From Cannabis sativa (Eukaryota; Streptophyta; Magnoliopsida; Rosales; Cannabaceae): DNA of 64,000 nucleotides. The notes beneath the pieces are model-generated. The model searched no databases and had not been told where the DNA came from. It saw only the letters and a list, made by a program, of their open reading frames with translations. Position 1 is the stretch's first letter, and each line of letters opens with the position of its first letter. The stretch lies in NCBI RefSeq assembly GCF_029168945.1, contig NC_083608.1, forward strand, positions 15,580,136 to 15,644,135, written 5' to 3'. Of the stretch, positions 1 to 64,000 are shown piece after piece. The translations under genes were made by a program, and so were the position numbers.

Positions 1-108
1 ATATAATCCATCACTGTTTTAGTTGACAAAGGAGGTAATATTTCTTTTTTCTATTTGTGATTCTTTTAGTAATTTCCAGTTTAATGTATGGAAGGACAAT
101 GATGGGAT
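1..108. other. left flank of Copia insertion
   Basis: Short AT-rich stretch with no ORF or repeat I recognise. Its last five bases, GGGAT (104-108), are the left copy of the target-site duplication of the Copia element. Confidence 0.6.
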
Positions 109-602
109 TGTTAGGATTTATAAAACACTCAAAGAAATATATAAATCACAGATCCAAACATATTCCTAAAAGTGCTTTAATATAGAAAACCCTAAATCAT
201 AAATCTATAAAGCCTTTGCTAAATTAAAGAAGAAGATGATAAAATATGAGCGGAAGCACTAACCTGAAGTCATTGTTGGAGATTGCAGAGAAGGTTTTGA
301 TCTTCCAAGAATACACTATTTTCTAGAGTATTTTCTCTGATGGGGAAGGAGAGAATACAGAACCCTAGTGTTTCTTGGGGACCACTACCTATTTATAGAG
401 TCATCTTAGAATAACTCTTGGGTATTTATAATTTGGCCCCTCAACAAATTATAAATTAACTTATGGTATCTACACATTAATTCCATGACACTTTAATACC
501 CTTTTGATACCCATAACATAATTGGTCACTTAATTTTGTATCACACTTTATAATAGCATATACATTATACATATGTGCCCACAAAGGATTTTTAATCCAA
601 CA
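109..602 (-). repeat. Copia 3' LTR
   Basis: 494 bp, starts TGTTAGGATT and ends AATCCAACA, an imperfect terminal inverted repeat. In element orientation this is the 3' LTR. It keeps an intact TATA box on the minus strand (CTATAAATAGG, about 388-398). Confidence 0.95.
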
Positions 603-613
603 ATCTCCCACTT
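603..613 (-). other. Copia polypurine tract
   Basis: On the minus strand the bases directly before the 3' LTR read AAGTGGGAGATT-like purines. This is the usual plant Copia plus-strand primer site. Confidence 0.85.
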
Positions 614-1003
614 GGGCAACATATGTTACCTGATAAATGTATAACCTTATGAGCTCAAAATTTGCTATTATGTAAAGGTATTCACAACAATCTCATCCAT
701 CAACTATACCCATATAGGATCAAAGCGATTTTCGTCATATCAATCATGACGAAACCCATCAATGGTCACATATACAAATATAGCCAAATGACATAGATCA
801 ATCATGGATGTGTAGCATGGAAATTACATGCAATGTGAACCGAACATGCCTATTTCCAACTGGTCCTCCTTAAACCAAAGTGAGGTCAAACTTAAACATA
901 ACAAAACAGAGTGAATAAACTGAAAACTTTATTTCTGATCAGAATATAACCAAATACATAAATGTCTTAAACAAACATAAAGCAAAGAGAATACAAACTC
1001 CCA
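614..1003 (-). other. Copia 3' untranslated region
   Basis: About 390 bp between the end of the RNase H reading frame and the polypurine tract. No ORF is seen. Confidence 0.7.
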
Positions 1004-1276
1004 CTAAATCATGATATCCTCAAGTAATACTACACCCATATGAGCAGTGTGCTCATGAAAGACCTTGGGTGGTAATCCTTTTGTGAGCGGATCCGCTATC
1101 ATGGAGTTTGTCCCAATATGCTCTATGGAAATCTGTCCACTCTGCACTCTTTCTTTCACAATTAGGAACTTTATGTCAATATGCTTTGACTTGGATGAGC
1201 TCCTATTGTTATTGGAATACAGCACTGCTGATTTATTGTCACAGAATATCTTAAGTGGTCTTTCAACATTCTCCAA
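1004..1276 (-). pseudogene. Copia RNase H C-terminal part
   Basis: About 90 residues with the typical end of Copia RNase H: DNKSAV, then KSKHIDIKFLIVKERV and a DPLTKGL motif. It continues, in a different frame, the RT-RNase H frame that stops at 1339. A single lost A in the short A-run near 1355 accounts for the shift, because the conserved residues resume at once in the next frame. The first codon of the open frame is TTG, so this is not an independent start. It is part of the broken polyprotein. Confidence 0.85.
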
Positions 1277-1338
1277 AATACGCAGCCTAGTGACAAAGTT
1301 TCTCAGCCATATTCCCTGATTTGATGCCTCATAACACG

Positions 1339-2601
1339 CTACGAATTCAAATTTGCCATAGTGGAAGAATCTACAAGTGTCTGTTTGACACTTTTCCAGG
1401 ATATAGCTCCTCCAGCTAACAAGAAAATGTAGCCTGATGTAGACCTTCTGCTATCTTGGCATCCAGCGAAATCAGAATCAGAATACCCTACGACCTCCAA
1501 ATGATCTGATTTCCTGTATGTGAGCATGTAATCTTTTGTTCTCTGAAGATACCTCATAACTCTCTTGGCTGCTATCCAATGGTCCATACCAGGGTTGCTT
1601 AAATATCTGCCTAATATCCCAACAATGTACGCAATATCTGGACGCGTACATACCTGAAGATACATTAGACTCCTTACAACTGATGCATAGGGAATCTTTT
1701 TCATTTCCTGAATTTCAAGGCTGCTTTTAGGGCATTGTCTAAGACTGAATTTGTCTCCTTTAGCAACAGGGGTATCACCTGGTCTACAATCTTGCATGCC
1801 AAACCTTTTGAGTACTTTATCGATATAGCCCTTTTGTGATAATCCAAGAATACCCCGAGAATGATCTCGACGTATTTGAATTCCTAATACAAAAGAGGCG
1901 TCACCAAGATCTTTCATCTCAAATTGCTTAGATAAAAATCTCTTGGTTTCGTGCAATAAGCCTATATCATTAGTAGCAAGCAATATGTCATCGACATATA
2001 GAACCAGAAATATGTATTTACTCCCACTGAACTTGTGATATACACAATCATCAATAATATTCATCTCAAAACCAAATGAGATAATTACTTGGTGAAACTT
2101 GTGATACCACTGACGAGAAGCTTGCTTGAGTCCATAGATGGATTTCTTTAATTTGCAAACCATATTCTTTGGGTCACCAACCACAAAGTTTTCTGGTTGC
2201 TCCATATAAATTGTCTCATCAATGTCGCCATTGAGAAACGCTGTTTTAACATCCATCTGATGTAACTCAAGGTCAAAATGAGCAACAAGTGCCAATATTA
2301 TCCTAAAAGAGTCTTTCGATGAAACCGGAGAGAAAGTCTCTGTATAATCAATGCCTTGTTTCTGAGTATAGCCTTTTGCTACAAGACGTGCCTTAAATCT
2401 CACCACATTACCATATTCATCCTTCTTGGTTTTAAGTATCCACTTACAACCAATTGGTTTTACACCTTCTGGTAATGGGACAACTTCCCAAACTTTATTG
2501 TCTTGCATAGACTTATTCTCTTCATCCATGGCATCAATCCACTTTTGAGAGTTAGAACTTTTCATGGCCTGATGCAAGTTGATTGGATCATCTTCCATCA
2601 T
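1339..2601 (-). pseudogene. Copia reverse transcriptase and RNase H
   Basis: 420-residue open frame. It opens with the Copia RT core (KWILKTKKDEYG at about 53-64, FKARLVAKGYTQ), then YGLKQASRQW, and has the intact catalytic YVDD at about 202-205. The RNase H domain follows with YSDSDFAGC and SGYIFLLAGGAISW. The product would copy element RNA into DNA in a cytoplasmic particle. It lacks its C-terminus because of the frameshift near 1355. It is out of frame with the gag-integrase part upstream. Confidence 0.92.
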
Positions 2602-2681
2602 TCCAATTTCATCCTCATGTTCTTGAAGAAATACAAAATAGTCATCTGAAATAGCATTTCTTCTCTCTCTTGTGGACCTCC

Positions 2682-5027
2682 TTAATGGCTCTTGTTCTTG
2701 AGGGTGTTGAATTTGTTCTTCTGGAACAATAGCCTCATTTTGATTTGGGAGTTGTTCAACATTATCTTGTTGAGGTTCGGATTCATTTCACGATCAATGA
2801 CAGGTGTGGAAGCCTGAACATTGTCTAAAATGATAGTAGGAACTGAGTTTGAATTCAATTCCTCCTCAAAAACAATGTCTCTAACCTTATTTCTCCCCCC
2901 AAATTCAACATCCTCAAAAAATGTTGCAGTTCCCGTCTCAAAAATATTTCTGACAGTGGGATCATAAAACTTATAGCCCCTAGATCGCTCAGAATAACCA
3001 ATAAAGTAGCTGCTAACTGTTTTGGAGTCCAATTTATTTTCATGTGGCCTATAAGGCCTTGCCTCAGCTGGACATCCCCAAATGTGAAAATGCTTTAGAC
3101 TAGGCTTTCGACCTGTCCAAAGCTCATAAGGTGTTTTTGCAAGTGCTTTACTTGGAACTCTATTCAGAATGTAAGCTGCTGTCTTTAATGCTTCTCCCCA
3201 GAGGGACTCAGGTAAGGTAGAATGAGCGATCATGCTCCTTACCATATCCTTAAGAGTCCTATTTCGTCTCTCAGCAACACCATTCATGCTAGGTGATCCT
3301 GGCATGGTGTACTGTGGGACAATACCACATTCCTCTAGGAATTTAGCAAATGGTCCTGGACGTTGTTCACCTGAGCCATCATATCTACCGTAGTACTCAC
3401 CACCACGATCAGATTTGACGTTCTTAATCCTTTTGTTGAGTTGATTCTCAACTTCAGCTTTGTAAGCTTTGAACACGTCCACAGACTGAGATTTTTCATG
3501 AATGAGATATAGGTACCCATAACGTGAGTAATCGTCTATGAATGATATAAAATATTGTTGACCATTCCAAGATGCCGTAGGGAATGGCCCACAAATATCT
3601 GTGTGAATCAATTCTAAGACTTCTGAAGCTCTATTGGCACCTAATCTCTTAGTTTTGGTCTGTTTTCCCTTGATACAATCTACACAGACATTGAAATCTG
3701 TGAAGTCAAGAGACTCTAAAATGTCATCAGACACAAGACGCTCAATTCTACCTCTTGAGATATGACCTAAGCGTTTATGCCATAATGACGCTGAATTTTC
3801 TTTATTTAATTTGCGTTTAGTACCTCGTGATTCCACATGCAAGGTTTCATTATAGGATGCAATTGTTTCTAACAAATAAAGATTGTCATAAGTATTCAAA
3901 TAACCAGTTCCAATAATATTTGAATTTAAAGACAAAGTAAACTGATTGTTTCCAAATGAACAACAATATCCAAATTTGTCCAACAAAGAAACAGAAACTA
4001 AATTCCGCCTAAAAGACGGCACAACAAAAGTGTCTTTCAAATCCAAATAAGAACCAGTTCCTAATAACAATCTGAAATGCCCAATTGCTTCCACTTCCAC
4101 CGATTGACCATCGCCCACAAAGATGTATCTTTCACCATCACTTGGCTTTCGGTAGCTCAGGCAACCCTGCATAGAAACACTTATGTGAGTAGTAGCACCA
4201 GAATCTATCCACCAAGTGTTTCTAGGTACTGAAACTAAATTAACCTCAGAACAGACCAAAGCAAGATTAATACCTTTCTTTACACGCCATGCGTGATATT
4301 TGGCACAATCTTTCTTCACATGTCCAGGTTGGTCACAAAAGAAACAACCCTTAGAATCCTGTTGTTGTTTCTTTTGAACTGGACCCTTAGCAGCTTCATT
4401 CTCAAATTTCCTTTTCTTGCCCTTATCCTTAGGAGTAGTGGCCAAATGAGCACTTTCGGTTTTGTCCTTTTTCAACCTTTCTTCCTCTTGCACACAATGA
4501 GAAATAAGCTCGTTGAGAGTCCATTTCTCCTTTTGACAGTTGTAACTAATTTTAAATTGGTTAAACTGTGGAGGAAGCGTTAACAAAACCATGAGTACAA
4601 GTACATCATCTGAAAGCTCAATCTTAAGTGTCCTTAATCTTGAGACAATATGATGCATTTCCATAATGTACTCCCTTACATTTCCTTGACCCTTATACTT
4701 CATGTTCATTAAAGAACCAAGAAGTGTTGTCATTTCAACCTTATCGTTTTTAACAAAACGTTCCTCAATTTGTTCAAGGAAATTCTTAGCCATAATAACC
4801 CCTTCGGATTCTGTGCCCCAAAAGGCTTCTGGAATGCTGTGTTTCATAATCATTAGACTCATGCGATTTGAACGATCCCACCTCTCAAATTCCCTTTTAT
4901 CATCATGGGAACTTTCCTTAGTGAGAGGTGCAGGTTGTTCATTCCTTAGTGCATGGTCCAAATCCATACATCCCAGAACTATAAGTAGGTTCCTTTTCCA
5001 ATCTTTGAAATCGGTCCCATTAAGCAT
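2682..5027 (-). pseudogene. Copia gag, protease and integrase
   Basis: 781-residue frame starting at a real ATG. Gag occupies about 1-215. A CCHC zinc knuckle ([14 protein letters not shown]) lies at about 228-241. The protease active site DSG is at about 275-277. The integrase zinc-binding part has HKRLGH at about 417-422 with Cys 448 and 451, and the catalytic core has HTDICGPF near 475 and DRGGEY near 540. The tail after about residue 745 is out-of-frame: a 1-base deletion near 2783 shifts the hinge between integrase and RT. Without it the element would encode one polyprotein, as Copia elements do. Confidence 0.93.
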
Positions 5028-6061
5028 AGGAATAGAATTAATGTTAGCAGATATTGAAGCAGCAGAAGATGAACTAGCTAAATATAGAACAAATAAAACA
5101 AGCTCACATTAATATGCATAATTAAACAATAAATTCAAAATTTGGTTAATCCCATCTCAAGATACCAAACACACATTAATATCAAGTCTTTGGACAGTAA
5201 TATTAACTGTAAGCGGTACTCTTGGTGTAGCAATCAAATATTGACAATAAAACTGTGTCAAACAATAGATTAATCTTTGGACTAACGTATTATTTCACAC
5301 AAAATACCTTATAATTGTCACACATTTATCGCCACAGGTATGTTTGAAATCTAGCAAAATATTCACTTACCTTTGGGCTAGTCAATATAAGCATCAATTA
5401 CAAACACACAACCAACCTAATATTTAAATAAATTAATCTACACAAAAGAGGTCACTTTGGCGACGTATTGTTTTAATTAATTTATTCAAAATATTAGTCC
5501 TAAACTAACACCAAAATTTGAATTAAATTGTTTGCACCAAAATATATATTTACCAAATTATACTGTAATATATATATATTAATGTGTACTAAAACATATT
5601 ATATAACTTTAATAAAACTATATATATATGCAGTCAATCGTAAAAACCGATGCATCCATTATACAAGAAAAAGAAAAACTGTACTACATATATATATAAA
5701 ATCTTTTATCTGAAGCCAGAAATACATACCCAAATTCTCAAAACAATATATATATATAATCAAAATATTAACCATTCAATCGTAAACAGTACGACTATTT
5801 GAAAAATAAACATATTATATATATATATATATATATAAAAATTCAAACCAGTTCACACAATTCCAGCCGTACAATTATATATATAATATGATTCAATGAT
5901 GGCCGAAGCCGCATAAAACATAGCAGTCGACAATCAACAAAAATTATATATATTTATATACTGGAACTTTGAAATAAAACAGTAAAGAAAATAAAACCCT
6001 AATTTTCAAAATCCCAAAATTTCATAAACAAAATCATCAGATTTTCAATTAATTCAACAAA
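5028..6061 (-). other. Copia 5' leader
   Basis: About 1 kb between primer site and gag, very AT-rich, with several short TATATA tracts. The longest pure AT repeat is at about 5815-5837. No convincing ORF. The bases just upstream of the gag ATG stay open in frame (Ser/Ala-rich) but contain no earlier ATG. Confidence 0.7.
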
Positions 6062-6077
6062 GGTGGCTCTGGTACCA
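6062..6077 (-). other. Copia primer binding site, tRNA-iMet
   Basis: Minus strand reads TGGTACCAGAGCCACC two bases inside the 5' LTR. It matches the plant TGGTATCAGAGC primer site apart from one base. Confidence 0.9.
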
Positions 6078-6079
6078 CT

Positions 6080-6576
6080 TGCTAGGATTTATAAAACACT
6101 CAAAGAAATATATAAATCACAGATCCAAACATATTCCTAAAAGTGCTTTAATATAGAAAACCCTAAATCATAAATCTATAAAGCCTTTGCTAAATTAAAG
6201 AAGAAGAAGATGATAAAATATGAGCGGAAGCACTAACCTGAAGCCATTGTTGGAGATTGCAGAGAAGGTTTTGATCTTCCAAGAATACACTATTTTCTAG
6301 AGTATTTTCTCTGATGGGGAAGGAGAGAATACAGAACCCTAGTGTTTCTTGGGGACCACTACCTATTTAAAGAGTCATCTTAGAATAACTCTTGGGTATT
6401 TATAATTTGGCCCCTCAACAAATTATAAATTAACTTATGGTATCTACACATTAATTCCATGACACTTTAATACCCTTTTGATACCCATAACATAATTGGT
6501 CACTTAATTTTGTATCACACTTTATAATAGCATATACATTATACATATGTGCCCACAAAGGATTTTTAATCCAACA
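6080..6576 (-). repeat. Copia 5' LTR
   Basis: 497 bp and nearly identical to 109-602. In element orientation this is the 5' LTR that drives transcription. Its TATA box is altered (minus strand CTTTAAATAGG at about 6363-6373, against CTATAAATAGG in the other LTR). Confidence 0.95.
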
Positions 6577-7790
6577 GGGATTCGCTAAATAGATTTAATG
6601 TAGGGTTTTTTTCTATTATACCTTTATTACATCTAAACTTTACTTTTTTATCTCCAGGTACAAAAATAAACAAAAATAGAAAAGTAAACTTTCTTTTTTT
6701 CAAAAATACGGTCTCTACATGAGACTTTCCCAAAATAGTTTCTCCCAAAAGTTTTAGATCTTAAATCAACATGAACATGAATCACCTCCAAAAAATCCTA
6801 GATCTTCTCCATAATCGACGTATTCTCCAAACAACACCACTAAAGATGTAGAAGTTTTTGTCGAACACCATGAACACCGGCGGAAAGCTTTTTGTCGATC
6901 ACCATTAACGCCGGTAAGAAATTTTGATTCGATATTTAGTTATGGCAGCGCGACCAACGATCAGAGATCTCTATGAGAAGCCAACGAAAAAAGATCAACA
7001 ACTGAGAGGAGATGCCCATGAACATTTATCCAAAAAAATTGGGTCTTTCTTTACTTTCTTTTTTCTTTTTAGAAAAATAATAAATCTGATATTATTAATT
7101 GTGTTTACTTTAATTGTTTTCTAATCTATTATTATTAACGTTATTGAGTTGATTCACATATATTAGTTGTTTTTGTTAATATATTGTTATTGTTTTTCGG
7201 TGTTTTTCGGTGTTTTTAGGTAGTATAATGAGAATATTGAGTTTGTGTTAAAATTTCAAAATAAAATTATGTTGTTTTAGCGTTGTTTTTATGTTTTCTT
7301 TTTGTTGTTGTCCATGATCGTGAAATAACAAATGTATAAATAACACAATAATAATAATAAAATAATGACGAATATAACTTTATTATTTAGAACAATAAAT
7401 AATGAAATAAAGAAATAATTAATTTTAATAGTATGATCAACTTTTCTTAAATTTTCAACGAAAAATTAAAAACAACTCGGAAGAATTTGACAAATAAACA
7501 TACAAGGTACCAATATTTTAAATATTTTTTTCGTAATCAGGTTGTAATTTAGTATTTCTGAACTATTTCAAAGCAAATTCATACTGAAAATTAGTTGATC
7601 TGAATAAATTGGTGCAAATAATTTAAATTTGAAAAAAAAAATAGTGATTCATTTAAGGTCATTTACTGATTACTGTCATATAATAGTTGTTTATAAGTTG
7701 TTCTCATGTATTAAACTGGTTGCTTAACAATATAGAAAAATTAATACACTAGTTTCAGGCATGAAACCTTTGTAAATTTTAGTACAGAGC
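6577..7790. other. gene-poor AT-rich DNA
   Basis: No supported gene. The short ORF around 6924-7124 shows no family features and begins at a non-ATG codon. Long T and A tracts are frequent. Confidence 0.6.
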
Positions 7791-8201
7791 AATGATTATT
7801 GGGATGACAACAACCACTATGTTGATTACGAATTAAGTGGAGAATTAATATTAAGAGATTGCACTTTTGCTAAACTAGTGCATATAATGATGGAGAAACT
7901 AAAATGAAACCATAAAACAACTCAAATACAACTGAAATACCAACTGAAGGAAGGCTGCCAACCACTCCAAATCAAGGATGACAAAAGTCTGTTGTTTTAC
8001 ATAAAGTTATTAACCAATGAAACTGATTTCACACAGTATTCGTTGTGTGTGAACACATTCAACAACACAGAAACACAATCCTTTTTGGCAACTACCCAAA
8101 CAATGGTGTGCAACAATGTGATAATGACAAAAAGTGACAATCACTCAGTACACTCAGATGTGCAAGAGCCCGACAACAACACAACAACAACAACTAAATA
8201 A
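7791..8201 (+). pseudogene. Mutator-like transposase N-terminal relic
   Basis: Two frames carry the N-terminal part typical of plant Mutator-like transposases. The first, 7791-7907, reads DDNNHYVDYELSGEL and stops. The second, about 7930-8201, reads KYQLKEGCQPLQIKDDKSLL, then FYIKLL and a QYSLCVN stretch, followed by a Thr/Asn-rich tail. No catalytic MULE domain follows here. A partial second copy lies at 8296-8500. It may belong to a different copy from the pseudogene at 12727-14514. Family call by recognition of the YVDY...GC-P-I-DD-S--FY pattern. Confidence 0.6.
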
Positions 8202-8222
8202 CTTTTATCTGCTCCAAGGAGG
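7955..8222 (+). repeat. direct duplication, copy 1
   Basis: Holds GATGACAAAAGTCTGTTG, then AACAATGTGATAATGACAAA and an ACAACAACA-rich end followed by ACTTTTATCTG. The same order recurs at 8296-8500 with about 60 bp missing from its middle. Confidence 0.8.
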
Positions 8223-8295
8223 GAATCAGTTTCAAAAAAATTATTTTAACATGAACATATTTTATTTACCATACTTCAAAATCTTAGTTGCTTCT

Positions 8296-8500
8296 TAGGC
8301 AACCACTCTAAATTAAAGATGACAAAAGTCTGTTGTTTTATACAATCTTTTTTGGAAGCTACCCAAACAATGGAGTGCAACAATGTGATAATGACAAAAA
8401 GTGACAATCACCAGTATACTCACAGTGCAGCAACCTAACAACAACACAACAACAACAATTAAAAAACTTTTATCTGGTTTAAGGGGGGATTTGTTTTAAA
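8296..8500 (+). repeat. direct duplication, copy 2
   Basis: Second, shorter copy of 7955-8222. It lacks the segment that encodes FYIKLL...CVN in copy 1. Confidence 0.8.
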
Positions 8501-8929
8501 AGATGTTATTTTGGTTGATACTATGACTTTGACAGCAGAAACAACCATAAAGCAACAAGAAAATAATCAAAAGCAAATCCCCGAAGATGTTGAATATTGA
8601 AAAATCTATAATTATTTGTTCATCAATTGATATTGTAACTAAATATTGTTAATAGCTAAAAAAAACTACTAACAATTATTATCTTTTTTCTCTAAAAAAG
8701 AAGACAAACATAATTATATAAATACTTAATGTATAAATTAAAAATACAATAATAATTGTTTTTCACGGTACTAAAATATATAAACAACTTAAATAAAATT
8801 ATAATGTTCAATATCACGTGCAAGATATATGTAAAATTAACAACAAAGCAATGTTTCTTAAAAAATATTACTCTTCAATGCATAACAAAATCCATGCACA
8901 ATAGCTTGAACCTTCTTGGAAGATTGAAA
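8501..8929. other. AT-rich spacer
   Basis: No gene or element boundary recognised. Confidence 0.5.
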
Positions 8930-9410
8930 CATTTTCGTGTACACTTTCAATGTATGTAACTCACTTCATTCTATCAAAGGAATAGAAATAGATGACAAGC
9001 CTATTCTGATCAACATTTAAGTACATCATCACTGGAAGTCAAGTTTCTTGCATTCAACTGCAGTAGCAAAAACAACAAGATAAAAAATGAATGTATTTAC
9101 AAAATAACATATAAACATCTTATAAACAACGCTAAAACAACTCTATCATTGAACGCATTTACAAAATAACATATAAACAACTTATAAACAACGTGAACAC
9201 AACACTATATCAAAAAAACATTAAAAATCTATAAATAAAAATTGACTAATTCATAAAACTAAAATGAACAAAAAAACAAAAGAATAGCAATATGAAAAGT
9301 TCAGCTTAAAGAAGAAGAAAAAATATAATTGAATATGTTCTCTTTCTTTATGTTAGTGAAAACTTAGTTCTTTTGGACATTTCACCAAACACATGGCATG
9401 GGTGTTTTTA
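8930..9410 (+). repeat. diverged tandem repeat, unit 1
   Basis: Contains in order AAAGGAATAGA, CAAGCCTATTCTGATCAAC, CAGTAGCAAAA, ATAAACAACTTATAAACAAC and TTTCACCAAACACATGG. The same landmarks recur about 480-500 bp later. Confidence 0.6.
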
Positions 9411-9429
9411 CACACGCACACACACAACT

Positions 9430-9815
9430 ATAGAGCATTTTCCTTGAACACTCTCAATGTGTTCAACTTACACACGAAAGGAATAGAGATTGTCACAAAG
9501 CCTATCCTAATCAACTTGGAAGTACTTCAACACTAGGAACTAAGGTTTTTCCTTTTTACTGTAGTAGCAAAACAATACGTATAAACAACTTATAAACAAC
9601 GCATAAACAACTCTGTATCAAATTTATTGATAAATTGACTAATTCATAAAATCAGAAAGAACATAAATAACATTAGAATAACAATATAAAAATCTCAGTT
9701 TGAAGAGGAATAAAAATTACAATAGCACAATTAAAGATACCCTCTTTTTTTAGGCTAGTGATTAAGAATAACTATGTTAGGCATTTCATCAAACACATGG
9801 AAGGTATGCCCTTAT
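9430..9815 (+). repeat. diverged tandem repeat, unit 2
   Basis: Second unit with the same landmark order (AAAGGAATAGA, AAAGCCTATCCTAATCAAC, TAGTAGCAAAAC, ATAAACAACTTATAAACAAC, TTTCATCAAACACATGG), clearly diverged. A short third trace (TTCAGCTTAAAGAAGAAGAA) follows at about 9835. Confidence 0.6.
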
Positions 9816-10009
9816 ATACACATTAACAAAATATTCAGCTTAAAGAAGAAGAAGAAATTTACAAAATTTGAGGGCAAATGAGTAGAATCAATAATAAACA
9901 ATCACACTACAACAATATTTTTATTAAACTTTCAAATCTAAACTTTTATTAATGTAATTTGAAAAGGAAAAAAAAAAGAAGAAGAATAAGAAAAGAACAA
10001 CTTACAAAT

Positions 10010-10193
10010 CGAAGCTTCAAAAAATATTAATAGCACTAAAATTTAATCAAATAGAAGTAAAAGTTTAATTTTAACGTACTTAACTCCACTCTCTGTGGGA
10101 TCGATCTCACTCCTAGTGAGTCTACTACTTGAAACGATACGTACACTTGCGTGTGCTAAATATCGCAACAAGTTTTTGGCGCCGTTGCCGGGG
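10010..10193 (+). mobile_element. relic of Athila/Tat-type Gypsy LTR end plus primer site
   Basis: The stretch ACTTGAAACGATACGTACAC followed by an LTR-like end ATCGCAACA (to 10170) is typical of the 3' end of plant Athila/Tat LTRs. Seven bases later TGGCGCCGTTGCCGGGG (10177-10193) matches the primer site for tRNA-Asp used by that group. No partner LTR or coding sequence was seen nearby, so this is a fragment. Confidence 0.7.
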
Positions 10194-11148
10194 AGTGATA
10201 GTTAATATTATTAAAAATTAAATTTTTTTCTAATTTGGTTTTTCTTTTTAGTTTTAGTATTAATTTTGTTGTTTCAAATTTTTATCTTGATGGCTTGATC
10301 AAGAGGGAAATAAATCTGAAAAAAGTCTCTCTTTCTCCCTAGACCACAACATAGAAGGTTGAGTAGATGTTTTGCTTGACATCGAGGGCTGGGACAAGAG
10401 AGCTGGAGACGATCGAGAGAGGTTGGATGTGAGATGGAAATGGTGGAGATGGTTGCCTTTTGAAGTGGATCTGTGTGAATAGGAGGAAGAAGGAAAAATA
10501 GTATAAATTGTATAATTGTAAATATCAAAACTTTGTAAATAGTATTAAAGAAAAAACCCCAAAGTAAAAAAGTAAAAAAAAAAGATAGGACAAACATAAA
10601 TGTTTAATGTTGGAAAAAAAAAAACCACTTAGTGTAAATTTCTCTTTAATGTATAACACAATTGGACCATGGCAAAGCTAAGTATTATTTTCAATGCATG
10701 CACACCGTTTATTCATTTGTGGGCTTATAAGAATCAGTGAAAATTTGGTTGAAACAAAAACTTAGTTAAAGGCTTGGCTATTGGAATTAGTGGCATTAGA
10801 AAATGCATAATAACTATTGTTCATAGTCAATAATAAATAGTGGAGGACAAAAAAATTTTTGGGATGGTATTGAAAATTTAACAAACATAAATAAGAGAAG
10901 AGCAGTGAGAAAAACAAAACAAAAGATAATGATTAAAGAAAAAGAAAGGAGAGAGAAAAATATATTATTTTATTAATTTATTAAATTATTATTTATGTCT
11001 AATAAATAATCTAGTGTACTCTAAATATTTATTATTTTATACACTCATTTATTTACAATCGTTAGATCTATTATTAATGGTTATAAAAATGTTCCTACCA
11101 TAGAGACAAAATAGTAGTTCTTACTATAGACATATCCTATAAATATAA
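10194..11148. other. gene-poor AT-rich DNA
   Basis: An open frame at 10274-10597 (minus) has no recognisable domain and looks like chance. Confidence 0.5.
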
Positions 11149-11890
11149 GGGTAAATATTATTTTAAATTCTTATTTTATAAAAGTTATTAATTTGACTCT
11201 TTATTTTGTTAAATGATAAATTTGACCTTATATTTAAAAAATGGGTAAATAATATTTTAGACCATGTATTTTTAAAAAGTTACCAATTGGATTCTCTGTT
11301 TTGTTAAATGACAAAATAGATCCTGTATTTTCTAAAATTGTACAATTAGGACCCTGAATTGATTTTTTGTCAAAATAAAACTTAATAATAATCCGATATA
11401 GAGATGTTATGACAAAACTAGTTGTATTTTTTGTATCTGTTCGTGTTAAAAATTATATTAAAGTTGGTTAATTAAAAAATAAAATTGTTGAAAATTGAGC
11501 TCAGTATCCTATTTGTACTATTTTGAAAAATACAGGGTCTATTTTGTCATTTAACATAATAGAGGGTCCAATTGGTAACTTTTACAAAGCATAGGGTCCA
11601 AAATGATATTTACCCATAAAAAAATAGTGTAAAATAGTACTCTGAACTGATTTTTTATTAAAATAAAAGTTAATAATAATTAATAACAAAACTGAGTACA
11701 TTATCTGCATCTGTTTGTGCTAGAAATTATCTTCTAGTTGGTTATATTCAAAAGGAATTATCGAATATTGAACGTATAGTACTATTTTATACTATTTTAG
11801 AAAATATAAGGTCTAATTTGTCATTTTATAAAATAGATAGTCTAGTCGATAATTTTTATAAAATATGGGTACTGAAATGGTATTAACCCT
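11149..11890. mobile_element. MITE, older copy split by a newer copy
   Basis: Left arm 11149-11240 (AGGGTAAATATTATTTTAAA...) and right arm 11618-11890 (...GGTATTAACCCT) are inverted copies of each other. They end in AGGGT(T)AA. The element is interrupted at 11241 by a copy of the same family. Confidence 0.8.
11241..11617. mobile_element. MITE, newer copy inserted in a relative
   Basis: 377 bp with inverted arms of about 120 bp. Left end ATGGGTAAATAATATTTTAG; right end is the inverse of ATGGGTAAATATCATTTTGG. A truncated relative in the opposite orientation lies at 22345-22621. The superfamily is not clear from the ends. Confidence 0.85.
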
Positions 11891-11914
11891 AAATATAATA
11901 AAGATCGTCAATTA

Positions 11915-12142
11915 AAAAGGCTAATTAGAATTTTTGCCCCTTTAACTTTGACATGTGCCAAATTAATGAATTATGCCCCCTGAACTTTTAAGACTGTTAA
12001 AAATTCCTCCTGAACTATTGAGATTGTTGGATTTTTAAGGACTTTTGTCCAATTTTAGTAAAAAAAGTCTAACATGGATGAAAATTCAGGGGATAAGATT
12101 TGGCACATATCAAAATTCGAAGGACATGAATATTGAAAATTA
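11915..12142. mobile_element. MITE-like inverted repeat
   Basis: Left arm TTTTTGCCCCTTTAACTTTG-ACATGTGCCAAATT and right arm, reversed, CCTTCGAATTTTGATATGTGCCAAAT match over about 60 bp. It is non-coding. Confidence 0.6.
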
Positions 12143-12465
12143 TTTTCTTTCCATTTCATTTCATTACCTCCAACCAAACGTCACTTAGTGATTTTTTGGT
12201 CCTGCCCAAAAATTTACAATAACAAGCTAGAACTACAAGCACTATAAAAGGGTACATCCATTTTACAAAATATAAACAAATAAGTTAAAAACTAGCACTT
12301 GCATCATCCTAATGTCAATGTATAACTAAGCTTAGAGTACTAATTAGTAGTCTGATCTTCACACAAACAAACCACACTCTTGTTTAAATCCTTTTCTCCA
12401 TTGCCCCTCTACCATAATAAATCCAAACTTTCAGCATAATAATTTCTCCTTTCTCTATCGTGTGT
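12143..12465 (-). repeat. segmental duplicate of B3 gene 3' end
   Basis: About 320 bp closely matching 23441-23797, that is, the last B3 coding codons plus downstream DNA, in the same orientation. The copy at 23 kb has about 35 extra bases near 23575-23610. Confidence 0.85.
12359..12465 (-). pseudogene. B3 protein C-terminal fragment
   Basis: Reads EKGEIIMLKVWIYYGRGAM and then a tail ending CGLFV-stop. The intact gene at 23692 reads EKGENIVLKVWIYYAREGQW with the tail ending CVLFV-stop. Only about 35 codons survive. The fragment stops where the transposase-related DNA begins. It is either a truncated tandem copy of the B3 gene or a piece carried with the Mutator-like element. Confidence 0.85.
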
Positions 12466-12726
12466 CAAAGAGTATCCAAAACACCACCCCAAACCAAGAA
12501 AAAAATAGGCCAATTAAATTCCTGGCCATCACCCAAAATGTGGTTCCAAATAACAACCAAAACACCACCCGAAATCAAGAAAAAAACTTGCCAGACAAAA
12601 CTGTTATAATAACCTCAAACCAAGTCTAAAACTCCATCCACTACACCACCCCAAACCAGAAAAAACAAAGGCCAGCCAGATCTCAACAAATCACCCCAAA
12701 ACAGATACCAAACAACATCCAAAACC
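12466..12726 (+). repeat. degenerate tandem CAAAACACCACCCCAAACC repeat
   Basis: Loosely repeated units of about 40-50 bp. They continue into the ORF at 12727, where they encode KTPPQTR-like repeats. This is likely the low-complexity N-terminal spacer of the transposase gene. Confidence 0.65.
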
Positions 12727-14514
12727 ATGAAAGGAGAGGGTTGTTCCAAAACACCACAAACCAGATCCCAAACACTTTCTAAAACACCTCAAAATAGTCA
12801 CATAGTAGCCCAAATACCACCTTGCACCAGATCCAAAAGTGTATCTCGAACACCACTCCAGACCAGGAAAAGAGTAAGAGAAACACCATCTAAAACACCA
12901 CCCCAAACCAGGAGGAAAAAAACCAATCAGTAGAAGATCCAAATTTTGTGAAAGAGGAATATGCTCCAAAAACCCAAGATCCAGAATTAGTTGAAGAAGG
13001 AACAACTGATCCTAGCCAATGGTGGGGGACAGTCAATGATTTATGCAGTCAAGCTTACCAAGATGATGATGGTGGTGGTGGGTATGAAGAGGGTGATGAT
13101 TTGGTCAGCTTGGTTAGTGAGGAAAAAGATGGACCAGTGCTTAAAAAGAAACACATTGAATTTAGTCCACACTTCAGCCTAAAGATATCAAGTTTAAATT
13201 ATGAATGGAATTCCCTACTGTTGGGCACTTGAGAGAAGCATTAAAGGATCATTTCATCAGCATTGATAGGCAGTACAAATATATTAACAATGATAGGTTG
13301 AGAATTAGGGTTGTATGCAAAGGAGAAGGTTGTAAATGGTTAATGTATGCTTGAAGGATGAGAGATGATTGCACTACAATGCGAATCAACAAATTTGAGG
13401 AAGAACACAGCTATGGAATTCAATGGGAGAACAGGCTGGTAGATGTTGATTGGATTGCAGAAGAGTTCTTGGAGAAGTTCAGAGCAAATCTAGCCATGTC
13501 ATTCGGTGATTTTAAGAAAGCAAATCCTAAGGGTAAGTACTCTAAACTCTCTTCCTGGACTTTTTGTCGAGCTAAGAACAAAGCTATGGCCAAGATACAT
13601 GGGACTGTTAAAGATTAATATGATATTCTGCATGATTATTGTACACAATTAGTAAAACTTAATTCTAGTAGCACAACTTTCATCAGAACAATTTAGTGAA
13701 TGATATAAGGTTTTTCGAAAGAGTTTATATATGCCTTGCAGCATGTAAATCTAGTTTCAAGTTCTGCATGCCTATCATTAGGCTAGATGGGTGCTTTTTG
13801 AAAGAATATTACAGAGGTATGTTGCTTGTAGCCATTGGTATTGATGGAAATAACAACATGTTTCCTATTGCATATGCTATAGTTGAAAAGGAAAACACTA
13901 ATAGTTGGACTTGGTTTGTGCAACTATTGAAAGAGGACCTAGATGTACAAGACACAAGATTCTTCACTTTCATTTCAGATAGACAAAAGGGGCTGAAAAG
14001 GAGTTTAGGAACAGTTTATGAAGGTTCTGAAATACAATTTTGTGTTAGGCATCTTTATGCCAACTTCAAGGAGTTTCCTGGATTGTTGTTGAAGCAAAAA
14101 TTATGAGTTTGCGCTAGAGCTACTTCAGTGAAAGAATTCAAAAGGAGAACGAATGAATTGAATGAGACTAATGCTGCAGCTTTTGATTGGTTGTCCAAAA
14201 AGTCACCATCTAAATAGACCAAGTCCCATTTTAGGACTTCCACTAAGTGTGATATGTTGCTGAATAATCTTTGTGAGAGTTTCAACTCAGCCATACTGGA
14301 TGGAAGAGACAAGGCAATCATAACTCTGTTAGAGTATGTTCATTACTGGTTGATGGATAGAATGAGAAAGCAAAGAGAAAATGTCAGTGTACAAAGTCTG
14401 TTGGAAGATTGTTTGAATCATTGGAAGACAACTTGCTCTCTTAGTCTTCTGCCTATTCATGTTGTTATGATAGTACTGCATGGTCAAGATATCTTGTTTT
14501 TCCCACTGTTCTAA
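12727..14514 (+). pseudogene. Mutator-like (MULE) transposase pseudogene
   Basis: Broken reading frame of a DDE transposase. 12727-12933: Lys/Thr/Pro repeat region. 12948-13180: acidic segment, joined after a 1-base shift near 12920. 13200-13618: MuDR N-terminal domain (FPTVGHLREALKDHF, CKGEGCKW, then RINKFEEEHSYG) with a TGA near 13354. 13696-14106: MULE catalytic domain with the first Asp in RLDGCFLK, the second in FISDRQKG and the CxxH in FCVRHL. The third acidic residue is in NNLCESFN, after further stops. The C-terminus is missing. It would have bound and cut terminal inverted repeats; it is inactive now. Confidence 0.85.
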
Positions 14515-14845
14515 TTAAGATTATCAAATATGAACTTCATTCTTTATGTATATTTGCTTTTCTGTTGAAATTTGACTTGTGGTTTTCCATGTGAGAAAAG
14601 GTGCTGAGAAGCCTCTGCTTCCACTGGACAAGGCAGGTGAGCATGAAGAGAAAGAGAAGTCTAAGCCAGTATCATACTCGTATTCATTTTTCCACCTCAT
14701 TTTCTCTCTAGCTAGTATGTATTCGGCAATGCTTCTAACTGGGTGGTCGACCTCAGTTGGTGCGAGCGGGAAGTTGGTGGATGTCGGATGGCCATCTGTG
14801 TGGATAAGGATTATAACTGGTTGGTCATATGTTAATTAGTTTTAT
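14515..14845 (+). pseudogene. serine incorporator (SERINC/TMS) C-terminal gene fragment
   Basis: From about 14601 the plus strand reads AEKPLLPLDKAGEHEEKEKS, then FFHLIFSLASMYSAMLLTGW and VDVGWPSVWIRIITGW. This is the conserved end of plant serine incorporator membrane proteins, which bring serine into membrane lipids. The fragment begins after an AG that looks like a splice acceptor (14515-14600 intron-like). It ends after ITGW, before the last transmembrane segment. It lacks the first nine or so membrane segments. It abuts the truncated MULE transposase, so it may be captured host DNA. Confidence 0.8.
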
Positions 14846-15652
14846 TTAAGTTTTTGTTTACTATAAATATAAATATTAAGCCCTCACTCAATTTGGTACT
14901 TTGCTTACGCTCGTCTATTCTATATTTGTCTTGCTATAATTTTGGATAATTTGCGTTGTGCTATGTAAATAAAATGGTTATGGTGAATGATTGAATTGTG
15001 ACAGTTGTGTGTACTGTTGATCATATATTTCCTAAATGTACTAATATGGTAACTATTGTGTGCTGAGTCTCAATGTGTTTCAATGAAGAAAAACTCTTTT
15101 GGGTTTCGATGGGGAATATGAGATTAATGTTGTTGGGTGGCCACTGTTTCAATATTGGCCTACTTATATAATTAAAGATAATTTAGGGTCTTAATTATAT
15201 TTTCTAATTCTCCTAACTCTTGTAATTACCAAGTACAGATTTACACAATTTATTTTTCTGTTATTATTAATTTATAAATAATTACTAAATACTAATTTAC
15301 ATATTTGAAAATAGAGTGTAATTAGTAATTAGTAATTACACAACTTCTAAACACGTTCTATAGAGAGATTATTGTTTAACATTTTATATTGTTTATTCAT
15401 ATATTCCATTTTTTCCCACTATTAAGTTTATAAGTTATCCATAGAATCTTATGCAAAGTAAACTTGGGACGCACTAATTAACTTAACATATGATCAAGAG
15501 AAACAATGCGTTCGAATAATCCCTTATAAAAACTATCACAGAAGAGTTTTATGGGAGAATTATCATATTGATGATTTGACTAGAAAAATGAAAACCAAAT
15601 TTAAGCCTCTTAAGCTTTATAGTCAAAGAAAATGAGACTTCATATGAAATTC
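14846..15652. other. intergenic AT-rich DNA
   Basis: No gene seen. At about 15180-15360 GTAATTAC-rich text resembles, loosely, the MITE at 21163. Confidence 0.5.
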
Positions 15653-16103
15653 TGTGGAAGTTGATCCTCTAAACCAACTCTTTATCTAACTCACCTAAAC
15701 CAACTAACTTAATTAACTTTCTGTTATGTTAGTTAATTAGTTAGAGGGTCAAGAACAAGGGGTGTACTCGGGTTGATAGAGAGAAAACTGTGACTGTTTT
15801 CTCTGGTGTGTGTCGAGTACCAATAGAGTTGTGATTGCTCTGGTTCTTGTAATTGTATTGATGCTCTCTTATTCACATATTAATGAAGAATTAGTGATGT
15901 TTTTCAGCTGGAGTATGGCCAGGGATCATGTTGATCTCTAGGACCGGAACCAGGATAAAATCTTGTGTTGTTCTTTGATTGATTTCTAGTTTGATTCATT
16001 GGGTTGATTAATTGGTTTATGTTCATTATTATTGTCCAAATTGTGAGTTTATTGCAGGTTTTATGATTGAATCCTCAAAGTTATTTCTGCTGGAATTACA
16101 ACA
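15653..16103 (+). mobile_element. solo LTR, probably Copia
   Basis: 451 bp starting TGTGGAAGTTGA and ending GGAATTACAACA, flanked by a perfect duplication AATTC (15648-15652 and 16104-16108). No internal region follows. The text around 15890-15960 (TTAATGAAGAA...GGCCAGGGATCATG...ACCAGGATAAAATCTTGTG) is of the kind found in plant Copia LTRs. The strand is inferred from that text. Confidence 0.85.
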
Positions 16104-18162
16104 AATTCCAATAACCAATTCTGCATTGTAAAGCTAGATCAATCTATTAAATCATGTAGACACAAAAGTTTCAAGTCATTTCTTATTAAGGAGGTACTAA
16201 GCAAGAAAACATCAATGAAAACAACAGCAAAGTAAACCATTATATCCCTATTATCTTAAATTAAAAAAAAAAAAAAAAAAAAAAAGGGAAAGGCTGAAGG
16301 CTAAAGGCCACCAAAATAGAAAATTAAACAAAGGAAGGTTCTCTCCCACATGATTATGTCCTCAACAAAATCACAGGCAGCCAAGTATGAAGACACAATC
16401 TTTTTATCCAAGCAAGCAATAATAGCTGCAATTATAAATTTCATAAATTAGCCAAAATACAGAAACTAATATATACTCAAATCATATTTAAAATTAATTT
16501 ATTGTTCACATTCATCTTAGTATATGAAATTACTTCATTTTAAGATCTTGTTGGAGGTTATGAGGTCCTTAGTCACAGGTCTACTTTATTTAACCTTAAC
16601 CGTCTCTGATTACACATGTTAAATCTTGTTGATGTTAATAATAAGACTAATACATTCATTTTGAAGGCTATACACTTATTGAAGTTACATTAACATCATT
16701 CTCCAAATTCTCCCAAGAGTATCCTAATTATATACAAATTTACTAGAGCATCAAATCTCTCATGAAATCAAATTATATACTGATTTATCTATTGCTTAAT
16801 TACTGTGCTAGAAATACATACCGGTATATTAAGTAGCTTAATTATAAACTCCACACAAGAATTTCCCTCTTCACAAAACAATAATCAAATGATTATAACT
16901 ACCTTTCTCTTAATAATACTTAATCAAATTACTACCCGACTAATTAAAGATACAAATCAAATCAAACAATAAGGAAAATACAACTAGCAACTACTTCTTA
17001 TTACTTGTGGCCTATTCCAATGCCTGAACGTGTTAGCTATATAATATAGAGATAGAATGGTTCATAGACAATTATTTGAAAGCCTTTCATTTCAAATTAA
17101 TAATATAACTTTTACCATTTTTTTTTAATTGAGACTTCTACAAAATAAAATTAAATATAGAGAAATTATGTATTAGTACAAGTATAAGAAATGAAAAATA
17201 AATAAAAATAAAAATATAATATCTATAAATTGTTCACAAGTTACACGTGACCATGTGATCATGGTCCTTTGTAATTGACTAAAATTTATAGACAAGTTAT
17301 TAATTTTTTTTGAAATAATATTAATTTCATAGAATTAAATATGTAGTATTCTAGCAAAGGATTTTGAAAAAAGGTAATGAATATTTGTTCCAAAAAAAAA
17401 AATATTGGATATGGTTTTCTAAAAAATGTTTGAAATATGTAACTTTATATTGCGTTGTTCTTTCCTGTAATGATATATGTATTGTATACTCATAAATTAC
17501 ACACAAAGACACTCACACATATGGTAAACTTGCTCGACAACAACATAATTATAATAATCATAAGCTAATAAATGAATTGAAATGGTAAAGATTACTCTAT
17601 TTTACTTATAGAGAATGAGCTAAAAACAAAGAAGTCATCAAATTAAAACTGGTGTTTGGATAAAAAAAAATAAGAAGTCTTTTTTTTTTATTATTTTAAG
17701 ATTTTTATAAGAAAAACTTGGAAGCTATTTTTAAAAATTAAAATAACTTACATAACTCTTAATTTACTCAGAAACTATTTTTTTAATGATAGTTACCCAA
17801 ATAATAAAAATAAAGAATTTTTTTATTTTTACACTTTAAAACAATTTTTTTTTTTTTTACATTTTTACGGAATTCTATATAGAATTCTCTATTGCAACTA
17901 ACACTATAACTTAAATTGCAACAAAAAAATCGTATAGAAACATTTATTGCAACTAGCACTGCAATCACTTTAGAAATCCAAACAGTAAGTTTAAAACATT
18001 AAATTAAATATATATATATATATTTATATATATAATAATTCCCCTAAAAATAAATCAATGTCTACTTATTTTATATTTCTATTTATAAACAAAACTAAAA
18101 ATTTTAGCAAAATGGAAATATATAGAAAAAGGAACAATTGACTTCTTACCAACAACTATTGC
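16104..18162. other. intergenic region downstream of the receptor-like gene
   Basis: AT-rich. It holds a poly-A run (about 16263-16285), long A/T tracts and an AT microsatellite (about 18007-18032). No gene recognised. Confidence 0.55.
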
Positions 18163-20799
18163 TTAGCCTCTGATCATCATCTCTCTCAGTCTTGTTCTAG
18201 AGAAGTAAATCAACCATGCCAGTCGCGTCCTTGGGATCACTATCTCCCCAAGAGAGACTCCAATAACAAACCCGCTAACAAGTCCCGCCAAAACAAAATT
18301 CCAATCAATTTCAATTGGAGAATCAGAATCAACATTTTTATTTAAAGCAGATGGTGGTGGGAGCATCATGTTTTCACATTTCTTCAATAATGGTTCACCA
18401 CACAGTCCTTGATTACCCTCAAATGAGTTTTCAAACGTCTGGAATTGGTTCCCTCGCGGTATAAGACCAGTGAGATTGTTATAAGACACATCAAACTTTT
18501 GGAGAAAGTTTAGTTCAGCTAGTTGCTGAGGGATCTGTCCTGACAGTTGGTTTTGAGAGAGGTCTAAGGATTCCAGTTCTGTTAATGTCCCCAACGATGG
18601 TGGAATGTGACCGCTGAGCGCATTGTTTGAAAGGTTGAGCGAGTAGAGAGCCTTTAAGATTCCAATGGATTGAGGAATCTGACCACTGAATTTGTTGCTT
18701 GATAAATCAATCACTGCTAGATTTGTTGGGATTTTCCCATAATGTGTTGCCACACTTTTCAACACAAATGTTGTTGAATAATCATATTCACTGAGCTCAT
18801 AATTAAAACTCAAGGTGTCATTTTCCCATGCATTCATATATGTCAAATTGCTGAGCTTGAAATCTTTCATAGCATTCCAAATGAGCATATATTCATGTGG
18901 CAATGCCCCTGTGAAATAATTGTGAGACACATCAATAATTTGCAGCCTTGGAAACTCAGTAGTAGTGCTTTGAGGTTTTCTTATAACTCCATGAAATTTG
19001 TTTGCCCTTAGCATAACAACTTTTAATAGAGGAAAGCTCCCCAACCAAGTGGGGAAGACATCACTAATTTGATTGAAAGAGAAATCAAGATATTCAAGAT
19101 TCATACAAGTTGAGATTGGTGGTCGAAGTTTTCCTTGAAAATGATTGTGACTAAAATCCACCATACTCAACTCGCTTTCCTGCTGACATTCAAGGGGAAT
19201 TGTGCCATGAAAAGAGTTATTTCTCAAATTCAAAGCAATTAGGGAGTCATTATTGATCAAACTGCCTAAACAAGATGGAAATTCGCCACTGAAATTGTTA
19301 CTTGACAAATCAAGGACTGCAATTGAAGTCAAATTGCATATAGACATGGGAATTTCACCACTTAGATTATTGTTAGAGACATCGTAATGTTTGATAGATG
19401 ATGGTGGAATCGGTAGTTGTCCTTGCAACGAATTATCTTGCATTTCTAACAAATGTAAACTAGACCAAGGTAGCTTGATTGTGTGGTTATGAAATCCTGT
19501 TATCCAATTATTGGATAAATGTATCGCTTCCAAGGTTTGAATACTCATCAGATTTTGGGGAATTTGACCAACTATATTATTATATGAAAGATCCAACTCT
19601 ACAAGATTAGTTTGATGGCCAATAAATTTGGGAAACTTGCTTAAGTTGCAATGAGCAAACGCTAGAGAATAAAATTTTGGAAGTGTGGTGTTAGGATCTA
19701 TTTTTGTTTCATCAATGAGTAAGGAAATCATATTGTTGCCTAGATCAAGGTCACTGAGTTTTCTCAGTTTAAGAAAAGAATCTAGCTGCAATGGACCACT
19801 TAAAATGTTTTCCCCCAGAGAGAGACTCTCAAGATCACTGAGTTTGGACAATGATGGTGGAACTGAACCACTCAAACTGTTTGAAGAAAATCCCATATAC
19901 GATAATTCACTGAGATTTCCAAACCAAGAAGGGATTGGCCCAGAAATTCGATTGCTTGTTATTTTTATAAAGGAAAGTTGTGTGAGATTTCGGAAAGAAG
20001 ATGGGATGTAACCTGTGAAATCATTCTCTTTGAGGTTTAACAAATTGAGTTGGGTTAATTTACCAAGTGAAGGTGGAATAGGCCCATACAATCCACAACC
20101 CCCTAGACTAAGATGTGTCAAAGAGGTCAAATTTGTTAAAGACTCACCTAATTCATAGGCAATGTGGACAGTTGTTAGGAAAAGAGAATCCAAATCAGTT
20201 AAGTTTTGGAATATGCTTTTAGAATTGGGATTGATTTTCAAAAGATACACAAGCACTGGATCTTTTCCACCAACATTATATGACAAGTCAAGATAAATTA
20301 ACTTAGACAAAAGTGAAATTTCAGAAGGAATCTCACCTTGGAAGTAAGAAGAACCCAAGTGAAGATATAGCAACTTCGAAAGTGTGCCTATGGCAGTAGG
20401 AATCGGAGAGAAAGTGAAGTTATTATAACCAAGATCAAGCATTTGGAGATGAACAAGGTGAAAGAGAGTGCTGTTGGAGTTGATAGAGCCGTAGAGACAA
20501 GAACCATCGAGGTAAAGACTAATGACATGACCAGTTACCATGTCACATTCAACACCATCCCATAAACAACAATCGGTACCATTTGATCCCCATGTTGATG
20601 TCGTTGGATGGAGATGATAGTGATCAGGTCTAAGCCGACAATCTATTTCATAGCTTTGATTGAAATGGATCAAAGCATTCCTCTCTTTCTCATGACAAGA
20701 AGGTTGCATAGAATTAGCAAAAGGATGATGAAAGAGTAGGAGAATATGAAGCAATACATTAAGCTTTAAAAGCATCATAACTAATAAGGAAAGAGCCAT
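18163..20799 (-). CDS. LRR receptor-like protein, Cf-type (RLP)
   Basis: Intact single-exon gene of 878 residues starting at ATG. Residues 1-30 are a signal peptide. An LRR N-terminal cap follows (CHEKERNALIHFNQS, WGSNGTDCCLWDGVECD). Then come about 25 extracellular LRRs of the LxxLxLSxNxxSGxIP type. A non-LRR island at about 645-700 (YMLIWNAMKDFKLSN...YDYSTTFVLKS) sits before the last four repeats. The C-terminus has an acidic juxtamembrane part, one membrane helix with GxxxG-type glycines (about 836-854) and a short basic tail. There is no kinase domain. Members of this family sense pathogen or developmental ligands at the plasma membrane and signal with SOBIR1-like partner kinases (family knowledge). 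The ligand cannot be told from the sequence. Confidence 0.95.
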   Translation of the reverse strand: MALSLLVMMLLKLNVLLHILLLFHHPFANSMQPSCHEKERNALIHFNQSYEIDCRLRPDHYHLHPTTSTWGSNGTDCCLWDGVECDMVTGHVISLYLDGSCLYGSINSNSTLFHLVHLQMLDLGYNNFTFSPIPTAIGTLSKLLYLHLGSSYFQGEIPSEISLLSKLIYLDLSYNVGGKDPVLVYLLKINPNSKSIFQNLTDLDSLFLTTVHIAYELGESLTNLTSLTHLSLGGCGLYGPIPPSLGKLTQLNLLNLKENDFTGYIPSSFRNLTQLSFIKITSNRISGPIPSWFGNLSELSYMGFSSNSLSGSVPPSLSKLSDLESLSLGENILSGPLQLDSFLKLRKLSDLDLGNNMISLLIDETKIDPNTTLPKFYSLAFAHCNLSKFPKFIGHQTNLVELDLSYNNIVGQIPQNLMSIQTLEAIHLSNNWITGFHNHTIKLPWSSLHLLEMQDNSLQGQLPIPPSSIKHYDVSNNNLSGEIPMSICNLTSIAVLDLSSNNFSGEFPSCLGSLINNDSLIALNLRNNSFHGTIPLECQQESELSMVDFSHNHFQGKLRPPISTCMNLEYLDFSFNQISDVFPTWLGSFPLLKVVMLRANKFHGVIRKPQSTTTEFPRLQIIDVSHNYFTGALPHEYMLIWNAMKDFKLSNLTYMNAWENDTLSFNYELSEYDYSTTFVLKSVATHYGKIPTNLAVIDLSSNKFSGQIPQSIGILKALYSLNLSNNALSGHIPPSLGTLTELESLDLSQNQLSGQIPQQLAELNFLQKFDVSYNNLTGLIPRGNQFQTFENSFEGNQGLCGEPLLKKCENMMLPPPSALNKNVDSDSPIEIDWNFVLAGLVSGFVIGVSLGEIVIPRTRLAWLIYFSRTRLREMMIRG

Positions 20800-20857
20800 A
20801 GTATATAGTACTAGTTCTAACTTAGTTGTTTATGATGAATTGGTAGCTATTCCCTTC

Positions 20858-20870
20858 CTTTATGTATAGG
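20858..20870 (-). promoter_or_regulatory. candidate TATA box of the receptor-like gene
   Basis: Minus strand CCTATACATAAAG about 60 bp upstream of the ATG. Position and composition fit, but this is a weak call. Confidence 0.4.
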
Positions 20871-21162
20871 CAGAAATAATATTGATATGTTATCTCCATT
20901 TAGTCAAATTTTTGGCGTGTACAGTACATGATTGGCGGGGCTGATTATTACATGAATATTATTAAGTCTTCACCACATGCATTGAATGAACCAATTCGAT
21001 CGTATTTACCACGTCGAAGCTACGACAAAAATGTACAGTTGTGCATGCATGACTCATTCGTCATTTCCTCTCATTAAAACTATAGCTCCTAATTAAGATT
21101 TTTGTTGCAAAGATTACTCCTTTTATGTACAATATAATGAAAAGGCATCTTTTAGACTTTTA
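20871..21162. other. upstream region of the receptor-like gene
   Basis: About 290 bp before the first MITE. No further gene seen. Confidence 0.5.
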
Positions 21163-21572
21163 GGGTGTGTTTGGAAGTAACTTTGTAATTGGTAAGGTAA
21201 TTACTAGGGTGGTAATTACACAGTCTAATAATTACACTATATTTTAAAATGCAATGTGTGTTTGGATATGAGGTGGTAATTACATATGAATTCCTAATAT
21301 CTTGTTTGGCAAAATAGTTAGTAATTATATGGGAAAATAATATTTTTTTAGTAGCTAATGTTTAATATGGAAAGTTTTTAGTAATTACACAGTGTAATTA
21401 CATTCAATTCTCATGGGGGGCCGGCCTTGAGAATTGGAGAGTGTAATTAGAACCCCTCAATTACTTCCAATTACACAGTTACACTGTAATTACATGGTCA
21501 CACAAACATGTCAAATTGTGTAATTACCTCTAATTACACACAAATCCAATTATATTGTGGCTTTCCAAACGC
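21163..21572. mobile_element. MITE, PIF/Harbinger (Tourist)-like
   Basis: 410 bp. Starts GGGTGTGTTTGGAAG and ends, reversed, GCGTTTGGAAAG. TTA flanks both sides (21160-21162 and 21573-21575). The interior is rich in GTAATTACAC palindromes. Confidence 0.7.
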
Positions 21573-21575
21573 TTA

Positions 21576-22276
21576 GGGCCCGTTTGGCACAGCTTTTAAA
21601 AAAACTAAAAGCTGCTTTTTGAAAAAGTTGTGATAAAAGTGTGTTTGATAAACAGTGAAAAACAGCTTTTTGAAGAATTTTTGGAAAGCCTGCAGCTAAA
21701 AGCTAAAGCTGCTCCAACCCAACTTTAGAAAAAGTTATTTTGATTAAAAGACTATAATAATTTTTTTATACGTACTAAAACCATATTTACTTATTTATTA
21801 CGTATTAAAAAAAATTAAATAAACTAATTATAATAAAATAAATAATTATTAAATCTCTTTTTTTAAAAAAGAAAAATAATTTATATTTTATTTTATTGTT
21901 AACAAACAACATCCACTTACAATTTTTCTTATATACTTGAGTTTCTATGTTTTTTTTTACATTTGATAAAACATAATAAAAAAATACTTTAAATAATTTT
22001 TATCAAATGCATATAAATTTCTATTTAAAAAAAATTAAAAATATATATAAAAAAAAATATTATATAAAATAAGTTTTTACATATTTGTCATTATAATAAA
22101 CTAGATTATAACATTATCATTATCATTATAATAGATCTTAACAACTCACAGTACTTTGAAATTTATAATTTACCAAACACTCAGCTCAGCTTTTTTCTAC
22201 AGTACCTGAAGCTGCTTTTTCTCACAGCACAGCTACAACTGTTTTTTCCCACAACACAGTTGTGTCAAACTGGCCC
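21576..22276. mobile_element. MITE, PIF/Harbinger (Tourist)-like, 701 bp
   Basis: Ends GGGCCCGTTTGGCACAGC and, reversed, GGGCCAGTTTGACACAAC. TTA target duplication at 21573-21575 and 22277-22279. AGCTTTT/AAAAGCT inverted motifs lie near both ends. It is non-coding. Confidence 0.8.
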
Positions 22277-22344
22277 TTAGAGTACGAAGGCAAATTTGAT
22301 TTTAATATCACATGGATAAGATTTAGGAGGGCAAAATATTACTT

Positions 22345-22621
22345 AGTTGGCATTTATAGCTCAATTTTCAAAAAGAAAATATTTTTTAATATAACTAACT
22401 TTAAGATAATTTTTAACACGAACAGATATAGAAAATATAATTGGTTTTGTCATAACATCTCTAGATCATATTATTATTAAGTTTTATTTTGACAAAAAAA
22501 TCAGTTTAGGGTCCTATTTGTACAATTTTAGAAAATAAATGATTCATTTTGTCATTTAACAAAATAGAAAGTCCAATTGGTAATTTTTACAAAATACAGG
22601 GTCTAAAATGATATTTATCCT
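22345..22621. mobile_element. truncated MITE related to 11241-11617
   Basis: Matches the reverse complement of the 11241 element: AATTTTTAACACGAACAGAT, GTCATAACATCTCTA, AAGTTTTATTTTGAC, then GTCATTTAACAAAATAGA and a TCTAAAATGATATTTATCC end. The opposite arm is missing. Confidence 0.8.
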
Positions 22622-22635
22622 ACTTAATTTAATTC

Positions 22636-22724
22636 TACGAAATTGAATGTTTACATGTTAGTAACCTCTGCTATTACAGATCAACAAAAATGTCACTATG
22701 GTTACAATAAAAATGTAATCATTA
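22636..22724. mobile_element. MITE end fragment related to 34901-35804
   Basis: GTTAGTAACCTCTGCTATTACAG and TGGTTACAATAAAAATGTAA match the terminal arms of the element at 34901. Confidence 0.6.
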
Positions 22725-23691
22725 AATAACCACTCATGTATATATATATTTTCTCAAACTTTTATACCATACATTAGTAATTTTACATTATATATTAGGT
22801 TATCTAAAAGAGAAATGCTAAAATCATATAAATGTGTCATATTGTTGTTAGTATAATTAAATATCGAGTTTCACATAATTTTAATTTAATAACTATAAAA
22901 TATTACTAACTATTTACAAGATGTCACGTATGGATGATCTAGTCACTGCTGATGTCTAATAGCAACATAAACTCACGTAAAATTGTTATAAAGCTTTAAC
23001 ATATTTAATAAATCAATAGGAAAAAAAAAACATGTTATGATGTAGTACATTAGTTTATTTCTTTAAAAATAAAAGTAAAAGTCTATTATAAAGCAACATA
23101 TTGTGATTGCTCCGAGTTGAGATTATTTTCCTGACTTCGAAATGTCATATACATATACGTGGTATTTAATTTTTTTTTTTTTTTTAAAAAAAATAACTTC
23201 ATTCATAACAGTAACATTACCCACTTAATTTAAAGGAATAGAAATGTAATAATAAGAATAAAAATAAGAATAGAATAAATTTAAAATTTATAAAAAAAAA
23301 TTATTAAATTTTTTATTAAAATAGTCTTTTTTTTCATTTTAAAATAAAAGTCATTCTACCAAAATGGTCAAAAAAATCATTCTATTAGACATTCTAATAC
23401 TTTAATATGCAACTAAACATAAAAATAAAATAAAAATTATTTCCTTTCCATTCCATTTCATTACTTCCAACCAAACGTCACCTAGTGTTTTTTTGGTCCT
23501 GCCCAAAAATTTACAATAACAAGCCAGAACTACAAGCACTATAGAAAGGGTACATCCGTTTTACAAAATATAAATTCAGATAGCAAGGTAGAACATTATC
23601 TATCTAAAACAAACAAGTTAAAAACTAGTACATGCATCATCCTAATGTCAATGTATAACTAAGCTAAGAGTACTAATTAGTATTCTGATCT
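22725..23691. other. intergenic region downstream of the B3 gene
   Basis: AT-rich. 23441-23691 is the 3' flank duplicated at 12143. The text TCCTTTCCATTCCATTTCATTAC resembles a MITE end. Confidence 0.5.
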
Positions 23692-24930
23692 TCACACAAA
23701 CAAAACACACTCTTGTTTAAGTCCTTTTCTCCATTGGCCCTCTCTAGCATAATAAATCCAAACTTTCAGCACAATATTTTCTCCCTTCTCTACCAACTCA
23801 AACACACAAACATCTCCTTCTTTTAAATTATTGTCCATTGCAAATTTACTCCATCCATAGCTTAGTTCCCTACAAGAGGGCTGATCACGTCGCGGAAGGC
23901 ACTGTATGCGCCACTTCTGTGTCTCGTTGCCATGAACAACAAGATGAACAAATCCACAACACTGGTTCATATTCTTCTGAGTATACATTGCAGGCACATG
24001 CTGTTCAAGTCAAGAGGAACAAAAAGTTTAGTACAAAAAAGTAACCAAATAGAAGAAAATCCAAAGCGAACATGTATTGTTTGTTAACCTTACCACAGAC
24101 TTATGTAGAGTATTTTTCTTCCTCAGGATGACCATGAAAGAAGGATTTTCATATTCACGCATGCTGGCAATAGTGGCTGCTTTCTCAGTTTCCTTGGATA
24201 TCTTATAATAGGAATTTGGATTAGTAACAGGGAAACCTCTTGGAAGAATCAGATTTGTATTTTCTTCATGGTTTAGGAAAAAGTTCTCTTCTTTTTCCAT
24301 TTTAGCTGAGCTTCTAGGAACATTGGCATAACCCGATTGTTCCACCGGTGTCTCCTCTTCTGTTTTAACAGCTCGACTAGCTTTTGTACAATCAATGGAA
24401 GCTGCATTAGTTCTGAAAATCTTATTAGACCGCTCAGTTTTCGGGTTAGACAAAGGGGTTTGAACTCTCTTGAAAACTTGCTTGTCTCCAAGTTTGTTGA
24501 CAATTCTTGTTTTGGAAGAAGAGTGAGGAAGTTGAAGGTGGATCTCATTATCAAGATTAGGATCCACAAAGTTGCTACTCAGATCATTCAGGGGAATGGG
24601 ATAGTCAATTTCAGTAAAAGTGTTGTTCAATATACAAACATGGAATTTTGATTCTCCTCCATATCTAAATATCAAGAGATTTCCATAAGAGATGGAATAG
24701 AAGTTGACAAATTCCTGCCAACCATGTTTGAACCAAATCTTATTGTCAACTTTCTCTAATCTCACTTCCCAAAACTGACCACTTGGAACTATAAGCTTGG
24801 CAACTGCAAACAGTTCATTGCCTAATTTCTTTGTAAACTTTGTTGGGAGCATCTTCAAGTGCCAAACAAAGAAACAAGAATTAGACTTTCTTTGGTCAAA
24901 TTTACACACATTATCAAGATAATACACCAC
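23692..24930 (-). CDS. two-B3-domain protein, VRN1/REM-like
   Basis: Two exons, 24094-24930 and 23692-24000. The 93-bp intron (24001-24093) has donor GTG|GTAAG and acceptor GAACAG|CAT, phase 0. About 381 residues. The first B3 domain is at about 18-105 (KFTKKLGNELF, WEVRLEKVDNKIWFKHGWQEF, then LLIFRYGGESKFHVCI). A basic, Ser/Thr-rich linker follows. The second B3 domain spans the intron from about 265 to 372 (FMVILRKKNTLHKSV, WRIQCLPRRD, GWSKFAMDN, VCVFELVEKGEN). B3 domains bind DNA and REM proteins act in the nucleus in flowering and reproductive development (family knowledge). The open frame begins with GTG after a stop; the first in-frame ATG lies inside the first B3 domain, so the start or a first exon is uncertain. 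Confidence 0.85.
24001..24093 (-). other. intron of the B3 gene
   Basis: GT-AG intron joining KSV to HVPAMYT. Both sides are needed to complete the second B3 domain. Confidence 0.9.
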
Positions 24931-24963
24931 TCTTGGAAGTTAAGACTGTTTGGGAACTAATAT

Positions 24964-24976
24964 TCCTATTTATAAG
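24964..24976 (-). promoter_or_regulatory. TATA box of the B3 gene
   Basis: Minus strand CTTATAAATAGGA, about 35 bp upstream of the open frame. This position suggests that transcription starts close to the first codons and gives little room for an upstream exon. Confidence 0.5.
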
Positions 24977-25642
24977 AGCACAATTAATTGATCTGTGTTT
25001 TGCGTATAGTTGAAGGAAAAAGCTTTATTTACCTAACAACGAACTAGTTATGAAGAACACATATATGTAAACATACAACTAATATTGAGAGATTTTCAAA
25101 CCAAGATGCTTCACAAAATAGAGAAAAGAACCAAACCTGGAGAAATAAAGAGAATAAAAACAGAGAGTGAAAACACAAGAATACCATTTTATGTTGGTTG
25201 GCATAGTGGGAGTGAAGCATTAAGGTGAAGAAATGGAGCGGTTGTTCTGGCAGAGGAGCGGTTGTTCGGCGGTGTAAAATAGTCGGAGATGGAAGGTGGG
25301 TCGTCGGACGATTCGGATTCATGATTCGGGTTTTGAAGTTAGATGAAGAAACTATAAGTATAGCATTGGATTATTCGTATAGAGAGATTTGCATTGGAAA
25401 ATGGAAGAAGGAACTTCTGCACTCGCATTAATTAGTACGTCAGATGATAGACCATGAGGTTGGGTGGACTCCAACCCGATTACACGGATAATAATAAAGT
25501 TATATGAAGGTTACTTCTATATACATTATCACAAAGAGATATTAGGCACTAATGGTGGAAGACTCGATATTTAGTTGAACTAATAGCAATATTAACATAT
25601 AAAAGGGTACTAAGTACCACTAATGGTATTTTTATTGTTATG
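24977..25642. other. spacer between B3 gene and LINE
   Basis: Short ORFs on both strands (25044-25431) overlap and show no family features. No gene supported. Confidence 0.5.
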
Positions 25643-25741
25643 CATGATCACATGGTATTTTTTTTTTTTTTTAACAATGAACTTTCATTGAATATAATCA
25701 GAGTTTAGTACATCATAGAGAAATGGAGGAAAATCATCCAT

Positions 25742-26031
25742 CTAAACTAATTCGCCATCCACCCTGAGTGCACGAACTGCTAACTCATGTGCAGCCATAT
25801 TGGCCGAACGACGAACATGAATTAGAGATGCCTCAGGAAAATTGGATAGTAAACTAGCAATATCATCTAAAATAGAGCCAAATTCATTACAGAAGGAAGC
25901 TCTTCTAGAAAAAGCTGAAATCAAAACTAAGCAATCAGTTTCAAACGAACTAATAGGTAACCCAATAGTAAGAGTCCAATCCAAAGCCACCATTAAAGCT
26001 ACAGCTTCTGCTTCCATGGCTGTAAAAGTCC
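25742..26031 (-). pseudogene. LINE ORF2 exon 5: RNase H end
   Basis: 96 codons ending in a stop. Shows TFTAMEAEAVALMVALDW with the catalytic Glu, FETDCLVLISAF with a catalytic Asp and RSANMAAHELA near the end, as in plant LINE RNase H (RVT_3). The first two bases complete a Gly codon begun in exon 4. Confidence 0.9.
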
Positions 26032-26403
26032 CTACAAAACCATAAAAAACAGCTAATAAGGACATTATACTAAAAGAATTATTCCTTTAAAATAAGTTAA
26101 TAATAATAAAATAACCTATTAATACTAAAACTATCATAATATTATTGGTCATAAATTCTATAGGGTTATAGAATAAGGTTAAGAGAATCCTATTGATAAT
26201 ATCATTTACTCAGCCCCTAAGGCTGAGGAAATGAGCTCTGTTTAAAATAACCTTTTACACTCATACCTCAACAACTATTAAATTATTGATGCTTGAACAT
26301 ACTGAACCTTAAATGACTTATTCAATGAAAGTGATAAAAAAGTAATAAGATTACATATAAAAGTTTAACATCACAATTAATTCCAAAAGTAAGAAATACT
26401 GAC
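26032..26403 (-). other. LINE intron 5 (372 bp)
   Basis: Donor TTCG|GTCAGT, acceptor GTTTTGTAG|GGACT. It splits RNase H between KSLFG and TFTAMEAEA with phase kept. The interior is T-rich. Confidence 0.8.
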
Positions 26404-27438
26404 CGAATAAAGACTTTAAAAGACAAGCCACCACTCCACCTGTGGTATTGCATATAATAGCACCAATACCTATAGAATTAGTATGCTTATCAATTGATGC
26501 ATCAACATTGAGTTTAAATTGTCCCATAGGAGGAGTAACCCAACTCGAGGTAGAAGTGCACGTATTCCCTCGTTGAATGTTAATATTTTTCCGACTTGCA
26601 CTAAATTCAGCATGAAGTTTATGAATTCGTGAGACAACAACTGTAGGTGAAAATTGCTCCCGGCCATGAACAATCTGTGTACGCTCACTCCAAACATACC
26701 AAGCGGCAACTAAAAATAATTCAAATTCACCCTGAGATAGCACTTCAGACGCCAAAAGAATAGTTTGTTGGAAGGAAGTTTCCAAAGAGAAATTTTTTAG
26801 GAAACTAAAATTAAGTAGCTTCTAAACCTTTCTAAAACCCCGGCACCAAAAGACAGCATGCCCATTAGACTCATTGCTAAAGCCACAAATGAGACAATTG
26901 GAATGAGGAAGGATAGATCGTTTTTGGAGCCCTTTTGAAGTCGGAAGTATCTCATGAAAACCTCGCCAATTGCAATTTAATACTTTGTTTGGTAAATGGA
27001 GCTTCCAAAATTTTTTCCACCAGATTGAAAATTCATCCTTAGAAGGAGAAGTAGCAGACAAATTTAACTGAGAAGCCACATAATATCCACTTTTAACAGA
27101 ATAAGAACCATCTACCGTGTAGTGCCACATCCAAGAGTCTTCTTTAGGAAATTTGCAAAGAGGTATGGAACCAATACATTGTTGATCAGCTTCATTAAAC
27201 AAAACTCGTAATAAATCCACATTCCACCCTATCCTCGTCTCTGCCATAAGATCTTTGACCAACAAATTAGAATGTGAATGATTGAAAGAGGTAGGCTTAA
27301 ATGAAAAAGGTCGGGGCAGCCAAGGATCTTGAAACACAAGAATGGTGTCACCAGTTCCAACCTTTTTACGTAACCCTTTTATAAGAAGTTCTCTTCCCCA
27401 AATGATGCTCTTCCATATATAACTAGGAGATCTTCCTA
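26404..27438 (-). pseudogene. LINE ORF2 exon 4: zinc-binding RT C-terminus and RNase H start
   Basis: 1035 bp. Begins GRSPSYIWKSIIWGRELL, continues with DSWMWHYTVDGSYSVKSGYY and the zf-RVT cluster (CLICGFSNESNGHAVFWC), and runs into RNase H (KLNVDASIDKHTNSIGIGAI). One TAG at about 26825-26827 falls in the linker where a Trp would fit. Phase agrees with exons 3 and 5. Confidence 0.9.
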
Positions 27439-27643
27439 CTGGAATCATATAATTCATAGATAAAAGAAATAAAATTATTATAGATCGAAAATACCAAAAA
27501 AATAACAACTATAAAGTAAAATTATTAGTTTGAAAAAGGGTTACATTAACAACTTAATAATAATAATAAGAGAATAAGGTAGAAAGTAAATTATATAGAA
27601 AAATGGTTCAGAAGATATTACTAAAAATGAATTAATCGAATAC
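27439..27643 (-). other. LINE intron 4 (205 bp)
   Basis: Donor GCTTCAG|GTATTC, acceptor GATTCCAG|TAGGAAG. Removal joins FLDAS to VGRSPSYIWKSI, a conserved plant L1 stretch, with the codon GTA formed across the junction. Confidence 0.85.
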
Positions 27644-28205
27644 CTGAAGCATCCAAAAAGGAGGTATGGTGATAATATTTAGCCTTATAAACTTGAGCTG
27701 GAAGCGAGTCAGGTCGATTAAGAATTCGCCAAGCTTGCGCAACTAAAAGTGCCTGATTATGATGGACAAAAGATCTAAAACATAGCCCACATTTTTGTTT
27801 AGGATAACAGAGCTTATGCCAAGCTAACCAATGCATCTTCTTTTTATGAACCGAAGAGCTCCACCAATACCGAGCCATTAGTGATTCCAATTCATCACAA
27901 CTCTTAATTGGAATTTGGAAACATGACATTACATATGTAGGTATAGCTTGAATTACTGCTTTAAGTAGTACCTCTCTACCACCATAAGAAAAGAGCTTGT
28001 TTTCCCAAGAATTAAGTCGCGACCATACTTTCTCCTTTATATTACTGAACAGTCGTTGTTTATTTTGTCCACTTAGCATTGGTAATCCTAAATATTTCTC
28101 TATAGCCTCAGTCACTTGCATTTGAAAAGTTTCCACATACAGAGATTGCAGATCTTCTGGAGTATTTGGGGAGAAGTACAATTGGGACTTAGTGAAATTT
28201 ATAAG
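27644..28205 (-). pseudogene. LINE ORF2 exon 3: RT thumb region
   Basis: 562 bp, no stop. LINFTKSQLYFSPN, EKYLGLPMLSGQNK, WENKLFSYGGREVLLKAV, and WLAWHKLCYPKQKCGLCFRS are standard plant L1 landmarks after the RT fingers and palm. Confidence 0.92.
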
Positions 28206-29254
28206 CTGCAACAATTAAGAAATAATCTATAATTATCCATTGAAAAATACTAATGCATTATGAAAGAAATGAATATACATAAATAAGGGAAAGAAGAACG
28301 AGAGTTGTTTATGCCTAATTTTTAATTTTATAAATCATATTGAGAGTAAGGTTGTATTGAATAGCACAAAAAGTATGCAGTTATCTGTCCTTTTACACAA
28401 AATTTACTCCACTACCATGGCCCTAGCTTATCATCTCTATTATATTATTCCTTAGTGTTGCAGTTACAGATCTAAAATTCTTAAACTGAAGTAGGAATAA
28501 AACAAAGAACCAAAACATATATTAGCATCTATACAACATGTGATATATCCAAAGGAGAAACTAATTGTATGTTTATTGATTACTTTCCACTAATCATATA
28601 TTCATGTATCTGATTTTCTGATGAACAAAAAGTACAAACACACTTGCAACAAAATTCCCAATTACTAAAATTGTCAAAGAATAAATGAAGTGAAGAACAA
28701 ATAATATCATCAGGGTCACTATATCAGAACTACTAAAGAAAAATATAATTGAACTGGACCATTTATGAAAATTCTATATAATTCTTCCTAGTCTAAATGG
28801 GGCAGACCTAGGAACAAAACAAAAGAGGAAAGTCAAGAGAGAGGGAATAAATTATGTCCAATAAGTTAATCCTTTAAAATCAGAGAAGGCCATGCTGAAA
28901 ATGGAACCGCGGAAACAAGGAAGCTACCCTAAAAGACAAGCTATGTAATTCATCGAAGCTACCATTTTCCGAAAAACCATTTATAATATTAATAGAAAGC
29001 CAAGAAAAATATAAATTTAATAAACTACCATCATTATAAAAGAAAACAGTCAATTAAATACTTACAGTTTCAAAGAATTAAATTGTAGAAGGAATTGGTA
29101 ATATAATCCTTCCACTTTTGAGATCTTCTTAAGTTTTAAGTCTTAAAACCAGTCTATCATTCATGGTCAAAGTATAATTGAATGAATTCCTACATCCTAT
29201 CACAGTATAAAATAAGAAAAATAAAACTTAGTGAATTGAAATTAATGAGAATAC
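28206..29254 (-). other. LINE intron 3 (1049 bp)
   Basis: Donor GGACAG|GTATTC, acceptor TTGTTGCAG|CTTAT. Splits YSKASGQ from LINFTKS, one of the best conserved plant L1 blocks, at phase 0. No ORF or terminal repeat is seen inside. Confidence 0.88.
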
Positions 29255-30242
29255 CTGTCCGGAAGCTTTGGAATATAAATTAAATAGATTCATCATAGTA
29301 TAACAAGCATTAGGGGTTGCCCGTCAGAAAAGAATACTGTCATCTGCAAAGAAAAGATGGGAAATTGATGGAGCAGTTCGAGCGACTTTATATCCAAAAA
29401 TTTGGTGTGTATTTTCTGCATGACATAAAAGAGAGGAGAAACCTTCCGCACAAAAAAGAAAAAGATATGGTGAAAGAAGATCTCCTTGGCGTAAACCTCG
29501 AGTCGGAACCACCTTCCCTTTGACTTCACCATTTATATTAAAAGAATAGTGAACCGTTCGAACACACTTCATGAGTAGACTAACCCATGGAGTTGCAAAG
29601 CCGAGTTGAAGCATAATTGATTCTAGAAAATTCCACTCCACTCTATCATAAGCATAATTGATTCTAGATTATGTAATAACTCATAAGCTACCATTGCATT
29701 ATCTGTAATGCGGCGACCTCCAATGAAAGCACTTTGAGAAGAGTGAACGATAGAGTCTAACCATGGTTGCAATCGACGAACCAAAACTGTAGATACAATT
29801 TTGTACAGAACATTGCACAAACTAATCGGTCTGAAATCTTTCATATTGTTGGCTGCTTTAGTTTTAGGGACTAGAGTGACAATCGTAGAATTAATAGAAA
29901 ACAAATCTCCTTGCCCATTCAAACATTCTAAAACTGCTTTAATAACTACATCCCCAACATCATTCCAATGATTTTGGTAGAACATTCCATTCATACCATC
30001 TTCGCCAGGACTTTTATCGGAAGGCATAGAAAATACTGCTTCTTTCACTTTATTCTCAGTAAATGGAAGTAAAAATGAATTATTCATCTCTGGAGTGACT
30101 CGACACTGCACTACCGAAAGGACAGCCTCAATTTCTGCTTCAGAAGGATAAGAGGACATAAAAAGAAAGGTGTAGTAACTTTCTATTATTCCTTGGATGT
30201 CCATTGGATCTGTACACCAAATTCCTTCTGAATTAAAAAGCC
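29255..30242 (-). pseudogene. LINE ORF2 exon 2: reverse transcriptase palm
   Basis: 988 bp. LFNSEGIWCTDP, DKSPGEDGMNGMFYQNHW, DFRPISLCNVLYKIVS, SAFIGGRRITDNAMVAYE, then GLRQGDLLSPYLFLFCAEGF and HLFFADDSILF with the catalytic ADD. The segment that should hold the first catalytic Asp, between MVAYELLHNL and YDRVEW, is missing and the frame shifts there. A TGA follows SILF (about 29321-29323). The enzyme cannot be active. Confidence 0.9.
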
Positions 30243-31087
30243 CTAAAAAACAGCACAGGAAAATAGTCAATCACAAAATTCCCATGATTTATCATAATTT
30301 TGAAATTCTTTTTTGACAAAATGATAATAAAACATAAACATTAAGTACCATACTAAAAGAATTAGAAAAGAGAGGAACATATCTTTAAAATATTGGGGTT
30401 GCTAATGCAAAAATTCTAATGTTAATTTCTCATAATAATTTCCTTACAAATATCATCCCAATCATTAAATTGGACTATAGTAGTAATAGTAGAAGAATAC
30501 CAAAAACTAGCATTGAACAGAAATTCAATAAGCAGTGATTATTACGTCCTGAGGAAGCTTGTATCATAAATCCCAAATTAATCTAATCAACATACATCCA
30601 GTATAGTAGAAAGGACATCCTCAGAAATCATACTTAATACAGTCGGATGATAGTGGAGCCAAACTTATTATAGAATATGTGAACATTAAGAGAAAAGATC
30701 GAGACCCACTATCAGAGCAAAAATTAAGGTATCATAAGAATAAAGTAACAAATAAGAAGTCATACTAAATTAAATTTAACTATCCTGAAAGCACTATATG
30801 AGGTTTAAGTTAGAAATTGATTCTATATGTATATATGAACTGATAGTGAATAAATACAAATAAAGTATGAATATCAACTAACTGACAATTAAGGATCCAA
30901 CTGTGATCCAATAGAAGTCATTCCTCTCACGTTATTAGTCATATTGTTTAAATAAATATTTCAGGGATTAAAATCAACACAATATAAAATTAGCAGATTA
31001 TCAAAATAGCTCACATAAATAATCAGATTCCTTTTAAGTAAAAGAATTGCATATCATAAAGACTAAATACTTATCAATCGTAATTAC
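30243..31087 (-). other. LINE intron 2 (845 bp)
   Basis: Donor TTCGAG|GTAATT, acceptor GTTTTTTAG|GGCTTTT. Joins NNLIRG to LFNSEGIW, a conserved linker between endonuclease and RT. The Gly codon is split after its first base. Confidence 0.88.
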
Positions 31088-32228
31088 CTCGAATAAGATT
31101 ATTTTGAAATCTAGTATTAGCATGACGATGAAAATATTTTGTGTTTTGGTCCCCAGCCTTTAACCATTGGACTCTTGATCTTTGTTGCCAAAAGATCTCT
31201 TCTTTCTCTAGGAGACTGGATAAACTAGATTCAAGTTGAGCAACTTCCTCCCGATTGTACAAGTTATGATCCATATTTTGGGCTAAGGATAATTTCTGTT
31301 TGGTATTTCGGATCTCTTTAGGTAGTGCACCATATTTTCCTAAGTGCCAAGAATCTAAACTTTTAGAGCATGAAGCCATATTGGTAATAGCAGTATCTAA
31401 TGCAGAAAATTCTGATGTAGGTAACCATGAGTTAGCTATGATATGTTGACATTCCGAATCATCTTTCCATAGAGCTTCATAGCGAAATCTTTTACGTTTT
31501 TTACATGAATTTGAAGAAGGAACCGGAGATAATCCAAACTCAAGACTAAGCACTCTATGATCGGAACCAAAGAAATCTAGGTGAGTTAACCTTGCCTCAG
31601 GAAAATTAACATTCCAATCTTCATTAACTAAAGCCCAATCCAATCGTTCCTCAATAGTATCTGAGTGACTACTATACTTCCAAGTAAACCGAGGCCCTGC
31701 ATAGTCTAAAGGGTTCAAAGAGCTCTCTGCTATGGCTTGACGAAATTGGTTCATCTGAGATTCTCGACGAGTAACTCCACCCACTTTGTCACTTAATCCT
31801 AAAATTTCATTAAAATCTCCCATACAAAGCCAAGATTCAGATATAGAATCACTCAATCGTCTAAGTAATGTCCACGAAAGATGTCTATTTAAAGTGGTTG
31901 GTTCGCCGTAAAACCCACAAAACTGAAACGAAGCAGATCCATCAGACAAGATTATCCGACAACTAATATAATTATGTTTAGCATCAAGTATAGAAACTTC
32001 CACTGAAGAATCCCAAAGCAACATAAGACCTCCACTTAAACCAATACTAGGCACCTCATAGCCATGAAAAAAAGAAAATTTCTTACAAAGCGCAAGAGTA
32101 GATCCTACTTTTAAACGTGCTTCTTGAAGAAATAAAACATTTGGATGAAAATCCTTGAGAAGCAAACCTAAAAATCTTTTTCTATCCTTACTATTTAAAC
32201 CGCGTACATTCTAAGCTTGTATTAACAT
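31088..32228 (-). pseudogene. LINE ORF2 exon 1: apurinic-type endonuclease
   Basis: Starts at ATG 32228 with one TAG five codons later (32211-32213), at a conserved Trp position (NVRGLNSKDRKRFL follows). From 32165 it is open: NVLFLQEARL with the catalytic Glu, SWLCMGDFNEIL with the DFN motif, FTWKYSSHSDTIEERLDWAL and HLDFFGSDHRVL with the catalytic SDH. Such endonucleases nick the target so RT can prime. It then runs into the linker helix QWLKAGDQNTKYFHRHANTR. Confidence 0.93.
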
Positions 32229-33001
32229 ATTGAAAATAGAAGAAAAAGGAGAAGAATAGGTAGAAAATAATTTTATAACCAATAAAAGAAAGGTAGCATT
32301 ATAGTAATCATAAAACTTAAGGTTTCAACATATGATAAACATAAATTGTGTTAAAAGTTAAATTTAAACTGTCTAGTCAGTTATTAATTATAGAATTTTG
32401 AAAAGGGAAGTAAATAAATGAAATTTAAATTTAAACTATTTAGCCAATCATTTAAAGTTATTTAAAGTTGAGGTTTAAAACTGAACAAGCAGTTTCCTTT
32501 GTGTAACTGCTGTGAACTGTGAAGGCAGTTATTCATTGTAAAAAACAACTGAAACATGGGACTATAACTATCATTGTGATGTATCTCACTTATGGAAAAG
32601 CTAAGAATCTAGCCCAATTTTAAATGTTTTTATTAATGAAAATATCATAATACAACTTAAGTATGATGCATGTAATAGACACTTAATTTATGCGTGATCT
32701 AAGAACAAAGAACAAATGTGGAATAGTATAGACATGATTGGCCAGTAGATTAATTACACCCAACTCGTGATTGGGAAAATTGCACAGGTAAAACTTCAAA
32801 ATATATATATATATATATATATATATCAAATGGATAGAAAATTTAAAACCAAAAATAGTAAATGGACTATACTATAATAAAATAGGACCGTTTGTAATAG
32901 TTTGAACAATGAACCAACACAGATTTAATATAAGAAATAACTACTAGATGAAGAAAGTAATACATATATAAATAGGTTACTTAAGCTGAACAAGGAATAT
33001 C
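32229..33001 (-). other. LINE region between ORF1 and ORF2, part 1
   Basis: T-rich on the minus strand, no ORF, with an AT microsatellite at about 32802-32826. ORF1 and ORF2 of plant L1 are normally close, so about 0.9 kb here (with 36796-36954) may hide a sixth intron. CAAGCTTAG|AATGTACGCGG at 32211 would serve as acceptor. Confidence 0.5.
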
Positions 33002-33520
33002 TGTTAGACATTTATATGTATAGACTAAAACATATATGTTTATGTATAAATTGCGGAATTAAATCAAACATATATACACTATGAATAAGGATCGAAATAC
33101 CTCCAGCCATTGATTCTTGAGCTTCAAACCCACATAAGCTTTGATCTGCAAGGGAAACTGGTTGATGTGGGTAATCGAGCTTCCTCGCTCTCTCAATTCT
33201 CTTTAGATGGATTTTGCTATTATGAACAGAATGAGTAAGGAGCTCGGGGACCGAGACCCTATATTTATAGGTGAGATACTCCATCAGTATCTGCGCCACA
33301 TTAATTGTCAGAATATTTTGACAATTAATTCAGGAAATCAAATCGGGTAATGAATATAGAAATCTGACCATATATAGAATATTACATAATTGATTTTGTC
33401 CAGATTCAATGAACATAAAATATTCATTTATCAGAAAATCAATTATTTATTTTATTTCCTTAAATAGAAATTTATTTCTTTAAATAGAAATATATTTCCT
33501 TAAATAAAAATATTCTTATA
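33002..33520 (-). repeat. 3' LTR of non-autonomous element
   Basis: 519 bp, TGTTAGACATTT to ATATTCTTATA on the plus strand. Carries a minus-strand TATA box (CCTATAAATATAGG, about 33258-33271). Differs from the partner at about ten positions. Confidence 0.92.
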
Positions 33521-33533
33521 TTCTCCCACTTGG
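33521..33533 (-). other. polypurine tract of non-autonomous element
   Basis: Minus strand CCAAGTGGGAGAA next to the 3' LTR. It is almost the same as the tract of the Copia element at 603-613, hinting at Copia-type enzymes as helper. Confidence 0.8.
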
Positions 33534-34900
33534 TCAGCATTTATACTAAAACATTCAAACCTAAACGTTCCTCATTATATAATAAACATACGAATCATAG
33601 CGACATGTCCTCATTATAAGTCGAGTATTATCTTCCATGTATTACGATATATTTATTATATAACAATGTACTTTATGTGGCAATGTACTTAAGCGAATAA
33701 ACCCTAACCCTTATGTTTATTCAGGTCCTCTTACGATAATTTTCTCGGATGAAATTAAGGTGCACATAAATATGAGAAAATATCGAAATTAGAGTTTCGT
33801 TGAATAATTTTTGGTTGTACAAATAAAAACTGCATATGGGTTAACTGAATCCCATATTTACTTTATGATCCTTGAATTTGTGTTGCGGCATGCCTTTAGT
33901 CAAGGATATGTGCGATCACCCAATTCAGTTTGCGTGATTAATGACCACTTATCACGCCTTTTATGGCTATATACTTAATGTCGATATGCTAGCTTCGACT
34001 AGTACTCTTATAGTTATTAGCCATAAATATTGTAGCTGAATTTATCGCAAAATTTTCTTAATGGCCTAATGAAACTGTAATTCTGAACTCTAGGCCTACT
34101 ATGAAACTCTATAATACATCTTACGAGATGTATCCTCAAAACAATAAATGAATCTGACTTCTATAGTGGAAATAACAATCAAGATTCTCTACAATATAAC
34201 TTACTGGTAATCTTAAGGACGTAATAAAATATTGATTTACGTGAATCAATACAACCAGTGAAGTACATTAGAATCTAATTGGTTAACTATATTTCCTAGA
34301 TGGTCAATTCATCTTAACAAAATATGTATGAATATAATTTTTTTTAGTATCTTAAAGACACCTCATCACTTTGTATGAAGAATAAAGTGGTCTTAACTTT
34401 AGTTATTCGGAATTTTCTTAAATTTTTCTTAATTTTTTTTTTTTTGAAAAATCTGCCCTGAAAAACGACATATTTTCCTTAAACTTTCAAAAATCATGAA
34501 ATCAATTCCAAAATGATCTAAATGAAAAAAAAATTAAGAGATCTATATTGATTTCAAGCATCGAAAACACGCAAAATGTATACTTTAATTTCAAAAGGTG
34601 TTCTCGGGTCCGAATGGATTTTTCCAGTAAAATTTTCAGATTTTAAGGTATTAAAATTATTTTGATGCACAAAATCGATCTATTATATCTTATGAATATC
34701 GTAATACATAAAGAATTCAAAATAAATATCGAAAATGAAAACGGAAAAAATACGGACCGAAGCATAAAACTTTCATGTATATATATATATACTCGTATAC
34801 AATATATACTGCATAAAATCATCATTAATGTATGGAAGAGAGTATTACATACAATTTTATGCAATAAAAGCATATATAAAAAAAATATGGGTGACTATTT

Positions 34901-35804
34901 AATGGTTACATTTTTATTGTAACCATATGGTTACATTTTTTTTTAACCTGTAATAACAGGTTACTAATAGGTAGACTTTCTTTTTTTTAGATTTAATTAA
35001 TTATAATTAACTATTTTCTTAAAATAATTAATTAAATAGTAGACATTCCGTTTTAGAATTATTCAATTATAATTAACTATTTTCTTAAAATAATTAATTA
35101 AATATTTAACAAGACCTCTTTTAGCAATTAATATTTATATTTAAATCCTTACTTGAATTATTTTAATAATTAAGTCATTTAATTATAATATTTACAGTAA
35201 AATTTATTTTTTTACAAAGATTAAACTAAATTCTCTTCTTATAATAAATTTTCAAATGATTAATTATTTTTAAATGATATTTAATTATTTTGTAACAATT
35301 ATATGAACTAAGTATGAGGCCTCAAGCTAATCAATCGATAACAAGCGCAGCTATTTTTTTTCTAGAAAATCCTTCAACTTATTTCATTTTTTACTTTTTA
35401 AATATTTAAATAAAAAAATTAATAATTAAGTGTAATAATTTAAAATTAAGATTACAAGTATAATAAAATTTAAATTATGAAATTATATGTATATAATTTT
35501 AAATTATAAAAAGTTTTGTTATAAAATTTTAAATAATTTAAGTATAAAAAAATAAATTGCTAAAAGATCCTTATATAGTATTAAATTGCAAAAAATTAAT
35601 TAATAATTATAATTAATTTAATTTTAAAATATAATTAATCTTAATTAAAGTTTTATAAGGAAATAAATGATTAGCTCACTTTCAGGTTACAAGTTATTTA
35701 TTATTTATTTTTATTTAATTTTCAAATTAATCACAACCATTTAATAGTAATCCAATGGCTTAAAAAAATGTAACCATGATGGTTACAATAAAAATGTAAC
35801 CATT
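34901..35804. mobile_element. MITE with TGGTTACA arms, 904 bp
   Basis: Left end AATGGTTACATTTTTATTGT continuing to AACCATATGGTTACATTTTT. The right end is its inverse over about 43 bp. The interior is extremely AT-rich. It lies inside the non-autonomous LTR element. No clear target duplication seen. Confidence 0.75.
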
Positions 35805-35819
35805 GAAACCTCTTCCAAA

Positions 35820-36240
35820 AAATATATATACGTATATATATACAACAATACTTACGTATATATATAATATATATAAAAAAAATTAAAATATGAATATATA
35901 TATGTATATACGTAGATTGAATTAAAATGTATATATATGATCGGAATTATATGAATATGAATATATACATAATATATATAAATTAAGAACCGATCATATA
36001 CGTATATATATTATATATATGAAGATGTATATGAACATAAATATATATATGTATACATATATATATGAAGATGAATATGAATATGAATATATATATATGT
36101 ATAAAAAGGAATTGAGTATGAATGTATATATATATAATCGGGATTATATAATATGAAAGTATATATATAAAATATATATAATTTATATTATAAATGAAGA
36201 ACCCCGTAAAAGTATATATATATATAAAACTCAAAATAAA
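35820..36240. repeat. AT-rich microsatellite block
   Basis: Imperfect ATATAT tracts broken by GAATATGA and CGTATA words. Open frames here are composition artefacts. Confidence 0.8.
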
Positions 36241-36260
36241 TCAAGATAGAGATATATAAT

Positions 36261-36274
36261 TCGCTCTGATACCA
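36261..36274 (-). other. primer binding site of non-autonomous element
   Basis: Minus strand TGGTATCAGAGCGA two bases inside the 5' LTR, matching initiator tRNA-Met. Confidence 0.9.
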
Positions 36275-36276
36275 AC

Positions 36277-36795
36277 TGTTAGACATTTATATGTATAGAC
36301 TAAAACATATATGTTTATGTATAAATTGCGGAATTAAATCAAACATATATACACTATGAATAAGGATCGAAATACCTCCAGCCATTGATTCTTGAGCTTC
36401 AAACCCACATAAGCTTTGATCTGCAAGGGAAACCGGTTGATGTGGGTAATCAGGCTTCCTCGCTCTCTCAACTCTCTTTAGATGGATTTTGCTGTTATGA
36501 ACAGAATGAGTAAGGAGCTCGGGGACCGAGACCCTATATTTATAGGTGAGATACTCCATCAGTATCTGCGCCACATTAATTGTCAGAATATTTTGACAAT
36601 TAATTCAGGAAATCAAATCGGGTAATGAATATAGAAATCTGACCATATATAGAATATTACATAATTGATTTTGTCCAGATTCAATGAATATAAAATATTC
36701 ATTTATCAGAAAATCAATTATTTATTTTATTTCCTTAAATAAAAATTTATTTCTTTAAATAAAAATATATTTCCTTAGATAAAAATATTCTTATA
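36277..36795 (-). repeat. 5' LTR of non-autonomous element
   Basis: 519 bp, the same length as the partner at 33002. The TATA box region is conserved (about 36533-36546). Confidence 0.92.
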
Positions 36796-36954
36796 ATATC
36801 ATCACTAGATTATCCTCTGCCAGCCATTACAGCACCAACAAGAACTGAAAAACATAGACTTAACATAAAAAAGATAAGATGGAAATAAGAAAGTACTAAA
36901 CTAATAAAAGGACAACAGAAAACCACAGAAGAATTCAGTAATGCAGAATACAAT

Positions 36955-37331
36955 TTATTTCTTGTATTTTTTAGTAGTGACGGTATCTTCATTAGCTTTC
37001 AGTCTCTTAGCAATAATGATGTCTGGAGTAGTTCCAATAGTATTAGTTGGTGAAGTTTCATCAACAAGTTTAGCTTTGCCTTTATCCATACCAAGGTATT
37101 TAGTTCTTTCTTGGGAGTGTTTACTAGGAGAGAGTGATAGTGGATGGATTAGTTGAGTAGTATTTCCAGTATTCGACCCCTGTTGAGTTAGAGCCATATC
37201 CAATGACTTAGTTATAGTAGAAGACTCAGATGCAATTACAAGCTTTCCTTTTCCTTTATCGGATTTCAAAGTTGGTTGGATAATAGTGGAAGGAGCAGAT
37301 CCAACAACCCCAGAAACAATAGCAGGGACTT
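36955..37331 (-). pseudogene. LINE ORF1 exon 2
   Basis: Reads VPAIVSGVVGSAPS, then a basic Ser/Thr-rich tail (KSDKGKGKLV, MDKGKAKLVDETSP) ending KKYKK-stop. Low-complexity basic tails are usual for ORF1 RNA-binding proteins. The first two bases complete the Glu codon begun in exon 1. Confidence 0.75.
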
Positions 37332-37443
37332 CTAAGTTGCAGAATAAAGAAACAAACGGTGAATAACCAATAGTGATAAATAAAATTTGGAAAAAAAGTA
37401 GTGATTAGTAGGAAAAAAAGAGTAATAAAAGATAGAATAAAAC
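37332..37443 (-). other. LINE intron 1 (112 bp), in ORF1
   Basis: Donor AACAATG|GTTTTA, acceptor TGCAACTTAG|AAGTCC, T-rich throughout. It keeps phase. Flanking protein is poorly conserved, so it is less certain than introns 2-4. Confidence 0.7.
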
Positions 37444-38272
37444 CATTGTTTCCTGGAAGCACCACAGGAAGAGACGGAATTATCATAGGATTTTGTTGAT
37501 AGGGGCGTGCCACTGGAGGCCTGGGGAGAGCAATTGGAGGGAGACCAGCAGTTCGGATCAAAGGAAAATAGGTACGTTCAACAGGAAGTCCCTGTTCTTG
37601 TAGATTGAGAACAGCAGGGCATTCATCCGTCTTGTGGGTAATACGTCCGCAAAATTCACAGAATTCAGCAAGTCTTTCATATTTAAAGTCCACCCACAAA
37701 CTGTTTTGGGAATCCTCAAATTGAATCCTTTTACCTCTAAGCAGTGGCTTGTAAGCATCCAGAAGAACACGAATGCGCAGAAAGCGAAAGCGTGTGGAGT
37801 CGTCATATTTGTCAAAAGTCCCCATATAGTTACCGAGCATGACACCCATGGCTTCAGTATTTCTTCTAATTGGTAATCTATGAATCTGTACCTAGAAAGG
37901 AACTAGCCGAACATTCGCAGAAATGATCTGTTCAAAAGGAGGAAGTTCAGCCAACACTATATGCCTCTGCAAAAAATGCCATGGCTGGCCTTCCAAAATT
38001 CGAACTTTCTCCGCAGCAGAGCCAAAGGTTAGTAAAAAGAGATCTTCCATAAAAAAGTCAATAGTTAACCCATTACGAATATGGCCCAAGGTAACCAAAC
38101 GATCCCTTTAACGTTGAAGAGGAAGAGAGCCAGGGAGAAATACCTTACCCACCAAAACTTTGGTTGTTGGATCAGCTGCATCGTCAAGTGGAATGTCTTG
38201 AGCAACCAGAATGTCATTCTCCATGGAGAGGTCAGCAGCAAGCATATCCGTACCAATTTGAGAAGGATCCAT
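37444..38272 (-). pseudogene. LINE ORF1 exon 1: DUF4283 and zinc knuckle
   Basis: From ATG 38272 (MDPSQIGTDMLAADLSMEND). DUF4283 RNA-binding domain: FFMEDLFLLTFGSAAEKVRI, LEGQPWHFLQRHIVLAELPP. The zinc knuckle is CEFCGRITHKTDECP. A Pro-rich tail follows. In-frame stops are a TAA at 38108-38110 and a TAG at 37892-37894, the latter at the usual Trp before VQIHRLP. ORF1 would coat LINE RNA. Confidence 0.88.
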
Positions 38273-38392
38273 TGAGGACAATAAACACAAATTTTATCAC
38301 GAGAGAGATAGACAGATTGTGATGAGAAGAGTGAAGCATCCTAGAATTTATAGATGGTGAAACAAACCGATAATGGGGGTCATATACTGAAT
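38273..38392 (-). promoter_or_regulatory. LINE 5' end
   Basis: 120 bp between the target duplication and the ORF1 ATG. It holds a TATA-like CTATAAATTCTAG (minus, about 38342-38354) and a pyrimidine-rich leader. The start point is not proven. Confidence 0.4.
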
Positions 38393-38413
38393 CATGATCA
38401 CATGGTATTTTTT

Positions 38414-39101
38414 ATAAGCTTTCTTTTCTATTTCTTTTAAGACTAAGCATGAAATCTAAAAAATTAAAAAAAATTATTCAAATCGACCTACCGAACACTC
38501 TTGGAATCGAAACTGAAAATCGAAAAAACCGCTAACGGTCAAAACCGTCATTGAATGGTCAGTTTTTTTTAATAATAAATTAACTGAAAGTGGTCGTTAT
38601 ACATATATATTAATTTATTAAGTTTTTTTAAAATTTTATGTATTGTTCATAATATATAATAATAATAATATATTATTATTTTATTAATATTAAAGTTAAA
38701 AGAATAAGACAATTAATTTGTATGGTTGTAGTTGTAGATGTAGAATGTAGAATAATGTGCTTATAGAATAAATTAGATCATATTTAAAAGAAAAAAAAAG
38801 TAGTTCGATTTAGGTGGTTTAAACTGACCAAACCGAGGTTCAAAACGGTCAGTTTTAAGACAGGTTCTGGATTGATTGGTCGGTTTTTCGGATTGCATTA
38901 ATCCAGACTGAAAACTAAATTTTGGATTTTTATATAAAAAAAAATTCGACCAAACTAACCCATGCTCAACCCTAATTTCTTTGCTCTCTCATTTTTTTTT
39001 TTTACATTTTTTAGATTTTTGTTAATTTTAAGGTGATGTGACATCATTTATGAAGTGCTTCTTTTACTTTAATCTTCTATCTATAATGAAATAAAATAGA
39101 G
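38414..39101. other. intergenic, possible degraded MITE
   Basis: Scattered inverted words (ACGGTCAAAACCGTCATTGA, AAACGGTCAGTTTTAAGAC, GGTCGGTTTTTCGG) between about 38510 and 38900 suggest a decayed foldback element. No gene. Confidence 0.4.
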
Positions 39102-39461
39102 GGGTGCTAATTACAACCTCCTATCACAACCTCTTAATCAACCTCCACGCCTTAAACCACATGTTAGAATATATTTTTTATAGCGATGTTCGTTATAATT
39201 ATAATATCATTCCTGTAAATTTTTTAAAATTTTGAATAGTTTACGGTACCGAAAACAGAATTTCTGATATTCCAGTTGACCACGCGTTTTTAAAAAATTT
39301 AAAACCTATTTTTAGCACTGTAAATTATTCAATAAATTTTAAAAATTTACTGGAATGATGTGTGAGTATAATGAACACCATTATAAAAAAATATTTCAAC
39401 ATATATTTTCAGATACAAAATTTGACTAAGAGGTTATAATAAAATAATGACCGGAGCACTC
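39102..39461. mobile_element. foldback MITE, about 360 bp
   Basis: The two halves are inverted copies: GGTGCTAATTACAACCTC near the left end, AGAGTGCTCCGGTCATTATT (reversed) at the right end. Internally ATCATTCCTGTAAATTTTTT pairs with AATTTTTAAAAATTTACTGGA-type text. Confidence 0.65.
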
Positions 39462-39849
39462 TACATCATGATAAATATAACACAATCTAAATGTCCACTA
39501 CTGAAGGAATCAAGATTCTCTGTTAAAAAATAGTGTCCCACAATGTGTTAAACTAATCTAAGTTTGGCACGTTAATTAATTCTTTATTCATTAAAAAATT
39601 AAACATTTAACTAAGTTAACAAAGTAGTTAACATATTTAATATGGGTAATTGCGGTAAAAATCCTTAAAAACTTGATGTTGTCGCTGATTAGTCTCCAAC
39701 CTCAAAAATTAGCGGTAAAAATACCCAATGTCGACAAATTTAGTTACCAAACGCCTTCTAAGTTAGTTGACTTGTTAAAATTAGATTGGTTTAACACAAT
39801 ATCATATATACTTTTTAAGATCGTGATTCACTATTTGGGATGGACTAAC
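39462..39849. other. intergenic spacer
   Basis: No gene or repeat boundary recognised. Confidence 0.5.
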
Positions 39850-39975
39850 TGTTAGACTATAATATAGTATATGTAATATAGCATATACATACGATATGAA
39901 ATGCAGAAAATAACTATAACCGTATCGATAATATATGCAATGAAAGATCGATATACCTCCAGCCATTGATCTTTG
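39850..39975 (-). repeat. LTR fragment related to 33002-33520
   Basis: Starts TGTTAGACTATAATATAG and shares GATCGATATACCTCCAGCCA and CATTGAT with the LTR at 33002. It is cut at 39976 by the next element. Confidence 0.7.
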
Positions 39976-41883
39976 TGTTGGGTTTTGTGCCCTAAATAAA
40001 ACCCATTACAATCTGATTAGTTATCAATCTAAGAAGTTTGAAGTGATTTATGTTTGCATGAATTTTTCATGCTTATGGTTTAATATATATATATTTAATA
40101 TATACACAAAATCAGTTAAGTCCAGAACATATATTTATTCACAAGTACAGTATTGTCAACACAGTGGAATGTGATTGTGATTATATGATTCAAAAGACTA
40201 AGTCCCTGTTTCATCAGTGTTTTGGATTTACACTGATGTGATAATCAGCGATGATGTATACTTACACTTGGAGTAAGTGTTATGTTCTTTCCAGGACATT
40301 GGTAAAGTATACTAGTTTCGAATGTATGGAGTATACATTGGACTGAACCGATATTGAACTTAGTTAAGATATTGTAAACTTACCGTTGTATCTTTCCAAG
40401 TCAATATCATTAGTTGATCTTAAATCAAAAGAATCTAAATCCTGATATGCTTAGGCTCAATCTCAGGAGTGCTATTCATGCTCTTTGATTTATTAGTTAA
40501 GCCTACTTTTGGGTCAGGGTAATATGTATATTTTGGGAACATGATAGTATGATTGAGTGGGAGCGCTGAACATAAATATGGAATCTATAGCTTCTACTGG
40601 TGTATAGAAGTCAAGTGATGATTCCCTTCGAGCTTAGCTAAATAGAAGTAAATGGATGAGGTCTTGTTTCAGTGACTATTTCTTAGATCACTAAAACATC
40701 ATTTACAGGTAGCTAAGTGTTTTAAGGGGCCAAATACATTGAGGGGTGAAAACGGTAAATTTATCCCATCTCGATGTAAATCATCTATATAGAGGATCTT
40801 TGATCACATTAAGATTATAACGATGGTTAAAAGATAGCATATCTATATCGTGGAACATACAGAATGCTCTATATAAGTCTGAGAGTGCAATTCCAAGTTC
40901 TAAGAGTGGATTCAACAAGGAATTAATAAGTTAGGGAATTTACTTGCTAAATTCGATTCGGCTTATTGGAAGCTCAGCAATATAGATCCATGGTCCCCAT
41001 TCTAGTTGAGACCATACTGCTTGTAAGACTCAATAATTGATTTATGATTAATCAATTATAATTCTAAAGATTAGACTATGTCTAATTTGTGAATTTTCAC
41101 TAAGTATGGGTGAAATTGTAAAGAAAAGAGATTATAGGTTTATTTATTAATTAAGAGACTCTATATGTCTAATTAATAATTATATTAAATGAGAATATTA
41201 TTTAATAATCTATTTTAGTTATTAAATAATTAGTTTTGGCATTTAAATGGTTAGAATTGGAAAATTGGCGTTTTTGAGAAAATAGAAATAAAAATTGTGA
41301 AAACTGCAAAATCCAAGTGAGGCCCACTAACACCTATGGCCGGCCACTTGATTGGCTTTTTCCAATTAATATTTTCATTATTTTAATGCCAAATAATTAC
41401 TAACCTAAACCTAGTAGTGGCCTATAAATAGAAAGTGATGGCTCAGTCAAAAATAAGTTTTTTTAAGAGTTTTTTATGAGTTTTTCAGTAATTCAAGAGA
41501 TTGCCTTTCAGAAAAACTAGCCTTCCACTTTCTCTCTATAGTCGACCCTCTCTCTCTCTTTTCTTCTTCATAATTTCGAAACACCCTAGTGATAGAGTAG
41601 TGCCCACACACAGCAAGTGGTACCTCAATCATAGTTTGGAAGATCGTGAAGGATCAAATTCAAAGAGAAGGACATTCGGGCTCAGATCTTGATAATACTC
41701 TGCGACAGAAAGGATACTAGGGTTAGAGATCTGAGTGGAAGGAGACATATTATTCCGCTGCAACCAATGTAAGGTTTTCTTAACTTTATATGTGTTTATT
41801 ATCATTTTAGAAAGTTCATATTTAGGATGTTAAACAACATACTTGTGAGTAGATCTAAGATCCTGGTAAAATAAATTCCAACA
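39976..41883 (+). repeat. 5' LTR of a long-LTR retrotransposon
   Basis: About 1.9 kb, TGTTGGGTTTTGTGCCC to AAATTCCAACA, followed at once by a primer site. Plus-strand TATA box at about 41422-41430 (CCTATAAATAG). A solo copy of this LTR in the other orientation lies at 58800-60665. The partner LTR is not in the window. Confidence 0.88.
41420..41432 (+). promoter_or_regulatory. TATA box in long LTR
   Basis: GCCTATAAATAGA about 450 bp before the LTR end. The matching place in the solo LTR (minus strand) reads TCTATAAATAGAAGG near 59206-59220. Confidence 0.6.
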
Positions 41884-41885
41884 AC

Positions 41886-41902
41886 TGGCCTCAGAGCCAT
41901 GG
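41886..41902 (+). other. primer binding site of long-LTR element
   Basis: TGGCCTCAGAGCCATGG two bases after the LTR. A variant of the TGGTATCAGAGC initiator-Met site. Confidence 0.75.
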
Positions 41903-44305
41903 TAATTGATTTGCTTGCAAGAAATTTGGACTTAAAACGATTTGTATGTGATTTGGATGGTTTCATGTTGATCTATGTGTTATATGATGATTGATTGATG
42001 TTTGTGAATTTTCGTGAAAAATAATTAAAATTCTGTTTCTATAATTATTTTATTGGATATTTTGGAAAAAATTAAGCAATTTACTTTTTTACAGAACTCA
42101 ATTTCGATTTTATTTGAATTAGTTATGAATTTTTGAAAATCGGAAAATATTGGGATGGTGACACCCACCCTACGCGTGCGGATGAGGGTGAAACACTCGG
42201 CTGCACGCGCTAAGACAAGAGCTCGACCGAGCTTCCTCGGTCAAGATAAGTCTTTGTCTGAAATTCGTCCCTTGCGCGCGCGGAAGAGGCTGCATGCAGC
42301 CTCCTGCGCCGAGGGAACTCGGTCAAGCCTCCCTGCTCGTGCGTGTAGACAGTATGCAATGCATACTGTTTGTACCACTTGCAAAATTTTTCGTTTTCTT
42401 CAATTTTTCATGCTATTTCATGGAATTAACTTCCGATTTTTTGTGTAGTTTTGTATTTTGATTATTAATTTACAATTTTCAAATATAATTATGAGAAATA
42501 AATTAATTTGAATTTTTAAAATTAATTTTAGATATTAGTGTATTTTAAATTTGAAAATAGGTAAAAATCTATCTTTTTTGCTTATTTTTTATCTTATTTT
42601 TAAATTTGATTATTTTATCTTATTTTTTCAAATTTAAGGTCAGATATTAAATTTTTTAAATTAATTTTTTTTAAAAAAAATAATTTGACCTTATTTAAAT
42701 TTAAAATAAGATTACTATAATCATGATATTTTGAATAGAAATAAGATATTTTGCTAACTTTTAAATTTTGTTATTTTTTTTTATTATTTAAATTAAATTA
42801 TAAAATCAGAAAAGGATATTTATTTATCATTTTTTTTATTTTATTGAATATTTAATTTATAAAATAACATGAAATTTTTAAAAGTGGTTAGCAAATTTTT
42901 GAAATGATATTTAGGTTAGTTGAAACCTAATTTTTCAAAATTGTAGGTTTAATTTTAAATATTATTTTATTATTAAAAATCCGAAAATATTTTTTTTATT
43001 ATTATTTATTATTTTCTAAATTTAATTAATTTAAAATATAATAAATCCTACATCCAACTATCCAGTTCAACTTGTTGCAGGAGTATGTGTTTTTTAGCTT
43101 ATGTGTAAGTTTTATAAAACCTATTATTGCTTGATCTAAATTGCCATGGTTAACTTGTTGACAGATCCAATGATCTGATTTTAACCCATGGTTCAATTGT
43201 CAATAGGTCAAGTAAATAATTTGTAACAGGTAAATTTTACATTCTTCTTTCATCTGTGTATGACCTAGAAACATGATAGGGTCCATCCAAATATGTGTGC
43301 CTGTGTGAGCCTATATGTTTATTTTATTATAGATGCATATAGGTTGTTGCTAAATAAAATGTCACAGCCTGATAGATTTAGTTTAGGTCCATTTAGTTTT
43401 TGGACCTATTCAATTAATAACAATTATTTATTTTAAGGTTAAATTCCTCTCTTTTGGGCCTTGTGTGAGAGTTGGGGGCCAATAGAAGTGGGTACGACAT
43501 ACTGAACCCAGCTCCACCTCACATGAACTACCCCAATTGTGAAGGCCCATTTTCCTGATTTGAATAACTGTGCTAGGTTAATTAAATTAGTTTAACCTAA
43601 TAAAATTGATTAACAATATAATAATTTTTAAAATATATGAAATTTATTTTAATTTTAATATTTTAAAGTTAATTTTAAGAAAAACACTCTTAGTTTTAAG
43701 ATATTATTTCTAGATAAACTATTTGTATTTTTCTTGTATTTAATTAAATAAAGAATTTTAACTAACTAGATTCTTTCTGAAGCTTATTTATTAAATATTC
43801 CTATTTAAGTTATAAATTAGTTATTTTTAACTGATTTTTCTTATCAAACTTAAATTTGAATATTTTTTGAATTTAAAATTAAGTTGAGGAATTCTAGGAA
43901 TCGGTTATTGAAGATTCTTGAGATATTTTTTTTAAGTTAATTTTAAACTTAAAATGGAATATTTTCAAACTTAGGTGGTTACAACTTAATTTTGATATTT
44001 AATTGAATTTAAATTTGAAAATATTTAAGTTTTTTTATTAGATTCTTTCTATAACAACTTAAATTAGATATTTTTCAAATTTTTGAAAAGATACTTAGTT
44101 AAATTGAGATATTTTCTAGATAGTTATTTTTAGACTAGTTATTATTTCTAATATTAAATCGAAAAATATTATACATTGTGAAATTAATTGTTTTATAATT
44201 AATTTTGGTACAATTTAAATTAAGAATATTTTTCCTAGTATTAATCTAGAGATTAATAATTAAGCCTTCTCTATACTTAATTATTTATTTCTTGAATTTA
44301 ATACA
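41903..44305 (+). mobile_element. 5' internal part of long-LTR element, no ORF
   Basis: 2.4 kb of AT-rich DNA with one GC-rich patch (about 42155-42360). I find no gag or pol, so the element is either non-autonomous or has a very long leader. The Tat element starts at 44306, so the rest probably lies beyond it, outside the window. Confidence 0.65.
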
Positions 44306-44997
44306 TGTTGACTTCGCTTTTAGCCAACGACAATGAGTCTTTTTGATAAGCGATAAACGATGTGTCGTAGTAAGAATACGTAATAAAGCAAATAATAATA
44401 ATAAGAAGACACAGAAATTTTATAGAGGTTCAACCCCGAGCAGTTCGGTAATAGCCTAATCCTCGTTAGTTGTATTGACTTAAGAATAAGGAAGAAGATT
44501 CCTTTTCCTATAGCTCTTACAATAGTATCTCTGAATATATAATTCTTAGATAGCCTTAGCTTATAGCGTTTCGGCGTATGATATCTGTTTTTTCGTCCCC
44601 CTTGCCCAATGAACATTCCTCACTATTTATAGGGCAAGAAACTTGAGGAGGAAGAGTTTCCTCTCTTGTTACAAAGCGCATAAACACAAAGATCGTGTGA
44701 TCATTGCTGAATGCTAGGATCGTGGGATTGAGGCTGTATACACCGATAGTGGAATCGTGTATATGCCACATCCACGCAAGTTGATCCCTGAGTTATAGGG
44801 ATTGAGTTGGTGACTCACGAAGTGCTTGGTTGAATTCGCTAAGTGTTGCTCATTCTGCATGGCTCGTTGAGTATTCCATCATGGTTATGCCAGCGAGGCA
44901 TCCTGCTCGGCATGTTCATCCGACCAGGTGCTCTAAGTTGATGCCACGTGTCACCATTCTTGTGATGCCACGTCAGAGTGCCAATTTTGGGATAACA
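44306..44997 (-). repeat. 3' LTR of Tat-type element
   Basis: 692 bp, TGTTGACTTCGC to TTTGGGATAACA on the plus strand. The inner edge is fixed by the polypurine tract. The partner LTR is outside the window, so the outer edge rests on the TG end only. Confidence 0.75.
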
Positions 44998-45013
44998 TTT
45001 GCCCCCCAAGTCT
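44998..45013 (-). other. polypurine tract of Tat-type element
   Basis: Minus strand CTTGGGGGGCAAA directly before the LTR, as in many plant Tat/Gypsy elements. Confidence 0.85.
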
Positions 45014-45289
45014 GTGCGGGACCTTCGAGGTTGCGTATAGACTTATTCTGAGCTGGCTTTGCCTTTGACAGGGGACACGTGTCGAGCATGACCGTTCGAG
45101 ACTCGATGTGAAGCTGACTGAGCCTCCCTTCAGTTTTCGGCTAATTAATGCTCTGACAATTAATATTTTGAAAATCCGAATTTCTCTCTCCACGGCTAAC
45201 GGTTGCACTCGATTATTTTGATTTCCCATATTTACTTTCAAGGCGGGAAGTCGAGGCGTCTAAGGTTCCTTACGTACAGTTACCCTTTT

Positions 45290-45302
45290 GCCTATAAATA
45301 CT
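45290..45302 (+). promoter_or_regulatory. TATA box for the antisense Tat ORF
   Basis: GCCTATAAATACT on the plus strand, about 300 bp inside the 3' LTR edge. TCACCCTTCG-like start text lies some 35-45 bp later. It precedes the ORF that reads against pol. Confidence 0.65.
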
Positions 45303-45449
45303 TGGAGTACTAGCACATTTCCTCATTTCATCACCCTTCGTTGTTAAGCAAACTTCAGAGCAAAAAGAGAGAGTTTTCAGGCTTCAAAATTGCCGAAGAG
45401 CTTTCAGACGATTTCAGGCTTGCTTGAATCTGGACACTCGAATCTTTGA

Positions 45450-45821
45450 GTAAGTTTCTGATTTCCTTTATGTTTTTCCTTTGCATGCTTGTGCTTTGAA
45501 TGTAACTTTGCTGTAGAAAGAACATCGTAGGAAACCCTAGGGTTTGAAACTTCTGCGACTCTTCTTTTCCATGTCCTTGCGTTAGCTTTCGGCCGTAAGG
45601 CTTGTTTTAGAACTGCATTGCGTCTGTTTTCCATTCTGCTTTCTTCAAGCTTCATGAACTTTTTGCCCTAACTCAAGAAAAACTTTCTGACTTCTTGAGT
45701 TTAGACTTTTCTTTGAACATGATCGCTCTTTTAATCTGTTGGGTACTCCTGGTCGGCATATTTGCTTGTTTTTTCGCTTGATACTCCGTCCAACACTCAT
45801 CTTGCGTGTTGTCTTTTGTAG
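45450..45821 (+). other. 5'-UTR intron of the antisense Tat ORF
   Basis: Donor TTTGA|GTAAGTTTC, acceptor GTCTTTTGTAG|ATGAACC. The exon begins exactly with the start codon. Confidence 0.65.
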
Positions 45822-47715
45822 ATGAACCCTGGTGAGTCTTGGGAGCCCGAGCATCAAATAGACCAGGAACTGCTTCAACTTCTGCACGAAGTCCACCCTC
45901 GTCTTCGTGCTAATCCTTCTTCTGATTCCGTACCCAGCCATAGAATGATGGCTCGTACGAAGAAAACTACGCGTCTGGCTGACTCTTCTGATCCCCAGGT
46001 GGCTCGGCTTGCCACCCTGCCCGACGCCGAACAGGATTTGGCGGTCCCAATGGAGGAGGACCGTGAGGGGGATGCTGCTAAAGTCCAAGAAATTGAGGAA
46101 CTGGACGAGGCGCGTCCGGGCAGCCCTCCCGCTGCTGAGGGAGAGGAGGAGATTGAACCTCCTAACTATGGGGAGTACAATGAGGCTGGGCAACCAGTTG
46201 ATGCTGACGGGGATGTCCTGGTTGCGGGCGTCGACTACGTCACCGAGGAGCTTGCTGAGGTGGTTCCTCATAGGAGGCAGGGTGCCTTGAGCGCCAGATG
46301 GGTGAGTCCTTCGTCCAAGAGTTCGGAGGCACGCCTCCGCACTCTCAACCAGGACGGGTACCTGGGCGAGCTAGACTACTTCATTCCCGCCCACAACAAT
46401 CGCGCCTCAAACCCTGATAAGGGGATGTGCGCCTGGTCAGGGCTCACGGCCAGCAAGGGGCGCTGATGCCCTTGCACAAGTACTTCCGGGATGTGGCAGA
46501 CTTCTTCGGCCTCTGCCCGGCCCAGATTACTCCTAAGGGCATTAAGTATTTGTCCGCTCTCTTCGTCCTCTATGCTTCTTAGGGATGGGGCGCTCCTTCT
46601 CCCCACGAGGTCGCTTGGTTCTTCGACCTAAAGTCTACCCCCAAGCAAGGCAGGTCGGGGTATTTTTACTTCTCTCAGTCAGGCTTCAAGTGGTTGAGCG
46701 GGACGGACAACAAGGCCATCAGCAAAATAAGGCATTTTATTGATGAGTACTTCATGGTGAAGGATCCGAACATCACCTGGACTCGGTTTCAACAGATTCC
46801 GACATATCACCCTCCTCCCCTCGCCCTTACCCTTAGGGATAGGGCTCAAAAGCTTGCCTGTTTGCCGGCGGAAGACAGGGATATAATCCAGTTGACCTCC
46901 GATGCAAATCTGGTGCAGTACGGGCTCTACCCAGAGGACTTTTCTTCTAAGTCCGTGACGGAGAAGAAGGGGAAATCTTCTTCTGCTCGGCCTGAACAAG
47001 CTCATAAGGAGAATGAGCTTATTCAACTTAAGCGAGAGGCTAAGTTGAAGGGAGGTGCTCGGGCAGAGCAGTATGCTCAGGAGTCTATGAATCCTGAAGA
47101 TGAAGCTGAGGCTGAGGCTGAGGTTGAGCAGGTGGCTCCTTTGAGGAGGAAGAAGAAACTCCTGGCCACGCCCAGGCCCGTGGAACACGGCATTCGCATA
47201 AGGGAGCCCATTTCACCTGTTCGGTCATCCCATCCCTATGCTGGAAAAGGGAAGGCCGTTATGGCTGAGATAAAGTCGATGTCATGTGATGATGGACTTC
47301 TGACTTTCTAGGCGGACAGTCACTCTGCGCTTTACTTCTTTTTCAGCTTCTTGACTTTTATACTTTGTATTTTTTGTTGGTTTTTGCTAACCATGCTGTT
47401 TTTGCTCTGTGCAAACATGTCTCGGCAGATGATGGACGCCTTAAGGAAGAGGATGAGCGGAGGCTCTAGTGCTTCTCCTCCGGCCAAGAAGTCCAAGGCC
47501 GGAGAGGGGTCTTTAGATAAGAGGCCTTCTGGAGAGGTCATTGATCTTTCTGAGGAGCTGACCACTGCAAATCCTTCCACTCCCATATCTGCCAAGTCTA
47601 AGGAGTCTGGGCCACTAACATCTGGGTCTGAGCTGGTCAGGAGGATTCCTGAACGGGAGCAAGCACAAACTCCACCCATGCCCGTGCTGCCTGAGGTCAA
47701 GAAGGACAGGGAGGT
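45822..47715 (+). pseudogene. Tat additional ORF on opposite strand, 5' part
   Basis: Starts at ATG 45822. N-terminal part is acidic and disordered (VPMEEDREGDAAKVQEIEEL). After a 1-base loss near 46424 it continues with GALMPLHKYFRDVADFFGLC, a TAG near 46580, then HEVAWFFDLKSTPKQGRSGY and SGFKWLSGTDNKAISKIRHF. This core resembles the putative gypsy-type transposon domain (PF04195) found in plant Gypsy elements; its function is unknown. A Lys/Arg/Glu-rich part follows. From about 47311 an intron leads to acceptor TCTCGGCAG|ATGATGG at 47429. The exon is cut at 47715 by the Tekay element and resumes at 56778. Confidence 0.75.
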
Positions 47716-49788
47716 TGTAACGCCCTAATGCTAAGGCACGCTACAGTGCTTTTTCAATTAATGTGCAATCTTTGCTAATCAAAGAAATTTCTCGAAAACG
47801 TGTCAAATTAAAACTTTTGCTTTAAATATTAAACTTTGTAATATAATATAATATTTACAGATTCCGGGATCCCGTTTTCAAACTTTGTAAATATACTTTT
47901 CAAACTATACATTTCAAAATACATAATTTCCAGGTCGCACAGCGACTATCAAAATACGACTCCCAGATGTCCCGAGACCGAACACTCCAGGTCGCGCTGC
48001 TTGACATGTACAATCTCACCCGAGCTCAGGTTCATTCTTGTTCAGCCTTCGCCTTTCCTTTACCTACACATGGAAGCAGAAACTGTGAGTCAACAGACTC
48101 AGTAAGAAATGCATATAACATACCATATAATTTCCGACCTGTAAATAGGCGCCCATACACCTACTTACAGAGCTTAACAGATGAGTCTGAACGTTCAACG
48201 CTAGGGTGCAACCACTATACCACATACACATCGTACCTCACTATACGAGTGTTGGTAGGGTTTACCCCGAACACTGAGTAACACTGAGTGATGTACCACA
48301 CACCTTAGCATTTTCCCGTGCCTGTGTTGGTATCACTGTTTCGTACTCACAACAACAGTAATCACTATACCAATGCACTCTATAACTTATTCATACAAGT
48401 GTTGGTAGTGCATAACATAATTCAAGCATGCATATACAAACACATATACACACATTCAGATAATCACATCATACATTATACACAGTTCTTACCTATTTTC
48501 CGAATTCATGTGTGCTGGCCGACCTGAACGGAAATCTCGTGCTAGATGGATGCCCTAATCACAATAATTGTAACATAGATGAGTGACTCGCCAAATCACT
48601 TTCCGGGACTTAAACTTGAAACTAAAAGTTTTCCTATCGATAAACCTCAAGGCAATACCCTAAATATCTCAAAATTGGCCAAAACTAGGGTTCTGGAAAT
48701 TCCCCCAACAGGCAGACCGGTTCCCAACCGGAAATCCGGTTCTGGGTCACCATCCGGTCGACCGGTTGGTACAGGTCCCCCAGAACCGGAATTCCGGTTC
48801 TGTGCTGGGAACCCAAAAATCAACCCCCTTAACTCAATTCAATCCCAAACCTTACCAAACTCTCCAGTACACCTATACAATGTATAAACAATCATTTCCA
48901 ACCAATAATTCTCAGAACAAACCAATAAATCAAATTATGCCATTAAAGCTCAAAGCTTGAGTTTCAAAACTCAAGCTTGCTTAAAACTAACATCAAGCAT
49001 CAAAACCAGCTGCTAGGGAATTGGATTAACTCAAACTAACCCTAGAAATTGAACCCTAAGCATTTTAAAACCTAACAGCCCCTCATAAACAAAATCACCA
49101 TTTCAACCTAACTTTAAAACTTGAAAACTAAGAAGGGTTTCATTGGAACTTACCTTAGATTGATTTTCTTCTCTGAAATCCTTGCTGAAATCCAACAATC
49201 AACAACAAACTCCCTTGGTTTGTCCCAGCCGAATGCAAGAGAGAGAGAGAGGTTCTATCTTGATTTTTTTCTTTTAATTTCTAAACTTATTTTCCAAATG
49301 AAAAGGGAATCACTCACTAATCCCTTGCTGAATTTTAATGAGAATGCTAGGTGTCAACTAAAGGGACAGCCACCTATTCCACTTAATAACAAATGACTAA
49401 AATGCCCCTTAACTTAAAACTAGGGTATTTCTAAAACTAGGGGTAAAATGGTCAAATTCCATAATCCCGCTCAATCCCGATAATTTATTTTCTCTAAAAT
49501 ATTTCCCACTATGAAATAAGATTCTAAACTTACCAATGTGATCAATCTAGCCATCCATCGTATTTTTCGTTGTCGCCGAGCAAAAATTACAAAAATAGCA
49601 TATTACACATATAAGCTAAATAATACCCCTAGAGTTTAATAAAATCTCCGGAATTGAGAAATTATAACTCTAATATTTATTTCTAAATATTGGGGTCCAC
49701 AATTAAATTAATTCACAAACAATAATAAAATAATAAAAATTAGTGCTAATTTCCTTTACTAATTCACATTACTAGAGCGGTCATTACA
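47716..49788 (-). repeat. 3' LTR of Tekay-like element
   Basis: 2073 bp. Contains a cluster of CCGG palindromic words at about 48715-48805 and GAGAGAGAGAGAGG at about 49240. Confidence 0.93.
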
Positions 49789-49800
49789 ATTATCTCCCCG
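49789..49800 (-). other. polypurine tract of Tekay-like element
   Basis: Minus strand ACGGGGAGATAAT next to the LTR. The pol stop codon TAA (49790-49792) lies within it. Confidence 0.85.
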
Positions 49801-52800
49801 TTAATAGGATTTCGTCCCCGAAATCTAACCTGAACAGCTCTGGATGTTGAGTCCTCATATCTGACTCCAATTCCCAGGTGGCTTCTTCCACCTTACTGTT
49901 CCTCCATAGCACCGTAACCAGTGCAATAGTCTTGTTCCGAAGAACTTTTTCCTTTCTATCCAAAATCTGAACAGGTTGCTCTTCATAGGATAAGTCTGGT
50001 TGTAGTTCAAGGGCTTCATAACTCAAGACATGAGTCGGGTCCGACACGTATTTCCTTAACATAGAAATGTGAAATACGTCATGAGCAGCCGATAATGCTG
50101 GTGGTAAGGCTAGCCGATACGCTACCTGCCCGACCTTCTCGAGTATCTGAAATGGCCCAATGAACCTAGGGCTTAACTTACCCTTCTTCCTGAAGCGTCT
50201 AATACCCTTCATTGGTGAAACCCGCGGGAAAACATGTTCCCCTACCTGAAATGTAACATCTCTGCGCTTCGGATCAGCATAACTTTTCTGCCTACTTTGA
50301 GCAGCAAGCATCCGAGCCTTGATCTTATCAATAGCTTCATTGGTCCTCTGTACTAACTCTGGACCCAAGTACTTCCTTTCTCCTGTCTCGTCCCAATGAA
50401 TAGGAGAACGGCATTTTCTACCATATAACATCTCATAGGGAGCCATCCCTATTGTACTCTGGTAGCTGTTGTTGCAGGAGAATTCAATTAAAGGCAAGTA
50501 CTTACTCCATGAACCCTCAAAGTCCATGACACAAGCTCGCAGCAAGTCTTCAAAAATCTGAATAGTTCTTTCTGACTGACCATCAGTCTGAGGGTGAAAG
50601 GCTGTGCTAAACTTTAACTTGGTACCCATAGCCTTCTGAAGACTCACCCAAAACTTCGATGTGAACTTTGGATCCCTATCTGACACAATAGATTTAGGGG
50701 CTCCATGGAGACGAACTATCTCCTTCACATACAATTCAACGTACTGATCCACTGAATATGTAACTTTCACTGGTAGAAAGTGAGCTGATTTTGTAAATCT
50801 GTCCACAATAACCCATACAGAATCATACATCCCCGTAGTTCTAGGCAAACCAGTTACGAAGTCCATTGTAATGTCCTCCCACTTCCATTCTGGAAGGACT
50901 AAAGGTTGCAATAACCCTGCCGGTCTCTGATGTTCAGCTTTAATCTGTTGGCAGGTTAAGCACTTGGACACGTAGTCCACCACATCTCTTTTCATCCCAT
51001 ACCACCAGAAGTAGGGTTTCAAATCTTGATACATCTTGGTGGTTCCCGGATGCAACGAATAAGGCGTGGTGTGAGCTTCATCCAGTATTTCTTTCTTAAG
51101 CTCATCAACACTAGGAACACAAACTCGAGCTTTGTATAACAACATTCCACTGTTCGAGACTGAAAAGCCTCTAGGCCGACCAGCCATTACTTCGTCTCGA
51201 ACCTTAACTAGCTCGGGATCTTCCAGCTGTGCCTTTCTGATTCTTTCCAACAGATCAGATTGGAGTGTTAAATTATGTAATTTCCTGACCACGAACTCAA
51301 TCCCTGCACTAACCATTTCTGAGGCTAGTTGAGGGGCTATCATAACTGTGGTACAAACTTGCCCGGGACCTTTTCTGCTTAAAGCATCGGCCCCAACATT
51401 GGCCTTCCCGGGATGATACAAAATTTCACAATCATAGTCTTTAACCAACTCCAACCATCTTCTCTGCCTCATATTCAGATCTTTCTGGGTGAAAAAGTAT
51501 TTAAGACTCTTATGATCTGTATAAATTTCACACTTTTCACCGTAAAGATAATGTCGCCATATCTTTAAAGCAAAAACCACAGCAGCGAGCTCTAAATCAT
51601 GAGTTGGGTAACGCTGCTCATAATCTTTCAATTGACGAGAGGCATAGGCTATGACTCTGTCAGCTTGCATCAGAACACATCCCAGACCCTGTCTGGAGGC
51701 ATCACAATAAACCACAAATTTTTCTTGATCTGATGGCAAAGCTAACACCGGAGCTGTTATCAAACGTTGCTTCAACTCCTGAAAGCTTGTCTCACACTTA
51801 TCTGACCACACAAACCTCTGATTTTTCTTGGTCAATTCGGTTAGGGGCATAGAAAGTTTAGAAAATCCTTCGACAAAACGCCGATAATACGCTGCTAATC
51901 CAAGAAAACTTTGAACTTCCGTCACAGACTTGGGTCTCGGCCAGTTCTTCACTAATTCTACCTTATTTGGATCAACCATAATTCCATTTTTCCCAACAAT
52001 ATGACCCAGAAAGGATACCTCAGACAACCAGAATTCACACTTTTTGAACTTGGCATACAACTTGTGATCCCTAAGTCGCTGTAATACCATTCGAAGATGA
52101 TGCTCGTGCTCCTCTTCTGACTGAGAGTATACAAGAATGTCATCGATAAACACTATAACGCAGTTATCGAGGAAATCCTTGAATACCCTATTCATGAGAT
52201 CCATAAAGGCTGCAGGAGCATTAGTCAATCCGAATGACATTACCAGAAACTCATAGTGCCCATATCTAGTTCTAAAAGCAGTCTTTGGTATGTCCTCCTC
52301 CCGAATTCTAAGTTGATGATAACCAGACCGTAAATCAATCTTCGAAAACACTGTCTTTCCCTGAAGCTGATCGAATAGATCATCGATTCTGGGTAACGGG
52401 TACTTGTTCTTAATCGTCAGCTTGTTTAGTTCCCGATAATCGATACACATTCTGAGGGAACCATCCTTCTTTTTCACAAAGAGAACCGGAGCTCCCCAGG
52501 GCGATACACTGGGTCGAATAAACCCAATGTCAAGCATCCCCTGAAGTTGTAACTTAAGCTCCTTGAGTTCTGCTGGAGCCATCCTATATGGAGCTTTAGA
52601 AACAGGGTCGACTCCAGGTGCCAAATCAATTACAAAATCAATCTCTCGCTGTGGCAGCAATCCCGGCAACTCCTCGGGAAACACGTCAAGAAAATCTTTT
52701 ACCACCCTGACTACCTCAGGCCCATATGTTTCAGGTCTGCTGGAGTCAAATACCACGGCTAGAAATCCTACACAACCATTGCATAGTAAATCTTTAGCCC

Positions 52801-53329
52801 TCAGCACAGAAATAACCGGGATCCGAGACCCCTGAACTGATCCAACATAAACAAATGGATCTTCACCTTCCGGCTGAAAAGTCACCATTTTACGCCTACA
52901 ATCTATACTGGCCGAATACTTGGATAGGAAATCCATTCCCAGTATAATGTCAAACTCAGTTAATTTCAATTCTATGAGGTCAGTACTCAATTCCCTATCT
53001 TCGATCCTAATTGGCATAGACCTAATGCGCCTATTAGAGATAACCAATTCCCCACTAGGCATTAGGGTTCCAAACCCTCTTTCTAAAATATCACAAGGCC
53101 TACCCAAAAGATCAATTACTCTTGTAGCTACATATGAGCGTGTAGCTCCCGAGTCAAATAATACTGTAAACAACAAGTTGTTGACGGGAAGCTGACCTGT
53201 CACAACAGAAGGACTGGCTGCAGCATCAGCTTGGGTGATGGCAAACACTCGAGCAGGAACCGGTTTCACTTCTGCTTTCGGCTCCTCTTTCTTTGCCTGG
53301 GGGCAATCTTTCTTGAAATGCCCCACCAT
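49790..53329 (-). pseudogene. Tekay-like pol: protease, RT, RNase H, integrase, chromodomain
   Basis: 1179 open codons beginning within the CCHC zinc knuckle (second half GHFKKDC). Protease [47 protein letters not shown] and FIDDILVYS. RNase [19 protein letters not shown]. Integrase: zinc-binding [12 protein letters not shown]...CLTCQQIK, then [13 protein letters not shown] and [11 protein letters not shown]. The end [20 protein letters not shown] with [13 protein letters not shown] is the chromodomain-like part that steers integration into heterochromatin (family knowledge). No break within this stretch. It is called a pseudogene because the shared gag-pol frame has two upstream TGA codons. 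Confidence 0.93.
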
Positions 53330-54451
53330 GCCACACAGGAAGCATGTATTCCGGTTACACTCTCCTGGATGATGTTTCTTGCACCGTGGACACTCAGGGT
53401 AAGAGTAACCCTGGCGTCCTCCTCTGCCTTGGTTCCCACGGAACCGCTTACTTTGCCCCGAACCACCAGAAGCCGGAAAAACTTTTCTTTTCTGCTCAGT
53501 GGTGGAATCACCACCATCCCTACCATAAACAGGAGTAGGAACAGTGGGGGTTCAACCAACACTCGAAATCACCCGGTGCTCCTGAAGGAATTTCACTGCC
53601 CCCTCGGCTCTCAAAGCCTTTTCAACCATCTCCGCATATGTAGTTGCCTCAGTGGTAGTAATAACCAAATCATGTCTAATCTTTGCACTCAAACCCGCCA
53701 AGTATTTTTCTTTCTTACTAAAGTCAGTTGGCACAATTCCCGCTGCCAACTTTGCCAAACGGTCAAACTTGGTCGTATATTCTGTAACCGACATTCACTC
53801 AATTTGAACTAGATCAGTGAAATCTTTTCGCTTTACTTGGACTGCTTCATTGTAATACTTGGAGTTAAACAACTCCTTGAATTCTTCCCAGGTCATCAGC
53901 GTGACGTCTCGAGTGAGGGTTATCAACTCCCACCACAAGAGAGCGTCTTCCTGAAACTGAAAAGTGGCGCAGGTCACCCGGTCATTTCTAACCACTCCCA
54001 TAAAATTGAGAATACGATCAATCACCGAAAGCCATTGCTCGGCCTTCATCACATCACGACCTCCCAGAAACACTGGAGGTGCCTGTTTCCGAAACCTTTC
54101 GTACAACGACTCCATACGGTTGCCAACAACAGGTTGTTCTACTGGCACCGCAGGAACTACAACAGCCTGAACCACTTGAGGAGGCACGGCAGGAGGACCC
54201 TGCTGCCTCAATCTTTGAATCTCTTCATCTTGCTGGCGGATTCTATCTTGCATTTCAGCAAATCTTTGCTCCCAGTCAGGAGGAGCTTGAGGTGGATTTA
54301 CAGGATGACCACCCTGAGCTCTGCCACGGCCACGGCTGCGACCACGAGGATTTTGAGGATTTCTCTGACTGCCTCCGGTCTCAACCATGCCACCCTGACT
54401 TCTTGTATTTCGCGGGGCGTCCATTTTATAGGACTTAGCCTGCGAATCCAT
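53330..54451 (-). pseudogene. Tekay-like gag
   Basis: Starts at ATG 54451. Arg/Gly-rich N-terminus (RGRSRGRGRAQGG), Gln/Pro region, then the capsid domain (RFRKQAPPVFLGGRDVMKAE, FQEDALLWWELI, WEEFKELFNSKYY, MSVTEYTTKFDRLAKLAAGI). The same frame reaches the zinc knuckle ([14 protein letters not shown]) and pol. Two in-frame TGA codons, at about 53795-53797 and 53552-53554, interrupt it. Both sit where an Arg CGA could have been, which suggests decay of methylated CG; this is inference. Confidence 0.9.
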
Positions 54452-54679
54452 AAGCCAGGCAGGTTAGACAGCGATCAAAACTTAACACCGCTCTTAAAGA
54501 TTTAAAGGCAACACACTTTTTTATAAATAATTAATTAAAATCTAATGTGATTCCTAACATGCTTTCACATTCATATTTATTTAAAGTACTAAACAAGTAC
54601 GGGCTTACTGAACCGTGAACCGAGCTTTCTCTGATGAAGATTTTACATGTCTTAGCAAGCTTTGGTAGACAAACCTGGC

Positions 54680-54692
54680 GGTTCTGATACCA
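54680..54692 (-). other. primer binding site of Tekay-like element
   Basis: Minus strand TGGTATCAGAACC, four bases inside the 5' LTR, initiator tRNA-Met type. Confidence 0.88.
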
Positions 54693-54696
54693 AAAT

Positions 54697-56777
54697 TGTA
54701 ACGCCCTAATGCTAAGGCACGCTACAGTGCTTTTTCAATTAATGTGCAATCTTTGCTAATCAAAGAAATTTCTCGAAAAACGTGTCAAATTAAAACTTTT
54801 GCTTTAAATATTAAACTTTGTAATATAATATAATATTTACAGATTCCGGGATCCCGTTTTCAAACTTTGTAAATATACTTTTCAAACTATACATTTCAAA
54901 ATACATAATTTCCAGGTCGCACAGCGACTATTAAAATACGACTCCCAGATGTCCCGAGACTGAACACTCCAGGTCGCGCTGCTTGACATGTACAATCTCA
55001 CCCGAGCTCAGGTTCATTCTTGTTCAGCCTTCGCCTTTCCTTTACCTACACATGGAAGCAGAAACTGTGAGTCAACAGACTCAGTAAGAAATGCATATAA
55101 CATACCATATAATTTCCGACCTGTAAATAGGCGCCCATACACCTACTTACAGAGCTTAACAGATGAGTCTGAACGTTCAACGCTAGGGTCCAACCACTAT
55201 ACCACATACACATCGTACCTCACTATACGAGTGTTGGTAGGGTTTACCCCGAACACTGAGTAACACTGAGTGATGTACCACACACCTTAGCATTTTCCCG
55301 TGCATGTGTTGGTATCACTGTTTCGTACTCACAACAACAGTAATCACTATACCAATGCACTCTATAACTTATTCATACAAGTGCTGGTAGTGCATAACAT
55401 AATTCAATCATGCATATACAAACACATATACACACATTCAGATAATCACATCATACATTATACACAGTTCTTACCTATTTTGCGAATTCAAGTGTGCTGG
55501 CCGACCTGAATGGAAATCTGGTGCTAGATGGATGCCCTAATCACAATAATTGTAACACAGATGAGTGACTCGCCAAATCACTTTCTGGGACTTAAACTTG
55601 AAACTAAAAGTTTCCCTATCGATAAACCTCAAGGCAATACCCTAAATATCTCAAAATTGGCCAAAACTAGGGTTCTGGAAATTCCTCCAACAGGCAGACC
55701 GGTTCCCAACCGGAAATCCGGTTCTGGGTCACCATCCGGTCGGCCCGGATTGGTACGAGTCCCCAGTGAACCAGGAATTTCGATTCTATCTTTGGGAACC
55801 TAAAAATCAACCCCCTTAACTCAATTCAATCCCAAACCTTACCAAACTCTCCAGTACACCTATACAATGTATAAACAATCATTTCCAATCAATAATTCTC
55901 AGAACAAACCAATAAATCAAATTATGCCATTAAAGCTCAAAGCTTGAGTTTCAAAACTCAAGCTTGCTTAAAACTAACATCAAGCATCAAAACCAGCTGC
56001 TAGGGACTTGGATTAACTCAAACTAACCCTAGAAATTGAACCCTAAGCATTTTAAAACCTAACAGCCCCTCATAAACAAAATCACCATTTCAACCTAACT
56101 TTAAAACTTGAAAACTAAGAAGGGTTTCATTGGAACTTACCTTAGATTGATTTTCTTCTCTGAAATCCTTGCTGAAATCCAACAATCAACAACAAACTCC
56201 CTTGGTTTGTCCCAGCCGAATGCAAGAGAGAGAGAGAGAGGTTCTATCTTGATTTTTTTCTTTTAATTTCTAAACTTATTTTCCAAATGAAAAGGGAATG
56301 ACTCACTAATCCCTTGCTGAATTTTAATGAGAATGCTAGGTGTCAACTAAAGGGACAGCCACCTATTCCACTTAATAACAAATGACTAAAATGCCCCTTA
56401 ACTTAAAACTAGGGTATTTCTAAAACTAGGGGTAAAATGGTCAAATTCCATAACCCCGCTCAATCCCGATAATTTATTTTCTCTAAAATATTTCCCACTA
56501 TGAAATAAGATTCTAAACTTACCCTTGTGATCAATCTAGCCATCCATCGCATTTTTTGTTGTCGCCGAGCAAAAATTACAAAAATAGCATATTACACATA
56601 TAAGCTAAATAATACCCCTAGAGTTTAATAAAATCTCCGAAATTGAGAAATTATAACTCTAATATTTATTTCTAAATATTGGGGTCCACAATTAAATTAA
56701 TTCACAAACAATAATAAAATAATAAAAATTAGTGCTAATTGCCTTTACTAATTCACATTACTAGAGGGGTCATTACA
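54697..56777 (-). repeat. 5' LTR of Tekay-like element
   Basis: 2081 bp, close match to 47716-49788. The patch at about 55740-55800 is much more diverged than the rest. Confidence 0.93.
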
Positions 56778-57613
56778 GAGGTGATGGCTCATCACATGAA
56801 CCGGCTGGTTCTTGAGGTCGGTGAGCAGCTGGCTGGTGCTGACGACTCATCCCTGGATGTGTTGGTGGGCGGAGTCTTGAAGGAGCTTACTAGGGTTAGT
56901 CTTTTCTTTTCGACACTTCCCTTTTAGCTTTTCATACTTAGCTTCTTATACTGACTTTTTCCTTTATGCAGGCCGATTTGAAGTTGGCTTATACCTACTC
57001 CTGGGCTAAATCTGCTACTTCCAAGAGTACGGCTCTGTCCGACACCTTGAGGGTGGAGGCGGACTTGGCCAAGAAAAAAGCTGAGGAGGCCAGGGTGGAG
57101 ACTGCAGCTGTTTGCCATGAGTTGGATGAGGCCAACAAGAAGCTTTTTGCCGCTGAGAAGAAGGTCACCGTGCTAACAAAGGACCTCGAGGCTGCTGATC
57201 GCTTTGAGGAAACCATCGAGTCCTTATCTGCTAAGGTTGATCGTCTTCAAGATGAGAGGACTTCTCTGCGGCAGGTCCGCCTTCGGCTGAAGGATGATAA
57301 GGATGCTCAGACGGTCAAGGCGAACCGCTTCAGAGAGAAGGTTGATGCTTTGGAAACTGCCGGCCTCAAGCTCTTCTTTGATTTTTGGAAGGCTAATCCC
57401 CAGGCCAACTTCGACTACTTGGGCGACGCCAAGGACATGTACCTCGAGTACTGCGCGGCCCAAGTTGCCTATGGTGGGAAAGAGGTGGCTGCTTCAACTT
57501 TCGGCCAGGCTTCTGACCAGGCTGCTGATGCTTCTCCTGCTCGAACAACAGATGCTCCTGCTCCAGTCGGCTCAGAAGAACCAAATCCAGAGCCTGGGAC
57601 TCCAGCTGTTTGA
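56778..57613 (+). pseudogene. Tat additional ORF on opposite strand, 3' part
   Basis: Continues the ORF cut at 47715. 56778-56894 reads VMAHHMNRLVLEVGEQLAGA to KELTR. A 77-bp intron (56895-56971, AGG|GTTAGT to TTTATGCAG|GCC) is followed by ADLKLAYTYSWAKS and a long coiled coil (AEADLAKKKAEEARVETAAV-type heptads, then DRLQDERTSLRQVRLRL). It ends in an Ala/Pro/Glu-rich tail, stop at 57611-57613. A coiled coil at this place fits a structural or nucleic-acid-binding protein; function unknown. Confidence 0.75.
56895..56971 (+). other. intron in the antisense Tat ORF (77 bp)
   Basis: GT-AG, T-rich, phase 0. Joins LTR to ADLK. Confidence 0.75.
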
Positions 57614-58455
57614 ACATTGATCTTTTTATCTCTCCTGTTTATATATATATTATATATGGCCGTAAGGACTTTAAGACATCATGATCGGCCAAGCGGTCTT
57701 TAAACTTGGAATTAATTTTCATTTTTTGGACAACGGGCTGACCGGGCAGCTTTTAATCCCGGTATTTTATGCTCTTGTTATCCTTAATGAATTTCATTCT
57801 CTGTTTATAATTGCAGTGCAATTGTGATTGTTTTATGTTTACCAGATGCTTTGTACAGGTATAGGTGCCCCCCAAGTGACCGAGCAGACGTATGACTCTT
57901 GGTCACTTGCCTTTTGTAAATATATTGCTTTTTTGTTCGGTGTTTTGGGTTCGACTGAGCCTTTTGTACGCACTCTAGGTAAATTGTATCATGCTGATTT
58001 TTTCGACTCAATAGAATTGGAAATACTATCTTTATTCTTTTATTGATCGAAAATGTATTTGTTACCGTAGTAACTTACATCAGAGCTAGTGATCCAATAG
58101 ATCTTTTTAGCTTATCATGACATAAAACAAATAAGAAACTGTACTTTAAAGTGGTCTACCCAACCTGAGTACTTTTGTTTCTGAAGCCTTTGCGCGAAGT
58201 CCACCCAAGAGGCCATTCACTTATAGTGAATGTTCAATAGTACTTTAATGTGGTTACCCGACCTGAGTACTTTGAAATGGTCTATTTGACCTGAGTACTT
58301 TGAAGTGGTCTACCCGACCTGAGTACTCATTGGTAGTATTTCCTTAAATGTTCTCCATTCTAGTATCGTGGTACTAAAATGAGTTGCATTTTTTCGTCAT
58401 ACTTACCAAGTTTGTATGCTCCGGAGTCGAGAACTTCGACCACCTGATAAGGTCC
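57614..58455. other. Tat region between antisense ORF and pol
   Basis: 3' UTR of the antisense ORF, facing the end of pol. Holds AATGAA-type poly(A) words near 57785 and the tandem repeat below. No further gene. Confidence 0.6.
58143..58330 (+). repeat. short tandem repeat, period about 28 bp
   Basis: Units like GTACTTTGAAGTGGTCTACC + CGACCTGA: three in a row from about 58240 to 58323 and one separate copy at about 58143-58172. Tandem repeats in this part of Tat/Ogre elements are known seeds of satellites. Confidence 0.8.
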
Positions 58456-58799
58456 TTACCAGTTGGGTCCTAACACGCCTGACATGCTGTCTTTGGTGTT
58501 TAGGAATACCCTTCTTAGGACCATATCTCCCACAAAGAATTCCCGAGCTTTCACTTGTTTGTTGAAATACCGAGCTACTTTTTGTTGATGAGCTACCAAC
58601 TTTAAGTTTGCAGTTGCTCGTTTTTCTTCGATTTCATCAAGTGATTCTGCAAGGATTATGTGATTGGTACCTTGATCGTACGTCAACCTTCTGTGGGATG
58701 GTGGTTCGAGTTCGACGGGCAGCATAGCTTCTAACCATACGCCATTGAGAATGGTGTCTGACCGGTTGCTGTTTTTTCCGTTGTACGGTATGACCATAG
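58456..58799 (-). pseudogene. Tat integrase C-terminal part
   Basis: Reads EAMLPVELEPPSHRRL, RATANLKLVAHQQKVARYFN and KAREFFVGDMVLRR, the C-terminal domain of Gypsy integrase. Its 5' end is cut by the solo LTR at 58800 and there is a 1-base loss near 58733. The frame stops at 58456. Confidence 0.85.
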
Positions 58800-60665
58800 T
58801 GTTGGATATTATTTTACCAGGATCTAGATTTACTAACAAGTATGTTGGATTAACAACCTAATATGAATTCTAAAACAATGAAAATAAACACATATAAAGT
58901 TAGAAAACCTTACAGTGGGTGCAGCGGAATAATATGACTCCTTCCGTTCAGATATCTAGCCCTTGATTCCTTTCTGTAGCAGAGCATCACCAAGATCTGA
59001 ACCTGGATCTTCTTTTCTCCTTCTTTGATGCAGAAATTCCATAGTCTTCCATACTATGATTGAGATACCACTTGATGTGTGTGGGCACTACTCATCACTC
59101 AAGGGAATTCGAAAAACAGAGAAGAAAGAAAGAGAGAGAGTGGCGGTTTCATAGTGTTTGAGAAAATAAACTGTAAAGTGTCTGTCTCAAAACTGAAGCC
59201 TTTACCTTCTATTTATAGAATACCACATAGGGTTAAAGTTGAATTATTTGGCATTTAAAAAATGAAAAATAAAATGAGAAATAGGAGCATTAAGTGGCCG
59301 GCCATTCATTGAGGGAAACAAATCCTTCCACTTTTCAAACTTTCCTATTTCATCATTTCTAGTTTCCCATTTTCTCAAAATTGCCAATTCTCTCTTTCAA
59401 CTTCCTAAATGTCAAATCTAATTATTCAATAACTATAAATAATTATTAAATAATATATTGTAATTTATTTTATATATTAATAAAAACTAATCAAAGTTTC
59501 CCAATTAATAAATATACCCTTTAAACTCTCTATTTACTGTTTTACCCTTGCTTGGTGAAAATTTATAAAGTAGACATAGTCTAACTTTTAGAATTATAAT
59601 TGATTAATTAAAATCAATTAACTGAGTCTTACAAGCAGTATGGCCTCAACTAGTATGGGGACCATGGGTCTATATAACCGAGCTTCCAATAAGTCGAACC
59701 AAATTTACCAAGTAAACTCCCTAACTTATTAATTCCTCATTGAATCCACACTTAGAACTTGGAATTGCACTCTCAGTCATATAGAAACGCTCTATATGTT
59801 CCACGATATAGACACGTCATTAGTTATCCATTGTTATAACCCTAATGTGATCAATGATCCTCTATATAGATGATTTACACTGTACAGGGATTAAATTACC
59901 GTAACACCCTACAATGTATTTTATCCTTAAAACACTTAACCCTGTATAAATGATATTTCACCTAAGTGAAATGAGATCTCCACCATTTATCTTCGTTTGG
60001 TTAAGCTCGAAGGAAATCATCCTTTACTTCTATTTGCCAAATGGAAGCTATAGATTCCATATTTATGTTAGCGCTCCCCCACTCAATTGTATTACCGTGT
60101 TCCCAAAATGTACGTATCACCCTGATACAAAACTAGGCTTAACTAACAAATCAAAGAACACGAGTAACACTCTTGAAATTGAGCCTAACCATATCAGGAT
60201 TTCGATCATGTGATCTAGGATCAACTTATGATATTGAATTGAATAGATGTTTAAGGTAAGTTTCAAAATCTAATTCAAAGTTCAATATCGGTCCATTCCA
60301 ATGCATACTCCATGCATCTGATACTGGTAAACTTTGCCAATGTCCTGGAAAGGACATAACACTTTTCCAAGGTGTAAGAATACCTATCGCTGATTATACC
60401 ATGTCAGTCTAAATCCAGTGTTCTGACAAATCAGGGAATAAACTTTTGAACATATAATAAAGATTATATTCCACTGTGCTGACAACACTATAATCTTTAA
60501 CATACTCATATGTTCTGGACTTAAAAAGAATTCATATATTATATACACATATAATCATGAAATAAATCATGTGAACCATGCAACATAAAATGTTATTTCT
60601 GATCTTTATTAATAAGTAAATCTGATTATATGAAATGAGTTTTATTTAGGGCATAAAACCCAACA
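58800..60665 (-). mobile_element. solo LTR, same family as 39976-41883
   Basis: 1866 bp, TGTTGGATATT to AAAACCCAACA on the plus strand, flanked by CATAG on both sides (58795-58799 and 60666-60670). Reversed, it aligns along its whole length with the LTR at 39976. No internal sequence: a product of LTR-LTR recombination. Confidence 0.93.
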
Positions 60666-61705
60666 CATAGAACCTTTGGGAGTTCTTCCGGCCAATTTCC
60701 TTTGGCATCTTCAAGCTTCTTCTTTAGTGTGTCCTTCAGGGTCTTGTTGACTGCTTCAACTTGACCATTTGATTGTGGATGTGCCACTGCGGAGAAGCTT
60801 TTGATAATGCCATGGTTCGCGCAGAAATTAGTGAAAGATTGACTGTTGAACTGCTTGCCGTTGTCTGAAACTATTTTGTACAGTAGTCTGAACCGGCATA
60901 TGATGTTCTTCACTATAATGTCTTGAACCTTCTTTGATGTGATAGTTGCGAGTGGTTCGGCTTCAGTCCACTTTGTAAAGTAGTCGACTACTACCACCGC
61001 GTACTGCACTCCGCCTTTACCTTTAGACAATTGCCCGATTAGGTCAATTCCCCAGATGGCAAAGGGCCACAGACTTTGCATTTGTGTCAGCTCGTTGGGC
61101 GGAGCTCTTGGTATCTTTGAAAATCTGTGGCATTTGTCACACTTCTTGACGTAAGTTTTCGAATCTTCGATCATCGTCGGCCAGAAGTAGCCTTGCCTTA
61201 GAATTTTCTTTGATAAGCTTTGTCCAGTTGCATGATTTCCGCAGAATCTGTCGTGAACTTCATATAGAAGCCGTGTAGCTTCATTTGGTGTGACGCACCT
61301 GAGCAATGGCATTGAGAATCCTCTCCTGTACATGATCCCGTCTACGATGATGTACCGTGCTGCCTTTCTTCTCATTTTCTGAGCTTCATTTCGGTTATTT
61401 GGGAGTTCCCCAGAGTTGAGATAGGCTGCTATTGGCGTCATCCAGTTCGGAGATGTATCGATCATTTTGATTTCTTCCGTGCCGGTGATGCTAGGCACTT
61501 CAAGAAACTGGATTGGGACCAGGTTCGCCTTGTCACTTATATTGCTGCTCGCCAAACGGGCTAGCGCATCAGTTGTATTTTCCTCTCTTGGAATCTGCTT
61601 GAGGCTGTAGCTTTTGAATTGTGCGAGCAGATCATGTATTTTGCTCAAATATGCTATCATTTTTTCTCCCCGAGCCTCGTATTTGCCAAATACATGATTA
61701 ACCAC
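60666..61705 (-). pseudogene. Tat second RNase H end and integrase core
   Basis: Begins in the second RNase H (LKQIPREENTTDALARLASS). Integrase: EVHDRFCGNHATGQSLSKKI and CDKCHRF zinc-binding part, then PFAIWGIDLIG with the first Asp, VSDNGKQFNSQSF with the second and HPQSNGQVEAVNKTLKDTLK with the Glu. Stops at the solo LTR insertion. Confidence 0.9.
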
Positions 61706-61773
61706 TAGCTGTGAGTCACTGCAGATCTCGATGTGCTCGGCTTTAATTTCCTTCGCTAGTTTGAGTCTAGCAA
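61706..61773 (-). other. Tat second RNase H, frameshift zone
   Basis: Coding trace of the second RNase H joins the two neighbouring frames (AEADNEAEYEALIARLKLAK-like text read across frames). A shift lies near 61840. Confidence 0.5.
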
Positions 61774-62676
61774 TTAGGGCTTCGTATTCGGCCTCATTGT
61801 TGGAGGCTTTGAATCCGAATTTGACCGCTGCATGCAGGTGTTGCCCCCAGGTGTGACAAGGGCAATTCCTGCGCCGGATAGCTGATCTGTGGTCGATCCA
61901 TCCACGTGAAGCTTCCAGGTCGACTGTGGTGTTGGCTCGGGATCGCCTTCTGGGATGCTTTCAGTTTTTCCTGTGCATTCCACCACAAAGTCGGCCAAGG
62001 CTTGGCCTTTAATAGCTGTTCGGGGTTGGAAATTGATTTCGTACTGCCCCAATTCCACCGCCCACTTGAGTAATCGCCCAGAGGCATCTGACTTTTGCAG
62101 TATTTGCCATAGTGGTTGGTCGGTGTACACCCGAACAAGATGAGCTTCAAAATAAGGTCTTAGCTTTCTTGTTGCTAAGATGAGGCAGTAGGCGAGCTTT
62201 TCTATCAACGGATATCGGCCTTCGGCCTCGACGAGTCTTTTACTGATGTAATAGACTGGATGCTGCACGCCATCTTCTTCTCTGATTAGTACGGCGCTTA
62301 TGGCATGCTCCGTTACTGCCAGGTATATCCCCAGTTCCTCACTGTCCAGAGGTTTAGAGAGGACGGGAGGTTTTGCGAGCTGTGCCTTTATATCTTGAAA
62401 AGCTCTTTCACATTCTTCTGTCCACTCAAACTTTTTGTTTCCTCGTAGGATGTTGAAGAATAGGACACATTTATCCGTTGATTTTGACACGAACCTGCTG
62501 AGTGCGGCGATTCGACCAGTTAGGCTTTGTACCTCTTTGGTTTTTGTTGGCGAGTTCATATCCAAGAGGGCTTGGATTTTTTCCGGATTGGCTTCAATTC
62601 CTCGAGCATTGACGATGAAGCCTAGAAACTTTCCCGAGCTGACTCCGAAGGAGCATTTCAGGGGATTCAGTTTCAT
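61774..62676 (-). pseudogene. Tat RT C-terminus, RNase H and second RNase H
   Basis: MKLNPLKCSFGVSSGKFLGF and VQSLTGRIAALSRFVSKS end the RT. LGIYLAVTEHAISAVLIREE, VYYISKRLVEAEGRYPLIEK and YFEAHLVRVYTDQPL form the first RNase H. WKLHVDGSTTDQLSGAGIAL opens a second RNase H, the hallmark of Tat elements. The last residues are out of frame. Confidence 0.9.
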
Positions 62677-63066
62677 GTTTTATTTTTTGAGGACTTTGAA
62701 ACATTCGTCCAGGTTGTCTATGTGCCCCCCAGCCTTTCTGGATTTGACAAGCACCACGTACACTTCCATGTTTCTGCCGATCTGATCTTTAAACATTTTG
62801 TTGACCAGTCTTTGGTATGTAGCTCCGAGATTTTTAAGACCGAATGGCATGACTTTGTAGCATTAGAGACCCATATCTACCCGAAAACTTGTATGTTCTT
62901 GGTCTTGCGGATGCATCTTGATTTGATTGTAGCCCGAATAAACATCCATGAAGCTTAATATTTCGTGCCCGGCTGTTGCATCGACGAGCTGATCGATTCT
63001 TGGAAGTGGGAAACAGTCTTTAGGGCACGCTTTGTTGAGGTCTGTAAAGTCAATACAGACTTGCCA
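62677..63066 (-). pseudogene. Tat RT palm, broken
   Basis: CIDFTDLNKACPKDCFPLPR, FMDVYSGYNQIKMHP and MPFGLKNLGATYQRLVNKMF are plain RT motifs. Stops lie at about 62863 (TAA) and 62688 (TAA). At the catalytic site the text reads VYVVLVKS (about 62748-62771), so the Asp pair expected after Tyr-x is absent. Confidence 0.85.
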
Positions 63067-63426
63067 TTACTTGTTCAGCTTAGGCACGAGTAAGGGATTC
63101 GCGACCCAAGCCAGGTAGAAAGCTTCAATGATGAAGTTGTTGTTGCGCAGCTTTTCAACTTCGTTTTTCAGGGCTAATGCTCGCTCTTTATCCAGCAATC
63201 TTCGTTTTTGCTGAACTGGCCGTATATTAGGATCGATATTCAGGACGGGCAAAATAATAGAAGGATCGATTCCGACCATATCTACATGTGACCAGGCGAA
63301 AACATCCAGGTTTGCTCTCAAAAATTTTATCAACTCTGATTTCACTTCGAGCAACAAACCCTTTCCGATTTTCAGCTTTCTGGCTGGGATATCTGGATCG
63401 ATCTCGATCTCTTCTAATTCTTCCAC
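63067..63426 (-). pseudogene. Tat RT N-terminal part
   Basis: FLRANLDVFAWSHVDMVGID, VQQKRRLLDKERALALKNEV and NPLLVPKLNK are the beginning of Tat-type RT. Frame ends at 63067 next to the palm segment. Confidence 0.85.
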
Positions 63427-63495
63427 AGGTCCAACATTGCTGCTTGGATCCCCAAGTCAAGGATCCACATCTTCATCCTCGCCTTGGGCGGTTTC

Positions 63496-63972
63496 TTACT
63501 TGGGAATATTCATTCCCTTGTCCGGGCTCTGGTTGGAGGATACTTCCTTCTTAGCCTTGGCCACTGTAAGGTTGTAACATTCCCGAGCAGATTGCTGGTT
63601 CCCTCTAAGACACCCTACCTCGTTTTTGGTTGGAAACTTCAGGCACGAGTGGAATATTGATGTGACAGCTTTTAAGTCGTACAAGGCTGGTCGGCCTAGC
63701 ATTACGTTAAAGGCTGAAGGAACATCCAATATCAGGAATTGTGCCATGATAGTTATGCTCGTTGGAGCTTGTCCAACTGTGAGGGGTAGGCGGATTTGTC
63801 CTAGGGGCGCAACTCCTTGACCGGAGAAACCATAGACGGGCTGAAGGCATGGAGTTAAATCCTTGAGCTGATGCCCCATCTTCTCGTAAGCAGTCTTGAA
63901 CAAAATATTTGAAGAAGCCCCATTATCAATCATGGTTCTGGACACAATTTTGTTTGCTATCTGGACTTCCAC
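63496..63972 (-). pseudogene. Tat retropepsin-like protease
   Basis: Protease with active-site text MIDNGASSNILF (usual form D-x-G-S-S), then LPLTVGQAPTSITIMAQFLI and FNVMLGRPALYDLKAVTS. The frame is open toward the right edge of the window at 63972; gag would lie beyond. Confidence 0.8.
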
Positions 63973-64000
63973 AACCAGCGAGTCTTTGTGCGGAAATCTT

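Follow-up and report, generated by a model that had tools for sequence, protein, structure and literature searches.

Described systems and the lineage in the window

Introns are expected to disappear from retroelements which pass through an RNA stage, and the proteins of L1 elements are thought to favour the mRNA by which they are encoded. A LINE lineage keeping its introns through repeated jumps, as described below, contradicts the simple form of both expectations. It was encountered in a stretch of 64,000 nucleotides from Cannabis sativa, here called the window. Closest to it are the plant L1-clade LINEs (DUF4283/CCHC ORF1, ORF2 ending with RNase H), which exhibit the same domain order, P0001, P0003 and P0005 being the nearest listed Cannabis proteins, and with which the window lineage shares poly(A), target-site duplication and variable 5′ truncation. 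Proteins of the P0001/P0003/P0005 type are, judged from the proteins alone, unbroken at the intron sites, whereas in the window lineage ORF1 is interrupted by one intron and ORF2 by four. While L1 mainly copies its own translated mRNA, the window lineage would make use of different RNA pools for translation and replication.

Intron-retaining Penelope-like elements are retroelements for which PMC3846280 reports introns as well as the spread of genes containing them, accompanied by target-site duplications. They carry a GIY-YIG endonuclease, and an antisense template has been discussed in that paper; in contrast, the window lineage encodes an EEP endonuclease, and its sense-oriented splice signals together with its poly(A) indicate a sense template. 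Introns or regulated splicing are also described for plant LTR elements (Ogre, BARE1, CRR), a single element of which can have both spliced and unspliced RNA; BARE uses distinct RNA pools (PMC3735527). BARE1 is an LTR element with one facultative intron of 104 nt, whereas the window lineage is a LINE with several introns within one ORF. In human L1, splicing is reported to inhibit retrotransposition, and the SpIREs (spliced integrated retrotransposed elements) are described as dead ends (PMC5860796). A SpIRE is a genomic copy devoid of exactly a spliced segment and is in this respect comparable to the copy at C10:9.23 Mb, which is devoid of intron A; yet in the window lineage splicing would restore the reading frame. 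No report of intron-bearing plant LINEs was found in a search of open-licence PubMed Central papers.

Layout, introns and state of the window copy

The element extends from about 25658 to 38392 on the minus strand, is bracketed by a 21-bp target-site duplication and contains a nested LTR element (Table 1). The LTRs (approximately 33001-33514 and 36276-36789, 98% over 300 nt) belong to this nested insertion, for which the copy at C10:9.23 Mb has an empty site, and are not the element's own.

Table 1. Features of the window element, listed from its 5′ to its 3′ side in window positions
Feature	Positions	Strand	Remarks
5′-side copy of target-site duplication, 21 bp	38393..38413	.	CATGATCACATGGTATTTTTT (plus-strand text); exact repeat of 25643-25663
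ORF1 exon 1, DUF4283-like part and zinc knuckle	37444..38272	-	
Intron A	37332..37443	-	112 nt, phase 1
ORF1 exon 2	36955..37331	-	stop TAA 36955-36957
Nested LTR retroelement	33001..36789	-	without long ORF
ORF2 exon 1, endonuclease	31088..32228	-	ATG 32226-32228; PF03372 E 1.6e-16
Intron D	30243..31087	-	845 nt, phase 1
ORF2 exon 2, first part of reverse transcriptase	29255..30242	-	PF00078
Intron E	28206..29254	-	1049 nt, phase 0
ORF2 exon 3, reverse transcriptase C-terminal part/connection	27644..28205	-	
Intron F	27439..27643	-	205 nt, phase 1
ORF2 exon 4, zf-RVT and start of RNase H	26404..27438	-	PF13966 E 2e-10
Intron G	26032..26403	-	372 nt, phase 1
ORF2 exon 5, RNase H (RVT_3)	25685..26031	-	TGA 25685-25687; PF13456 E 2.8e-13
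Poly(A) tail	25658..25672	-	overlaps T run of target-site duplication
3′-side copy of target-site duplication, 21 bp	25643..25663	.	

The five interruptions which the preliminary description had read as spliceosomal-type introns are found exactly at the positions given in Table 1, each starting with GT and ending with AG on the minus strand. As it had also claimed, they are rich in T (42-55% versus 32-38% in the ORF2 exons), in keeping with a rule for plant introns relative to exons which is cited in PMC3735527; their GC content amounts to 20-28%, compared to 36-40% in the ORF2 exons. Skipping them restores L1 text, the junctions being continuous with annotated LINE proteins that span the sites. 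The frame is exactly restored across the GT..AG inserts, all five of which are in sense orientation. For random inserts of the same length in the same sequence the chance of GT..AG is 0.004-0.005 each, the product being about 1.4e-12. The count of 96 codons with the stop, formerly given for exon 5, does not hold since it ends at a premature stop (25744-25742) where six other covering copies are open, and beyond which the ORF2 frame continues to TGA 25687-25685.

Within ORF2, PF03372 (EEP endonuclease) and PF00078 (reverse transcriptase, RT) score above cut-off, as do PF13966 (zf-RVT) and PF13456 (RNase H), which follow the RT. In ORF1 the zinc knuckle PF14392 is above cut-off (E 9e-16), while PF14111 (DUF4283), queried with a 71-aa piece cut by stops, reaches an E of 8e-4 below it. 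The nine scanned ORF pieces contain no match to a GIY-YIG endonuclease, the EEP type being present instead, nor an aspartic protease or integrase.

The window copy is a dead pseudogene. Two premature in-frame stops are located in ORF1 (38110-38108 and 37894-37892) and four in ORF2 (32213-32211, 29326-29324, 26824-26822 and 25744-25742), and a frame-breaking deletion near 29668-29623 in ORF2 exon 2 takes out an RT motif. At all six stop sites the stop is absent from every other covering copy (two to seven per site). A splice acceptor TTAG/AATGTACGCGG at 32211 with a short upstream exon was considered and rejected, as were extra introns ahead of ORF2, because the copies at C10:9.23 Mb and on C14 read an open ORF2 start; the window thus merely has a premature stop at this position.

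Other copies, insertion through RNA and selection

The genome holding the window contains at least eight independent insertions of this family, counted as the window, C10:9.23, C1:7.60, C10:35.07, C8:13.16 (with a duplicate on C14), C6:74.4, C3:48.9 and C3:40.8 Mb. Wherever the respective site is covered, the introns are retained: D in five of five, E in eight of eight (partially in some), F and G likewise in eight of eight, and loss of any of D to G was observed in none of the examined copies. A genome search with intron D yielded nine matches at seven places, and all 18 matches of intron G are no more than 1 nt away from an RNH or ZF exon copy. In four of the 18 RNH copies that are near-complete, neither intron G nor a ZF exon was detected upstream. 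Intron lengths vary between copies, so some introns have indels or nested elements. In the older, diverged copies at C9:8.87 and C5:45.58 Mb the splice sites occupy identical positions, and in diverged copies in general these sites are mostly retained. The comparison with an element lacking the inserts is provided by another L1, which lies within the C5:45.58 copy: it matches EN, RT, ZF and RNH and is gapless at D, E, F and G. Both the window copy and the one at C8:13.16 Mb have intron A, but it is exactly absent at C10:9.23 Mb, which looks as if the template of the latter copy had been spliced there; this would be expected from a template having lost that intron alone.

The copies are dispersed, carry poly(A) tails and differ in their 5′ truncation points. 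Four of seven testable insertions are flanked by exact target-site duplications (21 bp in the window, and 18 bp, 10 bp and 18 bp), while no exact duplication was found at C10:9.23, C6 or C3:40.8. In the C10:35.07 copy the 5′ truncation point is located inside intron D. Target-site duplications, poly(A) tails and 5′ truncations, among them the one within intron D, identify intron-containing RNA as the template of target-primed reverse transcription. The sequences show that this template still held introns D to G and that the window element was inserted together with its introns, its sister copies carrying the same ones.

Exon identity exceeds intron identity in all 28 copy pairs. Of 15 pairs compared for ORF2, 12 have a dN/dS of 0.27-0.44 and the remaining three one of 0.51-0.77. 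For one pair the pooled Fisher p is 2.9e-16. Along the lineage dN/dS is below 1 in ORF1 and in most ORF2 exons; higher values by exon are those of the EN exon between the window and C10:9.23 (2.15), of the RT exon in one pair (1.00) and of the last exon (0.56-0.76 or above 1; Fisher p 0.13). The lower divergence of the exons, together with the low ORF2 ratios in the 12 pairs, argues that the splicing-dependent frame was under selection.

Readings of the lineage

We consider it probable (about 0.8) that the copy in the window is a full-length but dead element of a plant L1 lineage which bears introns and has separate RNA pools for translation and replication. Among the origins offered in the preliminary description, the intron-bearing LINE lineage is the one supported, as older, diverged relatives and no fewer than eight independent insertions carry the same introns at identical positions; that one copy gained several introns is excluded because the other copies share them. 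Part of the transcripts would have their introns removed by the spliceosome, and the resulting mRNAs would encode ORF1p and ORF2p. In the nucleus, these proteins would take unspliced or partly spliced RNA from their own family and reverse-transcribe it into new sites, translation and replication thus drawing on different RNA pools.

A different and improbable reading takes the introns as real but the copies as passengers: intronless L1 families of the same genome would supply the ORF2p which mobilises unspliced transcripts in trans, the element's own proteins mattering little. Other L1 families do exist in the genome; the L1 found within the C5:45.58 copy is gapless at the intron sites, which are also spanned by many annotated Cannabis ORF2 proteins (judged from the protein sequences). 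Yet dN/dS stays below 1 along the lineage in ORF1 and in the majority of ORF2 exons, which implies a need for the proteins, and the splice sites mostly persist in diverged copies. Somewhat less probable still is a LINE-derived host gene which gained introns after domestication and gave rise to several retrocopies of its pre-mRNA through the action of other LINEs. Intron gain is normal in host genes and most exons are under purifying selection, but retrocopies should mostly be spliced, whereas D to G were lost in no examined copy where covered. Moreover, endonuclease, RT, zf-RVT, RNase H and a short 3′ UTR with poly(A) are retained as in mobile L1, and the copies are dispersed with varying identity. 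The domesticated LINE gene proposed earlier is likewise unlikely since the window copy is broken and dispersed, poly(A)-tailed, 5′-truncated copies exist, some with target-site duplications.

Spread at the DNA level by segmental duplication or larger transposons, never exposing the introns to RNA copying, is very improbable. The copies at C8:13.16 and on C14, having flanks and nested elements in common, do represent a DNA duplication or an alternative haplotype, and C8:21.91 and C4:22.51 share the start point of intron G; target-site duplications beside poly(A) and the differing 5′ truncations and flanks of other copies, however, contradict such spread already for at least four insertions. That the inserts are unrelated transposons resembling introns by chance in one copy, for which varying intron lengths might speak, is practically negligible given the same positions in other copies, GT-AG in five of five (chance about 1e-12) and the uniform sense orientation.

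Returning to the intron-bearing L1 lineage, we give roughly even odds to a farther-reaching proposal. This lineage, perhaps older than the Cannabis-Humulus split, would have separated translation from replication in a retrovirus-like manner, spliced mRNA yielding the proteins and intron-containing nuclear RNA serving as the near-exclusive template; the introns may mark this template or retain it in the nucleus, and L1's cis preference would have been lost or replaced. The lineage provides a natural system in which to study the choice of RNA copied by a LINE and the place in the cell where this happens, as well as the origin and persistence of introns in mobile elements.

Counting against the main reading are, besides the insertions lacking an exact target-site duplication, the higher dN/dS values and the four RNH copies mentioned above, a 315-nt piece of intron D at C10:21.78 Mb, no exons being detected in the surrounding 20 kb. 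In the wider clade, the early ends of the predicted proteins P0122, P0123, P0124, P0126 and P0127 may be a sign of intron D in a sister clade, which is only suggestive because the same length-limited search also gave 67 proteins outside the wider clade, 16 of which terminate no more than 20 residues from the intron D site. We would finally like to mention that annotation pipelines can make small gene models from such elements, as seen for P0121, P0126, P0127 and P0219.

Structure of the LINE and its five interruptions

The L1-type LINE of the window codes for an ORF1 in which a zinc knuckle and, weakly, DUF4283 are matched and for an ORF2 in which EEP endonuclease (EN), reverse transcriptase (RT), zf-RVT (ZF) and RNase H (RNH) are all matched in Pfam; the RNase H is presumably of archaeal-type origin. 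The nearest protein neighbours of the element are mostly from Cannabis sativa. The preliminary description assigned five spliceosomal-type introns to these ORFs, here designated A (in ORF1) and D to G (in ORF2), and their coordinates are borne out, all five starting with GT and ending with AG. When inserts of equal length were placed randomly, with borders allowed to slide, GT..AG arose in 0.36-0.55% of trials per interruption (product 1.4e-12). The T-richness noted from the sequence also holds (42-55% T in sense compared with 32-38% in the ORF2 exons), and GC amounts to 20-28% as against 36-40%. The L1 text which had been described as restored upon skipping the inserts is, at the ORF2 sites, continuous in many annotated LINE proteins, for example ASGQ/LLN and FLDAS/IGHSPS (protein-level comparison). 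A control at the DNA level is another L1, nested in an old intron-bearing copy at C5:45.58 Mb, which matches all these ORF2 pieces and is gapless at D, E, F and G. This nested L1 sits in intron E of its host (regions L035-L036, around C5:45575240) in opposite orientation.

An exact 21-bp repeat, CATGATCACATGGTATTTTTT, brackets the LINE: one copy (25643-25663) adjoins the poly(A), and the other (38393-38413) precedes the 5' end. Since this single pair frames the element, the LINE was inserted as one unit, all interruptions included. A nested LTR element represents a second insertion; its LTRs of about 0.5 kb each are 98% alike across 300 nt, a tRNA-type primer site, TGGTATCAGAGC, lies behind the 5' LTR, and its site is empty in the sister copy at C10:9.23 Mb. 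With this element excluded, the gap between ORF1 and ORF2 (36954-32229) measures about 0.9-1 kb. Such a distance is long for a plant L1.

The window copy is dead. It harbours two premature stops in ORF1 and four in ORF2, and the RT motif upstream of AYDRVEW, retained in C10:9.23 and in the copy on C6, is deleted. All six stop sites are stop-free in the other copies covering each of them (2-7 per site), including the codon which had been read as the regular stop of the last exon. Because of the stops and the RT deletion, the coding phase across exon 2 is not checkable from the window alone. The window is rich in transposons overall.

Features of the window and RNH-exon copies elsewhere in the same genome (C, contig)
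Feature	Position	Strand	Remark
L1-type LINE	38392 to ~25658	minus	
Intron A	37443-37332	minus	
Intron D	31087-30243	minus	
Intron E	29254-28206	minus	
Intron F	27643-27439	minus	
Intron G	26403-26032	minus	
Nested LTR element	~33001-36789		between ORF1 and ORF2; no long ORF
Leucine-rich-repeat ORF	18166-20829		888 aa; flanks LINE region
B3-domain ORF	24031-24939		flanks LINE region
Copia-type element	1342-5108		
Ty3-type-like element	49793-53551		
Ty3-type-like element	60629-61960		
Mutator-type element	13672-14103		
Near-complete RNH + 3' UTR copies	C13:867824, C6:13287230, C8:38451815, C4:10766542		93-99%; the four copies with neither intron G nor ZF exon (see text)
Second RNH-exon group	C1:11582275, C1:13610321, C5:45042156, C6:4255257, C5:34811930, C1:34219833, C6:51821681		equal 77% similarity

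Intron retention among sister copies

All copy comparisons refer to one genome. The genome-wide search for intron sequence beside LINE exons, as had been suggested, yielded nine matches of intron D at seven places. Five of the six regions fetched besides the window contain LINE exons; the sixth (C10:21784699-21785042, L019-L020) holds a 315-nt intron D piece alone (76%), no LINE exon being detected in the 20 kb fetched. The copy at C10:9.23 is full length (97-98%) and carries all of introns D to G. C1:7.60 is 5'-truncated within the endonuclease exon and C10:35.07 within intron D, while C8:13.16 and the copy on C14 are broken by nested elements common to both and are therefore counted once. 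The ZF exon retrieved further 97-98% copies (C6, C3:48.9, C3:40.8); F and G are found in every one of them, and E is whole or partial.

Among these eight independent insertions intron D is present in all five covering its site, one of which retains the 3' part alone, and E, F and G are present in eight of eight; in C10:35.07, C8:13.16 and C3:48.9 the interior of E differs considerably. The donor GT is intact in all eight copies at F and G, and the acceptor AG in seven of eight at each of E, F and G (C8:13.16 has lost two, C6 one). GT also occurs at site D in the eight strongest endonuclease-exon copies.

Intron G as query gave 18 matches from 18 candidates, each no more than 1 nt away from a copy of the RNH or ZF exon. 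In the RNH search 40 of 202 candidates were scored, all counts thus being lower bounds; among the 18 RNH copies of full length with at least 91% identity, intron G lies directly upstream in 14. Four of these 14 start inside intron G, with no ZF exon detected, a pattern that 5' truncation would produce; two of them start at the identical point and may be duplicates of each other. In one of the 14 an insertion splits intron G. Neither intron G nor the ZF exon was detected upstream of the other four full-length copies among these 40; truncation at the exon border or a junction with other sequence could account for them. A ZF-RNH fusion was seen in none of the RNH copies from this set. The second RNH-exon group perhaps constitutes another intron-bearing subfamily of several copies. 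In three of its seven members (two on C1, one on C5) the ZF-RNH spacing would fit an intron G about 210 nt long.

Movement through RNA and selection on the exons

Exact target-site duplications flank the window copy (21 bp), C10:35.07 (18 bp), C1:7.60 (10 bp) and C3:48.9 (18 bp), and the flanking sequence differs from copy to copy. The exact-repeat search found none in C10:9.23, C6 and C3:40.8, and the C8/C14 copy has lost its 3' end. Judged from sequence, the copies moved as RNA with the introns still inside.

At the site of intron A, carried by the window copy and C8:13.16, C10:9.23 reads GGAAACAATGAAGTCCC, an exact join. In ORF1 exon 1 the window copy and C10:9.23 are 98.6% identical and C8:13.16 is more distant (94-95%); as this more distant copy carries intron A, its presence is older and C10:9.23 has lost it. 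The annotated Cannabis protein P0131 is continuous across the join and aligns to C10:9.23 as a single stretch. This exact lack resembles human SpIREs (PMC5860796).

The sequences show target-primed insertion of intron-containing templates, one copy seemingly having been partly spliced. Spliced mRNA would be the source of protein and nuclear unspliced RNA that of the template; L1 elements show cis preference. According to published work, barley BARE keeps RNA pools for translation and replication apart (PMC3735527), Penelope-like elements spread intron-bearing genes (PMC3846280), and transcripts of a poplar LINE are stated to be unspliced (PMC11288735).

Exon identity exceeds intron identity in 28 of 28 pairs (3' half, eight copies), for example window and C10:35.07 (92.9% and 87.2%) or C10:9.23 and C6 (99.5% and 99.4%). 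The following estimates and tests take pairs as given and treat dead and live branches alike. For ORF2, dN/dS (Nei-Gojobori, own script) lies at 0.27-0.44 in 12 of 15 pairs, the exceptions being C10:35.07-C8:13.16 (0.51), C10:35.07-C14 (0.60) and the duplicates C14-C8:13.16 (0.77). Per exon, in 12 chosen pairs, values are 0.13-0.49 for ORF1 (one pair 0.83), 0.32-0.52 for EN except window against C10:9.23 (2.15), 0.19-0.47 for the RT parts (one pair 1.00), 0.23-0.61 for the third exon and 0.11-0.42 for ZF. RNase H gives 0.56-0.76, exceeding 1 in three C1 pairs with just two synonymous changes there. Fisher tests of C10:9.23 against C10:35.07 or C8:13.16 give p<0.01 in six of seven exon pieces and p 0.13 for RNase H. 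Since the RT and ZF exons form one frame only without D-F, we infer that the element needed splicing.

Age and spread of the introns

Older Cannabis copies show the same intron sites with quite different intron lengths; borders are clear for D, F and G at C9:8.87, for D, E and F at C5:45.58 and for the D donor at C5:19.05. Two trees, one built on exon 3 and one on the endonuclease exon, join these copies to the window family (clade A), beside which stands clade B, including the proteins P0011 of Cannabis and P0108 of Humulus (support for A + B 100/99 and 100/98 in the two trees). A further Humulus protein, P0317, which covers 45% of the columns, is placed within clade A by the exon 3 tree. Five of six A + B proteins reaching site D end within 20 residues of it, as against 16 of 67 outside, a count which, given the length-limited search, no more than hints at intron D in clade B. 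The remaining protein, P0121, is a gene model with splicing, and its best match is the window copy. P0028 is continuous across E, F and G and thus either represents a member without E-G or derives from RNA. Tentatively, intron D may be older than E-G and than the Cannabis-Humulus split, the Humulus members being known here from proteins. The opening text of the protein P0220 resembles the intron end at E.
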